From Massospora cicadina (lineage: Eukaryota > Entomophthoromycota > Entomophthoromycetes > Entomophthorales > Entomophthoraceae), in assembly GCA_022478985.1 (NCBI GenBank), contig JAKSZP010009661.1, positions 1 through 64,000 on the forward strand: a stretch of 64,000 bases of DNA, in the 5' to 3' direction. The notes beneath the pieces are model-generated. The model saw only the letters and a program-made list of their open reading frames with translations, made no database searches and had not been told where the DNA came from. Position 1 is the first letter of the stretch. The number at the start of each line of letters is the position of its first letter. The position numbers and the translations under genes were made by a program. Below are positions 1-64,000 of this stretch, one piece after another.

Positions 1-1324
1 GAAACTATGGGGTATAAATTTTAAGGTTTGAGTGGAACTGGCTTATTGTGGACAGGTAAAATCTTCTTTACAACCTGGTTCAGTTGAAAAAGAGGGTCCA
101 TTGCTGCGCCAATATCTGCAAGAGAGGCAGAAATGGTTAAAAATAATGGTTGGTTGATTATGTTATACAAACAGAAAGTAATAAATAGACTGGCCTGCTA
201 GCCCAGATGCCAGAGCACCTGAATGGCAAACCAGAATAACAAAGGCACTGCTTCTGGTTTGACAGATATGAAACTGAGAAAGGATCTCACCAAGAACTGC
301 CAGTGAGCCAGAATCTCATATAGGCACATAATAAAATACCAGATGAGTACAGCTGTTAACCCTGAGGGGTGTGTGAGGGTCAGTAAAAAAGCAGTTTGTT
401 TTTTGGCATGAAAACAAAGTTTTTAGGAAAGGATTTTTTAATGAGAAATTAGGAAAAAAAATTGACCAACAAATTTCTCAGTGTGCTGTAACTGATTAAG
501 TAGTGGTCAATTTAGAGGGGAAACAAGCTAGGATCAGATCCCACAAATTTGACCTAACCAGCAAATTGTTTGGGAATGGGGAACAGATAATTTAACTGGA
601 AACTGACATCAAAGAATTTGGCAGCAGGCCAAGTCACTGTCAGTTTGACCTCTAATTTAAACTGAGGCTTGGATACATTTCCAATGGTTGGCATGACAGC
701 GTTTGACCCAACAAGCAGCGGGAATCCCCCAAGGCCACCCCACATAGGGGCGGGCCCATTTGGTTGGGACTGGGTTCAGGGTGCCCAACCTGCCCATGCC
801 CAGTCACTGGGCCATTCATTTGGTCAGAGGGGTTGCATTGGGTGCAATGCCTGATTTGCCAGTAGGGAGCTTTGAACCCTTGTCAATGGTGTCCAATGCT
901 GTTACCTGCCCATTGGGGATGATCCCCAACAATTTCAAGGGGGAATTGATTTTTAATCATAGCATTAGCCAAATTGAAACTTTCAGGCATTAAGGCCAAT
1001 GGGGCAGTCTTCATCCCTTTCTGACTACATGGAATCTGACTATCAGACTGACTCTCACTCAATTTTTGGTCAATTGATTTCATTTTGGCAATCTCAGTGC
1101 AAACTCCCTGATTAACTGTACCAGTTCTGCTGAGGTGAGTGTGGGCACCAGAGGAGGAATTGGAAGTAGAAGAGCTGTTACCTAACGCTTGTCTACCACG
1201 TGGGTGAGGTCACCCTGGGTAATGAGGGGTACAGCCACTCACTTTGATACCTTCTTACTCAGGAATGGGAAAAGGGCCCAATCAACAGCCAGGGGATGTT
1301 CCCTGGGACTTACATGAGGATTAC
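1..1324. other. Unassigned left flank, possibly decayed gag-like DNA (minus)
   Basis: No LTR, poly(A) tail or catalytic motif is recognisable here. The best open stretch is on the minus strand at 883-1083. Its translation has a charged segment (KMKSIDQKLSESQSDS) followed by TAPLALMPESF, a composition like the linker before the capsid of some Ty3/gypsy Gag proteins. The plus strand has competing open frames at 669-993, so the coding strand is uncertain. Part of the region (about 720-830) is richer in G and C than the rest of the window. It abuts the A1 LTR at 1325. The flank on the other side of A1 is reverse transcriptase of B2, so the two flanks are not the halves of one interrupted gene. 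Confidence 0.3.
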
Positions 1325-2494
1325 TGTTGGGATTTTTGCCAATATTCCCAGCTGACTAGATTACCAGGGGTCACTAAGGGATGTTTCTCTATAGCAAATT
1401 GAATTAAATATTGGTTGACCCTGATTTCAGGGTAGCAATGTTCAGGGGGACTTTAGGTTATACGCCTGGGTCAGATCCATTTTTGGATTAATCCAGATGA
1501 ATGATTATAAATATCGTTGGGCAGAGTTGCCAATGAAATAGGGACATCTGATAGATGATTGATAATTAGCTATCAGGTGTACTGATTGAAATCAGTCAGA
1601 TTTCATCACTGACCAGTTTGGAATTTAAAGATCAAGTTGTAAGGTGAGTGATGCCATCTGCAACTAGCAAATTGATCAGTTGTTTCACAACCTGCCTTAA
1701 TGGGTAACAAGTCCCATTTCCTAAGCAGGTCTTTGCCAAATATGGTTGGTTTGCTGGGATCAAGATGAAAACTTTAGGGACACATTTTTTGACTCTTTTC
1801 ATTTTAGTTCTTAAGGATATCCAATGATGGAATCCTAGCCAGGATGGGGAAGACCATTGCTGATGAGATGAGGATGGGTAATTCAATGGCAATGGCTGCT
1901 GTTTCATTGAGGAGGTGCAACTAAGGGTTGGGCACTGAATACCCACTATGAATTCCTCTAAGAATTCACTAATTAAATATTTAGACATGTACCGAGACAG
2001 ATACTTAGACATATACTTAGACAATAAGCGCTAATTCTCAGAGTATTATTAAGATATACTTTATCAGAATCCATTTTAAGTTATATTCTTTCAAAAAAAA
2101 TTTGCTGTGTGCTCTAATTGGGTGACTCTTTAAAATAAAGAGCAAGGATCTGAGCATGGATCCAGAGAAAAGAAGCTGAACTAAATCAGGGATTGCTGCC
2201 AACAGTGTGTCACCAAAGAGAAACCATAAACAAGGATCTGAGCGTGGATCAAGTTAGGCAGTACCAGAGAACAAATCCCTATCAAGGACATTTTAAGTAT
2301 TTTGAGAGGAAATACTGGCCAAGCGTTGGCCCTAATTATAGTACTTTACACAACTACAGATAATAGTCTCTATACTATTTTTTACAAATACATCTTACTA
2401 TCAGACAATGTGGAGGATTGCACAACAACAAACATGTATATAAAAAATTAGGAGTTATCAGATGAGAATAATCAAGAATTCTAGAAAATCATCA
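1325..2494 (+). repeat. 5' LTR of A1
   Basis: It starts TGTTGGG and ends in CA immediately before the primer site. It is 1170 bp, close to the split 3' LTR (about 1179 bp after removing B1), the A4 LTR (1169 bp) and the A3 LTRs (about 1162 and 1166 bp). All share the opening block through GACTAGATTACCAGG. Near 1975-2025 the motif CTTAGACATA repeats three to four times; on the minus strand this makes a spurious repetitive peptide. No TATA box can be assigned with confidence. Confidence 0.85.
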
Positions 2495-2513
2495 ATTGGT
2501 GCTCACTACAGGG
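2495..2513 (+). other. Primer-binding site of A1
   Basis: The sequence ATTGGTGCTCACTACAGGG follows the LTR end. TGG next to the LTR is the usual start of a site complementary to a tRNA 3' CCA end. The same site follows the LTRs of A3 (on the minus strand, ending at 61204), A4 (63758) and, with one change, E1 (26938). The tRNA species was not identified. Confidence 0.75.
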
Positions 2514-2540
2514 TTGTAGTTGAGTAGAAGATACTAGGAC

Positions 2541-4056
2541 GTGATGTTATATAAGGATGAAATAAGAAAACTCTGGATGGAGTTGGCAACTGTAAACCAG
2601 AATGTCCTGAACTTGGAGGATCACCAAGAATCTTCTGCCTTGGAGGAGAGAGTCACCAAGATTGAGGAAGGGGTTGATAATGTCATGAGTTTTGGAAATG
2701 AGTTACATTTAAAAGTAACAGCATCAAATAAAAAAGGTAACTTAGTTTGAGAAGTTTTTTTTTCTGAAAACATAGAGTGAAGCAGAACATGTTTGTTTAA
2801 GAGCATTCAGCACAGATATAGATTGGCTGATAAAGCAGATAGAGGAGTTGAAGACTCAAAAATGCAAATGTGAGCTATATGCAGTGACTGACACCAAAGA
2901 AAGAACTCCCCAGACATAAGTTGGAAAGGTGACTACCCCAAGAAACATGTCACCCGCTTTTACAGCTATTTGGAGATGATGCCCAAAATTACTCCCCAAG
3001 TGAGCTGAGTAGCTGAACTAAGAGAGGTGGCTAGAGAAACCTCAGGTGAATTCAAAGTGACATCAAAGTTGCTGACTTTCCATCAGGATAACGCCCCTGC
3101 AGCTTTCCAATTGTTTGATATAACAATGTACAGATATGGTGATCATTAAAAGGCATTGACAGTGATAAATTGCCTGGATATTGATTGTCAAAAGCTAGTG
3201 TTATCCCATCTTGGGGGACATCTGGTCATATGCAGAGACAAAGGCAGCCATTATGAAGAAATTTGGAAGCCTGATGCACATGTCAAAGTGCAAACAAAAA
3301 TTTATAGGCATTCATTTCCATAAAGATGAATCCTTATCAAGCTTCACCAATTGTTTCTACCAGAAATTGCAAATCTTGGTTGGAGCAAAGGTGCTGGATG
3401 ATTTTGATGCCCAAATTGCACTACAAGCGGCTCTTTGTCCCTACTGCAAGTTGCATTGAATGATGTCTTCTGTGTTCACAATGAAAATTATCACCTCTCA
3501 GATGGTGGACATATTGAAAATCTTGGGAGCTACCTTTGATGCTCAAATAAAAGTTTCAAATTAAATCCAAAATGAAATTTGAATCCCAAAAAGGAGAGTG
3601 AGGGCGATAAGGAGATAAATAACCAAACTGTGCTGTGATATAAGCCCGTAGACTTTAAGCGGATCAATAAGAAAGAAAAGTCTGTTACCAGTGCAAAGGA
3701 AAGGGAAATTTCACTGTGCGCTGCAAGAAACCCAAAGATCATATTATCATGGTACAAGTGAAGGAGTCTGCAACTGCAAAGGAGTTGAGGTAAGGGCCCA
3801 TAGCCTAGATGGGGAACAATATAGAGCTGTGGAAAAACCTGTTCCTTCTGATACTAAGCATGATGAAATTGACATCAGTGATCTATTCATGGATGAAGAC
3901 GTGCCGGATAAGCTGAATCAAGTAATAAATTTGGATGTGAACGCAGTAACAAGATCTGGGGTAAAGGGGATTGACCCCATGATAATTAAAGATGTTGCTC
4001 AGACATATGCCCAACAACTGGTGGACAAGACTTGTGCTGCAGATAATCCCAAATAA
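2541..4056 (+). pseudogene. gag: gag of A1 (coiled coil, capsid, zinc knuckle), broken
   Basis: The likely start is the ATG at 2541, because A3 and A4 begin the same way (LYKDE, K/RLW) at the same distance after the primer site. The first part (2541-2750) is charged and helix-forming, probably a coiled coil. Capsid-like sequence runs from about 3040 to 3460 in several frames. A zinc knuckle near 3684-3730 reads C-x2-C, then Asn where His is expected, then a final Cys, in a different frame from the open stretch at 3691-4056. The tail contains the block LDVNAVTRS that recurs in E1 as LDVNAITQA. Frame changes and stops make it inactive. In intact elements this protein forms the virus-like particle and binds the genomic RNA. 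Confidence 0.75.
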
Positions 4057-4080
4057 TTAACTGAAGTTTGATTAGATGAG

Positions 4081-4930
4081 GCAAACCTCTCAATCCCCCT
4101 TAGCATGATCAAGGAATCATTCCCTGATTTATTGGCACAAATAATCTACACCCTTGATTTGGCTAATAATGCTGCTATACACTCAGTAAATACTACCCTA
4201 CAATACTCCAAGTGTATGCATATAGATATACTAGTGAATTGAGTACAGTTGAGGGCAATTGTTGACAGTGGAGCTCTCATTAATATAGTCTCAATCAAGT
4301 TGATGAAGAGGATAAAGATCTTGCTTGATTGGGACCATCTAGTACTAAAAAAAAAAGATCTTGCTTGATTTTGGAACATAAGAAAGAGTACAGGACAGCT
4401 GGGCCAAATATCACTATCTCATATGTAGCATATAGTACTCTACCACTTTGATTCAAATCTATGGTGGTATCTGATCTAGTGATAGTTTTGGCCAACCAGA
4501 ACTACAATATTCTGATTAGGATGGAATTTCTACAAAGATATGGAATTAAATGTAACTTTGAGGATAATATGTTGACCACTTTGGGTCAGACTTTATCATT
4601 GGTCTATCAAAAGGATGGGAAAGATCCAATGAGTAAAAGAAAAAATTTTACCAATTTGGTATACAATGATGTCATTGTCCCAATTTGATACCAACTAGTT
4701 GGCTGGAAGTGACGATAAATGCCAACAGAAATCCTAGAAAATTAGGGAATTCCGCTGAGGATCATGAATTTGAAAACATACCACTGGGATCACAAATAAT
4801 AGTTGACATGGGGTTGACATTAGAGATACCAGAGCTGCTGTATGGGGAGGTTGAAAACCCCTGGAAGAAGTCCAGAGTAGAGCCTTGGGTGGCTCCTGGA
4901 ATAAATATGTTGGGCCACAGAGAAATTTGA
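4081..4930 (+). pseudogene. pol: Protease region of A1
   Basis: The aspartic protease core reads AIVDSGALINIVS around 4255-4295, close to the family motif D-S/T-G-A. It follows the block MIKESFPDLLAQII, which is also present in E1 and A3. Downstream, LANQNYNILIRMEFLQRYGIKCNF (about 4489-4560) is the conserved strand and loop typical of gypsy proteases; E1 and A3 have near copies. One 24-bp poly(A)-ended insertion interrupts it at 4331. In-frame stops occur after the core. Confidence 0.75.
4315..4370 (+). mobile_element. Micro-retroposon insertion 1, with target duplications
   Basis: A 16-bp direct repeat (AAGATCTTGCTTGATT, 4315-4330 and 4355-4370) flanks 24 bp: GGGACCATCTAGTACTA plus a run of A. 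The unit sits within the A1 protease gene. The perfect duplication, poly(A) and shared 3' end with four other loci indicate target-primed insertion of a retroposon truncated to its last bases. Confidence 0.85.
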
Positions 4931-5136
4931 GTTCTTCTGGTAAATTTAAGCCAAAAACTGATGAAGATTGAGAAGAATCAGATCATTACATTTGTTCACC
5001 CAATCCCAATGGCTGAACTGAAGAATTTTCATAATTTTGGGATTCTTGATGAAATGAGATTTACCAACCAGGGCAACTGAGAGTATCAATCTATTGGTTA
5101 ATTGAGAGAAACTCACTGATCTTATGGAAGGACAGC

Positions 5137-5216
5137 AAGAAGAGGTGCTCAACATAGATGATTCCCCCCCCTTGGGTTGGGACCATCTAGTACTAAAAAA
5201 AAGAAGAGGTGCTCAA
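5137..5216 (+). mobile_element. Micro-retroposon insertion 2, with target duplications
   Basis: The 16-bp repeat AAGAAGAGGTGCTCAA (5137-5152 and 5201-5216) flanks 48 bp that end TTGGGACCATCTAGTACTA plus A's. It is the longest of the five copies. It shows that the source continues upstream with a C-run (5164-5171) and TTGGGTTGGG before the shared 3' end. It interrupts A1 pol. Confidence 0.87.
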
Positions 5217-6560
5217 ATTGTTTGACAAATATTAGGAAGTATTTTCATAAGACAACCATGATCTGGAATGCACAAGAGATGTGATCCACAAGGTCAATAC
5301 TGGGGAAAACTTGCCAATCAGGATGAGACTGATTTGACAGTCAAAGGGTGCCAAAGCAGTAGTGTAGGAAGAAATCAGCAAACTAGTGAAGCATGGGCTT
5401 CTAGTTCTGTCATTGAGTTCCTGGGAAAGTTCAATTCTTATTGTGAAGAAGAAGGATGGATCTAATCAAGTAGTAATTGATTATAGGAAGCTGAATAAGA
5501 TTACAAAAAAGGATTTGTACCTACTAACAATAATCAATTATGTGCTAGATCAATTGGGAGAAGCAAAGTATCTCTCCATAATGAATCTAATATTGGGATA
5601 TTAGAAAATCAATTTTACAAGAGAAGATCAAGAGAAATATGCAATTATCACCGCTCAGGGGCTATATCAATTGACAAGGATGCCCCAGGGTCTGTGCAAT
5701 GCGCCTGCTACATTCCAGAGGGTCATGAATGCAATACTAAATAACTTGAAGTTATCATGCGTCCTGGTGTACTTGGACAATATAGATGTGTTCAGTAGGA
5801 CGTTTACTGACCATTTGCAACACTTATAGGAAGTGTTCAAGAGACTATCCATGGCCAACCTAAAGATTAAGCTAAAGAAGTTTCACTTTTTTAAGAAATT
5901 GTTGAAATATATGGTTTTTTGTGATCAACTCTAGTGGAATGCAGCTGCAAGCCCATAATATTGAAGCCATTTAGAGCAAATGGTTTGCCAAAGAGTGTCC
6001 AAGATAATCAAGTGTTCCTTGGAATGGTCAGATACTATAAACATATTCAGGATTTTTCAAGAATTGCTGAGCCCCTCTTCCATTTGCTAAAAGATCTGAA
6101 GAAAGGATTCGTTTGGAATGGAGAATCTCAGAAATACTTTGATGAGTTATGCCAGTACTTAATAGATTCTCTGATTTTGAAATATCTGAATTTTGATAAA
6201 GAATTTCTAATACAAACCTATGCTTTGTTGATGGCGATCAGCACCATATTTAGCAAAGTAGACAAACTTGGGGATGAACATCTGGTGGCATATGTGAGCT
6301 GGATACTCACATATGTTAAGAGGAAGTACACCATAAATGAGCATGAATGCCTTGCAGTCATTTATACCTGTAAACAGTTTTGGGTGTACATCCATGAAAT
6401 GCACTTTGAGGTGGTGATGGACCACTCCTCATTGTGTTGGCTGCACAATTTATGAGAACCAGAAGGACAACTGGACTGATGGGCACTAAAACTACAGGCT
6501 TACAATATATGAGATAGTCTACCAAGCTGGGGCTTCTCATCAGAATGTGGATAGCTTATC
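5217..6560 (+). pseudogene. pol: Reverse transcriptase and RNase H of A1
   Basis: The RT shows the VIDYRKLNKIT block (5473-5505), the QGLYQLTRMPQGLCNAPATFQ block (about 5655-5720) and the catalytic turn YLDN at 5770-5781, where YLDD is expected. The connection and RNase H follow: FLGMVRYYKHIQDFSRI (about 6016-6065), AYVSWIL, then HFEVVMDHSSLCWLHNL ending at 6455. Frames alternate and TAG or TGA replaces several expected Trp codons. In an active element this enzyme copies the RNA and removes the template strand. A1 cannot make it. Confidence 0.85.
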
Positions 6561-7790
6561 GCAGTTACCAAAGGTCCAGCTGGTATACCAGCAGGGATGA
6601 GCTATTATAAAGAATGGTCAACAGAGAAATTGGGAATGAGCCCTGAAAAATTCAAGGTTCACTTTGAAAAGTGATGTAAAACACTGAGCATATGGTTGGA
6701 CAAGTCTTTAAGATGATCAATGGGAAGTGATTACTAATCCCAAAGCTGTTGGAATGAGCAGCTATTGTTCAAGCCGCTTATAAGGTTGTTGGGCATGGAA
6801 GTCTGAGAAAAATGACTGACCATATTTGACAATACTACTACTGGGATTCCATCAACTACTATGTTGTGGACTATCTGGCTTGCTGTGTGGAGTGCCAGTT
6901 GTACAAGCCAAGTAAGGATATGACTGGATACTGACTGGTCAACCTGAGATTTTCTTGGATATGGTGTACATCAATGTGATGGGACCACTGATGATGAGCA
7001 CAGGGGGATTCAAGTACATCATAGTTGAAATCAATCATATGACAAGATGGATCAAGATGAAGGCCCTGACAATAATAGGCACTACCAGTACTGCAAAACT
7101 CATCCTAGATCAAGTAGTATACTGACATGGATGCCCACAAGTTCTTCTGAGTGACAATGGGATGAATTTCACACCTCATATGATCCCACAATTAAATGAA
7201 ACAATGTGGATCCAAGGAGTCATGTCTGTACCCTACCAGCCAGAGATAAACAGAATGGTAGAATGAGTTAATATGATGCTGATTGTGACACTGAGGAAGC
7301 TGGTCACAGGAAGAACTTCCATGTGGGAAACATACCTGAGCTCAGTGACATTTTCTTACAATATCAGTCATCATATGGTGATGAGAAAAATGTTATTTAA
7401 GCTGCTATATGGAAGGAAGAAAAATTGTCGCTGACTTTATATTTGGTGGTGGAATCAACATCAGGGATGAGTGCTGAGCAGTACCTGAAACAATTGATGA
7501 ATATCCTGATTGAAATGCAATCACAAGCATTTAATACAACTTTAAGAAAAGATTCAAGCAAAAATGACGGTTGATAATAATTGACTAGCCTTATCAGAAT
7601 ACCAAATAGGTGAAAGAGTTGCCTATTGTGATATGCATGGTTTTAGGAGAAGAAACAAGTTAGATGCATTTTTGTTGATTCCATTTGAGATTATCACCAA
7701 GATGGCAATGGACGCTTACTCCAGCAAGAACCTCTTGGATGGAAGGATAGTAAATTGAGTCCATGTAAAATATTTAAAGAAATGGAATGA
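6561..7790 (+). pseudogene. pol: Integrase of A1
   Basis: The order is typical. The zinc-binding start has H-x4-H (near 6785-6800) and CCVEC (about 6882-6896). The catalytic core has MGPLMMSTGGFKYI (from about 6978), SDNGMNF (about 7150-7170) and then the Glu position in RMVE (near 7255). The GPFEI-like end is near 7680 and NRVHVKYLKKW near 7760. The first catalytic Asp is Asn here (YINVMGPL). Several stops replace Trp or Arg codons. There is no chromodomain after the last block, unlike family B. Confidence 0.82.
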
Positions 7791-7807
7791 TGAAAATAAT
7801 AATAATA

Positions 7808-7965
7808 AAAAAAGAGTCACTGAAGGACCGTTGAACCATTAAGTTGTTTATGTCTTAATGATTTGGGTAAGTCCAAAAATAGGACCACTGAACCAAACTG
7901 GATGGTTAAGTCTTTAAAAAATAAGACCTCTGAACCATAGAAAACTGGTAGGTCTAAGTATACCT
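7808..7965 (+). repeat. Degenerate repeats downstream of A1 integrase
   Basis: Three imperfect units of about 45-60 bp contain a GGACC(A/G)(C/T)TGAACCA-like core followed by AAGTC or GGTC. The same motif follows integrase in A3 (about 55905-56005, complement) and G (about 49995-50145, complement), so it is ancestral to the clade. It may belong to the 3' untranslated part of the sense transcript or the 3' side of the antisense gene. Confidence 0.55.
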
Positions 7966-8136
7966 AGGATCCATTTTAGGGGGAATAAAATAAAAAGATG
8001 GACTGCTGAACTGAAAAAAGGTCAAGTCTTATGGAAAAAGAAGAAAAAAATAAAGAGTATAGATAAAAATATTTTCAAAAAAAGATTATAAAAAACATAT
8101 AGAAAAATGATATAATTTTATAATTTTTATTTTTTA

Positions 8137-9303
8137 TTATTTATCCTTGATTTGGGGATGATTCTGCCTATGTTGCCTCATGTAAAGGGAGAATGGATCG
8201 CAGTAGGAGTAAATAAAGCATCAAAATCTAAGTGAGATCAGATGCTAGTGAGAGCTAGACCTACTCAAAACCAAGTTTGTTGAGTGGATGCAGATCCCTG
8301 TGAGAAAGCAACTAGGGGAAGAGAAATTGAATTGTCAGAAGATGCCAAACGTGATACCTCAGAATGGGGAGGGAAGCAATAGCATAAAAAAGGCAGTCAG
8401 TGAATAACCCCAAGTAATCTCATTATGGCACTGGAGCTTGAAGACTAGTCTTGAGCACTTGCTAACAGGCTTCATCAAGAGCAGAGGACATATGGGTCAG
8501 CATTTTCAAGGGTTATTAGGTGGAGGTTGCCAAATCATGCCCCCTAATAAATCCATCAGTGGAAGATACTGATGGGATGTGTCAGAAATGAGATAGTCAT
8601 GCAAGGAGCAAATGGCATCTTGCAGGTGATGACTACAAGCTTCCCAGAAGCTGAAGCAGAATGAGTGATGGAAGCTGGGAGAGACTAGAAGCTTTGTGGC
8701 CCAATTTTGAAGAACTTGACCAGCAAAGTGAAGATCATAGGCTGCAACATCTCAATCTAGGATGTTAACAAGATTGGCAGAGTTCAGAGCTATGGACAAA
8801 GACTTGGTTACTTGGGCCCTTAATTATGCATAAGTGAGTTCAAAATGTACACTGTTTCCAATGGTTAGTTTGGTGGCCAAAACAGCTGGCTTGTAGATAT
8901 TAACTGAGTCAAAAGAGGAACTCCAGAAGCAATTCTGATCTGGTGAGAAAAGAACAATCATGAGTAGAGGGCATTGCTTCAGGGGGTTTATGATGATGGT
9001 AGGGGAATCTGTGAATGGAGCCAGATCCAAGAGAGTTTTTAATATAACTCAGGAATCTATGACAGAGGAAACTTGGTCATGAGTCTTTCAAGACAATTGG
9101 TAGCCTGGTTTTGTTGAGGTTGGTTTTCATTTCCAGTAATTCCACAGAAGGACTGGCTATGGGTACTTGACTGGGAGTATGAGTCCTGAAAGGACCATAG
9201 AACATCTTCTGGTGCACAGACTGACTCATCAGCTGGAAGAGCCAAAGTCTTTATCAGACATGTTATTAAGAAGCTGTTGATACTGAGAATCAGAATTTAA
9301 CAT
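8137..9303 (-). pseudogene. Antisense open reading frame of clade A (copy in A1), decayed
   Basis: This frame runs opposite to gag-pol, between integrase and the 3' LTR. The start ATG (9303-9301) opens MLNSDSQYQQLLNN and the end (stop at 8139-8137) reads RQHRQNHPQIKDK. A3 has the same start and stop and nearly the same span (1171 against 1167 bp). Shared internal blocks include KPAVL-TKL-IG-S-HF, FAGQVL, EACSHHLQDAICSLHDYL and GGMIWQPP. The product would be about 388 residues with a basic C-terminus. This copy has several stops and frameshifts. I recognise no protein family. Antisense genes in this position are known in some plant Ty3 elements of the Tat lineage; homology with those is not shown. 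Confidence 0.7.
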
Positions 9304-9870
9304 ATGAGCTGGATGAGAAGGGGACGTCAGACTTATATGGTAGTTGACAATATGCACTCTGAAATCAATTAAGCTCTAATTTTGGAGAAATCAATCTCAA
9401 AATTAATTGGATAAGCTCTTCAGAGAAAAATTATAATTGATACAAGCCAAGAGGTTATTTTGAGAAAGTAACAAAGGCAAATATAAATGAGCATTCTTAA
9501 TTGCACTGCAAAACAAACATCAATGGCAAGAATTTCTTGTTGAAGATGAGAAGAGAATCAGGAAATTGATGACACCAGACCAAGAATCCTGAATATGACA
9601 CTGGGTCATATGCCCTGATGGGGGAAAACTGGATCCTGGGATTAATATTGTCATGAGTAAATAAATAAGCCTGGCATGACAGATGGTTGTGGGAACTGCA
9701 CTTGAGTAGGTGGTAGCAAAGAGAAAAAGGAAGAGAGCTGCATGCCAAAGGTCATCCCAAACAGCATTGAGTACTGATTGATTGTACTCTCATTTAACAA
9801 ATAAAGTAACTGAACAAGTGTCTGAAGCAGTATTCTTCTGCACCAATCCTTTTCTTGCTGTAAATTTAGG
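9304..9870 (-). other. Upstream part of the antisense unit of A1
   Basis: Between the antisense start and the 3' LTR lies about 570 bp that still matches A3. An upstream ATG at 9755-9753 (MTFGM in both copies) and the peptide block RAYDP-SYSGFLV within 9497-9748 are shared. A pyrimidine run ending TTTTGCAG on the minus strand (near 9510) matches TTTTTTCTGCAG in A3 and could be a 3' splice site. This could be a 5' exon, an upstream frame or leader. E1 retains part of the same sequence. Confidence 0.45.
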
Positions 9871-9884
9871 CAAGAGGGGGGATG
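9871..9884 (+). other. Polypurine tract of A1
   Basis: The purine-rich run around GAGGGGGGATG lies directly before the 3' LTR, where second-strand DNA synthesis is primed. A3 has the matching run (complement of CATCCCCCC, 53978-53986). Confidence 0.75.
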
Positions 9885-10080
9885 TATTGGGAATTTTGCC
9901 CATATTCCCAGCTGACTAGATTACCAGGGGTCACTAGGGGATAATTCCTTATAACAAAGTGAATTGAATACCAGTTTATCCCAATTTCAGGTTAACAATG
10001 TTTAGGATTTTAGGTTATTTACCTAGGTTAGATCCATTAGGGATTGATCCAGATGAATGCTTAAGATCTCTTTGGGCAGA
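9885..10080 (+). repeat. 3' LTR of A1, first part
   Basis: It aligns with 1325-1520 of the 5' LTR (GACTAGATTACCAGGGGTC, then GATCCAGATGAATG). It is cut at GGGCAGA by element B1 and resumes at 16073. The first bases read TATTGG rather than TGTTGG. Confidence 0.85.
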
Positions 10081-10928
10081 TGTAAGGAGAGTTTCTATAA
10101 CTCTCCTGTTTCCAGAGTGGTGGTGCATGGTGCACCAAGCCAACGCATGGAAACTAGCTGTTATTACCAAAGTTACTAGAGCCCAGAAAAGGGTGCTGGA
10201 GAAATAATAACTTAAGGGAAAGAGTGCAATCATTATAAAAATTCCCACACCAAAAATGATGCAGTGCACCAAGAACTAAGAGATAAGCGTCCCAGGTTGG
10301 AGGGAACCTGGGAAAACCAACGGTGCACTAGGGGCAAACCTGATCATATGTGAAATGATATGGTTAATGTAGTGTGAGACCTCCTCAATGGGGTCCACGC
10401 ACAGGATCATTTGGAATAACATAAGTAAAATAGAAAAATGGGAAAATGTTTATTGGGAAGTCAACCCACAAGGAATGTTGGTCAGGGAAACATAATCAAA
10501 CTACGTCAGGGAAATTGGAATCTGCCAAAGTGGTCCCAAGAACCAATCTACCAATAGGCACAGACTACCATCTGAATTGGTAGAAAACACTGAAACTGAC
10601 TTCACTCGAGTAATCAATTGAAGTTGGATTTGACCCAAATGTGTGTTTTCATAAATGGAATGGGTTTCAAAACCCCATTAATTGACTAACCAAATTGATA
10701 CATCCACATTAATTGTGTAAACTGTCCATTATAACACCTGGGCTGATGTAAGGAGCTGGGTGTTAAGCACCTCACTAGTACCAACCTGGGCATATTTAGC
10801 TTGTACCCAGCACTGGTCCAGTGTGTGCATGAGGTCAGAGAGGGCCTGAAGCTTCACCTTCTGGACCTTCTGGCGCCCAGCCTTATCCTTGGGGTTGGTA
10901 ACTAATATGATGTCATTTAACCATGACA
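10081..10928 (-). repeat. 3' LTR of B1
   Basis: 848 bp. In element orientation it starts TGTCATGG (10928) and ends CTCTCCTTACA (10081). It is preceded on the minus strand by the purine run GGGAGGAGAGGGTAA (10943-10929), a polypurine tract. The LTR end holds a short inverted repeat, GAGAGTT and AACTCTC, four bases from the terminus. Confidence 0.92.
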
Positions 10929-10970
10929 TTACCCTCTCCTCCCAACGGGGCTTGACCCCCCTCCAGGGGC

Positions 10971-12240
10971 TTATGCAAGGGAAAATTTCTTGTAGGATGG
11001 GGCCAACTTTATGGCAGAAACGGTTGGTTTGGGTTGAGATCCAGCAGCCTGAGGGAAATGCTCATGGAAGGCTTTAATCAGATCTTGGGCATGCACAAAG
11101 TTGCATACTGGAACCCAACTGTTCTCTGCAGCGTCAAAACTCTTCCAGGATACCAAATACTCAAGCCATCTTTTAATGCAGCGTGAGGCAACTATTTCTT
11201 TCACTTCCTACTCTGGCGCCCTATTCATGAGATAGGCCTCAGGAGTCTCTGGTGGTGGGCCCTCAAACAACGTCAATTTGCTTTCATGGAAGACAGAGAA
11301 GATCCAAAATGAAGAGGGAAGATCTAGCTGATAGGAGGCATGGCCCACCTTTCTAACAATGCGGTAGGGGCCAATCCTCTTTGGTCCCAGCTTCTTGCAT
11401 GGCTGCTTGATAGGGATGTTACAAGCATCAAGCATCACAAGATCCCCTTTCCTATATGTGGGACCCACTAGGCGTTTACCATCAGCATTCTCCTTATACA
11501 CTTGCATTGCCACCTCCAAACTTGTGGAAACCCCCTGGTGGACCTTCTTGATAGTCTTGGCAAAGTTCACCACCGCTTCAACCTTAGAACCACAGCTGGC
11601 CTTCAAGTTAAAGGTGGGTTTAAAGCCATGGTTGGTGAAAAAAGGGGAACAACCAATAGAAGAATGCATAAAGTTGTTGTAACTAAATTGGGCCATAGGG
11701 AGGTGAGATACCCAATCTGAATGATCTGCGGCAGTGTAACACCACAGAAACTGTTCCAAGCACTGGTTCACTCACTCTGTCTGCCCATCTGATTGAGGGT
11801 GATAGGCAGTTGAGCAGCAAGGGCAAATCTGAAGAGTCTTACACAACTTTTTCCAAAAGATGGAGGTAAACTGGGGTCCCCAGTCACTGATTATTTTTGG
11901 GGGAACCACATGGAGCACAAACACATGAGTGACAAGAGCTTAGCCATCTCAGCCATAGTTATTGTTGTTCTTCAGAGAATAAAGTGGCAAATTTCATAAA
12001 ATGGTCCACCAGCACCATGATGGCATTGTAACCATCAGAGACAGGTAACTCCACAATAAAATCCACTGATAGGGAAGTCCAGGACCCTTCAGCCTTTTGG
12101 ATGGGTACCAACAACCCCGCTAAAGGTTGACAATTAGGTTTCATCTGATTGCAGATCAGGCACTTCTTACAATACTACCCCACCTAAGCAGGCACCCCTT
12201 CCAATTGTACATGCATCATATTAACCGCAACACCTTTGCT
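10971..12240 (-). pseudogene. pol: Integrase with C-terminal chromodomain of B1
   Basis: The zinc-binding region (HHDGLTVGHPGKAK, then Cys pairs near 12150-12180) precedes the core. The core has SVDFIVELP (about 12060-12080), ISDWGPQF (near 11880, Trp replacing the usual Arg) and the Glu in DGQTE (near 11790). All three acidic positions survive. NQCLEQFLWCYTAADHSDWV and the GPKRIGPYRIVRK block (about 11340-11400) follow. The segment 10990-11204 has chromodomain features: IVASR, LEYLVSW with the aromatic and acidic residues FDAAENSW, and a terminal helix. A stop near 11770 and a frame change near 11205 break the gene. Confidence 0.88.
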
Positions 12241-13920
12241 TTACCAGGATGACCAACGGTGAGTCCATCATGGTGGTCTTGGATGATTTCCAGGCGCAGT
12301 GGTCCAGCAGGAACCCATAGGCGTCCCTGAAACCACACCATCACATCCTTCACATGATAGCCCCTGGAGAGATTCTTTTGATTCAAAGCGCTTTTAGAAA
12401 GTATCATAGTATATTCAGCTGCTAGCAGCTGAGAAAGGACTACCTTTCTGAACATACTGTATTCCTCTTCATTTTTCAGAGGGGAAAGAGCTGGCCCGCT
12501 GGCTGAGGGAGATGGAAGTTGGGACACAATTTTATTTGGCGAAATCATCAACTGTGTATAATGAACTTCAACCTCCCTGGGATCAGGCATTAAAGCAGGG
12601 TTGCAGCTCAAAGCATCTGCCAAACCATTATCCTTGCCCTAGGTGAACTAATATGTGAATGCAAATTGGGCAAGAGTCTCATGCCAATGGGTCTGCTGTG
12701 GGGTTAGGACATGAGGAGCGTGGTAGTACAGCAAGGCATGGTGGTCTGTATGTACCCAGAAAGGTTGGGCTGATCCATGCAAGTGGTGACGCCATAAAAC
12801 AGTGCCTCCACCACTGCCAGTAACTCCTTATCATAAACGCGTAATTCAACTCTGGAATAGACATTTTCCTAAAAAATATTCCACCAGATGCTCTATCCCA
12901 TATTTGCCTACTTGTAACAAGGCAGCCGCTATGGCGAAGTTGGAGGCATCCATAGACACAATGAACTTTTTAGAAGGGTTGATATGGTGAAGGATAGGCG
13001 TGGACAACAAGGTGCACTTCACTGCTTGGAAAGCATCCTCCAAAATGGAGGACCACTGAAGTACCTTTGCACCGCTTGCCTTATATAAGGGTGCTGCCAC
13101 CTTGGAAAGATTTGGCATGAACTTCTTGAGGAACGTACATGTCCCCAAAATTCTTCTCAACTCCTTGACTGAGGTGGGGAAGGGCCACTCACAAATTGCC
13201 TTCTCCTTTTCCAGAGTTATCATGTGTCCTTGGTCAAACATGACGTTGCCCAGAAAAGTGACCTGGGACTTGAAAAATTCACACTTGCTTATCTTCAGTG
13301 TAAGGCTAGCTGCCTTTACCTCTACACCACATGCTGAAGGTGTACTGCATGAAACTTATATTCAGAGGAAAACACCAGAACGTAATCCATGTAGGCAACT
13401 GTGCATACCCCTAATAAGTCCCCCAACGCTGCATCAATGTGGCATTGAAAGATAGCAGGGGCATTCTTAAGTCCAAAGGGCATGACCTGAAACTGGAAGA
13501 TCCCTTTTCTGGTATAGAATGCGGTTAACCACTCTTGTCCCTTTTTAATCCAGATCTGATTGAACGCATTGAGGCATCCAGCTTGGAGAAGACCTTCACC
13601 TTCTCCACATAACGTGCAATCTGTAAATCAAAGGGATGGGATGGAGGTCTGGTACAGTAATGTTATTGAGGTTCCCATAGTCTACGCAGGGGCATAGAGT
13701 ACCATCAGCCTTCTCAACAAAGAGAAGTGGGGATCAAAAAGGGGAGGTACGCCAAAAAATTGCACCTTTGGCTAACTGATCCTTCACCCACATATCCTAC
13801 ACCTCTTCCTCTCGCACAGTCAATGGGTAAATGGGGGAAGATATACGCACCAGATCCACAGTGAGCTTAAAGTTACAATCAAATTCAGAGTGCTCAGGAA
13901 GTGTGTTAGTGGATGCTGCA
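12241..13920 (-). pseudogene. pol: Reverse transcriptase and RNase H of B1
   Basis: RNase H and the tether lie at 12846-13241: SMDASNFAIAAALLQVG and the LRRILGTCTFLKKFM connection. The RT palm lies above this, with FQVMPFGLKNAPAIFQ (about 13435-13490) and YMDY at 13382-13393, where the second catalytic Asp codon has become Tyr. The segment near 13530-13600 encodes the WIKKGQEWLTAFYTRKGIFQ block in pieces. Stops and small deletions occur near 13245, 13560 and 13640. This is typical Ty3 RT architecture, inactive. Confidence 0.85.
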
Positions 13921-14961
13921 TTAAAATGAAGATTCCATCCCATCCAAACAGGATGGTAGGGGAACCTCCACAGAGGGCTTCAGCAAAGGGGCAAGATTAA
14001 GAGTATGAACATTGGGCCAATGGGGCAATTTGCCCTGGGTGTTATCCTCTGACAAAGGAACAATCAACTTGTAACTGTTGGACAAAGATAGGGATAGAGT
14101 GTTTTCTTTCAAATTAGTCCTGACGTCAAACTTTCTCCACCACTCTACACCCAAAATAATGGGGAACAAGAGGTTTCTGATAGCTTGAAAATGGTCAGAC
14201 AGAAGATAGGCGCCCACCTGGTAGTCCACTAACCCCATGACGTTCAGCATAGGGATACCTTGAGAAGCCCCGCGCTTTTACCATACCATCTGAGAGTAAC
14301 TCAACTCAAGGTGGTCAGCAAAGTCTTGGTCAATAAAATTATTAAAGGCACCAGTATCAACTAATATAGTTGTGCTGAACTTCCCCAAAAGGGGATATAA
14401 GGGTAGCGGTCAATAAGAAGTATCCATAATGGGATTTATTCAAAGCAGAAAACGCCACTACCTCACCTGAAAGTTCTTCCTTTGGTGTGAGCAAGCCATC
14501 AGGGTATGTTTGAAATCATAGAAGGGGGAGGGATAGTGGGCCACTCTTACTATTGAGGCCACATATCCCACCACACCTTCTGCAGGTGCCTATACATTAT
14601 TATATTTCAAAATGAAGTTTGTTTTCCACTTCCTTGGTGCCCCAGATCATGGTAGGGGTCAAATGTGAGTTCTCAGGGGTAATCTGATATACTGGAATAG
14701 GGTCCTCATCCAGGCCATAAGAATCAATTAATGGTTTAGAGGTAGAGATAAGGTTTTCATTATAAAATGCAGTTTTAGATGTGAATGACTCTATCCCTCA
14801 AACAACAACAGAACAGCTGACGTTATCCAAGGCCAACACCCCCAGGCCCACCTGTGCCAATTATGCCGGCATCATCTGAAATTGCTGGCAAAGAAAAACT
14901 CATTTATTTACCTCAAATTGGTAATTTCAGTGGAGATGGGAAATCATGACTTTCAGACCTT

Positions 14962-15013
14962 AAAGCGTCTGTATCCACGACCATCTAGTACTAAAAAAAG
15001 CGTCTGTATCCAC
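14962..15013 (+). mobile_element. Micro-retroposon insertion 3, with target duplications
   Basis: The 17-bp repeat AAAGCGTCTGTATCCAC (14962-14978 and 14997-15013) flanks 18 bp, GACCATCTAGTACTA plus A's. It lies inside B1, so it is younger than B1, which is itself younger than A1. Confidence 0.87.
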
Positions 15014-15203
15014 CAGGTACGAGCATGAAGGGTGGGTACTTTCCAATTGGAGGCAACCATAATAACGCCAAGTTGCTCCAACCTTTGGGAAAAAAGAGGA
15101 AACAGTGGTGTGGCTGACCACAGCTAAAGCCCACAGCCAGCGCCCACCATTTACACCTCAAAAAAGTTCCACACAGAAAAAGTTCATGCACATAAAATTG
15201 AGT

Positions 15204-15217
15204 GGTTAGTTGACTAA
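15204..15217 (-). other. Putative primer site of B1, not TGG-type
   Basis: In element orientation TTAGTCAACTAACC directly follows the 5' LTR end (15218). It does not begin TGG. The 10-mer GGTTAGTTGA (15204-15213, plus) is the exact reverse complement of TCAACTAACC inside the 5' LTR (15821-15830). B2 (TTAGTCACCAACC) and B3 (TTAGATGACCAACC) have related sites. This fits self-priming as in Tf1-type elements, but it is an inference. Confidence 0.45.
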
Positions 15218-16067
15218 TGTAAGGAGAGTTTCTATAACTCTCCTGTTTCCAAAGTGTTGGTGCATGGTGCACCAAGCCAACGCATGGAAACTAGCAGTAA
15301 TTACCAAAGTTACTAAAGCCCAGAAGAGGGTACTGGAGCAATAATGACTCAAGGGAAAGAGTGTAATCATTATAAAAATTTCCACAAAAAAATGATGCAG
15401 TGCATCAAGAACAAAGGGGTAAGCGTCCCAGTTTGGAGGTAACCTGGGCAAACCAACGGTGCACTAGGGGCAAACCCGATCATATGTAAAATGCTATGGT
15501 TAATGTAGTGCAAGACCTCCTCAATGGGGTCCGCACACAGGATCATTCAGAATAACATAAATAAAATGAAAAAATGGGAAAATGTTTATTGGGAAGTCAA
15601 CCAATAAGGATTGTTGGTTAGGGAAAACATAACTAAACTATGTTAGGAGAAATTGGGGTCTGCGGAAGTGGTCCCAAGCACCAATCCACCAATAGGCACA
15701 GACTACCATCCAAATCTGGCAAAAACACCAAAACCAACTTCACTTGAGTAATTGATTGAAGTTGGATTCAACCCAAATGTGTGATTTCAAAAAGTGGGAC
15801 AAGTTTAAAAACCCTGTTCCTCAACTAACCAAATTAAACCTTCTGCATTAATTGTGTAAACTGTCCATTTTAACACCTGGGCTGACATAAGGGGCTAAGC
15901 ATTAGGCATCTCACTAGTACCAACCTGATCATATTTAAAAAGTACCCAGCGTTGATCCAGTGTGTGCCTGAGGTCAGGGAGGGCCTGAAGCTTCACCTTC
16001 TGGGCCTCCTGGCACACAGCCTTATCCTTGGGGTTGGTCCCCACTATGATGTCATTTGACCATGACA
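15218..16067 (-). repeat. 5' LTR of B1
   Basis: 850 bp, colinear with 10081-10928 and clearly diverged from it by point changes and small indels. That indicates substantial age since insertion. The terminal inverted repeat GAGAGTT/AACTCTC is kept. Confidence 0.92.
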
Positions 16068-17055
16068 GCAGAGTTGCCAATGAAATAGGGGCATCTGATA
16101 GCTGATTGATGATTAACTATCAGGTTTACTGATTGAAATCAGTCAGGTTTCATCACAGACCAATTGGGAATTTAAGGATCAAGTTGCAAGGTGAGTGATG
16201 CCACCTGCAACTAGCAAATCAATCAGTTGGTTTACAACCTGCCTTAATGGGTAACAAGTCCCATTTCCTAAGCAGGTCTTTGCCAAATATGGTTGGTTTG
16301 CTGGGATCAAGATGAAAACTTTAGGGACACATTTTTTGACTCTTTTCATTTTAGTTCTTAAGGATGTACAATGATGGAATCCTAGCCAGGATGGGGAAGA
16401 CCATTGCTGATGAGATGAGGATGGGTAATTCAATGGCAATGGCTGCTGTTTCATTGAGGAGATGCAACTAAGGGTTGGGCACTGAATACCCCTTATGAAT
16501 TCCTCTAAGAATTTACTAATTAAATATTTAGACATGTACTGAGACAGATACTTAGACATATACTTAAGCATATACTTAGACAGAAAGCGCTAATTCTCAG
16601 AGTATTATAAAGATATACTTTATCAGAATCCATTTTCAAATTCTATTCTATTTTAAGAAAATTATTGCAGTATGCTCTAATTGGAGACTCTTTAGGATAA
16701 AGAGTAAAAATCTGAGCTTGGATACAGAGAAAAGAAGCTGAACAAAATCAGGGATTGCTGCCAACTGTGGGTCACCAGAGAGAAACCATAAACGAGGATA
16801 TGAACATGGATCAAGTTAGGTGGCACCAGGTAATAAACCCTATTAAGAACATCCTAAGGTTTTTAGAGGAAATACTGGTCAAGCGTTGGGCCTAATTCTA
16901 GTACTTTATTCAACTACAGATAACAGTCTCCATACTATTATAAACAAAATACATCTTACTATCAGACAACGTGGAGAATTGCACAACAACAAACCTGTGC
17001 ATAAAAAATCAGAGGTTATCAGCTGAAATAATTACTAACCCTATAAATTTTAACA
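16068..17055 (+). repeat. 3' LTR of A1, second part
   Basis: It resumes with GCAGAGTTGCCAATGAAATAGG, continuing from 10080, after the duplicated GCAGA (16068-16072). It matches 1521-2494 closely and ends TTTTAACA at 17055, where B2 sequence begins. Confidence 0.85.
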
Positions 17056-17261
17056 ACTATTTAAGAACTTTGCCACCATTGGTCTTATATAAAGGCGCCG
17101 CTACCTTGGTATGACTTGGAACAAACTTTTTCAGGAAGGTTCAAGCCCTCAAGAAAGCTCCTCAACTCCTTAACTGAGGTTGGTGTGGACCTCTTGCAAT
17201 TTGCTTTATTTTTCTGGAGTGATCATGTGGCCTTGGTTGAAAACAGTGTTGCCCAGGTGTT

Positions 17262-18502
17262 AAAACTGGGAACCAAAGGCTATTCAACTTCTCCTGTGGT
17301 GAGCACAATTTTTAAAACTGGAAACTGGTGGCTACACAACTTTCTCTTCAGTGAGCGCAAAATTTTAAATGTTTGGGATCCTTTTACTATTTTTGGATAG
17401 TAATTCACTTCAGCTCCCTTGTTAAAATGTTCTGGTTTCTTGTATATGCGCTGTTTTAATTGTCATTAATAAATTATACAGGGCAGTAATAGTATGAAGA
17501 CTAATACTCAAGTTGATCTTCTTTTAGCCAAGATGATTGTTGAGTCCAACGCCAAACTGGTGCTTGTCCTAATCTTAAATGATATTCTGGAATATCTGTA
17601 GGGACTTATTCCCTCTTAGTAGAACTTAACCTCAGCTCAGGTTCACAGTTATCTTTCCATTACTTCTGTAGAACTTAACCTAGGATTAGGTTTATAGTTC
17701 TTCTTCCTTCATATCATACAGAGTCCCTGGAGATCAGATCAAGATAGACAAAGGATTTCTTATCCTTTTAAAACTCTAATTATAAGATCAAAGCAATATA
17801 ACTTATAAAACTTTATTGGTAAGTATTTATTTTGATCAGATCTCCTTTATTAAAAACAAAGAATATTTATAGGGAATTTGGCGCCCAACTCTTTGGTTGG
17901 TGCCCCTATTAGATTTGGTAACTAAAGTCAATGAATTAACTCTGTAGGGTCACATGTAGCAATAATTTTCCTCTTCTGTTTCAATCAGATTCTCTCACTG
18001 AGTCTCAATGTGACTATTCTGAGTTTACTTGAAGACCATGTCCTAATGTCTACACTCAACCCCATTAAGTCACCCTTATTAGGTAACAACCTGCTTAAGT
18101 AATGGGATATTTACCCATAAACAGCAGGTTGTGATCCCTAATATTTTAACTTGCAAGTTGCTTTATCATAGGCAGCATTACTCACCCCAGAAACTCATAA
18201 AACCCTTAGTTAATTGGCAACTAACCTAATTAAATCCTAAAAGCTAAATAAAGTTATAAAATAGTTAAATTTATAAGCTAGTCACTTGTTTTTATCAGGG
18301 ATCACCTATAACAAAATAATAACAATCTGGAAGATCAAAATCTGACAAATTGCTAAAGCTTCATTCAGAATAATACTACAAACAATAGTTATCATACATA
18401 ATTGATAACTCCCACATCCACTAGCAGGATGAGTCCCCTAGGGGACAAGCAGATGAATTATAATTTATTAAGCTGGATAATATGGACATATCAAAATACA
18501 AA
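17262..18502. repeat. Solo LTR of family D (copy 1)
   Basis: About 1.24 kb inserted in the RT of B2: host sequence ends GTTGCCCAGG and resumes GCCAGAAAGTTGGCC, matching consecutive B1 sequence. It starts TGTTAAAACTGGG and ends AAATACA. It aligns throughout with 48065-49280; shared blocks include CAACTCTT--TTGG, AGTTGCTT and CTCCCACATCCACTAG. There is no internal coding region, so it is probably the recombination product of a full element. Exact ends are uncertain by a few bases. Confidence 0.7.
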
Positions 18503-18960
18503 GCCAGAAAGTTGGCCTGAGACTTGTAAACTTACATTTAATTAAATTTCAGAGTTAGCTTCGCTTCCCTCAAAAGCTCAATTACTTGCCACAGGTGGAT
18601 TGCATGGGATTCTGAATATTTTTGAAAACACCAGAATTTTATCCATATATGCTACTGCACATATGCTAAACAAATTCCCCAAGGACACATTGCTATGACC
18701 TTAGAAGATCATAGGTGCATTTTTGAGCCTAAAAGCATAGTTTAGAATTAGAAGCCCCCTCTTTTGTCCAGAATGCAGTGAGCCACTTCTGGCCTTTCCT
18801 AAAGCAAATCTGATTAATAGCATTTGAGAAATCTAATTTAGAGGACAAAGCCTTCTTCACATAGTGAGCAATTTGTGCCTCCACTAGATTGGATGCATAT
18901 CAGGGATGGTAATATTGTTTAAGTTACCACAATCTATGCAGGGGCATAGAGTATCATCTG

Positions 18961-19792
18961 ATTTTTTTTGAGTTTTAAAAGCCTGAGGGGCTCCCAGTGT
19001 GGGCAATTGTTGTGTGATGAAGGCATGGGGTACTGCCCCCCACCACACTAGGGCTGCATGAATCTAAGCACCACTTAAAAATGTCAGTCTGACCACGATT
19101 GGGAGTAGCTCATACTACCCCCTAAACTGACATATGCTTGCTCTGTTTAAGCACTGAGCAGCTCATCTGCACCTGCCAGGACAGGTGATATGCCTCTCAT
19201 CCTCCTTGTGGAGGACAAGACCCAATAACTCTCAGGTTTAAGGCCCCTGAGGAGGGGAGAAGCCAAAGCCCTCCCATTTGTCACCTGCTTTTTTAGTGGA
19301 ATTATGCTCTCTGGCCCCTTTTTGTCCAGGAAGCCTTGGAGTCCTTTCAGATCTACCTTAATTTTCTTTCATGATCTGTTTCCTTACCAGCTGGCTCATG
19401 TCAACCAAACTGGCAGCTAGCAGAGCTTCAGGCCAACTTGGCAAACTGTGGCATTTATTGTAGGCAGGTGCACTGAAGTGCAGCCAACCAGGATTGCCCC
19501 TCCCTTGTCCTGAGTTCCACACCCGTGCAACCTCAGCTCATGGGGAGGCCGTTTGACAGGCAATGCCTGACTCATACCCCCTTCCTGCCCATATTCTCCC
19601 CTCAGGGAGTGGTAGACACCTGCAAGAACAGGTTGGCAGAGTCATCACTACCATCTGCACTTTTTTTCAGGCCACTACAGAACCTGATCAACATGCCTCT
19701 TTGGATTCTAGTGTTAGCTACTCTCCCATGTTTCCACAGACTTTCCCTGGTCATTCCACACGGAGGCACTAGCTTACCAGAACTAGCTCAAC
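18961..19792 (-). mobile_element. 832-bp poly(A)-ended insert of unknown type
   Basis: Comparison with B1 shows host sequence stopping at GTATCATCTG (18960) and resuming TCATCTTCTG (about 19793), so the insert lies between with a probable short target duplication. On the minus strand it ends in a run of A (complement of 18962-18969), as a retroposon would. Open frames on the plus strand at 19525-19824 run across the right junction and are not credible genes. It is richer in GC than its host. It could be a truncated LINE, a long SINE or a processed transcript. I recognise no domain. Confidence 0.55.
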
Positions 19793-21989
19793 TCATCTTC
19801 TGCTTCCACAAAGAGAAGGAGTGAGCACACTGAGAAGGTCTGCCAAGAGATGGCCTCCTTGGCTAGCTGCTCTTTGACCCATACATTCAAAGTTGCCTCT
19901 TTCTATAAAGTCAAAGGGTAGATGGGAGAGAAAATGTTTACCAAGTCCACTGTGAGCTTGAAGCCACAATAAACTTAGAATGCTCTTGAAAAACATTTAT
20001 TAGAAGCTTCATCAAGAGAGATTTAACTCTTTCAAGCAAGAAAGTAGAGGCACTTCAAGAGTAGGTTTCAGCAGGGTTGTAAGGGTAAGTTTGTGTACAT
20101 TTGGCCATTGGGGCAAATTACCTTGAGGGTTTCCTTCTGACATGTAATTTACTAACACCTGTCCACCCTCAAGAGGTAATTTCAAGGTGTATTTTTCATA
20201 TTAGCTTAGATAAATAACTTTTTGCTACCAAACACATCCAGGAAAATTTAGGTATATGAGATTTTTGAATGTCAAAAAAACTATCAGACTAATAATAGCT
20301 CCCCACTTAGAATCAACCAACCTTCAAACCTTCAGCATAGAAATACCCTTAGGATGCACCTGATTTAACCAAACACCAGGCAAATAATGTAACTCAAGGT
20401 AATCATTTAGGTTCAGAATAATAAATTCTCAGAGGCTCAAGTATCCACCAAAAATAGTTATGCTGAATTTCCCAGAGGGTGAGGAGAGAGTAGGAAAAAT
20501 TAGAAGATAACCATAATTATCTTTACTGATAACAGATAAGGCAAACAGTTTTCAAGAGTGGTCCTCCCTAGACCTTATTACACCCCTAGGATGGGTTTAT
20601 CATCAAAGAAGGATGAAGGGTAGCTTGCAACCCTTACTATGGAGGGTACATTCCTCACATTACACTCTGCAGCAGCATACTTATCAATTGTCCTGAAGCA
20701 ATAACTCTTGCTCAACTTCTTTAGTTTTCTTAAGCATCTTGTGCACATGAGCAGGTTCTCAGAAGTGATGTAACAGAAATTGTTGCAATACTGAACCCAT
20801 TAGCTTCTAATTAACTCATTTTTATTTACATAATTTCCATTTGAAAATGCATTATTGGGCATCAATGACACAATTCCACTTTGATAGCCCACTGATCATT
20901 GGTATTCAGCATCAATAAAACTAGCAAACCCTGTAGATGGTTTAGCTCTTTTCCCAGGAACAAGTTCTGGAGAGAAAACCATACCAGATGAAATGTTTAA
21001 TTTAAATTCAGAGCTAGACTCCTCTAAACCTTGAATTCACCCAAAATGAGGGAGAAGCCATGGTGTGCCCTGCTCTATCCAAAGAAAAATTCATTGCTTT
21101 GGGCACCATATTTATAGGGGACTCTGCAGATGACATCATTGCAATAAAATCAACTGAAACAAAATAATAAACCCTCAGGGATAGAACCTGCCTACCTTTG
21201 TGTTTCCCCAAACTTAAGGAATGGAAGGGCAAGAATTATCCCATTTCAAAGGTGCGCACATGTTTTGAGGCCATTAATTAGTGGAGCCTCCACAGGTGAA
21301 ACAATAACAGCCCAATAGCCTGCTCCCTCTCTAGTTGGAGCTTGAAACTACCCCAAGAAGCTTCAATCATATGATCAAAGTTGGCAGGATGAGCCTGCCC
21401 TATTGGGAAGTTCCTCATGAAAGTATCTAATGACAAATGATGAAATGAAGGTTTAACCACTACAGGCACAGGTGTGCCTGAGATCTAAGTAGATTTATAA
21501 AGATAGGGGCCCAAAGGCACACAAATTGATGGTGCTCAAACAACCCAGGGAAATTTTGAAAGAAAGCTTGATATGCCTCTCTTCCAAGTGATGCTTAAAC
21601 CTTTGATTGCCTCCACCACCCTTGATTGATTTCCCAAACTTGAAATACCCAGGCTGAGGCTCAGAGTAAAAAACTGATGCAGCCACCCAATGCCAGGAGA
21701 AGGTAAGGAGGGATGTGTTTATAATACTTTAAAGAATTGGTAGAAAAATTTGAAGCCTGAGCAACTGAGCCTTGAATGGTCTAAAACCACCAAGTACTCA
21801 CCAATAGAGAGGGATCATACTGCAAGAAGTAAATGGAGAAACTCCACGCTGGTAAATTATCTAAAAAATGCTAACATCATGACCACAAGAAGTGAAACCA
21901 TGTTACACAAACAATGCACCCCATTATTACAAAGAAAAAAACCCATGTGGATTAAATTCCATCAAACCCAATATAAGGTTGGTGACTAA

Positions 21990-22700
21990 TGTCAAGAACG
22001 TGTCTATAATGCTTACATTCCCAGAGAGATGGTGGGGAGGGCTTACCTCACAACCCAGGAACAAATCACTAGCATGAGAGAAAACAGGGCACTGGAAAGT
22101 AGGATGGTGCCCAAAGGGCCATGGTAAGGGTGAACAAACTCTTTTATTGAGACCTCCTAGAGTTCAGCAAAGAGTAATAAACATATAAACATATTTAAAT
22201 AGAATAAATGGTGGTTTATTATAACCAAGTTGACCAACAAAGATGATTGGTTATAGAAATCATTAATGAGCAATTGAGGGGGACTCATCATCCATAGGGC
22301 GAGGTACTGAGCCTAATTGAACTAATAAATGCAACTTTTCATTCTTTGTCATACTGTAGCTCAAGTAAGCCTACACTCAAATGATTGACTGAAACTAAAT
22401 TTTTTATGATTTAACAAAAAATATAACTTGAATGGGTTATAAATCCCCATTTTTCCAACTAAATATAAATATCCATCACAATTTTCTAAATAGCTGGTGC
22501 ATTTTAACGCTGTGAATTCAACACTTATATGACCATCATGCGCACCTCAGGACTAACTTGGGCATATTTTGCCTTTACTCAGCGTTGGTACAGGGTATGC
22601 TTCAGGTCATGCAGGCCTGCCAACTTTTTCTTCTTAGTCTCCTCATGCCCAGCCTTATCCTTACAATCTGTCCCCTCACTTATGTCATTTAACCATGGCA
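21990..22700 (-). repeat. 5' LTR of B2
   Basis: About 711 bp. In element orientation it begins TGCCATGGTTAAATGACAT (22700) and ends at 21990. It aligns with the B1 LTRs, including CCCAGCCTTATCC on the plus strand near 22650 and the TCTATAA block near its end. The following primer-site sequence on the minus strand is TTAGTCACCAACC. Confidence 0.75.
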
Positions 22701-23892
22701 TTTAACAATTTGGTAACTATATTTTAGAAATAAAATTCATTAAGTAACTAATTATAGATTGATAGTGCATTAGTATAATTCATTAGGTAAAGCATTATGT
22801 GTGAAAATTTAAATACTTACACATGTCTCTATATGTCATATTATAACTAACTAATTAATAGATATATTGATTTATTGTTTTTACTTTGTAATATATATAG
22901 TAGCTGATGCAAATGATATATATCATTTTCTCTTTACTTGATAATAAGAAAATTTGACTAGAATCATATAATTTAAATACTTGATAAAAAGGTATTTGCT
23001 TATGATAAGCTACAGTTTAGAACTCTGGTTTGATTGAAGGTATACTATATAATCTTTTACTTCAATGCATAAAAATATCACTATATATAATATTTTTTGA
23101 TATTTTATAACTTATGTATAATTTGTAATCTTTGCCATATAAAGTATAAAAGCATTTACAGTAAATCACCAAAACAACATCACTATTCTTATGTATATAA
23201 TACAAAAATAGTATAATGATCTGCTAAGTTTCTATTATATTTTTTAAAATTTTCAAGATAACCTACTGAAAAATTAAAGTATACTGTTTTGTTTACCAAT
23301 TTAAGGATAATTGAATGCTGTATTAATACATATGCTTAGGTAGCATCAGGATTCACCTAATAGACTTACTATACTCATTACATGATACAAAACTAAACTA
23401 TAGTTTTATATTAGTGTACTTAAGTTAATTAAAATTTTATGTATGCTGTTTTACATAGTTTTTTTACTTTAAAACAAGTATTAACTATTATATGAGATAT
23501 TATTTATCTTTATCCTATCTCTAATTTATACAGTAGTTACATAAAAACATTTACATTAATCTTTTATAAAATTTGATATTTTAGTTTAAGACATGATTTT
23601 ATTAATCCTTTTCTATATTCTACTAAATGCAATAAGTATCTAATAGTAAAAAATCATTATAATAGAAACAATTAAACAGAAAAAATTAATGCTATATAAA
23701 TGTGATTGGATAACTAAATTGGCTCATCTAAAAACTATTTAGGGTGCATGATTATACTCAGCTCTATGCACAAATTCTGGGGTACAAGCCATACTCTGCT
23801 GTTAAAAAATAGTCTAGCTACTAAAATACTTTCATATTTTAAAAAAGCTAGAAAGATACTAGGGTAATTTATAAAAATTATATATGAATATT

Positions 23893-23999
23893 GAGGAGTG
23901 GATAGCATAGCAGGGTTGTGTTTTCAATTGAAACAGTTACAAATCAGCACAGGCTAAAAAATCCAGCATGGTATATTTGTCCCAAGGTTGAACCACTTT
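23893..23999 (+). repeat. SINE-like short repeat, copy 1
   Basis: It shares GTATATTTGTCCCAA and the preceding 60 bp with 25393-25520. It contains TAGCATAGCAG, matching the pol III box A consensus TRGYNNANNNG, and is followed by a T-run. Compared with copy 2 it lacks about 20 bp near the start. Confidence 0.4.
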
Positions 24000-25392
24000 T
24001 TTTACATTTATATACATGAATATACTTCTTATAAGTCTAAACAAATTGATTTTTAGTAATGTCTTTTTATTAGATAATTTAACTCAACATATAAGTAGAC
24101 ATGGTCTATTACAATTTCTGTATAGCTATTATATGACCTATTATAGAGAGCAAAAGTCTATTTTAGCTATCAATGTTATACACTAAGATAATATGTTTAA
24201 TCAGCTAATAAAGAATATTGGAATTATCAAAAAATTAATACTTGCTTAACTTTAATTTTTTTTATAACATAATATATCAGAGTTTACTTGCAGCCGTGAC
24301 CTCATGTTATCTCTTTAAATTTTGAAATGTGTCAAAATAGTTGCTATAATATAATAAAAATATACATTCTAGATTACCAATAGTAATGACTAACCTTAAT
24401 TAAAAATCAGACTAAGAAGTTATAAGCTAAAAGTTATATAAAATAGATATAATTGAAAGAACATATTTAGATTATACTACTAAAATTACTACCATAGATG
24501 AAGCCATGACTAGACCAATAGAGAAAGTCTCATCTATAAAATTGGTAAAATGCTAGCTAAAGCTAAAATTTAAAGCTTAAAGTTCTTAACAACAATAAGT
24601 TTTGGAGACAATCCAAATGAGACTAAAAAGAATTAAATCAAAGGCAAATTTTTACACACATAATCTATAAAGAGGACTTAACAAACAAATTTATAGATTG
24701 AGGTTAAACAAACAGATGTATAGGAAGGAGTCTTCAAAAGTGACTAAAATGCTGAATCTGGGTGCCTCAAGCCTTTATTTCCAACTAAACTAGGTTTACT
24801 ACTATATAAATGGAAAGAAACACTTTGTTAGGATCTAGAATATGCTCAATAATATGATGATAAGATAAACAAGATGTTAATAAATTATCTGGTCAAGAGA
24901 TACCCATTATGAGATGAATAATCTGTATCATGAAGTCAAATTAAATGGATCATATTAAAAGTTATAACAAAAAAGAAGTTTTTGAAGTCCAATTGAAAGT
25001 TTGTTGAAGAAAATCCACTTTATTTATTTATATTGAAATTAATAGTATAATTTTAATAATTATAAACCTATTCTGTTTTATTACAATAGAATAATTATAT
25101 ATAGTATCAAATGCTTTTCATTCAACTCCACTTTATTTTGGATTATGTAAAAATCATTAGCAACAAGTATGGAACCATTTTGTATATTGAATTACCAGTA
25201 ACCATTCTTGGTATCTAAATGGAAAAGACACTCACAAAAGGAAGACTTTATGAGAATGAACTTTGCACAGAAGAGGTTAAACTAGTCTCCACTGAGTTTT
25301 GTGAAAGAAACCAATGTATAAAGGAAAAAATGCTTAAGTAAAACTTGAGTGCTCAAAAAAGTATTTTTTTAACTCTCTAATAACACTTTACT

Positions 25393-25520
25393 AGGGTGGG
25401 TAGCCAGCAATGTAATTTCTGCTTGCACCCTAGTGCAGGTTTTGTTCAATACAAGTTTAAAACTTGTACTGGCTAGAAAATTCTCAGTGTGGTATATTTG
25501 TCCCAATGTCAACCCACCCC
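25393..25520 (+). repeat. SINE-like short repeat, copy 2
   Basis: It contains GTTCAATAC, matching the box B consensus GWTCRANNC, and shares TGTGGTATATTTGTCCCAA with copy 1. It also has a palindrome, ACAAGTTTAAAACTTGT. tRNA origin is plausible but not proven. Confidence 0.4.
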
Positions 25521-25948
25521 CAAATACTTTTTCTAACAACCTATTCTATTGTTTTGTCAAATTTGTGATATTTAAAACCTCCAATTGGCATCTTTATCTT
25601 AACAACTTCTCATGTTACTTATGCAAGGAACTGAAAAATTGACTCTATTGCTTATTATAGGGGTGAAACTAATATAAGAAATGAGTGCAGAGTGTAAATT
25701 ATAAACAGAATAAGCATTAGTAAGAAGATAGAAACTTAACAAGATTAAGCTCCTCTGAAGCCCTTACAATGGATGGGAAGTTATCAAGGCATAACTTCTG
25801 ACTCTGGAAGCAGAAGTGTTAGCATTACATTCACAGCTTGAGAGGGTTTATAGGTATGGCTCAGTGGGTTTGTGATGCCATTACCTAATGCTTGATGGAT
25901 TTCCTTTATAATTTTATTAATAAGTTATAAACTTGGTCAGAAAAATAT

Positions 25949-25986
25949 TGTCATATCTCATGCATATTTTGGACTAACATACAGAG
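25949..25986 (+). repeat. 5' LTR of B3, first 38 bp
   Basis: TGTCATATCTCATGCATATT resembles the B1 LTR start TGTCATGG...TCATATTAG. E1 follows at 25987. The rest is at 33712. Confidence 0.55.
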
Positions 25987-26938
25987 TGTCAGAATTGCAG
26001 ATGAACACATAGTCCAACCCTTTGACCAAATATGAGATTTAACAATTAGGGTATAATCATAGAGGGTCAGCAATAGTGGCTGACTGATGAGAATATTGTT
26101 GGGTGGAATCCCCAATGATATTAGAAGTCACTGACTATGATTATTGTTAGGCATCATCCCTGATGATAATTGAGGCCACCAACATATGATAATTTTGTCA
26201 GGCATCATTCCCAATAAAATTAAGCAATAATTTGATATTAGGATAATCACTGATAGTCAAATTATAGGGAATTTTCAGAGCGGAATGGATTGGAGTCATC
26301 AGAAACTATCAAAACGTTTGAACGCCAGAGGAATAGTGGAATCATCATCAGCCAAAACAATCAGTTTCATGTACCTAATACTAATTGTTTGGTCCACCAA
26401 ATGCCCAAGGATCACACTGCCTAGAAAACCCAAGGCAACGGTACCCAATGAGATTTGGTGCCTAACACTAAGGGTTAAAACCAGTATAGGAGCACAAATA
26501 TTATCATTGGACAGCTGAAAAGTTGTGTGCCAATTCTAACTATAAAAACTCCAAATAATTCCCTAATAAAATTAGATTTACACTGATATTAGCAATAGTT
26601 GTTTAAACATTGGTTGTTTTAAAATTACTCTCAAGAGAAGAGTGCAAGGATCAGATATCCTTAAGTTAGCAATATCAAAATCTCCACTTGGCTCTGCAAG
26701 AAGGGAATAGGGAAAGTGTTTCCTACCAGATCAGAATATCTTCAAAAAAAAGAAGCACCAGTTTAGCGTTGGACTTTACTATCTACATGGCTTTTGGGAA
26801 ATCAACTATAATATTAGTCTTCATACTATTATTGCCCCTGTCTAACAATCTCATTCAAATAATCAATGCCAGGATCCATGAATCCGTGAAGTTGAAATCC
26901 AGGGCTAAAAGCGAGCTACAAAGCCCACAATTTTAATA
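25987..26938 (+). repeat. 5' LTR of E1
   Basis: It begins TGTCAGAATTGCAG and ends at 26938 before TTGGTGCTCACTATAGGG. An internal triplicated motif GGCATCAT-CC (26150-26215) lies in diverged sub-repeats about 60 bp apart, also present in the 3' LTR. Confidence 0.9.
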
Positions 26939-26988
26939 TTGGTGCTCACTATAGGGGTAGTTGAGTTGTCAAAAGCCAATTTAAAATA

Positions 26989-28560
26989 ATGATGTCTTTA
27001 AAGGAAGAGCTTTGAGTGCTCTGGGCAGAACTACAGACTGTCAATGAAAATGTGCTCAGCTTGGCATCTCAGGCTGATGTTAGTACATTGAAGGAGCATA
27101 TTATCAAGATAGAGGAAACGCTTGAACAACTAGGAATAGTTAATAATGACTTATGCAGAAAAGTTGCCTATTTAAAATGGAAAGAGGGCAAACTCATCAA
27201 GGAAATTTTGTTTCAGAAAACTGAATAGGAAGCAGATTGAGAATGCATCTGACAGTTTCATGAGGAGATGGCGAAAATGACCAAGCATATAGAGGAGTTG
27301 GAGAAACACCAATGTGATTGTGAACAATTTGAGGCAAATGATGCTGAAGCAAAGGCATGTAAAAAGACAAGCAATTAGACCTCTCCACCCCAAAACATGC
27401 CTAAACCATTTGCTGGTGTGTCAGAAATGACTCCCAAAGTCACTCTTATGGCTTCTCAAGTAGCTGGGATAGGATCTCCTATTAGCATAACAAATGAGAA
27501 ATTTCAAAATATGCCAAAATTGCCCACCTTTAACTGGGATAATGCCCCAGTGTTCTTCCGGTTATTTGAGATGACCATGTTCAGCTATGCGGACTGACAA
27601 AAAGCAGTAACTGTAATGAACTTCCTTAGCACAGACTGCCAAAATCTGGTGCTTTCTCACCTCTACGGGGACAATTAGCCATATGCAGAAGCCAAAGCCA
27701 CCATTATGTTGGAGTTCAGAAGCCCCACTCAGATGGCAAATTGTAAACAAGAGTTCATGGGTATTCAATTCCTTGAAGATGAGACTCTGGCTTGTTTCAC
27801 CGACCATTTTTACCAAGAAGCTCAGATCTTGGCAGGAGCAAATGTGTTAAGTGACTTTGATGCCCGCATAGCCATGCAGTCAGCACTTTGGCCCTATTGA
27901 GACTTGCATCAGATAGTGGTGGTGGCGCTAGTTACTGAAACAACAACCTCTCAGATGGTAGACATCTGAAGATGCTGGGAGCCACGTTTGATGCTCTCAA
28001 TTGTACTTTTAAAATAATTGAAACAAAAGCCCAAAAATATTGTAAAATTTACTGAGCCATCTTAAGAATTTGAGGGTCAAGTTGTGTCAGAAAGTAAACC
28101 TGAAGTTCAAAAACAAGTGGACAAATTGACAAACCGCTGTTTCCAATGTGGGAAGTCAGGCCATGTAATTGCCCAGTGTCAGGAAAGAGAGCCAAAGGAT
28201 CAGATAAATCTCGTTAAGCCTCAAGAGACTGGTTTATATTTGGGAAAGGGGCCAGCAGTCTAGAATAGGAACAATCTAGTACTGCTACTAAACCTGTTTT
28301 GTCTGACATAATGTGAGAGAAAATTGATATCTCTGATCTATTTGTGGATGATGACTCACCGGATCTGCTCCATCAGGGAATTAACTTGGATGTTAATGCT
28401 ATAACTCAAGCCAAAGCAAAAGGGATCAATCCCAAAATTGTTAGCAAGGTCACTTGGCCCTACGTACAACAGCTGGCAGAGAAAGTTAGATCTGCCAAGA
28501 GCCCTGAAGACCTAGTCAAAATGAATTTGGATGAGGATAACATCTCTTTACCATCAGCAT
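26989..28560 (+). pseudogene. gag: gag of E1
   Basis: The likely start is the ATG at 26989 (MMSLKEEL). Coiled-coil sequence follows (LWAELQTVNENVLSL; then MTKHIEELEKH near 27272). The capsid begins near MPKLPTFNWDNAPVFFRLFE (27512-27575) and continues to about 27900 across frames. The zinc knuckle is canonical, C-x2-C-x4-H-x4-C, at 28138-28179 (CFQCGKSGHVIAQC). The tail contains LDVNAITQAKAKGINPKI. A few stops interrupt it, fewer than in A1. Confidence 0.82.
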
Positions 28561-29100
28561 GATCAAGGAATCATTCTCTTATTTATACACTCAGATAATC
28601 CACACACTTGATTCAGTGAATAAGGCTGCTATCCATTCAGTATATACTTTATTACAATACTCAGAGTGTGCCTATGTCAATATTCTAGTCAATAGGATAA
28701 GAGTCCAAGCCATAATTGATAGTGGAGCGCCAATCAACATTGTTTTCACCAAATAAGTAAATTGTATGAAAATCTCACCAGATTTGGAGCACTGAAAAGA
28801 GTATGGTATGGCTGGACCAGATGTTACCATCTCATGTGGAGCCTACAGTGAGCTATCACTTTGGTTTGGATTGCTGATGGTGCAAGCTCCCACTATAGTG
28901 CTGGCCAATCCAAACTATGACATAATTATCAGGACAGAGTTCTTGAGAAAGTATGGGGTGAAATGCAATTTCAATGAAAACATTCTGACAATATTGGGGC
29001 AGATATTGCCTTTGGTTTATCAGCAGAAAGGAGAACCTCCCTGACAAAAAAGAATAACTTTGTCAATTTAATTTGTAGTGATGGTATTATATCCATTCAC
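28561..29100 (+). pseudogene. pol: Protease of E1
   Basis: The active-site block is AIIDSGAPINIVFTK (28711-28755) with the catalytic D-S-G-A kept. The second part is IIIRTEFLRKYGVKCNFNEN (28923-28982). A stop after FTK and one near 28795 break the frame. Confidence 0.82.
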
Positions 29101-29599
29101 TATAAACTAATCAGACAGAAATGGAAACCAATGCTGACAGAAATTATGGAGAATTGAGGAATACCTCTAAGGGTAGATGCAGCAAACACTATTACGCCAG
29201 AGGCTCAAATCATAGTTAACACCAGGTTAATAGTGGAACTCCCAGAACAACTTTATGGAGAAATTATCAATCCCTGGGAAAAATCAAGAATTGAACTGTA
29301 GGTTGTGCCAGGGATCTTAATGCCAGGTCACAAAGAGATACAAGTATTAGTAGCCAATCTAGGAGAAAAGCTAATGGAAATTGTATAAAATCAGACCATT
29401 GCATTTCTGCACTTGCTCTCAACGGTGGAATTATATGCTTTTCATGAATTTGGATCATTTTCTGTAATGGGACTGCTGGCAGGAGTTACTGAAAGTTTCA
29501 ATGTATTAGTGGATTGCAAGCAGCTAGCCAATCTGACTACAAATCAGCAGGAGGATGTGCTCCGATTATTTGAAAAATATTGTACATACTTGCTCATAA

Positions 29600-30960
29600 T
29601 GATCATTACTTAGGATGTGCAAAAAATGTACTCCACAAAGTTGATATGGGGGAATGTCCACTGATATGAATGATACCTGTTTGTAGATCAAGAACAGCAG
29701 AAGCGGAGGTCTGCAATGAGATTAGCAAGTTGGAGGCACATGGGTTACTTGTTCCATCATTGAGCCCATGGGTGAGTCTGATCCTGTTGGTAAAAAAGAA
29801 GGATGGATCAAATTGAGTAGTGATCAACTATTGCTAACTAAATAAGATCAATAAAAAAGACTCCTATCCACTGCCCCAAATTGATGATGTGCTTGATTGC
29901 CTGGGGGAGGCAAATTACTTTTTGGCTATGGACCTGATTTCAGGCTATTGGCAAATTGATTTTCCAAAAGAAGGTCAGGAAAATATGCGATAATTACCGC
30001 TCAAGGACTGTACCAGCTGACAAGAATGCCCCTAAGGATTATGCAATGTGCCAGCAACTTTTCAGCAAGCTATGGATTTAATACTTAGTGACCTGAAGCT
30101 ATCCTGAATGCTAGTCTACTTAGACAATATCAACGTCTTTAGTAGGACCTTCTCCAATCATTTGGAGCATCTGGAGGAAGTTTTTAAGTGGTTAGCAGCG
30201 GTGAATCTAAAAAGTAAGCCAAGAAAATGCCACTTTTTCAAAAAAAGAACTTGAATACTTTGGGTTTTTTATAATTCTAACAGATTGCAATTGCAACCCA
30301 TGAAAATAGAAGCTATCAAGTGGATGTCAATCCCAAAAAGTGTTCAGGATATTCAATTCTTCTTGGGAATGGTCAGGTACTATTGGCAATTCACAAAAGA
30401 CTTTTCTGGAATCGCCAAACCTCTATTTCACCTACTCAAGGATCCAAAAAGGGATTTGTGTGGAACAAAGAGGTCCAGAAGTTGTTCAATAAGCTTTAAA
30501 AATATCTTATGAGCAGCCCAATGTTGAAATACCTAAATTTTAGTTAGGAAATCATAATCCTCATGGATGCCTCACTAACAGCAATTGGAGCCATTCTAAG
30601 TCAATTAGATGACAATGGGGACAAACATCCAGTAGCCTATGTGAGTAGAATACTATCACAAGTGGAAAGAAACTATACCATGATGGAGCAAGAGTGTCTG
30701 GTGGTTATCCATGCCTACAAACAATTCTGAGACTACATACATGGAATGCACTTTAAAGTTATAACTGACCACTTGTCCCTGCGCTGGCTTCATAACCTGA
30801 AGGAACCAGAAGGAACCAGAAGGCCAGTTGGCCTGATGGGCTTTAAAGCTGCAATCCTACAATTTTGAAATTATCCATCAGGCTGGAGTGGTACATCTGA
30901 ATGCCAACGGATTGTATCAATTGCCAGTTGTTAATGTGATCTATCATCAGGCGGATGCAC
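29600..30960 (+). pseudogene. pol: Reverse transcriptase and RNase H of E1
   Basis: The RT opens near LVPSLSPWVSLILLVKKKDGSN (about 29748-29812). The TRMPLRIMQCASNF block (a frameshifted copy of the RMPQGLCNAPATF motif) is at 30020-30060, and YLDN is at 30117-30128. The connection has KSVQDIQFFLGMVRYYWQF (about 30337-30395). RNase H has MDASLTAIGAILSQLD (about 30560-30610) and ends WLHNLKEPEG. A tandem duplication of GGAACCAGAA occurs at 30801-30822. Frames alternate. Confidence 0.85.
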
Positions 30961-31059
30961 TATTCCAGTGAATGATCAAAGGAGATATTGGAGATAAACC
31001 CTAAGAAATTTGGAATGCATTATGAAAAGCCATGGAAAATACCAAAACTAAGGATAATC

Positions 31060-32150
31060 AATTTTACAAAATGATCAAAGGAAAATGGGGTTTATTTCCT
31101 AAAACATTGGAATGAGCAGAAATCATTCGAGCTGCTCACAAGTTCATTGGCCATGGTAGCCTAAGGAAAACAGTGGATCATATTTGCCAGTATTATCACT
31201 GGGAATCAATCAACTACAATGCGGCAGATTACTTAGCTTGTTGTGTGGAATGTCAGCTGCACAAACCGCATAAGGGCATCATAGGATACCAGCTAGTGCA
31301 CCCTGGTTTTGCATGGCACATGGTATCCATAGATGTTATGGGACCATTAAGCATCAGCACTGGAGGATTGAAGTATATAATCTTCACAATAGATCACTTA
31401 ACCCAATGGGTCAAAATGAAAGCCCTCAGCAAAGTAGATGCAATAAGTATGGCAAAGTTTATACTTGATCAAGTGATCTATTGGCATGGTTGCTTCAAGT
31501 CATTCTCAGTGACAATGGAACCAACTTTACTTCACATGTGATTCCCAGGCTTAACAAATTAATGAGAAACCACGGTTTTGTATCCATCCCCTATCATCCA
31601 GAAATGAACATAATGGTGGAAAGAGTGAATGCAACTCTAGCCTCAACCTTACAAAAATTGGTTGTGGGGAAAACTTTCACATGGGGAGCATATCTGAGTT
31701 CAGTTACTTTTACTTATAATATCAGTTACCATTTGGCAAACAAGAAAATGCTGTTCAAACTGTTATATGGGTGGAAAGCTGCATTGCCACCATTAAAGTA
31801 TTCAGCAGTAGAGCCATCTTTGGGGATGAGTGCTGAACATTATCTATCCCAACTGGCTGATATCCTGATTGAATTACAATCTTGGGCATTCAATATGACA
31901 TTGAGGAAAAGAATCAATGTGAAGAAAATGGATGACCAGAATCAACTTCCATTGAAAGAATACCGTGTGGGTGATAGGGTAGCCTATTGTGATACCCATG
32001 GGTTTGAGAGAAAAAATAAGTTGGACGCCCTATGGATGGGACCATTTTAATTATTGCCAAGTTGGCAAATGATGCCTATACAATCAAGAATACTGAGGAT
32101 GGTCGCATAGTCAATAGAGTCCACATGAAATACTTAAAGTATTGGACTTA
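31060..32150 (+). pseudogene. pol: Integrase of E1
   Basis: Two overlapping frames (31173-31541 and 31481-32050) cover most of it, differing by one frameshift near 31490-31540. The Cys pair CCVEC is at about 31240-31254. The first Asp lies in SIDVMGPLSI, the second in ILSDNGTNF (other frame) and the Glu in MVERVN (about 31614-31630). All three acidic residues survive across the frames. The end block NRVHMKYLKYW stops at 32151. There is no chromodomain. Confidence 0.87.
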
Positions 32151-32707
32151 GAAAAAAAATAAATAAATAATAAAAACAAAAAGAAAAAGAAAAAAAGATG
32201 CATAAAAATAAAAAAGTAGAAAAATAAAAAAAACAATTTAATTTGAACAGTAATGCATCTAGTGATATTCTCACCTACTGAGCGTAAAGGAAGGAATAGT
32301 AGCGGGCATGAGTCCCAAGCTTCAGCAGGATCAGAAAGGGATGAAACTAGGTCTTCCAGAGTAGTCCCTATCAACGAGATGTTGAGACCTATATTGGGGT
32401 TTGTACAGGTGGCAAGAGTGCCAACAACCCATCCTGGGGTTTGTACAGGTGGCAAGAGTGCCAACAACACGTCCTGGGGTTTGTACAGGTGGACCAGTTG
32501 ATCTCTTACAACCAATGCAAAGATGGGACTGGTGTGGCATGATGTTATGGGAACTGTGCTTGAGAAGAGGTGGCAACGGGTAGAAATCAAGGATACAAAG
32601 TCATCAAACTGAGCATAACATATGGGCGTTGAGTGTGGACAGAGCTGCACTACGCTGAGGACATAGAAATATGACAAACCAAATATGAGCTCCAGCTGAG
32701 GTGGCAT
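32111..32707 (-). CDS. Antisense 198-codon reading frame of E1
   Basis: It opens on the minus strand with ATG at 32707 and runs 198 codons without a stop, between integrase and the 3' LTR. This is the longest uninterrupted frame in the window although the sense genes around it are broken. The product starts MPPQLELIFGLSYFYVLSV and ends in a hydrophobic phenylalanine-rich stretch from the A-rich sequence at 32150-32240. The 40-bp tandem repeats (32395-32510) lie inside it, and each repeat is read in a different frame. Sequence near 32528-32580 matches the antisense leader of A1 (9660-9715). Expression is unproven and a chance frame is possible. Confidence 0.45.
   Translation of the reverse strand: MPPQLELIFGLSYFYVLSVVQLCPHSTPICYAQFDDFVSLISTRCHLFSSTVPITSCHTSPIFALVVRDQLVHLYKPQDVLLALLPPVQTPGWVVGTLATCTNPNIGLNISLIGTTLEDLVSSLSDPAEAWDSCPLLFLPLRSVGENITRCITVQIKLFFLFFYFFIFMHLFFFFFLFLLFIYFFSKSNTLSISCGLY
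32395..32510 (+). repeat. 40-bp tandem repeat, nearly three units
   Basis: TGGGGTTTGTACAGGTGG begins at 32395, 32435 and 32475, an exact 40-bp period. Units 1 and 2 continue CAAGAGTGCCAACAAC, and unit 3 diverges after GGTGGACC. The period is not a multiple of three. Confidence 0.92.
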
Positions 32708-32759
32708 TCATTCCTGAGGGTTCTATCTTCTGTTGGATATCTGGTCAAGAAGGAAGATG

Positions 32760-33711
32760 TGTCAGAATTGCAGATGAACACATAATCCAACCCTTTGACC
32801 AAATATGAGATTTGACAATTAGGCTATAATCATAGAGGGTCAGCAATAGTGGCTGACTGATGAGAATATTGTTGGGTGGAATCCCCAATGATGCTAGAAG
32901 TCAATGACTATGAATTATTGTTGGGCATCATCCCTGATGATTATTGAGGCCACCAACAGATGATGATTTGCCATACATCATCCCTGATGAAATTAAGCAA
33001 TAATTTGATATTGTGATAATCCCCAATAGTCAAATTACAGGAAATTGTTCAGAGCAGAACATATTGGAGTCAGCAGAAACAACTAAAATGTTCAAACATT
33101 AAAGGAAGAGTGGAATTGTCATCAGCCAAAACAATCAGTTTTGTGTACCTAATACCAATTGTTTGGTCTGCCAAACGCCTGAGGATCACGCTGCCTAGAA
33201 AACCCAAGGCAACGGTACCCAATGAGATTTGGTGCCTAACACTAAGGGTCAAAACCAGTATAGGAGCACAAATATTCTCATTGGACAGCTAAAAAGTTGT
33301 GTGCCAATTCTAACTATAAAAACCCCAAATAATTCCCTAATAAAATTAGATTCACACTGATATTAGCTTTAGTTGTTTAAACATTGATTGTTTTAAAATT
33401 ACTCTTAAGAGAAGAGTGCAAGGATCAGATATTCTTAAGTTAGCAATATCAAAATCTCCACTTGGCTCTGAGAGAAGGGAATAAGTGAGTGTTCTCTACC
33501 AGATCAGAATATCTTCAAAAAGAAGAAGCACCAGTTTAGCGTTGGACTTTACTCTCAACGTGGCTTTTGGGCAATCAACTATAATAATAGTCTTCATACT
33601 ACTATTTTCCCACTCTAACAATCTCATTCAGATAATCAATGCCAGGATTCACAAATCTGTGCAGTTGAAATCCAGGGCTAAAAGTGAGCTACAAAGCCTA
33701 AAATTTTAACA
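32760..33711 (+). repeat. 3' LTR of E1
   Basis: It begins TGTCAGAATTGCAG after the purine run AAGAAGGAAGATG and ends TTTTAACA. Confidence 0.9.
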
Positions 33712-34331
33712 CAGGAGAAATGAGGAATTAAAGAGGGCCAAAGGGATCAAGTTGGCCATCCACCCTAACCTTAAGTAACAATGGTTTCATTCTGGGTTAG
33801 GGCCAAGCAGGCCCAGGTTGATCCCCAGAAATTACATGATGCAGTTTCTAGATGTTACATTGACAGTACTAAAAATTACCTATTATCATTTTAATGATGA
33901 TGGTTCAATACATTTTATTTCCAAACGCAGACTTGATTCATTACCAAGTTTATAATTATAAAAAAGTAAGGTTCACCTAGTTTTGAAGCCTTAATTTACA
34001 ACTACTTAAGCTACTTAGCTACCATTGATGGTAGGATTGTGTTATTTGCTAAAGTCAATTTCAAGCCTCATCAAGGTGATCTAGGCCCATCATCCCAATT
34101 TGTAATTAATATTGTTTCTCTGACCAATCTCTCTGCTAGTCATCTCCTTTATTTCATAAAAACTATTTTATGCTGAGTTACCTCATGCTACTTTTTACAG
34201 CCCTTGTAATTTACCTCCATGTTGAGCTATAAAGGGTATTATCTATAAACCTTAGGGTGTTGATGCCTTACAAGGTTGGTTTCATAAATCTTAAAAGTCT
34301 TCTTTGGAGAGTTAGAAATACTCTCTTAACA
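33712..34331 (+). repeat. 5' LTR of B3, remainder
   Basis: Homology to the B1 LTR in element orientation is visible at GGCCCAGGTTGATCC, at TGTTTCTCTGACCAA and at the end, GGAGAGTTAGAAATACTCTC then TTAACA. The terminal inverted repeat is kept in diverged form. The primer-site sequence TTAGATGACCAACC follows. Confidence 0.6.
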
Positions 34332-34929
34332 TTAGATGACCAACCTAATTTTAATACAGTTAGGATTTTTATGTGTGGGACTCTATTATAACAGTAATTG
34401 AGTGGGTTGCCTAATACCCCATAGTCACTATTCTTCTCACCATAGCGTTATCATTTATTTGGTGGTAGCCCAGATTGGCATGTCTTTTTTTACTTCCTGT
34501 GGAGGGCTCCCACCCATCCTGCAAGTACTTGGTAATTTAGAACTATTTGAGGTCCTGCTACCTGGGCTTTAATTTTAACAAGCTTCTATCAACTTTATTA
34601 AAATTATCCCTGCTTACCCTCTCTTGGCATTAAGTAGCTGCATCAAGTTTTCTCATTGCCTTAACTGGATATTTCTAGTTTTTGAAACTCAGTCTAAGGC
34701 TTAAGGTGATAAAAGGGTGTTTAACTCCTTCTGGAAGCTGTGAAACCTGAAAACTCTTAAAAATTTTCCACAAGTTTTTTGCACCCAGTCAAGAGGACTA
34801 TTATAATATGTTTTATTTATATGAATTTTTTAATCAGGTCCAGGACCTACTTTGTCTTTACATCACCAGATTATCATTTTCCAAAAGAAGCATAAACAGT
34901 CAATCAGTGGACGCTCTGAAAGGGTTAAG

Positions 34930-34989
34930 CTCCACTTGAAGCCTTTTTTTTTTTTTTTTTTTTAGTACTAGACTCCACTTGAAGCCTTT
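34930..34989 (-). mobile_element. Micro-retroposon insertion 4, inverted
   Basis: A 17-bp repeat CTCCACTTGAAGCCTTT (34930-34946 and 34973-34989) flanks a T-run followed by AGTACTAGA. On the minus strand this is TCTAGTACT plus 17 A's, the same 3' end as the other copies in opposite orientation. Confidence 0.85.
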
Positions 34990-35100
34990 AATCCTATAAT
35001 TAGTGTCCTTCTGTGTGAATTCTCTGCCACAGCCAAAATGGGGTCCATTGATTGGGCCACAAATAATTCACCTGTGGGGCTTCAGTAATTATGGCTCTAG

Positions 35101-35146
35101 AAAACTCTCATTATCTAGTACTAAAAAAAAAAAAACTCTCATTATC
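35101..35146 (+). mobile_element. Micro-retroposon insertion 5
   Basis: A 15-bp repeat AAAACTCTCATTATC (35101-35115 and 35132-35146) flanks only TAGTACT plus A's (16 bp). It is the shortest copy. Confidence 0.83.
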
Positions 35147-35213
35147 TTCTGAAAATGGAGGAGTGTACTAATGTTTGACCTACGTTTTTAGGAAGGGTGA
35201 AGGTCAACAGAGG

Positions 35214-35776
35214 TGTCAGGGATTCAATTATGATGACCAAAATTACTTGAGATTGATATTTGATATCTTGGTCTAATGAGATTGTAAAAATCCCCATTGG
35301 AGATATCCAATTCTTGGATAGACCAACAATCAACCCTTTTATAGTTATCAACCTCCTCTGAAGGATGATTCTAAACTATCCAATGGGGCAAAACATCATA
35401 CAAGTAGGTCAGTCCCATCTAATTAGATTCTTATCAGATCTGACCATCACAAGTATGGCATTAATAATCAGTATTATTGGTCTTCTAATAGAAAAGATCT
35501 TACCTCAGGTGCAGCCCAAAAATCCTCATGAAGAACTACCAAATCTACCCCTTTAAATATCCCTCACTTCTAACAAATAAAGTACCTCTATTTTGTCTTG
35601 CATAGCTTAGTTTTGGTCTATTTAAACAAGATTCTGTATTTCTAATTGAAATCATTTATAGCAACAAAACTAATAACTTTGTTGCCCTTGTGTCTATCTT
35701 TGTTAGAGCCACAGAACTATTAATTTTATAGCATTCATAGTGCCTGCTTATCATTATTTCTAGTAAAATTCTAATA
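35214..35776 (+). repeat. 5' LTR of C1
   Basis: It begins TGTCAGGG and ends TTCTAATA (no terminal CA). AATAAAGTACCTC near 35576 is a likely polyadenylation signal, conserved in the 3' copy. Confidence 0.9.
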
Positions 35777-35794
35777 CTGGTGATTTGTGCTAGG
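35777..35794 (+). other. Primer-binding site of C1
   Basis: CTGGTGATTTGTGCTAGG follows the LTR. TGG one base after the LTR end is standard for tRNA priming. Confidence 0.65.
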
Positions 35795-35833
35795 TCTGCT
35801 TCTGATGCTACCTGGTGAAAACATACTTTCACG

Positions 35834-38000
35834 ATGATGAATATGTCTAGTGAAGAAAGCCCATCTTCTGAGGAATCAATGAGTATCACATAATGGGTAC
35901 ACTCCAACAGGCAAGAGTTGTCTTCCACTAATATAAATAATTTGCAATTGTGAGTTTCTATGGACTTGACCATTGAGGGCCCTGACTAAATTAATTCTCA
36001 AATTCAAGCTGCAGACATATTAGAGATGGTCAAAGGCTTGATAGGGGGGCTATCCAGCATATTGCCCATCTTAATTGAGACCAAGCATCTAAAGTTGCCA
36101 ATAATATGATGAACTTATACAACAGAACGGTGTTACAACATACCAAAGTTGGTATGGCTAGAACTGAGCAGTACCTCAGGCATTATGTAAATCCTGCTAT
36201 TCATCATGTACTCTAAATTTTGGGGTTGCATCATCTCAAGATCCAACTCCAGTTGACCCTGGTGCAACAATTTTATTCTCAGTTATCCTCATTCTATGAG
36301 ATGGCTTCTAACTTTGGTTGGGATAATTGGAAAACCATACTTGATAATGGAAGGAAATCAACAATTTACATAACCATTTGGTGAGAATTGATAATGGAGT
36401 TTTGGGGTATATCAGCCAAGAAGTATCTTAACAGATTAGTGATGTCACTAACCCTATTCACCACCAAATCACCTTCTTTGAGGATGAGATTACAAGACAA
36501 CTGGAACAATTGCAGGACTAACATGAGGAGCAATTTGTTGAGCTCGATGGGCTACTTCAACAACTTGTTCAAATTGTAGAAACTATCAGAAAAGGTGGAC
36601 CCAGCCCAGTTGGTCCTCCTGGACCTCTGGGACCACCTAGTTCTCCTTCGGTAACCCCAGGACTCCTGGTGAATGAGGTCCTTAAGGCTCTGTGGGTCAA
36701 CAAGGCTCACCAGGGCCTGCTGGTCAGGATGGGTCACAAGGACCCCTGGACCTCCTGGTTCCTCACTTCCAATGCATGATTCAGAACCTTTGAGTCTACT
36801 AGTATCAAGAGTACAGGCGTTAGGAACCCAGATCTGAGCCATAGCCAAAGGGTGTTTATTATCCTTAGAAGGCTTTCTGAGTGACCTGGATTACTCTTTA
36901 ACCAACTTATTAGACGGCGTGGATAATGCTCATTGTCTATGCAATGCTAACCAAACTATACAAGAGACTCAATTTGCAATGTTATACACTTCCATTGAAT
37001 GGTTAACGCTAAATTTAGAGTACTTGAGAACAAGCAGAAAGAGATGATCACTGCTTTTTACAACTTAAATCTACCTTCTGTAAATGATCATCTTGCTCAT
37101 TTGGCTCACAATTTACAGGAGGACCTCAAATTATTTAAGGCAACAAGTTGACCAAATTCACACTCAAGCTCATAACCCAGAATCCAAACCCTCCTAAGCT
37201 GATCCAGTCATGGTATTTGTCATACATGTCTTGAGCAATGAACCCACTACCTTTAAACCTACCTTTAAGGATAAGTTTGAGCTGGGTGAAGGTAGCATCC
37301 ATTCATTTCTCTTTGTCTATGAGCGTGCAATGGATGGGGCAACGGATCAACAGAAAGTATGGCATATTACTTCTTGCATAGGCTGGTTTTCTCAATAAAT
37401 CATGATTCCTCAACTTAAGTTTTTCAATATATGAGCTCAAGTGAAGGCTGCCCTTATTAAGAAATTTGGGAGTGATCAAATTCTATCTAACCAAAAGCAA
37501 GCCTTTATTAGTATCCAAATCAAAAGAGGAGAGTCAATCCAAGATTTTGCTAAGAGTTTCTATCATAAAGGCTCATACTCTTGCTACTTGCAATCAGATT
37601 ATAGTAGATGGTGCCATATCAGCTGTAAATCTGTATTTGCTTTTCACACCCAGTTGCTACTATATTTAAAAAATATTAAAAGAAACTTCAGATCTATTAT
37701 TGACATCAAAGAAGCCCTCATGGAGATTCCTAATGGTGTGGTACACCTGACCTCCACTAATAACCCTCATTCTTATATCCATGCATTGCCACCTAGACCC
37801 AAATCTAAACCAAAGAAGGAGATGTGCAATTATTGTGATCTTGTGGGTCATGTGGAATCTCAATAATAGAAAAAACAAGTGGAAAAGTCAAAAAAGAGGT
37901 TTCAGCATAGAGCATGAGGCTCCCTGTGCTGATCTACCTCCTATGCCTCAATTGAAATCTTTTAACTCTCCTTAAGACTGTTATGTGATATCCACTCCTG
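35834..38000 (+). pseudogene. gag: gag of C1 with coiled coil and collagen-like stretch
   Basis: A likely start at 35834 opens MMNMSSEESPSSEES. A helical, probably coiled-coil segment is read at about 36425-36590 (QITFFEDEITRQLEQLQ, then EEQFVELDGLLQQLVQIVE). A Gly-X-Y stretch follows directly at 36594-36765. Capsid-like sequence comes next (DKFELGEGSIHSFLFVYERA, about 37270-37330; KRGESIQDFAKSFYHKG, about 37522-37572). The knuckle CNYCDLVGHVES (37824-37860) has its last Cys replaced by a stop. Frameshifts and stops break the gene at several points. Confidence 0.8.
36594..36765 (+). other. Collagen-like Gly-X-Y segment inside C1 gag
   Basis: The first frame reads GPPGPLGPP after GGPSPV. A 2-nt shift later the triplets continue GSVGQQGSPGPAGQDGSQGP, and after another shift GPPGSS. 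About sixteen Gly-X-Y triplets are recognisable, with two stops. The proline-rich composition and exact three-residue period are those of a collagen triple helix; in known proteins such stretches trimerise and form rods. Confidence 0.8.
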
Positions 38001-38099
38001 GTGAACTTGACATCCCCAATGAATTATCCAACAAAGATTTAATTCTTCTTACACTTCTGTTTCTTCTTCTAATTCAATTTGATTATTTAGTTCTTCATT

Positions 38100-38480
38100 A
38101 TTTTCAATCCCAAACTTTGGCACTGATGTGACCAGGGTGGAAGTCATTGTGCATAAGGTGAAAGTTTTGGCTATCATTAATATAGGATCGCCTATCAATG
38201 TGATCACATCCAGGTTTATGAAAAAATCAAATTGGAGCCAGACTTAAACCATATTTAAGACTATGGAACTGCTGGTACTTCATACACCAAATATATAGAA
38301 GCTTATTCTTCCCTTCCAATGCACTTTGAAAAGTTGGTTGTTTTGGCCTCTGCGGTAGTGTTGGACAACAACTGCTATAACCTGCTCTTAAGAACAAAAT
38401 TTTTCCTTGATTTTGATATGATAATCAGTCTTAAGAAAAATTACCTTTCTTTTAATTGGGTACTGAGTACCTTTAATTTT
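38100..38480 (+). pseudogene. pol: Protease of C1
   Basis: VKVLAIINIGSPINVITSRF (about 38157-38217) corresponds to the gypsy protease core, with Asn in place of the catalytic Asp. A downstream block near 38370-38400 reads CYNLLLRTKFFLDF, equivalent to the second conserved protease strand. Confidence 0.7.
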
Positions 38481-38989
38481 ACAAGATGTTCCCAATAGTA
38501 AAAAGCAAACTCAAACAACGCATTTGCTTATTGGAATACCCCACTTTAATCTCTTGTCTTGAGTGCCAAATCATAAGACTGATGACTACACTTCCACCTC
38601 CATCAGCTTGTGCCTCTGAGGGAAACCATTTATATTTTAACAATCTGATTATCATTTATCAAAAATCTCAATACATAATTGATATGAAAGTACAAGTATT
38701 TGTACCCACTGATCATGTGTTAGAGATCTTTGGTAACAAAAATCCCTCTCATTTGGAGGCTTTAAGTTGCCCTGGTATCCTTGATCCCACTTACAAGGGG
38801 ACTGTTTTAGTCTTACTAGCTAATCTCACTTCTCAACCAATACAATTGAATCAAAATAACCCCATCACCTATGTGTGGCCTACTCCTGTTAGTGAATTTT
38901 TATCCCTCTTGGGATGTGGGAATTTATGTGATTTGGGTTGGAAGACCCCTATCATTGCTAGAATTGACATCAAAATTTAGGGATTCACT

Positions 38990-40375
38990 GACTCCAAAAA
39001 ATCAGTATGAAGCTGAGGCTCTAATTGAAGAGTATGCGGATATATTTGCCAAAGGTCCTGAAGATTTTAGGTTAATGAAAGATGTGCAGTATCAAGTAAA
39101 GACTGGGGATACTCCCCCTACTTGAGCTTGGCCCTATCACTAATATAAAGTTGAGGAGGCTCAGGTCTCAGTGAAATTGAAACAGCTCCTCAATGTGGGG
39201 CTACTAGCGCCTTCTAAAAGTCCATGGGCTTCTCCTCTACTACTCATCCAGAAAAAGGATGGGGGTTATCAAATGGTTATAGACTATTGTAAGCTCAATG
39301 CTGTTACCCAAAAAGATTCTAATTCTTTAATGCATGTTGATGATTTATTAAGACTATTATCTGGGGCACAATTTTTCTCAGTATGGAATTTGTGAGTTGG
39401 CTATTGCCAAATTGACCTGGCTCCAAAAGACCATCAAAAATGCGCCTTAATCTCTAATGAGGGGTTATTTGAGCCCACTCATATGCTGCAGGGGCTTTGT
39501 AATGCCTCTGCTACTTTTCAATGAGCCATGGATGGCTTGTTTGGGGATTTGAAACTTTCTTGTGTTTTGGTATACTTAGATGATGTTACTGTGTTCTCTC
39601 GCACTTTTAATGAGTATTTGGCTCATTTAAAGAAAGTGTTTGGTTTGATGCATCGCACTTCACTTAAGCTAAAACCATCCAGGTGTTTTTTTTGTTAAGA
39701 AAGAATTCTTAGGGCATAAAGTTAATTGCGATGAGATTTTACCCTTATCTAATAAGATACAAGTTATTTTGGACATGTCTGTTCCTAAAAGCTTATGCAA
39801 TATCCAAGTGTTTTTAAGGATGGTTGGTTATTACCAACAATCCATCCCCCATTTTGCTGAGATTGTGGAGCCTTTAGTTTACTTTATTGCACAAGGAAGT
39901 CCCTTTTGTACGTTAAGAATTGCAGCAGCAAGCTTTTGATATTTTGCGCCAAGCCTTAGATAGTGCACCAATTTTAGCCCATCCTGATTTATCCAAACCT
40001 TTTATTTTATTTACCAATGCCAGTGATATTGCTATTGGAGAAATTCTGGATCAACATGATACCAACTTGGTTGATCACCCCATTGCATACTATAGTAAAC
40101 CCTTTTTAAGGCATAATGCAATTACAGCATTACCAAGAGAGAATGCCTTGCAGTCTTATATGCCATCAAGAATTTCCACCCTTACCTTTATGGCAAACAT
40201 TTCACTATCATCATGGACCACGCTTCCATGAAGTGGTTGCAACAAATGAAGGATCCTGATGGGCGCTTAGCTAGATAGGCATTAAGGCTCCAGAATTATG
40301 CCTTTACAATTCAACATTGCACTGGAGCTATACACCAAAATGCTGATGGACTTTTTGATTGCCTATACTAACATT
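38990..40375 (+). pseudogene. pol: Reverse transcriptase and RNase H of C1
   Basis: The RT has SPWASPLLLIQKKDGGYQMV (about 39223-39280), the MLQGLCNASATFQ block (about 39484-39525) and YLDD at 39573-39584. The connection lies at about 39770-39870. RNase H has LFTNASDIAIGEILDQH (about 40008-40060, Asn in place of the first catalytic Asp) and ends IMDHASMKWL at about 40210-40240. It has fewer stops than A1. Confidence 0.85.
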
Positions 40376-41600
40376 ATTCTCTGCTGAGGAAGATCACATC
40401 TATAACCTGATTGGTAGACCTGAACTCTGTTATCATGAATCTAAGGATTTTATAGTGAAGCTACAATCCTTAACCAAGGATACTCAGATTAAAGAAGGTT
40501 CATTATACAAGAAGTTTGGATCTATATGGTTGCCCTTTATTAAGCCCTCTGTGAGGACTTATACTATTATGAAGGCTCATCAAAATGTAGGGCATGGAGC
40601 TGTCGCTAAGACCTTACAGTGGTTGAAAAATCATTGTTACTGGGATAACATGCTGGAATCTGTACATGATGTGTTAGAGACTTGTCTCACTTGCCAACAA
40701 CAACATGGTGGAAATCTGATGTATCAACACAAAATTGTGGGACCTTCAGAACATTTTTCTACTTTGAGTATTGATGTGGTGGTCCCTCTCCCCACTGCCA
40801 CTTATGGACATCATTAAGATTATATCAGCTATTGACCATTTTACCAAATGGATTGAAAGCTATCTCAGTTTCCATGATCACCTCTAAGCTACTGCTTCCT
40901 TCCTTTTTAGCAAGTTTTTACCAGGCATGGAACCCCAAAAGTTCTGTTATCAGTTAATGGGCCAACTTTATTTCTCAGGTTGTTTCTGAGCTTACTAAAT
41001 TAATGGGTACCTATCAGTCAATTACATCCCCTTATAATCCTTCTACTAATGGTGTAGCCAAATGAGCAAATGGTACCCTTGTAGCCATTCTTCAAAGATG
41101 GCCTCCAATGATCCTAGTAGATGGAATTTCTATTTGTTTAGTGCAATTTTTAGCTTATAGGGTTAGCTACCATTGTATAATTGGAATGTCTCTTTTTAAG
41201 GCTCTATATGGTTAGGATCTTATTCTACCCTCAAGTGTACAACCTATACTTAAGGATGCTACCCCACAAACTACTGATTTAGCTATGAGGAGACTAGCTG
41301 AGGAAATCATTAAGTACAAGCTTTAGCTTTGAGTTCCCTTGCTGCTACCACCCTAAAAGAGGGAACAAGAACTAACGTTAGTAGACATATGCTATCTGAA
41401 TATCAAGTTGGGGATCTTGTATTTTTCTATCATCATAGACTGGGAGGAAGGATTCAAAAACTTGACACCTTATGGGCTGGTCCTTACCATATTATTTAAT
41501 GTTGGGGTATTGGATACTCCATTGTAGCTATTGATACTGATACTGTTATCAATAGAGTGCATAGTAGATTCCTTTGTAAGTATGTGCCCCCTAGGCAAGA
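40376..41600 (+). pseudogene. pol: Integrase of C1
   Basis: The zinc-binding part is intact in sequence: HQNVGHGAVAKTLQWL (about 40577-40625), then CLTCQQQ (about 40683-40703). The first catalytic Asp is in LSIDVVVPLP (about 40765-40795). The second is lost (LSVNGPTLF, near 40950) and the Glu is Lys in GVAK (near 41055). The end block NRVHSRFLCKYVPP is at about 41552-41592. Confidence 0.83.
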
Positions 41601-41614
41601 TCTTGAGGGGGCAT

Positions 41615-42174
41615 TGATGGGGATTCAACTACAATGACCAAAATTACTCAAGATTGAGAGTTGACAAATCACTTTAATGAATTGTAAAATCCCCATCAGA
41701 GATATCTGATTCTTGGATAGACTGACGATCAATCCTTTTAAAGTTATCTACCTCCTCTGAAGGATAATGCTAAGCTATTTAATGAAGCAAATCATCATAC
41801 AAGAAGGTCAGTCTCATTTAATAAGAATCTTATCTGATCTGATCATCACAAGTATAACATTAATAACTAGAAATATTAGTCATCTAATAGAAAAGATCTT
41901 ACCTCAGATGCAGCCCAAAAATCCTCCTAAAGAACTACCAAATCTACCCCTTAAATACCCTCATTTCCAATGAATAAAGTACCTCTATTTTTGTCTCATG
42001 TAGCTTAATTTTGGTCTATTCATATAAGATTCTGTATTTCCATTTGGAATCAATTATAGCAATGAAACTAATAACTTTGTTGCCTTTGTGTCTATCTTCA
42101 TTAAAGCCACAGAACTAATAATCTCATAGCCTTCATAGCACCTGTTTATTGTAATTTCTACCAAAATTCTAATA
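41615..42174 (+). repeat. 3' LTR of C1
   Basis: 560 bp, aligned end to end with 35214-35776. It is preceded by the purine run TTGAGGGGGCAT. It ends TTCTAATA before the AGGGG duplication. Confidence 0.9.
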
Positions 42175-42179
42175 AGGGG

Positions 42180-43806
42180 CCTAGCCAAAGTTTCAAAAAA
42201 TGTTTTAGCTGATTCAGCTATAGTGATGTCACATGCAGTTTTTATAAATACCAGCCTTGGATGTCCTGTTTATAAACAAATAAAAGCATCATCAAGAGCC
42301 ACGCCTTTGCTCTTGAGGAAACTCTGGATTTGAAGGCCTTCAGCTTCAGAGTTTTATTTGACATTTTATCTGGTAACCTTCCAATTTTCTTCTCCACTCT
42401 CCAAAAAGATGTAAATCCTCAGCAGAAGGTAGTTTTGCGTAATGGTGATGGATGGCAATATCCAGCTGGGTGTTGCACCAGGTATCCTACCATTAGAACC
42501 CAAAAACGCCATTTCAAATGAAAATAATTAGAGAAATTGAGCCATTTTTAAGCTCTTAGGGACCTATTTATGGACCAATCTTGATATCTGATCACCACTG
42601 AGGACCCTCTCCTGTCTTCTCAGATGATTTACCAAACTCAGGTGGCAGAAAAAATTATAATTTAAGTTTAGTGGTAAGTGTGCTGAGGTAGAAAATGTGG
42701 AAGATATGTTCCTTAAACCATGTAGAGTAACAAACTATATCACACCATTTTTTGATATATGATGATTCTGCTGCCCTGACCATCTGTTATGAGCCTGCAT
42801 CGAGGTTAGATGGACTATCTGTCCATTTGTTTTAAGTTGACCACTAAAAACGCAAATGCTCAACCTTGGCTGATTCCATCAACTCTTATCACTCATCTAA
42901 TGGAATTTATTCTGCTGCCAACCCCATACTTTTTGTGGTATAGGGTACTATCCTACCCCCTCCCCCAAGGCCTGCCGTTACAGCCAAATTTGCACAACCA
43001 ATCAGGCCTCTCCTCACCCAGTACCTCAGATGCTCTTAATAATTATGAACAGGTTTGGACAATTATTTTAACCCCATGCTGCCACCAAAGCAAACAATCA
43101 TCAGCCATATGCTAAATCCCCAATCCATTTTAACCAGAACTCTTTGTGTTTATTGGATAAAAATGACAAATCAGGTAATTTCATTGAATAATCTTCTCTA
43201 CAAATTGACTAGCTCAATAATTCAAAATGAGACGCCAAATACCTCCCTCATTTGTATATACCACAAATTAATGTTGAACCATTTCATAGTGACCACCAGC
43301 TTGCTGTTAGAGAAGCTATCACGCCAGATTGCCATTCCCTCTACAAGTATGTCACCAAATCATTGACTATGCTCACAGGAGGTATCCCCCTCCAGTTGTA
43401 CCCCCACCCTCACTATTAAAGCAATATTACAATGAATCAATTATACAAAGCCATCAACGATTCTATCCAGAATTTGGTAGATCTAGTGTGGAATCCTAAA
43501 GCTAAGGTTACCTGAATCAATATTACAACAAATATCAAACATCCTGAAGTCTGCATTAGAGCTGAAAAAGCTTTAAGCCAAATATATCAGCGCCATTTTT
43601 TGGCCAGTAAACTTCCACAAAATACCAATCCTCAGAGACATTAAACTACATTCTGAGGATGCCCTGATGCCCTTGCTCTCAGCCTTGAATCATACCCTAC
43701 TCTAGGATGATGAAGCTGCTGCTAAGATTGATCCTCCAACCCACTTCCTTTCCACCATGGACAGATAAGCAGTTTACACTGTCCCCATGGTTGGTTATTT
43801 TCTTTT
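42180..43806 (+). pseudogene. gag: gag of B3, downstream of C1
   Basis: Discontinuous open stretches (42330-42521, 42810-43366, 43440-43790) end in VPMVGYFLLV, matching the GYFLL motif just before protease in B1. No zinc knuckle is legible. A helical segment AINDSIQNLVDLVWNPKAKV lies at about 43450-43510. The assignment rests on position and the GYFLL junction. Confidence 0.55.
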
Positions 43807-44033
43807 GGTGTGTGCCATCTGATCCATTCATTTTTAGCATTTTGGTTTGATCTGATTAGTTTTCTTTAAGTGTTAGTTTCTAGTAATGTCCATTTCCTAA
43901 TTGTCTGCCTTGAATAAAATTAAAATGATTATTCTGGTGGCATTATTATGCATTAAATGGATATCTTTGGTGATTTGTGTACACTGTCTGTTCTGAATAA
44001 AGACTAAAATTGGTATTACTACTTGCTACTACT
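43807..44033. other. Insertion or intron-like gap in B3 between gag and protease
   Basis: B1 runs directly from GYFLL to SPFGKFS. In B3 about 227 bp of AT-rich sequence separates the corresponding words. It begins GTGTGTGCC and ends CTTCCCTTTTAG, so it could be read as a GT-AG intron. A small transposon insertion is equally possible. Confidence 0.4.
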
Positions 44034-47000
44034 CTCTCTTCCCTTTTAGAGAAGTTTAGGACAATAATCATAGTGGATACTAGGGCCATGTAGAACTATA
44101 TTGATCTAATTTAGTTGACTACCTTGTATTACACTACTTACCTGGTGATATGGTTAGGGCAAGTGCTTCCCATGGTATTCCCACTTTAAAGATTCAAAAT
44201 CTATTTGATTATCAAGTTGATAGTATCACTTGGCTGACCACTTCTTGGCAGTCAAATCCTGAAATTCAAAGTTATTTTGGGAGTGGGCTGGTTGTAGTAA
44301 TTTTATATTAAGAATAAAATGAGGGCCAATACCATAACTTTATCCTTAAAGAGGGATAAAGAATTTATAATTTTCATGTCAGAAAGCACCACTCTGAACA
44401 ACTTGCCACATTGGCCCCAAGTACATAAACTAATTCTTGCACCTCTGCTGAAGCCCACACCAAAATCTTCCCTACCCCCTCTTTGGAGAGGTTGAAGTCT
44501 TCATTTGATGCTGTTTTAGCAAATGTTTTGTCTGATCATTCAAAGTTATATTTATAGTTTAAAATAACAGTTGCCCTAGTTTGCATTTCACCAATCTACC
44601 CTTTAACTCTTCAGGAAGACCAACTTGAGACGTTGGGTTACAGTGAAACTTTTTATAAAATGATATCTTTTAGCATACCACCTCATATGTTCCCCACTGC
44701 TCTTTGTGGAAGAGTTGAGTGATATTCAACACCATTTTATATAATAGTAAATTAAATAATTTCACCATACTTAATTTGAATCTCATTTTTATGGAGGCAT
44801 AAGTTACTTGCTATGTGAAGAAAACTAAGATCTTTTCCAAACTGGATTTCTTAAATGTATTCAACCAGATCATTAAAAGGGGGCAGATTAAATTACTGCA
44901 TTCCATACCAGAAAGGGGATTTTCATGTTCTGGATCATGCTTTTAGCCTTGTGAATGCGCTGTAAGTTTATTTTGGCATCATATGGATGTTGCATTAAAA
45001 TAGTATTGGGTATATTCACTGTAGACTGTATGGATGACATACTGGTTTTTTTCACTTAGCAAGCATCTTATGAGACTCACTTGTGGCAAGTAGTGAACAT
45101 TTGAGAGCAGTAAACTTGACGCTGAAGATAGTTAATTGTGAGCTTTTTACATCTTAGGTTGACTTTTTAGACAACACCATTTTTGACAATGGTCAAATGA
45201 TCACTCCAGACAAGAATTGTAAAATTTTAGATTGACCCACACCAAACTCAGTTAAAGGACTGAGAAGCTTTTTTGAAACTTTCTCCTCCTTAAAAAGTTC
45301 ATATCAATCTTTCAAAGGTAGCTTCACCCTTGTATAAAACCAGTAGAGTAAAATTTCTTCAAAGATCATCTGCACTGGAGAATGCCTTTCAGGCTGTAAA
45401 GTGCACTTTGTTCTCCACATCAGTTCTTCACCGCTTGGATCCCAATAGTGAGTTTATAGTAGCTTACAAAGCTTCCAACCTTGCTATTGCTACTACCATG
45501 TCATAAAAAAGATGGAGTGAGCATCCCATAAAGTATTTTCTCAAAAGATGCTCTTACCTGAGTTGATTTAGATGTTATACAAAGAACTATTGGCAGTATT
45601 AAAACACTGATCTGTTGACGCCATCATCTACATGGTTGTTCTTGGCCATTACATATTTCTAATGACCATTGAGCTTTTATTATACTACCATGCCCTCATG
45701 TACTGAACCTAAAGCAAACCTGCTGGCATGAGACCCCTGTCCAATTTGTGTTCTCTTATGAGTTTATGTAAGGTAAGGAGAATGGTTTGACTGATGCTCT
45801 GAGCTGTAACCCTGATATAGCTCCTGACTCCAAGTAAGTGAAGATGCATAAACCCACCTGGAGATTTCTTCAGGCAAAATTGTATATAAGCAACCCTCTA
45901 CCATGGCATGCATTCCAGTTCTTACTTTACTAAAAAATTTAGAGGAACTTGATATATTCATAAAGGTCATCCTTTCTCAGTCCTTATCAAAGGAATATAC
46001 CTTAATCTTCACCAAATTGCAATTTAAATCAGGAAGTTATAATAAAGGGGTACCATATATAAAGGACAATACATTATGGTTCCAGAGATGTTTATGGGTT
46101 CCTTCAGGACCACTTTACCTGGAGATAATTAAGGAGCACCATTATGGTATAACTGTAGGCACTCTGGGAAGGTGAAACCCCTGGAGCTTATCTGCCATAC
46201 ATATAACTTGAAGGAGATTTCTGGACATGTTGCAAAAATATAAAAAGGTGTGCCTTGTCTATAACAGGATGAAACCAAATTTTCAGCCTTTTGCGGAGTT
46301 GTTGGTACTAGTTCAAAAAGCAGTGAGACTCTGAACTTCCCACTTAGCAAATTTTATTGTGGAGCTACCTCTTTCTGAAATCTATGCCACTAGCATTGTA
46401 GTGGTGGACTGGCTTTCTAAGTTTGCAAATTTCAATCCATGTAACACCAAAGTAACTGCAGCACAGATAGCTAAGACAATTGTTTTTATTTGTTGTCTAC
46501 CTATGGTATTACCCAGGAAAACTATCAACTGAGGAACACAGTTCAGGTCTATATTTTAGGAAAAGTTGTGCAAGACTCTTCAGATTCATCCTTGCCATTT
46601 TACAGCCTTTCATCTTCAATCAAATGGGCAGAAAGAACAAGTGAACCAAAGACTAGACCAATATTTGCAGTACTACACTGCAGCTGATCATTGAGACTAT
46701 ACTTTCATCTTTCCTACTCCAATTTAGCTATAATAACGCCCACCATGCTTTAATTAGGTGTTTTCCATTCTTTGTAAATATGGTTTTAAACACTCATTCA
46801 ACATGGAACCCATATGTGAATTGAAGATGAAAACAGTGGTAAATTTTGACAAGTTCATCAAGAAAGTACATTAAGGGGTCAACAACAATCAGGATACTAT
46901 GAAGATCTATAAGGAAAACGCAGATGGTAAGAGACAGGTGGATCCTGTGTACAAGAAAGGTAATCTTGTGATGCTTAATGCCAAAAATATTCCAATAAAG

Positions 47001-47050
47001 CAGCCATGCAAAAATTTGAGGCCAAAGATGATATGTCAGGGATGCAGATA
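44034..47050 (+). pseudogene. pol: pol of B3 (protease to integrase)
   Basis: Protease: FRTIIIVDTRAM-NYIDL (44049-44110). RT: FSKLDFLNVFNQI (about 44835-44875) and CMDD at 45027-45038. RNase H: NAFQAVKCTLFSTSVLHRLDP (45380-45445). The region before integrase and its zinc-binding HH pair is open at 45903-46175. Integrase: MKPNFQPFAELLVLVQKA (46270-46325), FIVELPLSE, then YKENADGKRQVDPVYKKGNLVMLNA (46907-46985). It matches B1 throughout but has many stops and indels. Sequence equivalent to the B1 chromodomain is not found. Confidence 0.82.
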
Positions 47051-48064
47051 AATTTATAGAAAACTGTTTATCTTGAGAGAGTTAGGAAGAGCCTAGTTGA
47101 TGGTACAGAATTCCAGAGGCTCATCTGCTCTTATAACTTTTATGAGTTGTTCTCTAAAAATTAATTGAAGGGCAATATGTTTATAAACATACCAAAAGTC
47201 CCTACAACAAGCTAGAAGGCTGCAGTAGGGGCAACCATGGGTCTTACTGGGGCATCCCCAAGGGTGGGAGAGGCAGAGAGGGTGACAACCCCTTCAAGTA
47301 TTGCAGCTGTTTAGTAAATATTTAAATATAATAGATTATTTTGTTAAATATAAAGGAACAAATTGTGACCAAAATGATGCAGACCATACCTAAGGTGGGG
47401 CGGATCAATTCAAAGCAAGGTGGTTGATGTCATCCATGGCATATGTGATGGATTGACAATCATAATTATGAAGGTAGTCATTACTTTCTTGTGGAGGGTG
47501 AGGAGCAACAATGAATCTGTGGATCATTATGTCTGCTCAGTGATTTCCAAAATTATACATGCATTATGAAATTCACTACTTAAAAATTTTAACAAAAATA
47601 GTGAGGTAATGTGGAGGCAGATTCTGTGACATAGGGTTCAACACAAAATTTCTGTTTTATTAGATGATTAAAATTAAGAAAAACTAAAGAATAAACTGGC
47701 AACCCACCCTAATAAGGGGTTGCATATGTAGGAGAGATAGAGAGGAAAAGGGAGCTTGAAAATTTGGAATGGCTGAGCTCTTTGCTGGACAACTTAAACA
47801 TCATCACAGGATCCTTGCAATAGAGTTGTGGAAAGTATTAGATCTCTCAAATGGCGTCATAAAAGTTTTAGATGCCTGTCTTCCAGATCAAGAAGAAATT
47901 GAGCGGGATACTTTTAATCTAAATTAAATTTTACCTTATGGGTAATACACTAAAACCAGTTCAGCCAAGACCCAACCTATTTGTACTACAAAATGCAAAT
48001 TTTTTAGTGAATTGTTATGATCCACATTTTTGAAATGAATTAACCATAAATAAAAGCCTGATAT
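47051..48064. other. Unassigned region
   Basis: No LTR, pol or repeat match is visible. A GC-richer patch lies at 47205-47300. A short open stretch at 47769-47927 (plus) would encode about 52 residues with charged, helix-prone sequence (ATG then AELFAGQLKHHH); no function is assigned. It may contain a degraded B3 3' end. Confidence 0.4.
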
Positions 48065-49280
48065 GAATTATTAAGCAAAAATTGGGAACATATGGGGACT
48101 AGAATAGGTGGGGGAATTCCTTAGATAGCATTAGTGACCAGTCCACATGTAAACTTCTGAGAGCTGTGGATACTCAATCACCCTTAATAATGAGTACCAA
48201 ATGCAAACTTTCAGCTGTGTTGCTTGCTTTAGAAAGAAATATACTGCATAGGTTCTAATATATGCGTTGTAATAAAATATTGATATAGTTGAATAGGTTG
48301 AAAATAATATGAAGAATATTGCACTAGTTGAATTTTTACAACCAATATTTTTTTCTAAAGATAGGCTGGTGCTTGTCCATCTAATCCTTTAAGGTACTTC
48401 TGGAAAGCAAGGGAACTTCTGCCTCTGACTCTTCCTTCTAGTGCTTAACTTATTTTTAGGTTCAAAGGTTCTCTTTCTCTATTAATGCAGGAGCCTGTGG
48501 AGATATTGATATTTATAGATAGCCAAAGGATATCTAATCATTCAACTCTAATCTTAAAAGTAAAAATTATAATTAGATAATGAGCTACATAAATAAATAT
48601 CTGATCTAGTCTTATTTGCTCCATCTAAAAATATTCAAGGGAATTAAAGGGAAATTTGGTACCCAACTCTTCTATTGGCACCCCATTTATAAACAGCAGC
48701 AGTCTCCAATGGATTAACCCTCTAAAGTCACACCCAATAATGATTCTTAACATCTGTATAGTCATATTCTACCACTGACTAGAAATGCAGTTTCTTCTGG
48801 GTTGGATTAAAGAGTGTGACCTAACACCTTCACTAAACCCCAATGTATTACTTTTACTAGGTTATAAACCTGCTTAGTTAGTGAAACTTTTACCCAATAA
48901 CAGCTGGTCACATTACATAAAAGGTTACCTCACAAGTTGCTTATCAGAAGCGTTGTTAATTGCCCAGCAATTAATAAAATTTCCTAATCAATTAGCAACA
49001 TACTCTGATCAACTTCTATAATTAAATAATTTTATCAATAATAAAATTGAAGTTAAATCACTTGTTTATTAACTAAGATCCTTAACAAAACATTAGTAAC
49101 CTGGCAAAATCAACCTTAATGAATTAGTTGATATTTGCAGAGAATATTTCATTGAACAATAGTTATCATATTAAACGATAGCTCCCACATCCACTAGAGG
49201 GTCTCAGCCTCTAGTGAGCAAGAAGATGGTTATATAATCAATTAAGCTGGATGATGTAGGCATACTAAAACCCCAAAACA
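48065..49280. repeat. Solo LTR of family D (copy 2)
   Basis: It aligns with 17262-18502, for example ACTCTTCTATTGGCACCCC against ACTCTTTGGTTGGTGCCCC, and CTCCCACATCCACTAG. It ends CCCCAAAACA at 49280. The start is placed by spacing and may be off by tens of bases. No internal region is present. Confidence 0.65.
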
Positions 49281-50169
49281 TCTACACTTGATTAGATTAT
49301 CCATCAATGATGGATTTTTGGAGGCAGACACCACTTTGTTCCTATCCTGAGTCCAACAGCATGGTTTTAAATTTGATTTCTCATAGTTTATCTCCTTTTT
49401 CCTTGCATAATACATCTCTGCATGGTCCTTCTCCTTAGTGCGTTTTCTTTTAATGTCCTTCTTACTGCTTCCTCCTTAGAGTACAGTTCTATGGCCCCAT
49501 GTCATACCAGGACTACATCAGTCATTGTTGGTGATAATATGTATGGAAATCCTGTATTTTCACGGGTTGGGTTTCTATGACCTCATGTCATTTATAGGAT
49601 AATCTTGGTCAGCTTCACTGATTCCTTAGTTTCTGTACTTCTCAGGTTAAGCTCTCCATTTTTTAGAGCAGATCTTCTAAATCTCATTTTCCTTAGGTCT
49701 TTTCACAGAAGATCCATTTTTAAATCAGACTGATTCTGTCAATGTTCACATTCTTCTTTAACCCTACCATAACTCATCCTCTGTCTCATTACTTAACAAT
49801 GGTAGATGGGAACACCATAAGATTATTTTGATTACAGAAGAATAAAAATCAATATCCCAAATATAACTTTATTTTTTTATTTTTATTATTTAATCTTTTT
49901 ACTATCTTTTTATCTTATATATTTTTAATCTTTCTTTGCAAAAGGACTTAACCCAATATCAGTAGGTTTATATGTCTATATTTTCTTTTCCAGCTACTCT
50001 GGTTCAGAGGTTCCTTTTTTGATCTTACCTAGCAATTATAACTCAGCAGTCCCATCTTAAGACTTGACTAACAATTTTGGTTCAGATGTCCCCTCTTGGG
50101 ACATATCCAGCAACTATGATTCAGATTCTTCTTGGGGCTCAATTAATATCCTGGAACTTTCTTATTGTT

Positions 50170-51520
50170 AGTAAGTTTAGTAATCTTACAGAAACTTTGC
50201 AATTATTTTTTCCCATATAATTAATGTTTTAAGTATTTGTTATGGACCCTGTTCACTATACAATGATCTGCAATATTCTTAAGTGTATAAGCATATGTCT
50301 CTATCTTAGCAATAATTTCAAATGGACCTGATCATAGGCATTTAATTTGTCTCTTCTTCCAAATTCATGGGTATTGCAATAAGCTACCCTAACTTCCATA
50401 TAGTAGTCTTTAAGCACTAGTCAATATTTATTGTCCATACTCTTTGTTATAATCTTTCTTTTAATGTCATATCAAATGCCTGAAATTGTAATTTGATCAT
50501 AATATTTGCCAGTTGGTATAAGTATTGCTCTGAACTCACCCCAAAGCTGATTTCATGGCAGAATATAAAATTGGCAGTAATAAGGCTCTTCATCCATATA
50601 AGAGTTTGAACTGCGCTTTCCCTATCAATGTATAATAATTGATATTATAAACAAAGTTGACTGAACTCATAAAAGATTCCCAAGCAGAATTTTTCCCTAC
50701 TACCAAAGTTTTTCAGCATTACAGCTAGAGTTCCATTGACTCTTTCTACCATTCCATTCATCTCTGGGTGATAGGTTTTGGATACCACTCCTCAGATTCC
50801 CACTAATTCATTCAGTCTTGGGATCATTAGAATGTAAAGTTGGTTCTGTTATCACTTAATAATCTTTTTAGGCATCCATACTGGTACATTACTTGATCCA
50901 ATAAAAATTGCTATTCTTGTAGCTTCTACTCTGCTCAAGGACTTTACCTTGACTCATCTAGCCAAATGATCTATCATGACTATGATGCACTTTACACCCC
51001 CAGTGCTAACACTAATGAGTCCTATAACATTTTTAACACTGTGTGCCAAGCAAACCCAGGGCATACTAGCCAATATCCCATCATATTCTTGTTTGACTTG
51101 TGAAGGTGACATTTTATAAAACAGACTAGAAAAATTACTATGTTGTAATTTTCAATTTCTAGTAATAAATCTAGCGTACATGGTCCATTGTTTTTCCTAG
51201 GTCACCATGCCCTATATCCCTATGTGTAGCTTAAATAATTTCAGCTGTTTTGGATGGTTTAGGGAATAAGTACCATTTTCTGTAAATAAACTTGAATATC
51301 TGTCCAATCTTTATTTCAGTATTTTAAATCACTTTCTTCACTATGCTTTTTTTGGGGGTTCATCCCAATGTTTATTTTCAATCACCCATTGGAATAGATT
51401 ATCTACTTGTGGTATACAACTTGAACGGCATGAAATCTAGACAGTCCACAGCAATCTTATGTGCTTTTCCTGCTTAATGTATAATTTTTAAAATCATAGG
51501 CTTGCAGTTTTAAAGCTCAT
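50170..51520 (-). pseudogene. pol: Integrase of G
   Basis: The YHPEMNGMVERVNGTLAVML block (about 50720-50780) carries the catalytic Glu. MGPL-like and SDN-type segments lie in altered form at about 50985-51010 and 50830-50850. The zinc-binding part near 51150-51260 is degraded. Repeats of TTCAGAGGTTCC type follow at about 49995-50145. Confidence 0.65.
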
Positions 51521-52810
51521 CATGCCATTCAAACCTTTGGTTCTTTAAGATTATGTAACCAGTATAAAGATGGGTGGTCATCATAACCATAAAGTGTGTC
51601 CCATGTATATACACTTAAAATTGTTTGCAGGCATAAATCACCATGAGGCACTCTCACTCTGTCATGGTGTAGTTCCTTTACTGGCGTCAATGTTATGATC
51701 ACATATGCCACTGGATGCTCTTCCTTATCATCATCTAATTGACTTAAAACAGCGCTGTTTGCCTTTAATGACTCATCATTATGAATAATAAATTCCTGAT
51801 TGCATTTTGGGTATCTTATAACAGGACTACTCATCAGGTATTTTCCTAGCTCATCAAATGTCACTTGAGCATCCTTATTTTACACAAATTCTTTTTTAAA
51901 TCCTTCAATAGGGTGAAGTAGTGGTTTGGCAAATCTGTCAAAATCTTTTATGAATTGTAATAAAATCTGACTATACCAAAGAAGACTTGTATGTCATAAA
52001 TGGTCTATAAATTAGGGGAGGATACCAAGGTGGTAGAGTAGCAACCTCTACCGCTGCCTCCCCAAGTTTAATTCTGGTACAGGAACTTTGGGTAGAGGAC
52101 AATTATGACTGTGTTGGCGTTGTGCACCAATGCCCCAAACTGAGATAGCAAATAGTAAGGAAGTCCATGGAGTTTCTGGCTTATCATATGCTGCGCATGA
52201 AGGTTTTCCAGATTTTATCCTCCTTTCCCATTCATCTCATTTCCCTTAATTGGTGCAGTATCATCCCCAGATCAGCCCACCTAAATAAAATAGAAATTAA
52301 ATGGTTTGTAAATTTGCATCCGTTCAATGGCCATTATCTTCTGCAGTTGCAGTTACAATCTGCTGGAGTTTATCACAAACCCCAAATATTTAAGCTCTTT
52401 TAAAAATTTGCTTTTCTTTGGCTTAATTTTCAAATTTGCCATTTATAGGCGTTTGAACACTTCTTGCATGTGCTACATATGATTGGTGAATGTTTTATTG
52501 AAAACATTGATATTGACTAAGTATACAAAAATGCAAGAAATTTTTAATTCACTCAGGATAGAACCTACTGCCCTCTGGAAATAGACCAAAACATTACACA
52601 GTACCTGGAGCATTCTAATCAGCTGGTAATCTTTATGCTAAGATTATTGCACATTTCTCTTGATCTTCTTTTGGCAATTCAATCTGCTAAAAACTTAAGA
52701 TCAGATCTATCACCAAAAAATACTTGGCTTCCCTAGGCAATCAAGAAGATCCTCAATAGTTGGCAGCAGATATGAACCTTTTTAATGATTTATTCAACCA
52801 GTGGTAACTG
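51521..52810 (-). pseudogene. pol: RNase H and partial reverse transcriptase of G
   Basis: RNase H is open for 111 codons (51529-51864): FIIHNDESLKANSAVLSQLD and HPVAYV, ending HPSLYWLHNLKEP. The RT has DIQVFFGIVRF (about 51965-52000), then a SINE, then RLQLQ (about 52340) and YLVN at 52512-52523 in place of YxDD. RT continues at 62378 beyond A3. Confidence 0.78.
52014..52295 (+). mobile_element. tRNA-derived SINE
   Basis: Inserted in the RT of G between imperfect duplications ATAAATGGTCTATAAATT (51996-52013) and ATTAAATGGTTTGTAAATT (52296-52314). The head has box A TGGTAGAGTAG (52031-52041) and a box B-like GTTTAATTC (52066-52074), 24 bp apart, in tRNA-like context. It is followed by an unrelated body and an A-rich end (CTAAATAAAATAGAA). 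Length 282 bp. Box B differs from consensus by changes expected from CpG decay. Confidence 0.75.
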
Positions 52811-52815
52811 ATCAC

Positions 52816-53977
52816 AGTAAAAAATTACTAGAGGGGTTTTTATTGGCAAATAACCCTAGTAAACTTTTTACTGCGCAGGTTTGGTTTTCTTGTGCACTTT
52901 GTCACATTATATAATATATTAGATTATCAGTTGATAATAGTATGATGACTATTATCTGTAGTTGAGTATGAATTTCTATATCTAAGCCCAACGTTCAGTC
53001 AATATTCCCAATTAAATACTTAAGATGTTGTGATATATAGATTCTTACCCTCATTATATCCAACCTGATCTTTGCTGAGATTCTCTGGTGACAGTCTCTT
53101 CAGACCAACACATAGTTGGCAGCAATCCCCAATATTGTCTCCTTCTTCTCTAGATCCCCACTCAGATCTTTACTCTTTTCTCTAAGAGTCTCCCAATTAT
53201 TACGCACAGAAATAATATCCTTGAGAAGAATAGCACAATGGAAAGCTGATAATATTTTACTACTTAAACTATATACCAGATGAAAACAATAGAACTATAC
53301 AACTCTGTTCTCATAAATACTGTTTTACCATCCAACTGTTTTTTATTATAAGTGATACTAGGGAGTTTATAGTGGATTTTCAGTCATCCAAACCTTAGTT
53401 GACCTTTTTCAATAAATAGCAGCCATTGCCATTGAATTATCCATCCTCATCTTGGCAGTGATGGTCTTCCCCATTCTGGCTAGGATTATGTTATTGGATA
53501 TCCTTGAGATCTAAATGGAAAGAGTCAGAAAATGTGTCCCTAACGTTTTCTTCTTGATCCAAGTGAACTAACCATATTTGGCTAGTAACCTGCTTAAGTA
53601 ATAAGACATGTTACTCATTAAGGCAGGTCATGCACCAACTAATTGATTTGCTAGTTGCAGGTGGCATCACTTGCCTTTCAACTTGCTATTCATTCCCAAT
53701 CATTTGGTGATGAAACTTGACTGATCCCAATTAGTACACCTGATAGTTAATCACTATTAGATGCCCCTATTCATTAGCAACTCCACCCAATGAGATCTTA
53801 AGTGTACATCCAGATCAATCCCCAATGGATATGACCAGGAAAATATCTTAAAATCCCCCAAATGTAGTTACTCCAAAAGTTGGTCTAACCAATTTCCAAT
53901 TCACTTCACCTTAGGATTTATCCTCTAGCAATTCCTGGTAATCTAGCAGGCTGGAAATATGGGCAAAAATCCCAACA
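52816..53977 (-). repeat. 3' LTR of A3
   Basis: In element orientation it starts TGTTGGGATTTTTGCCC at 53977, preceded by the complement of CATCCCCCC, a polypurine tract. It ends near TTTTTTACT at 52816. Confidence 0.87.
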
Positions 53978-53986
53978 CATCCCCCC

Positions 53987-54508
53987 TTGCCTAAATTTCC
54001 AGTGAGAAAAGGACTGGGGCATACAAACTCCGCTTCAGACACTTGGTCAAATACTTCATTGGTTCAAGTGGAGTACATTTGTCAATACTCAACACTGCTC
54101 AGAATGACCTTTGGCATGTGGTGCTCTTCCTCTTCCTCTTCCTCCTTGCTATTGCCTTCTCAGAGCGTGGTACCCATGATCTACTGTCATGACAGGCTGA
54201 TTAATTTACTTGTGATGATATTAGTTACAGGATCCAGTTTCCCCCCTGTTAGGGCATATGACCCACTGTCATATTCAGGATTCTTGGTCCAGCGTCCTCA
54301 ATTTCCTGATTTTCTCCTCATCCTGGACAGGAGACTCTTTTCACTGATGTTTTTTTCTGCAGCTCAATTAAGAATACTTATTTTTATTCACCCTTGTTAT
54401 TTCTCTCATAACCTCTTAGCTCAAGTCATTCTTAATTCTTTACTTGGAGAGCTTATCCCATTAATTCTGAGATTAATTTCTCCAAAATTGAAGCTTAATG
54501 GATTGTAG
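53987..54508 (+). CDS. Upstream antisense frame of A3, 173 codons
   Basis: Open on the strand opposite gag-pol, just inside the 3' LTR. From its internal Met (54100) MTFGM matches A1, followed by a serine-rich run, then RAYDPLSYSGFLV (54256-54294) matching A1 RAYDPVSYSGFLV. A pyrimidine run ending CTGCAG (54350-54362) is shared and could be a 3' splice site. It may be the first exon or a separate short gene of the antisense unit. Expression is unproven. Confidence 0.45.
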   Translation: MPKFPVRKGLGHTNSASDTWSNTSLVQVEYICQYSTLLRMTFGMWCSSSSSSSLLLPSQSVVPMIYCHDRLINLLVMILVTGSSFPPVRAYDPLSYSGFLVQRPQFPDFLLILDRRLFSLMFFSAAQLRILIFIHPCYFSHNLLAQVILNSLLGELIPLILRLISPKLKLNGL

Positions 54509-54563
54509 AGTGCATAATGTCAACTTCAATATAAATCCAACATCCCCCTCTCATTCAGCTCAT

Positions 54564-55734
54564 ATGTCAAATTCTGAGTCACAATATCAGCAGCTTCTGA
54601 ATAGTTTTTCTGATCAAGACCTCTGACTCTTACAGCAGATGAGTTAGGATGCATGATAGAACCTTTTCTATGGTCCTTTCAGGACTCATACGCCTAGTCT
54701 GGTGCCAGCAGCTAGTCCTTCCATTGATTTACTGAAAATAGTAACTAATCTCTCCAAAACCAGGCTCACAATCATTTCAAACAACTGTTAGCTGATTCTT
54801 CCTCAGCATCAATTCCAGAGTTGAATTTTGAAACTCTCATGGATTCAGCTCCTTTTGCTGATGCTTTGACCATCATCATAGATGCTCAGGAGATTATGAC
54901 ATTTGCTCTTGATTGCTCATTCCTTGCCAGGTCAGACATGCTTCCTGAGTTCCTCTTCTGACTTGGACAATATTACAAACCTGCTGTTCTGACTAACAAG
55001 CTCATTATTGGTAGCAGTATTCATTTTAAGCTCCCCTATGCTAATCTTTCAGGCCCAAGTCACTGAGGCTTTGTCCCTAGTGCTGAATCCCTATGATCTC
55101 AATAACATCCTGGATTGGGATACTGCCACTTATGCTCTTCGATTTGCTGGCCAAGTTCTTTAAAGTTGGTCCACAAAGCTTTCAGCCTCACCCAGGTTTC
55201 ATCACTCATTTAGCTTCAGCTTGTGAGAAGCCTGTAGTCATCACTTGCAGGATGCCATTTGTTCCCTGCATGACTATCTCTTCACTGGCACCTTCCATCA
55301 GTATCTTATGCTGATGGCTTTAGTAGGGGGCATGATTTGGCAACCCCCATCAAGCATCCCTTGTACTGCTGCTGGCCCATATGTCCAGTGTTATTGATGA
55401 AGCCCATCATCAGGCGCTCAATACTAGTCTTCCAGCTTTGGTACCATATTGGGATTACTCAGGGTTATTCACCAATTGCCTCTTCTTATACTGTTGCTTT
55501 CCTCCCCACTCTGGGGCTTCACAATTGGCTTCATCTGACATCTCAATTTCCCTTCCCCTAGTCACTTTCTTGCAGGGATCTGCATCCACCTAAAGAACAT
55601 AGTTTTGTGTAGGTCTAGCCCTTGCTAGTGTCCAATCTCACATCAATTTTGATGGGCTGTTCATTCCTACTGCAATCCATCCTCCCCCTAAGAGGCAACA
55701 TAGGCGGAATAATCCTTGTATCAAGGACAATTAA
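54564..55734 (+). pseudogene. Antisense open reading frame of clade A (copy in A3)
   Basis: The start ATG at 54564 opens SNSESQYQQLLNS and the stop at 55732-55734 follows RQHRRNNPCIKDN; both ends match A1. Conserved blocks: MDSAPFADALTIII (about 54838-54880), YYKPAVLTNKLIIGSSIHF (about 54971-55027), LDWDTATYALRFAGQVL (about 55112-55162), EACSHHLQDAICSLHDYL (about 55228-55282) and LVGGMIWQPPSSI (about 55323-55360). It has a handful of stops and net one-base frame shifts across 390 codons. Predicted soluble and mixed helical, with a basic tail. No known family recognised. Confidence 0.72.
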
Positions 55735-55889
55735 TAAAGAAATTATAAAATTATATCAGTCTTTTCTCTATGCATTTTATAATTTTTTTCCAATATCTTT
55801 TATCATTTTTTTATTTTTATTCTTCTTATTTTCATGGGATTTGACCTTGTTTAGATTCAGCAGTCTGTCTTTTTATTTTTTTCCCAAAC

Positions 55890-56020
55890 TGGGTTCTGAA
55901 TACTTAAACCTGCCAGTTTTCTATGGTTCAGAGGTCCTTTTTTGGACTTGACCTAATCATCAGGATATGACCAACTTAATGGTTCATTGGTCCTTCAGGA
56001 CTCTTGTATTTTTTCATCAA
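55890..56020 (-). repeat. Degenerate repeats downstream of A3 integrase
   Basis: The plus strand shows TGGTTCAGAGGTCC and TGGTTCATTGGTCC units separated by GACTTGACC-like spacers, the complement of the A1 block at 7808-7965. Confidence 0.5.
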
Positions 56021-57300
56021 TCCATTGCTTCAGATACCTAGCATAAACTCAATTCACAACTTTTCCATCCAAGAAATTCTTGATGAAGTAGGCATCAGTC
56101 ACTGTCTTGGTGACAACTTCAAATTGGTCTGACCACAATGCATCTAGTTTGTTTCTTCTTATGAAACCTTGCATAATGCAATAGGCTACTCTTTTGCCTA
56201 TTTAGTATTCTGCTAAGGCCAATTGGTTTTTATTGTCCATTAATTTTGCTCATGTCCTTTTCTTCAATGTAGTATCAAATGCTTGCAATTTACATATCAA
56301 TCAGGATATCTGTCAGTTGGTTCAAGTACTGTTTGACACTCATCCCTGACATAGGTTCCACCACCAAATATAAAATCAGCGGCAACGCGGCCTTTCTTCC
56401 ATATAACAACTCAAATGGCATCTTTCCCATCACTGTATGATGACTAATATTGTAGATGAACATCACCAAACTCAGGTATGTTCCCCACGTGGAAGTTCTT
56501 CCTGCAACCAGCTATTTTAGCATCATGGCCAGCATTCCATTCACCCTTTCTACCAGTCCGTTCATCTCCAGCCAGTAGGGTACTGACATGAATCCTCTGA
56601 TCCCCATTATCTCATTCAACTGTGGGATCACATGAGATGTGAAGTTTGTCCCATTACCGCTAAGCAGGACCTGTGAACATCCATGTCAATATAGTACCTG
56701 ATCCAGGATGAACCTCACGGTGCTGGTAGCATCTACTTTTTAGAGCCTTCATCTCAACCCATCTCCAAAAGATGGTCGATGGTAACTATACTGTACTTGA
56801 CCCCCCTGTGCTCATCATCAGTGGTCCCATCATGTTGATGGACACTGTGTGCCAGGAAAATCCAGGTTGGACCAGTCAGTATCCATTTGTATTCTTATGT
56901 GGTTTGTGCAGCTGGCACTCCATGCAACAAGCTAGATAATATACAACATTGTAGTTGATGGATTCCCAGTAGTAGTATTGGAAAATCTGATCAGTTGTTT
57001 TCCTCAGGCCTCCATGCCCAACAACCTTATGAACTTCTTGCACAATAGCTGCTCTTTCTGACAGCTTTGGGAATAATAACCACTTTCCATTGATCATCTT
57101 AAATACTTGTCCATCCATAGTCTCAGTGTTTTCATTGCTATCTGAAGTGCACCTTGGATTTCTCAGAGCTTTTTCCCAATTCTCTCCATCAACCATTCTT
57201 TGGAATAGCTCATCCCTGCGGGTATACCATCTGGACCATTGGTAACCATGATAAGCCATCCACATTCTGGTGAGAAGTCCCCACATGGTGGACAATCTTT
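56021..57300 (-). pseudogene. pol: Integrase of A3
   Basis: An open 143-codon stretch (56876-57307) covers the zinc-binding part: EVHKVVGHGGLRKTTDQIFQ and CCMECQLHK. The core continues to lower coordinates with MGPLMMSTGG-like sequence (about 56780-56830), SGNGTNFTSH (about 56635-56665, altered second Asp) and GLVERVNGMLAMML (about 56525-56570). It ends near NRVHVKYL-equivalent sequence at about 56040. Breaks are few. Confidence 0.83.
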
Positions 57301-57905
57301 TAATCATAAGTCTGTAGCTAATGTGCCATTGGGCCAGTTATCCTTCTGGCTCTCTCAAATTGTGAAGCCAATGCAACAAAGAGTGGTATATCATCACCTT
57401 AAAGTGCGTTTTATGGATGTACACCCAAACTGCTTACATGCATAAATGATTGCAAGGCATTTACACTCAGTCACAGTATAATTCCTCTCAGCGGCTGAGA
57501 GTGTCCAGCTCACATATTCAATCAGATGTTTGTACCAAAGTTTGTCTACTTGGCTTAGTATGGCACCAATTGCCATCAATAAAGCATTGGTTTAAATAAT
57601 AAACTCTCAATAAAAATTTGGATATTTCAGAATTGGAGAATCTATTAAAACTACTGGCGTAGCTCATCAAAGGAGCACTGGGTCTCTTCATTCCATACAA
57701 AACTTTTTTGGATCTTTCAATACATATAATAAAGGCTTGGTTATTTGGGCAAAGTCCTGAATAAATCTTCTGTAGTATCCAACCATCCTAAGGAACACTT
57801 GGATGTCACAGACACTCTTTGGTACAGCCATGCATTCTATGGCTTCTATCTTATGGATTTCAGCTGCAATCAAAAAAATGATTACAAATTCCAGATATTC
57901 CAACT
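57301..57905 (-). pseudogene. pol: RNase H and connection of A3
   Basis: The connection KSVCDIQVFLRMVGYYRRFIQDF (about 57768-57835, open 57688-57903) precedes RNase H (open 57394-57579: AIGAILSQVDKL, then YVSWTLSAAERNYTVTECKCL). Small frameshifts separate the blocks. Confidence 0.82.
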
Positions 57906-58560
57906 TTTTCTTAAGAAAAGTGGCACTTTCTTAGCTTAATCTTCAGGTTAGCCATGGACAGTCACTTGAATACTTCTTCAAAGTGGTGTAGGTATTCAGT
58001 AAACGTCCTACTGAACACGTTTATATTATCCAGGTACACCAGGATGCATGACAACTTCAAGTCAATCAGTATTGCATCCATGGCCCTCAAAAATTTGCAG
58101 ACACATTACATAGACCCTGGGGTATCTTTGTCAGTTGGTATAGCCCCTGCACGGTAATAAGCATGCATTTTTTCTGGTCTTTTTTTGGCAAGTCTATCTG
58201 CCAATATCCCAAGAACAGATCCATTGCAGAGAATTACTTCGCTTCTCCCAATTGATCTAGCACATCATCAATCCTCAGTAGGGGATACAAATTATTCTTC
58301 ATAATTTTATTCAGCTTTTGTATTTGATCACCACCTGGTTGAAGCCATCCTTTTTCTTCACATTCAGAATTAGACTCTCCCAGGGACTCAACAATGGAAC
58401 TAGAAGCCCATGCTTTACTAGGTTGCTGATTTCATTAACCACTACCACTTTGGCAGCTTTGATTGTCAGGTCAGTCTCATTCTGATTGGCAAAATTTTCC
58501 CCAGTGTCAACCTTATGGATCAAATCTCTTGCACATTCCTAAATTGTGGTCATCCTGAGA
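57906..58560 (-). pseudogene. pol: Reverse transcriptase of A3
   Basis: LVPLLSPWESLILNVKKKDG (about 58350-58410) opens the palm region. The catalytic turn reads YLDN at 58025-58036, with Asn for the second Asp. A frameshift lies near 58320. Confidence 0.83.
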
Positions 58561-59029
58561 AAACTCTTCCCAATACTTTTTAAATAGTTTGAGCACCTCC
58601 CCTTGCTGGCCTTTTGACAGATCAACAAGTTGCTCTCAATTAACCAAAAGGTTGATGCGCTTAGTTACCCCAGCCAGTAATCTCATCTTGTCAAGAGTCC
58701 CAAAATTGTGAAATCTCCTCAATTTGGCCATCAAAATCTGATAAACAAATGCCATGATCTGATTCTTCTCAATCTTCATCGGTTTTTCACTTAAATTTGC
58801 CAGAAGAACCTGAATTATTCATAGTCTGGCATTAATATGCCAGGAACCACCCAAGGCTCTACTCTGGACTTCTTCCAGGGGCTGCCAACCTCCCCATACA
58901 ACAGCTCAGGTATCTCCAATGTCAACCCCATGTCAACTATCATCTGAGATCCTGGCGGTATGGTATTCTCATTCTTGATTCTCAGTGGAATTCCCTAGTT
59001 CTCTAGGACTTCTGCTGGCACTTCTCATT

Positions 59030-59640
59030 GCTTCCTACCAATTAATTGGTACTGAATCAGGACAATGCCATCATTGTATATTAGATTTTGATGAAGTTGT
59101 TTCTCTAATTCAGAAGAGCTTCACCATCCTTCTGATGTACCAATGGTAACATCTGACAAAAATGGTCAACATATTATCCTCAAAGTTACATTTAAATCCA
59201 TAATTGTATAAAAACTTCATTCCAATCAAAATGTTATAGTTTTGGTTGGCCAAAACTATTGCTGGCACAGATACTACCAATGACCTAAATCATAGTGGCA
59301 ATGTGCTATACGCTCCACAGAAGATGGTGGTGTTTGGCCCAGCTGTCCCATATTCCTTTTTATGTTCAAAGTCCAGCAAGATCTTCATCCTCTTTACCAG
59401 CTTGGTTGAGACAATAGTGATGGGTGCTCTGCTGTTGACAATTGCCCTCACCCGCACTTGATTCACTTGTATGTCTATATATGTACACTCAGAGTATTGC
59501 AATATAGTGTTTACTGAGTGAATAGCAGCCTTATTATCCAAATTGAGTGTGTGAAAAATTTGCGCTGATAAATCAGAAAATGATTCCTTTATCACATTAT
59601 GGGAGATTTACAGATTGGCCTCATCTAATCAGACTTCAGA
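59030..59640 (-). pseudogene. pol: Protease of A3
   Basis: Open for 101 codons at 59290-59595: MIKESFSDLSAQIFHTL, then the core VRAIVNSRAPITIVSTKL, where the usual D-S-G is N-S-R. A GMKFLYNYGFKCNFEDN segment follows near 59175-59240. Confidence 0.8.
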
Positions 59641-59899
59641 TAATTCTTCAGGATTCTCAGAAGTTCACATCTTGTCCATCAGTTGTTGGGCATACAGTCA
59701 AGTAACTTCCTTAATTATCTCAGGGCTTGATTCTTTTTGCCCTAGCTTTGGTCACTGCATCTACATCCAGATTGAGCACTTGATACAGCTGATCCTGTAC
59801 ATCATCATCTATGAACAGATCACTGATATCAATTTCCTCAGTTATAACATTGGGAGGAACAGGCTTATCTGCAGCTCTAGACTGTTTTTCATCTAGGCC

Positions 59900-61161
59900 A
59901 TGGGCCCTTTTCCCAATTCCTTGGTGGCAGCTGACTCTTTTGCCTAAACCACGTTGATCTGACCCTTCATCTTCTTACAGTGCACAGCAAAATATTTTTT
60001 ACATCACATTGGTAACAGACCTTTTCCTTCTTATTCAACCATCTAAATTTTTTGGTCTTATTCCCCAGAATGGTTTGATTGGTCATTTCTTTAGCTCCTT
60101 TGTTGTCCTTTATGGGATTCAGATTACATACCATATTTGATTTGGAGCTACTATCTGGGGCATCAAATGCTGCTCCCAAAATCTCAAATTATCTATCATT
60201 TGCAAGGTAGTTATTTCTGTTGCAAACATGGAAGAAATCATGCAGTGAATTGCAATAGGGTTAAAGGACCACTTGCAAGGTGATTCTGGCATCAAAGTCA
60301 TCCAGCACTTTTGCTCTAACCAGGATCTATGACTCCTGGCAAAACTGATCTGTGAAGCTTGCTAGAGACTCATCTTTATGGAACTGGATTCCCATAAAAA
60401 ATTTCTGTTTGTGCTTTTACATGTGCATTATACTCCCAAATTCTTTCATGATGGCCACCTTTGCCTTAGCATATGACCAGCTGTCCCCCTCCAGATGAGG
60501 TAACACTAAGTTCTGACAGTTGGTGTCTAGGCAAACCATGACCATCAATGCCTTTTGACAATCCCCATAGCATACATGGTCATGTTGAATAGTCAGAAAG
60601 TACTGGGGCGTCATCCCAATGGAGCTTTAGCAATTTTGGCATTGCCTTAAATTTCTGCAAGTTATCTCTGACTAATTCTCTCAGTTTGGCCACTAAGCTA
60701 ACTTGAGGAGTGACTTTTGGCATCATCTTTGAAATGGCAGCAAAAGCGGGTGGCATGTTCCTTTGGTATCTGAATTCCCAAGTATTGTGTGAATACTTCA
60801 TTTCTTCAGCATCGCTCACCATATCAGGCTCACAAGCACATTTGTGAGCTCTAAGTTCCTCCACCTGTTTGATTAATCGCTCTATATCTGTGCCAAAATC
60901 TTTCAAATGAACGTGATCTTCTTCTCTCTCCATTTTCAGATATAAGACCTCTCAGACAAGGTCCCCTTCTTTCTTCTTCAACAAAGTTACTTTCCCAAGT
61001 AACTCGTTTTTGAAGCTTTCAACATTATCTATCCATTCCTCTACCTTGGTGACTCATTCTTCCAAAGCTGCAAATTCTTGGTGATCCACTGAGTTTAGGG
61101 CATTCTGATTCACTATGGGTAATTCTGTCCACAGTTTGCATAACTCATCTTTGTACAACAT
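59900..61161 (-). pseudogene. gag: gag of A3
   Basis: The start is at 61161 (MLYKDELCKLW), as in A1. The coiled coil ERLIKQVEELRAHKCACEP is in an open stretch of 117 codons (60580-60933), which reaches MPKLLKLHWDDAPV at the capsid start. The capsid continues at 60417-60614 and 60119-60301. The zinc knuckle KVCYQC is at about 59995-60035, with the remainder frameshifted. Confidence 0.8.
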
Positions 61162-61206
61162 TCTTATAAATCTTCAACTCAACTACCCCTGTAGTGAGCA
61201 CCAACT

Positions 61207-62372
61207 TGTAAAAAATTACTGAGCTGGGGTCTTATCAGCAAACAACCCTAGTATTCTTTAAACTGCACAGGTTTGGTTTTCTTGTGCACTTTGTCACATT
61301 GTATAATATATTAGATTATTGGTTGATAATAGTATGATGACTATTATCTGTAGTTAAGTTTGAGTTCTTATATCTCAGCCCAATGCTTAGCCAGTATTCC
61401 TGATTAAATACTTAAGATGTCATGATCTAAGGATTTGTTCCCTCATTCTGTCCAACCTGATTTTTGCTGAGATTCCCTGGTGACAGTCTCTTCAGTCCAA
61501 CACACAGTTGGCAGCAATCCCCAATATTGTCTACTTCTTCTCTAGATCCCCACTCATATCTTTATTCTTTTCTCTAAGAGTCTCCCAATTATTGCACACA
61601 GCAATAATATCCTTGAAAAGAATAGCACAATGGAAAGCTGATAATAGTTTACTACCTAAACTATATACTGGATAAAAACAATAGAAATACTTAACTCTGT
61701 TCTCATAAATACAGTTTTACTATCTAACTGTTTATTATTATAAGTGTATCCTAGGGAATTTATAGTGAGGATTCAGTTGTCTAACCCTCAATTGACACCT
61801 CTATAATGAAATGGCAGCCATTGCTGTTAAATCGCCCATCCACGTCTCAGCAGCAATGGTCTTCCCCATCCTGGCTAGGATTTCATTGTTGGATATTCTT
61901 GAGATCTAAACGTAAAGAGTCAGAAAACGTGTCTCTAACGTTTTCCTCTTGATCCAAGCAAACTAACCATATTTGGCTAGTGACCTGCTTAAGTAATGTG
62001 ACTTATTACCCATTAAGGCAGGTCATGCACCAACTTATTGATTTGCTAGTTGCAGGTGGCATCACTTGCCTTTCAACTTGCTATTTATTCCCAATCATTT
62101 GGTGATGAAACTTGACCAATCCCAATTGGTACACCTGATAGTTAATTACTATCAGATGCCCTTATTTCATTGGCAACTCTGCCTGGTGAGATCTTAAGTA
62201 TTTGTCCAGATTGATCCCTGTCAGATATGACCAGGAAAATAACCCAAAATCCCCCAAACGTAGTTACTTTAAAGCTTGGGCCAACAGATTTCCAATTCAC
62301 TTCACCTTAGAGAATTATCCTTTAGTGATTTCTGGTAATCTAGCAGGCTGGTTTATGGGCTAAATTACAACA
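61207..62372 (-). repeat. 5' LTR of A3
   Basis: In element orientation it starts TGTTGTAATTTAGCCC at 62372 and ends TTTTTTACA at 61207, followed by AGTTGGTGCTCACTAC, the primer site. It is colinear with 52816-53977. Confidence 0.87.
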
Positions 62373-62377
62373 ATTAC

Positions 62378-62588
62378 CATGAGATTTGAACCATCCTTTT
62401 TCTTCACAATAAGGATAAGACTCACCCATTGACTTAACAATAGTACAAGGAGCCCATACTCAATCAGTTTACTGATATTTTCATTGACTATTACTCCAGC
62501 AGCCTTGGACCAGCAGACAGGTCTCATCCATATAAGCAGACATTCCCTAGTGTAAACCCTTAAGGATCACATTTTAGCACATTCAATG
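62378..62588 (-). pseudogene. pol: Reverse transcriptase of G, continuation
   Basis: The minus strand contains VKKKDGSNLMVI-type sequence (about 62378-62415) and the SPW-like block. Together with 52690-52810 it restores the RT of G around the A3 insertion. A4 starts at 62589. Confidence 0.7.
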
Positions 62589-64000
62589 TGTTGGAAAATT
62601 TTTGCCCATATTCTCAGCTAACTAGATTACCAGGAGTCAATAGGGGATAATTCCCTATAGCAAAGTGAATTAAATATTGATTGACCCTGATTTCAAGGTA
62701 ACAATGTTTGGGGGCATTTTAGATTATTTGCCTGGGTCAGATCTGTCATGGATCAATTGAGATAAATGCTTAAAATCTTATCAGGCAGAGTTGCTGACAA
62801 AATAATAGCATCTGATAGGTGATTGATGATTAACTATCAGGTGTATAGATTGGGATAGGTTAGGATTCATCACTGACCTATTGAGAAATTTAGGGATCAA
62901 GTTGCAAGGCGAGTGATGCCACCTGCAACTAGTGAATCAATCAGTCAGTTTATGACCTGCCTTAATGGGTAACAAGTCACATGATTTAAGCAGGTTGCTT
63001 GCCAAATATGGCTGGTTTACTGGGATTGAGAGGAAAATATTAGGGACACATTCTCTGACTCTTTCCATTTTTAGGTCCCAGATGTCCAATGACATCATCC
63101 TAGCCAGTGTGGGGATGACCATTGCTGTTGAGATGAGGATGGGTAATTCAATGGCAATGGCTGCCGTTTCATTGAGGAGGTGTCAACTGAGGGTTGGGCG
63201 CCAAATTCTCACTATAAATTCCCTATAAGAATTTACTAATAAAATATACATAGACATGCACTGAGACATATACTTAGACAGAAAGTGCTAATTATCAGAG
63301 TATTATTAAGATAAACTTTATCAGAATCCATTTAGAGTTTTAATTTTTCTTAAGAAAATTATTGCTGTGTGCTCTAATTGGGAGACTCTTTAGGATAAAG
63401 AGTAAGGATCTGAGCGAGGATCCAGAGAAGAGAAGTTAAACTAGATTGTGAATTGCTGCTGACTGTGTGTCATCAGAGAGAAACTGTAAATGTGGATCTT
63501 AGTGTGGATCAAGTTAGGGGATCCAGGGAATGAATCCTATTAAGGACACCCTAAGTATTTTGAGAGAAAATACTGGCCAAGCTTTGGACCTAATTCTAGT
63601 ACTTTACTTAACTACAGATAAAATTCTCCATACTATTTTAAAAAAAATACATCTTATTATAATACATTGAAGAGAATTGCATGAAAACAAACCTTTACAG
63701 TTAATTAAATTAGGTGTATCAGCTGAGGATATTCAAGAACCCTATAGAGTTTCAACAATTGGTGCTCACTACAGGGGTGTAGTTGAGTATAAGATACTAG
63801 GACATGATGTCATTTTAAGGACAAAAATAAGAATGCTCTGGAAAGAGTTGGCAACTGTTAAACAGAATGCCATGAACTCATCAGATCATCAAGAATTTGC
63901 TTTGGAGGAGAGAGTTGCTAAGATTGATGAAAGGTAAAGCATGTTAAAAGTTTCATAAAAATGAGTTACTTGGAAAAGTAACATCATTTAAGAAAAAGAA
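62589..64000 (+). mobile_element. Clade A element A4, 5' part, cut by window end
   Basis: LTR 62589-63757 (TGTTGG to TTCAACA, 1169 bp) resembles the A1 5' LTR. The primer site is ATTGGTGCTCACTACAGGGG (63758-63777). Gag starts at about 63806 (MMSF-type, then RMLWKELATVKQNAMNSSDHQE), matching A1. The rest lies beyond 64000. Confidence 0.88.

What the first reader, a model, noticed from the sequence alone, without database searches (positions are those of the whole stretch)
8137..9303. Conserved antisense gene between integrase and 3' LTR in clade A
In A1 (8137-9303, minus) and A3 (54564-55734, plus) a frame of about 388 codons lies on the strand opposite gag-pol. Both copies share the start (SQYQQLLN), the stop after RQHR-N-P-IKD, a nearly equal length (1167 and 1171 bp) and several peptide blocks such as EACSHHLQDAICSLHDYL and GGMIWQPP. 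Seen directly: the shared start, stop and blocks despite decay. Known: antisense genes occur at this site in some plant Tat-lineage Ty3 elements. Inferred: this is a coding gene of the element, possibly regulatory or accessory, of unknown family.
Basis: partly seen in the sequence, partly recalled or inferred. Interest (0 to 1): 0.86.

Follow-up and report, generated by a model that had tools for sequence, protein, structure and literature searches.

The report
Antisense gene in fungal retrotransposon
A now-dead family of Ty3-type mobile DNA in a very large, apparently fungal genome carried, on the strand opposite its own genes, a protein-coding gene of about 390 codons and unknown family that selection preserved while the family was spreading.

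Summary
The antisense gene is real, but both window copies are ruins and the host is probably not a plant. Read straight, the A1 frame (8137-9303, minus) holds 14 internal stops and A3 21, and both are frameshifted. In 70 copies from the window's own genome the aligned frame runs ATG to TAA over 390-391 codons. Its recurrent stops are all of the CGA-decay type (8 of 8 and 5 of 5 columns). Two subfamilies separate cleanly. Their 114 diagnostic differences in the gene fall 25/8/81 over antisense codon positions, against 8/8/7 in 590 columns upstream. dN/dS between subfamilies is 0.25 (0.21-0.31); integrase gives 0.33. Over 3,400 places match a 30-base gene tag. A TATA-like box starts 34-35 nt before the ATG in 51 of 70 copies and AATAAA follows the stop in 44 of 70, so it looks like a separate antisense transcription unit. 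Chitin synthase, uL2, TTAGGG repeats and CG-only decay point to a fungus. No relative was found. Best reading: an accessory, perhaps nuclear regulatory, protein. Function is inferred.

The parts
8137..9303 (-). Decayed copy of the antisense gene in element A1 (ATG at 9303, TAA at 8139-8137); frameshifted, with many stops
54564..55734 (+). Decayed copy of the antisense gene in element A3 (element on minus strand); frameshifted, with many stops
9332..9337 (-). TATA-like motif 34 nt before the A1 antisense ATG (candidate own promoter)
   Evidence: read by eye; TATA-like at -34/-35 in 51 of 70 copies
54530..54535 (+). TATA-like motif 34 nt before the A3 antisense ATG
   Evidence: read by eye
8126..8138 (-). 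AATAAA motifs at and just after the A1 antisense stop (candidate polyadenylation signal)
   Evidence: read by eye; AATAAA within 80 nt after the stop in 44 of 70 copies
55733..55738 (+). AATAAA overlapping and following the A3 antisense stop
   Evidence: read by eye
6964..7785 (+). A1 integrase region (sense), neighbour of the antisense gene
   Evidence: tblastn with P0006
56010..56974 (-). A3 integrase region (sense strand of A3)
5934..6455 (+). A1 RNase H open stretch (PF17919, PF17917), part of pol
1332..2495 (+). A1 5' LTR (approximate); PBS-like TGGTGCTCACTACAGGG starts at 2497
9882..10080 (+). A1 3' LTR, first part; split by a nested element 10080-16067; second part 16068-17056
16068..17056 (+). 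A1 3' LTR, second part
52817..53977 (-). A3 3' LTR
61208..62364 (-). A3 5' LTR (85.9% identical to its partner)

Best explanation
This is an antisense accessory gene of a Ty3-type LTR retrotransposon family in a giant, apparently fungal genome. It is a separate transcription unit read away from the 3' LTR: a TATA-like box 34-35 nt before the ATG, one open frame of 390-391 codons, TAA, then AATAAA in an AT-rich spacer before the end of integrase. Shown by sequence: position, orientation, frame, purifying selection while the family spread, and later decay by CpG deamination. Inferred: it is transcribed by the host polymerase from its own promoter, and its protein acts on the element's own cycle. 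The likeliest role is a nuclear or regulatory one, damping or timing sense transcription or helping the integration complex, by analogy with Grande GENE23 and retroviral antisense proteins. A short basic C-terminal run (PKRRHR in two of ten copies read) fits nuclear entry but proves nothing. All 70 copies aligned are dead.
For: Diagnostic substitutions between two subfamilies fall 25/8/81 by antisense codon position (chi-square p 2e-17), transversions 9/3/32; five of six sixths of the gene show it clearly and one weakly (5/0/6); upstream flank 8/8/7. Second positions change least in the antisense reading. Between-subfamily dN/dS is 0.25 (0.21-0.31) against 0.54 within subfamilies; integrase 0.33 against 0.47; none of six upstream frames is lower between than within by more than about 0.06. 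Recurrent stops in the frame: 9 of 9 columns CGA-type in 41 copies; the other five frames have 23-30 recurrent-stop columns, 3-15 of that type. ATG in 31 of 40 and 25 of 30 copies, terminal stop in 28 of 40 and 23 of 30. In-frame TAA or TAG at codon -11 in 65 of 69. Same place and orientation: integrase on the opposite strand in 57 of 70, LTR upstream in 67 of 70. 3,429 gene-tag matches. TATA and AATAAA. Basic C-terminus.
Against: No transcript evidence was available. TATA-like and AATAAA motifs in AT-rich DNA are weak; AATAAA is missing in 26 of 70 copies and a TATA-like motif in 11 of 70. A TATA box 34 nt before the ATG leaves an almost leaderless message if initiation is about 30 nt downstream. 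No homologue or fold supports any biochemical function: Pfam, PDB and 5.8 billion proteins gave nothing significant and the partial fold was unusable. The mirrored sense frame also has low dN/dS (0.34). Within subfamilies dN/dS in the frame (0.54) is no lower than in two sense frames (0.54, 0.55), and internal-branch parsimony is only mildly biased (312/241/343), so selection is read mainly from the subfamily split.
Confidence: 0.7

Rival explanations
1. The antisense RNA, not the protein, is the functional product: it pairs with genomic RNA and feeds RNA interference or damps expression, and the frame is incidental.
For: Antisense non-coding transcripts of LTR elements are reported, and PMC7264820 raises dsRNA regulation explicitly. 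A listing also shows transposon-derived antisense lncRNAs in a powdery mildew (PMC10648671, title and start of abstract only). A dedicated antisense promoter would serve this equally.
Against: A non-coding RNA does not produce 25/8/81 substitutions by codon position or synonymous change specific to one frame, nor a frame free of non-CpG recurrent stops. It may coexist with the protein.
Confidence: 0.1
2. A captured host gene or passenger carried as cargo in antisense, kept for a benefit other than element replication.
For: A complete unit with its own TATA and poly(A)-like signals looks like an inserted gene; no relative in Pfam or PDB.
Against: Conserved across two subfamilies about 25% apart, in the same place in 57 (integrase side) and 67 (LTR side) of 70 copies, with selection as strong as on integrase. 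No host homologue was seen, but only the best 106 of 29,534 candidates were scored, so a host paralogue could be hidden.
Confidence: 0.2
3. An env-like or other sense-strand gene sits here, and the antisense frame is its mirror image.
For: The sense frame mirroring the antisense third positions also has low dN/dS: 0.34 between subfamilies, and in the last third of the A1/A3 pair it does as well as the antisense frame by BLOSUM score.
Against: The sense frames have 23-28 recurrent-stop columns each in 41 copies, 11-15 of them of the CpG type. In the mirrored frame second positions would change more than first (25 against 8), the reverse of normal coding. Diagnostic codons are 58 synonymous to 42 in antisense but 41 to 52 in the mirrored sense frame.
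Confidence: 0.03
4. Chance: shared peptide blocks are leftovers of DNA similarity between copies, with no gene.
For: The window copies are both broken, and the elements are 75.6% alike over 4.9 kb.
Against: as above.
Confidence: 0.01

Closest known systems
brtn, the antisense gene of Boty-like Ty3 retrotransposons of the fungus Botrytis cinerea (Zhao et al. 2011, Virology; title seen in the reference list of PMC8365987, paper itself not read)
   Same: Fungal Ty3-type element with an extra gene antisense to gag-pol; PMC7264820 (parts 1 and 2 of 3 read) lists Boty among elements with antisense ORFs between pol and 3' LTR.
   Different: The sequence of brtn was not available here, so homology is untested. 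Here selection, copy number and promoter-like signals are measured on a dead family in another genome.
Grande GENE23 (maize; aORF-3R)
   Same: Antisense gene between pol and 3' LTR, transcribed from a promoter upstream of the gene; the protein is nuclear (as stated in PMC7264820).
   Different: Plant element; sequence relation not tested directly; nuclear location and transcription are not shown here.
Retand/RIRE2 antisense ORFs with TRP28 (PF04195)
   Same: Same site and orientation; 97% of Retand clusters carry a TRP28 antisense ORF (PMC11963269, parts 1-3 of 5 read).
   Different: No PF04195 match here; that paper says the domain appears only in flowering plants; the Retand pol-3' LTR region is 2.9-6.6 kb, here about 2.1 kb.
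Retroviral antisense proteins (HTLV HBZ; discussed in PMC7264820 and PMC11963269)
   Same: Antisense transcription unit at the 3' end of a reverse-transcribing element, proposed regulator.
   Different: HTLV uses an antisense promoter inside the 3' LTR (PMC7264820); here the candidate promoter is some 545 nt inside the LTR boundary. No sequence relation tested.

Membership tests
[quoted passage not shown]
   57 of 70 copies with integrase on the opposite strand downstream of the stop, 0 on the same strand; 67 of 70 with LTR upstream
Antisense additional ORF between pol and 3' LTR (aORF-3R / eORF-3'R) | At least 250 codons (threshold of PMC6317226, passages and section 13 seen) | tested here: met
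   Aligned frame of 390-391 codons; none of the 70 copies aligned is unbroken
Antisense additional ORF between pol and 3' LTR (aORF-3R / eORF-3'R) | Conservation similar to gag-pol proteins across copies | tested here: met
   dN/dS 0.25 against 0.33 for the integrase C-terminal stretch
Antisense additional ORF between pol and 3' LTR (aORF-3R / eORF-3'R) | Antisense transcript | not testable with these tools
   No RNA data; only TATA-like and AATAAA motifs
Plant Tat/Retand lineage | Plant host | tested here: not met
   No exact (TTTAGGG)4; (TTAGGG)4 present; Chitin_synth_1 twice; fungal-type uL2 by a small margin; CG-only decay. The plant NAM family search never got an answer
Plant Tat/Retand lineage | Second (archaeal-type) RNase H | tested here: inconclusive
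   Not seen in the 17 window open stretches searched against Pfam, not all of them A1; in element B little room between RNase H and integrase (by eye); whole pol not scanned
Plant Tat/Retand lineage | TRP28 (PF04195) in the antisense ORF | tested here: not met
   Four antisense pieces and ten copies gave no PF04195 match; the only hits were far below cut-off (DBD_HTH PF18430, 15 residues, E 0.23; IU_nuc_hydro PF01156, E 0.29)
brtn of Boty | Sequence homology to brtn | not tested
   brtn sequence not held; the protein-set searches found no relative of any kind at E up to 1
Athila-type env-like gene | Sense orientation with an open sense frame | tested here: not met
   23-28 recurrent-stop columns in each sense frame over 41 copies

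The most novel reading that the evidence does not exclude
A Ty3 retrotransposon lineage that helped fill a giant fungal genome carried a complete antisense regulatory gene with its own promoter and terminator signals, encoding a protein family unrelated to anything known. This would be a fungal, independently evolved counterpart of HBZ-type antisense regulators, and its loss or decay may be part of why the family died.
Probability: 0.35. Interest if true: 0.78.

Novelty: new variant of a known kind. Interest (0 to 1): 0.6.

Why it matters
[quoted passage not shown] in fungi one named case (brtn) surfaced in the searches made here. Here the coding claim rests on a codon-position test against flanking controls in 70 genomic copies, not on an open frame. 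It offers a way to tell a true antisense gene from an accidental frame in decayed elements: recurrent stops that are all CGA-decay products, plus subfamily-diagnostic sites. It also suggests that antisense accessory genes arose in Ty3 lineages outside plants, which makes the question of what they do testable in fungal systems.

Tried and rejected
Rejected: the plant Tat setting (host evidence); the straight frames as genes (frameshifts); a second antisense exon in the open stretch 53987-54508 (173 codons in A3): no third-position excess and its Pfam scan is empty. The clade B antisense ORF 32111-32707 (198 codons) has many genomic copies (40 scored of 1,594 candidates) but its letters could not be fetched, so selection on it is untested. 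Led nowhere: homologue searches by two alignments (none at E up to 1), a viral contig scan, PDB by sequence (one hit at E 0.25) and by profile (none), AlphaFold of a 103-residue middle piece (pLDDT 46.7; no fold search made), tRNA scan of the window (none; the PBS tRNA was not identified). The integrase search found two unnamed proteins at 49% identity and no lineage name.

Results against or weak: parsimony over 41 copies gives only 312/241/343 changes on internal branches, because most changes are post-insertion decay. Within-subfamily dN/dS is 0.54 in the gene's frame, no lower than in two sense frames (0.54 and 0.55). The mirrored sense frame is low between subfamilies (0.34). Diagnostic sites in the integrase stretch were few (9/0/7 in the gene's phase). 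uL2 scores of fungal chains (about 310-324 bits) overlap the fly (318), so that marker alone is weak. Copies were chosen by similarity to the window copies (best 40 of 10,205 and of 9,719 first-look candidates), so the sample is not random. Of the matches, the 29 loci returned beside A3 were used and 11 rows were not. One of the ten copies read (L014) slips out of register near its end.

Full report
WHAT IS THERE. The window holds Ty3-type LTR elements. A1 runs on the plus strand (5' LTR about 1332-2495, 3' LTR 9882-10080 continued at 16068-17056 around a nested element). A3 runs on the minus strand (LTRs 52817-53977 and 61208-62364). A third, related element, B, spans 25986-33709. Pieces of pol from A1 and B match RT, RNase H and integrase zinc-finger families. 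A1 and A3 are 75.6% alike over 4.9 kb. The reported frames lie where stated and share start, end and blocks. Neither is readable: A1 has 14 internal stops and A3 21 when read straight, and both carry small indels, so the register changes along the copy.

CODING TEST IN THE WINDOW. Anchored on the alignment, A1 against A3 gives dN/dS 0.28 in the antisense frame, 0.99 and 0.99 in the other two antisense frames, and 0.78, 0.97 and 0.38 in the sense frames. The sense integrase control gives 0.20, and the lowest of six frames in the upstream flank 0.41.

COPIES IN THE GENOME. The window's own assembly is 1.47 Gb in 16,968 contigs. The A1 stretch found 40 scored copies of 10,205 first-look candidates and the A3 stretch 40 of 9,719 (41 alignments). 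A protein search scored 106 of 29,534 candidates; the matches that span nearly the whole query carry at least four in-frame stops each, and partial matches two or more. A 30-base tag from the gene, up to 3 mismatches, is present at 1,786 + 1,643 places, against 0 for the reversed control. I aligned 70 copies: all 39 A1-side matches other than A1, fetched with flanks, 29 A3-side loci, A1 and A3. The tree splits them cleanly into 40 and 30; gene identity is 0.82 and 0.86 within and 0.75 between.

THE FRAME. In columns occupied by most copies the antisense frame needs no shift from ATG to TAA. ATG is kept in 31 of 40 and 25 of 30 copies and the terminal stop in 28 of 40 and 23 of 30. Just upstream the frame is closed: TAA or TAG at codon -11 in 65 of 69. 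Each of the 70 copies has 3 to 14 in-frame stops (TGA 289, TAA 112, TAG 66). Columns where stops recur in at least 30% of copies number 9 in this frame over 41 copies. All 9 are TGA columns in which CAA or CGA is also common, the two products and the source expected when a methylated CGA decays on either strand. The other five frames have 23 to 30 such columns, of which 3 to 15 are of this type. Split by subfamily it is 8 of 8 and 5 of 5.

SELECTION. Sites that differ diagnostically between the two subfamilies (at least 70% each) number 114 in the gene and fall 25, 8 and 81 on antisense codon positions 1, 2 and 3 (chi-square p 2e-17); transversions alone 9, 3, 32. Five of six sixths of the gene show it clearly; the fourth has few sites (5, 0, 6). 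In 590 columns upstream the tally is 8, 8, 7, and in the AT-rich stretch after the stop 5, 4, 7. Codons with such a change keep the residue in 58 of 100 in this frame, in 41 of 93 in the mirrored sense frame and in 3 to 13 of 89 to 94 in the others. Between-subfamily dN/dS is 0.25 (0.21-0.31), within-subfamily 0.54; integrase 0.33 and 0.47; upstream frames 0.50-0.81 between and 0.54-0.81 within. So the protein was conserved while the family replicated, and copies decayed afterwards with little sign of selection. Parsimony over 41 copies gives a milder bias (internal branches 312/241/343).

TRANSCRIPTION UNIT. A TATA-like motif lies within 120 nt upstream in 59 of 70 copies, and in 51 it starts 34 or 35 nt before the ATG; inside the gene 27 of 566 windows of 120 nt hold one. 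AATAAA follows within 80 nt of the stop in 44 of 70; the mirror motif TTTATT in 17 of 70; shuffling the same AT-rich letters gives 17%. The gene sits a median 580 nt from the LTR and 329 nt from the end of integrase, in the same order and orientation (LTR side 67 of 70, integrase side 57 of 70). This suggests an independent antisense unit; no RNA was seen.

HOST. Exact (TTTAGGG)4 is absent from the assembly and (TTAGGG)4 gives 84 + 99 overlapping matches. Chitin_synth_1, which I recall as typical of fungi, has two full matches and none in 14 prokaryote controls. The cytosolic uL2 (one of two L2 matches, read; the other I take to be mitochondrial) scores best, for one copy of the domain, against L2 chains that I recall as fungal (321-324 bits), above fly (318), with other fungal chains at about 310-317, mammals about 306 and plants about 301; the top-listed hit is a chain with the domain twice. 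The species of the chains are recalled. Copies decay at CG sites (0.39-0.47 per site), with CHG (0.04-0.07) about as low as CHH (0.05-0.07), and the window's CpG observed/expected is 0.13. Near a chitin synthase match lies a repeat 92-94% identical to sequence flanking two A-family copies, which suggests one genome; the stretch beside uL2 shows no match. Giant, Ty3-filled genomes whose Ty3 activity is not recent are described for Entomophthoraceae, and rusts are similarly inflated (PMC10515909, abstract, section 6 and passages). I do not name the species.

WHAT IT COULD BE. Pfam, PDB and the 5.8-billion protein set give no significant relative. Two of ten copies read in one frame end in PKRRHR, a basic run that others show altered or with a stop. 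By position it matches antisense ORFs (aORF-3R) reviewed in PMC7264820 (parts 1 and 2 of 3 read) and PMC11963269 (parts 1-3 of 5 read): Grande GENE23 (nuclear, own promoter), Retand (TRP28) and, in fungi, Boty brtn. I rate the gene itself as near certain, an accessory role in the element's cycle as likely, and a nuclear regulator as the best single guess.

NOVELTY. The kind is known; the protein family, and the evidence of selection on such a gene in a fungal-type genome, are new as far as the searches show (open-access papers only, mostly seen as listings).

Noticed in passing
window 38486-38980 (+): An open stretch matches dUTPase (PF00692, E 2.9e-7), upstream of an integrase zinc-finger stretch at 40359-40817: a dUTPase-bearing Ty3-type element; such elements are reported in some fungi (PMC2864245, passages).
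   Followed up: partly
window 32111-32707 (-): Element B also has an antisense ORF (198 codons, ATG) between integrase and 3' LTR, low in complexity at its C-terminus and with peptide repeats; it has no Pfam match and its copies vary in length. Not tested for selection.
   Followed up: partly
window 53987-54508 (+): A 173-codon open stretch starts at the A3 3' LTR boundary on the antisense strand, upstream of the gene; no coding signal seen.
   Followed up: yes
window 10080-16067: A nested LTR element (LTRs 10080-10928 and 15217-16067, 86.8% alike) with an integrase SH3 domain (PF24626) sits inside the A1 3' LTR.
   Followed up: no
window 2497, 26940 and 61203 (-): A1, A3 and B share a PBS-like TGGTGCTCACTA(C/T)AGGG just inside the 5' LTR; the matching tRNA was not identified.
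   Followed up: no
whole window: Extreme CpG depletion (observed/expected 0.13); element copies show CG-only C-to-T decay without clear CHG excess.
   Followed up: yes
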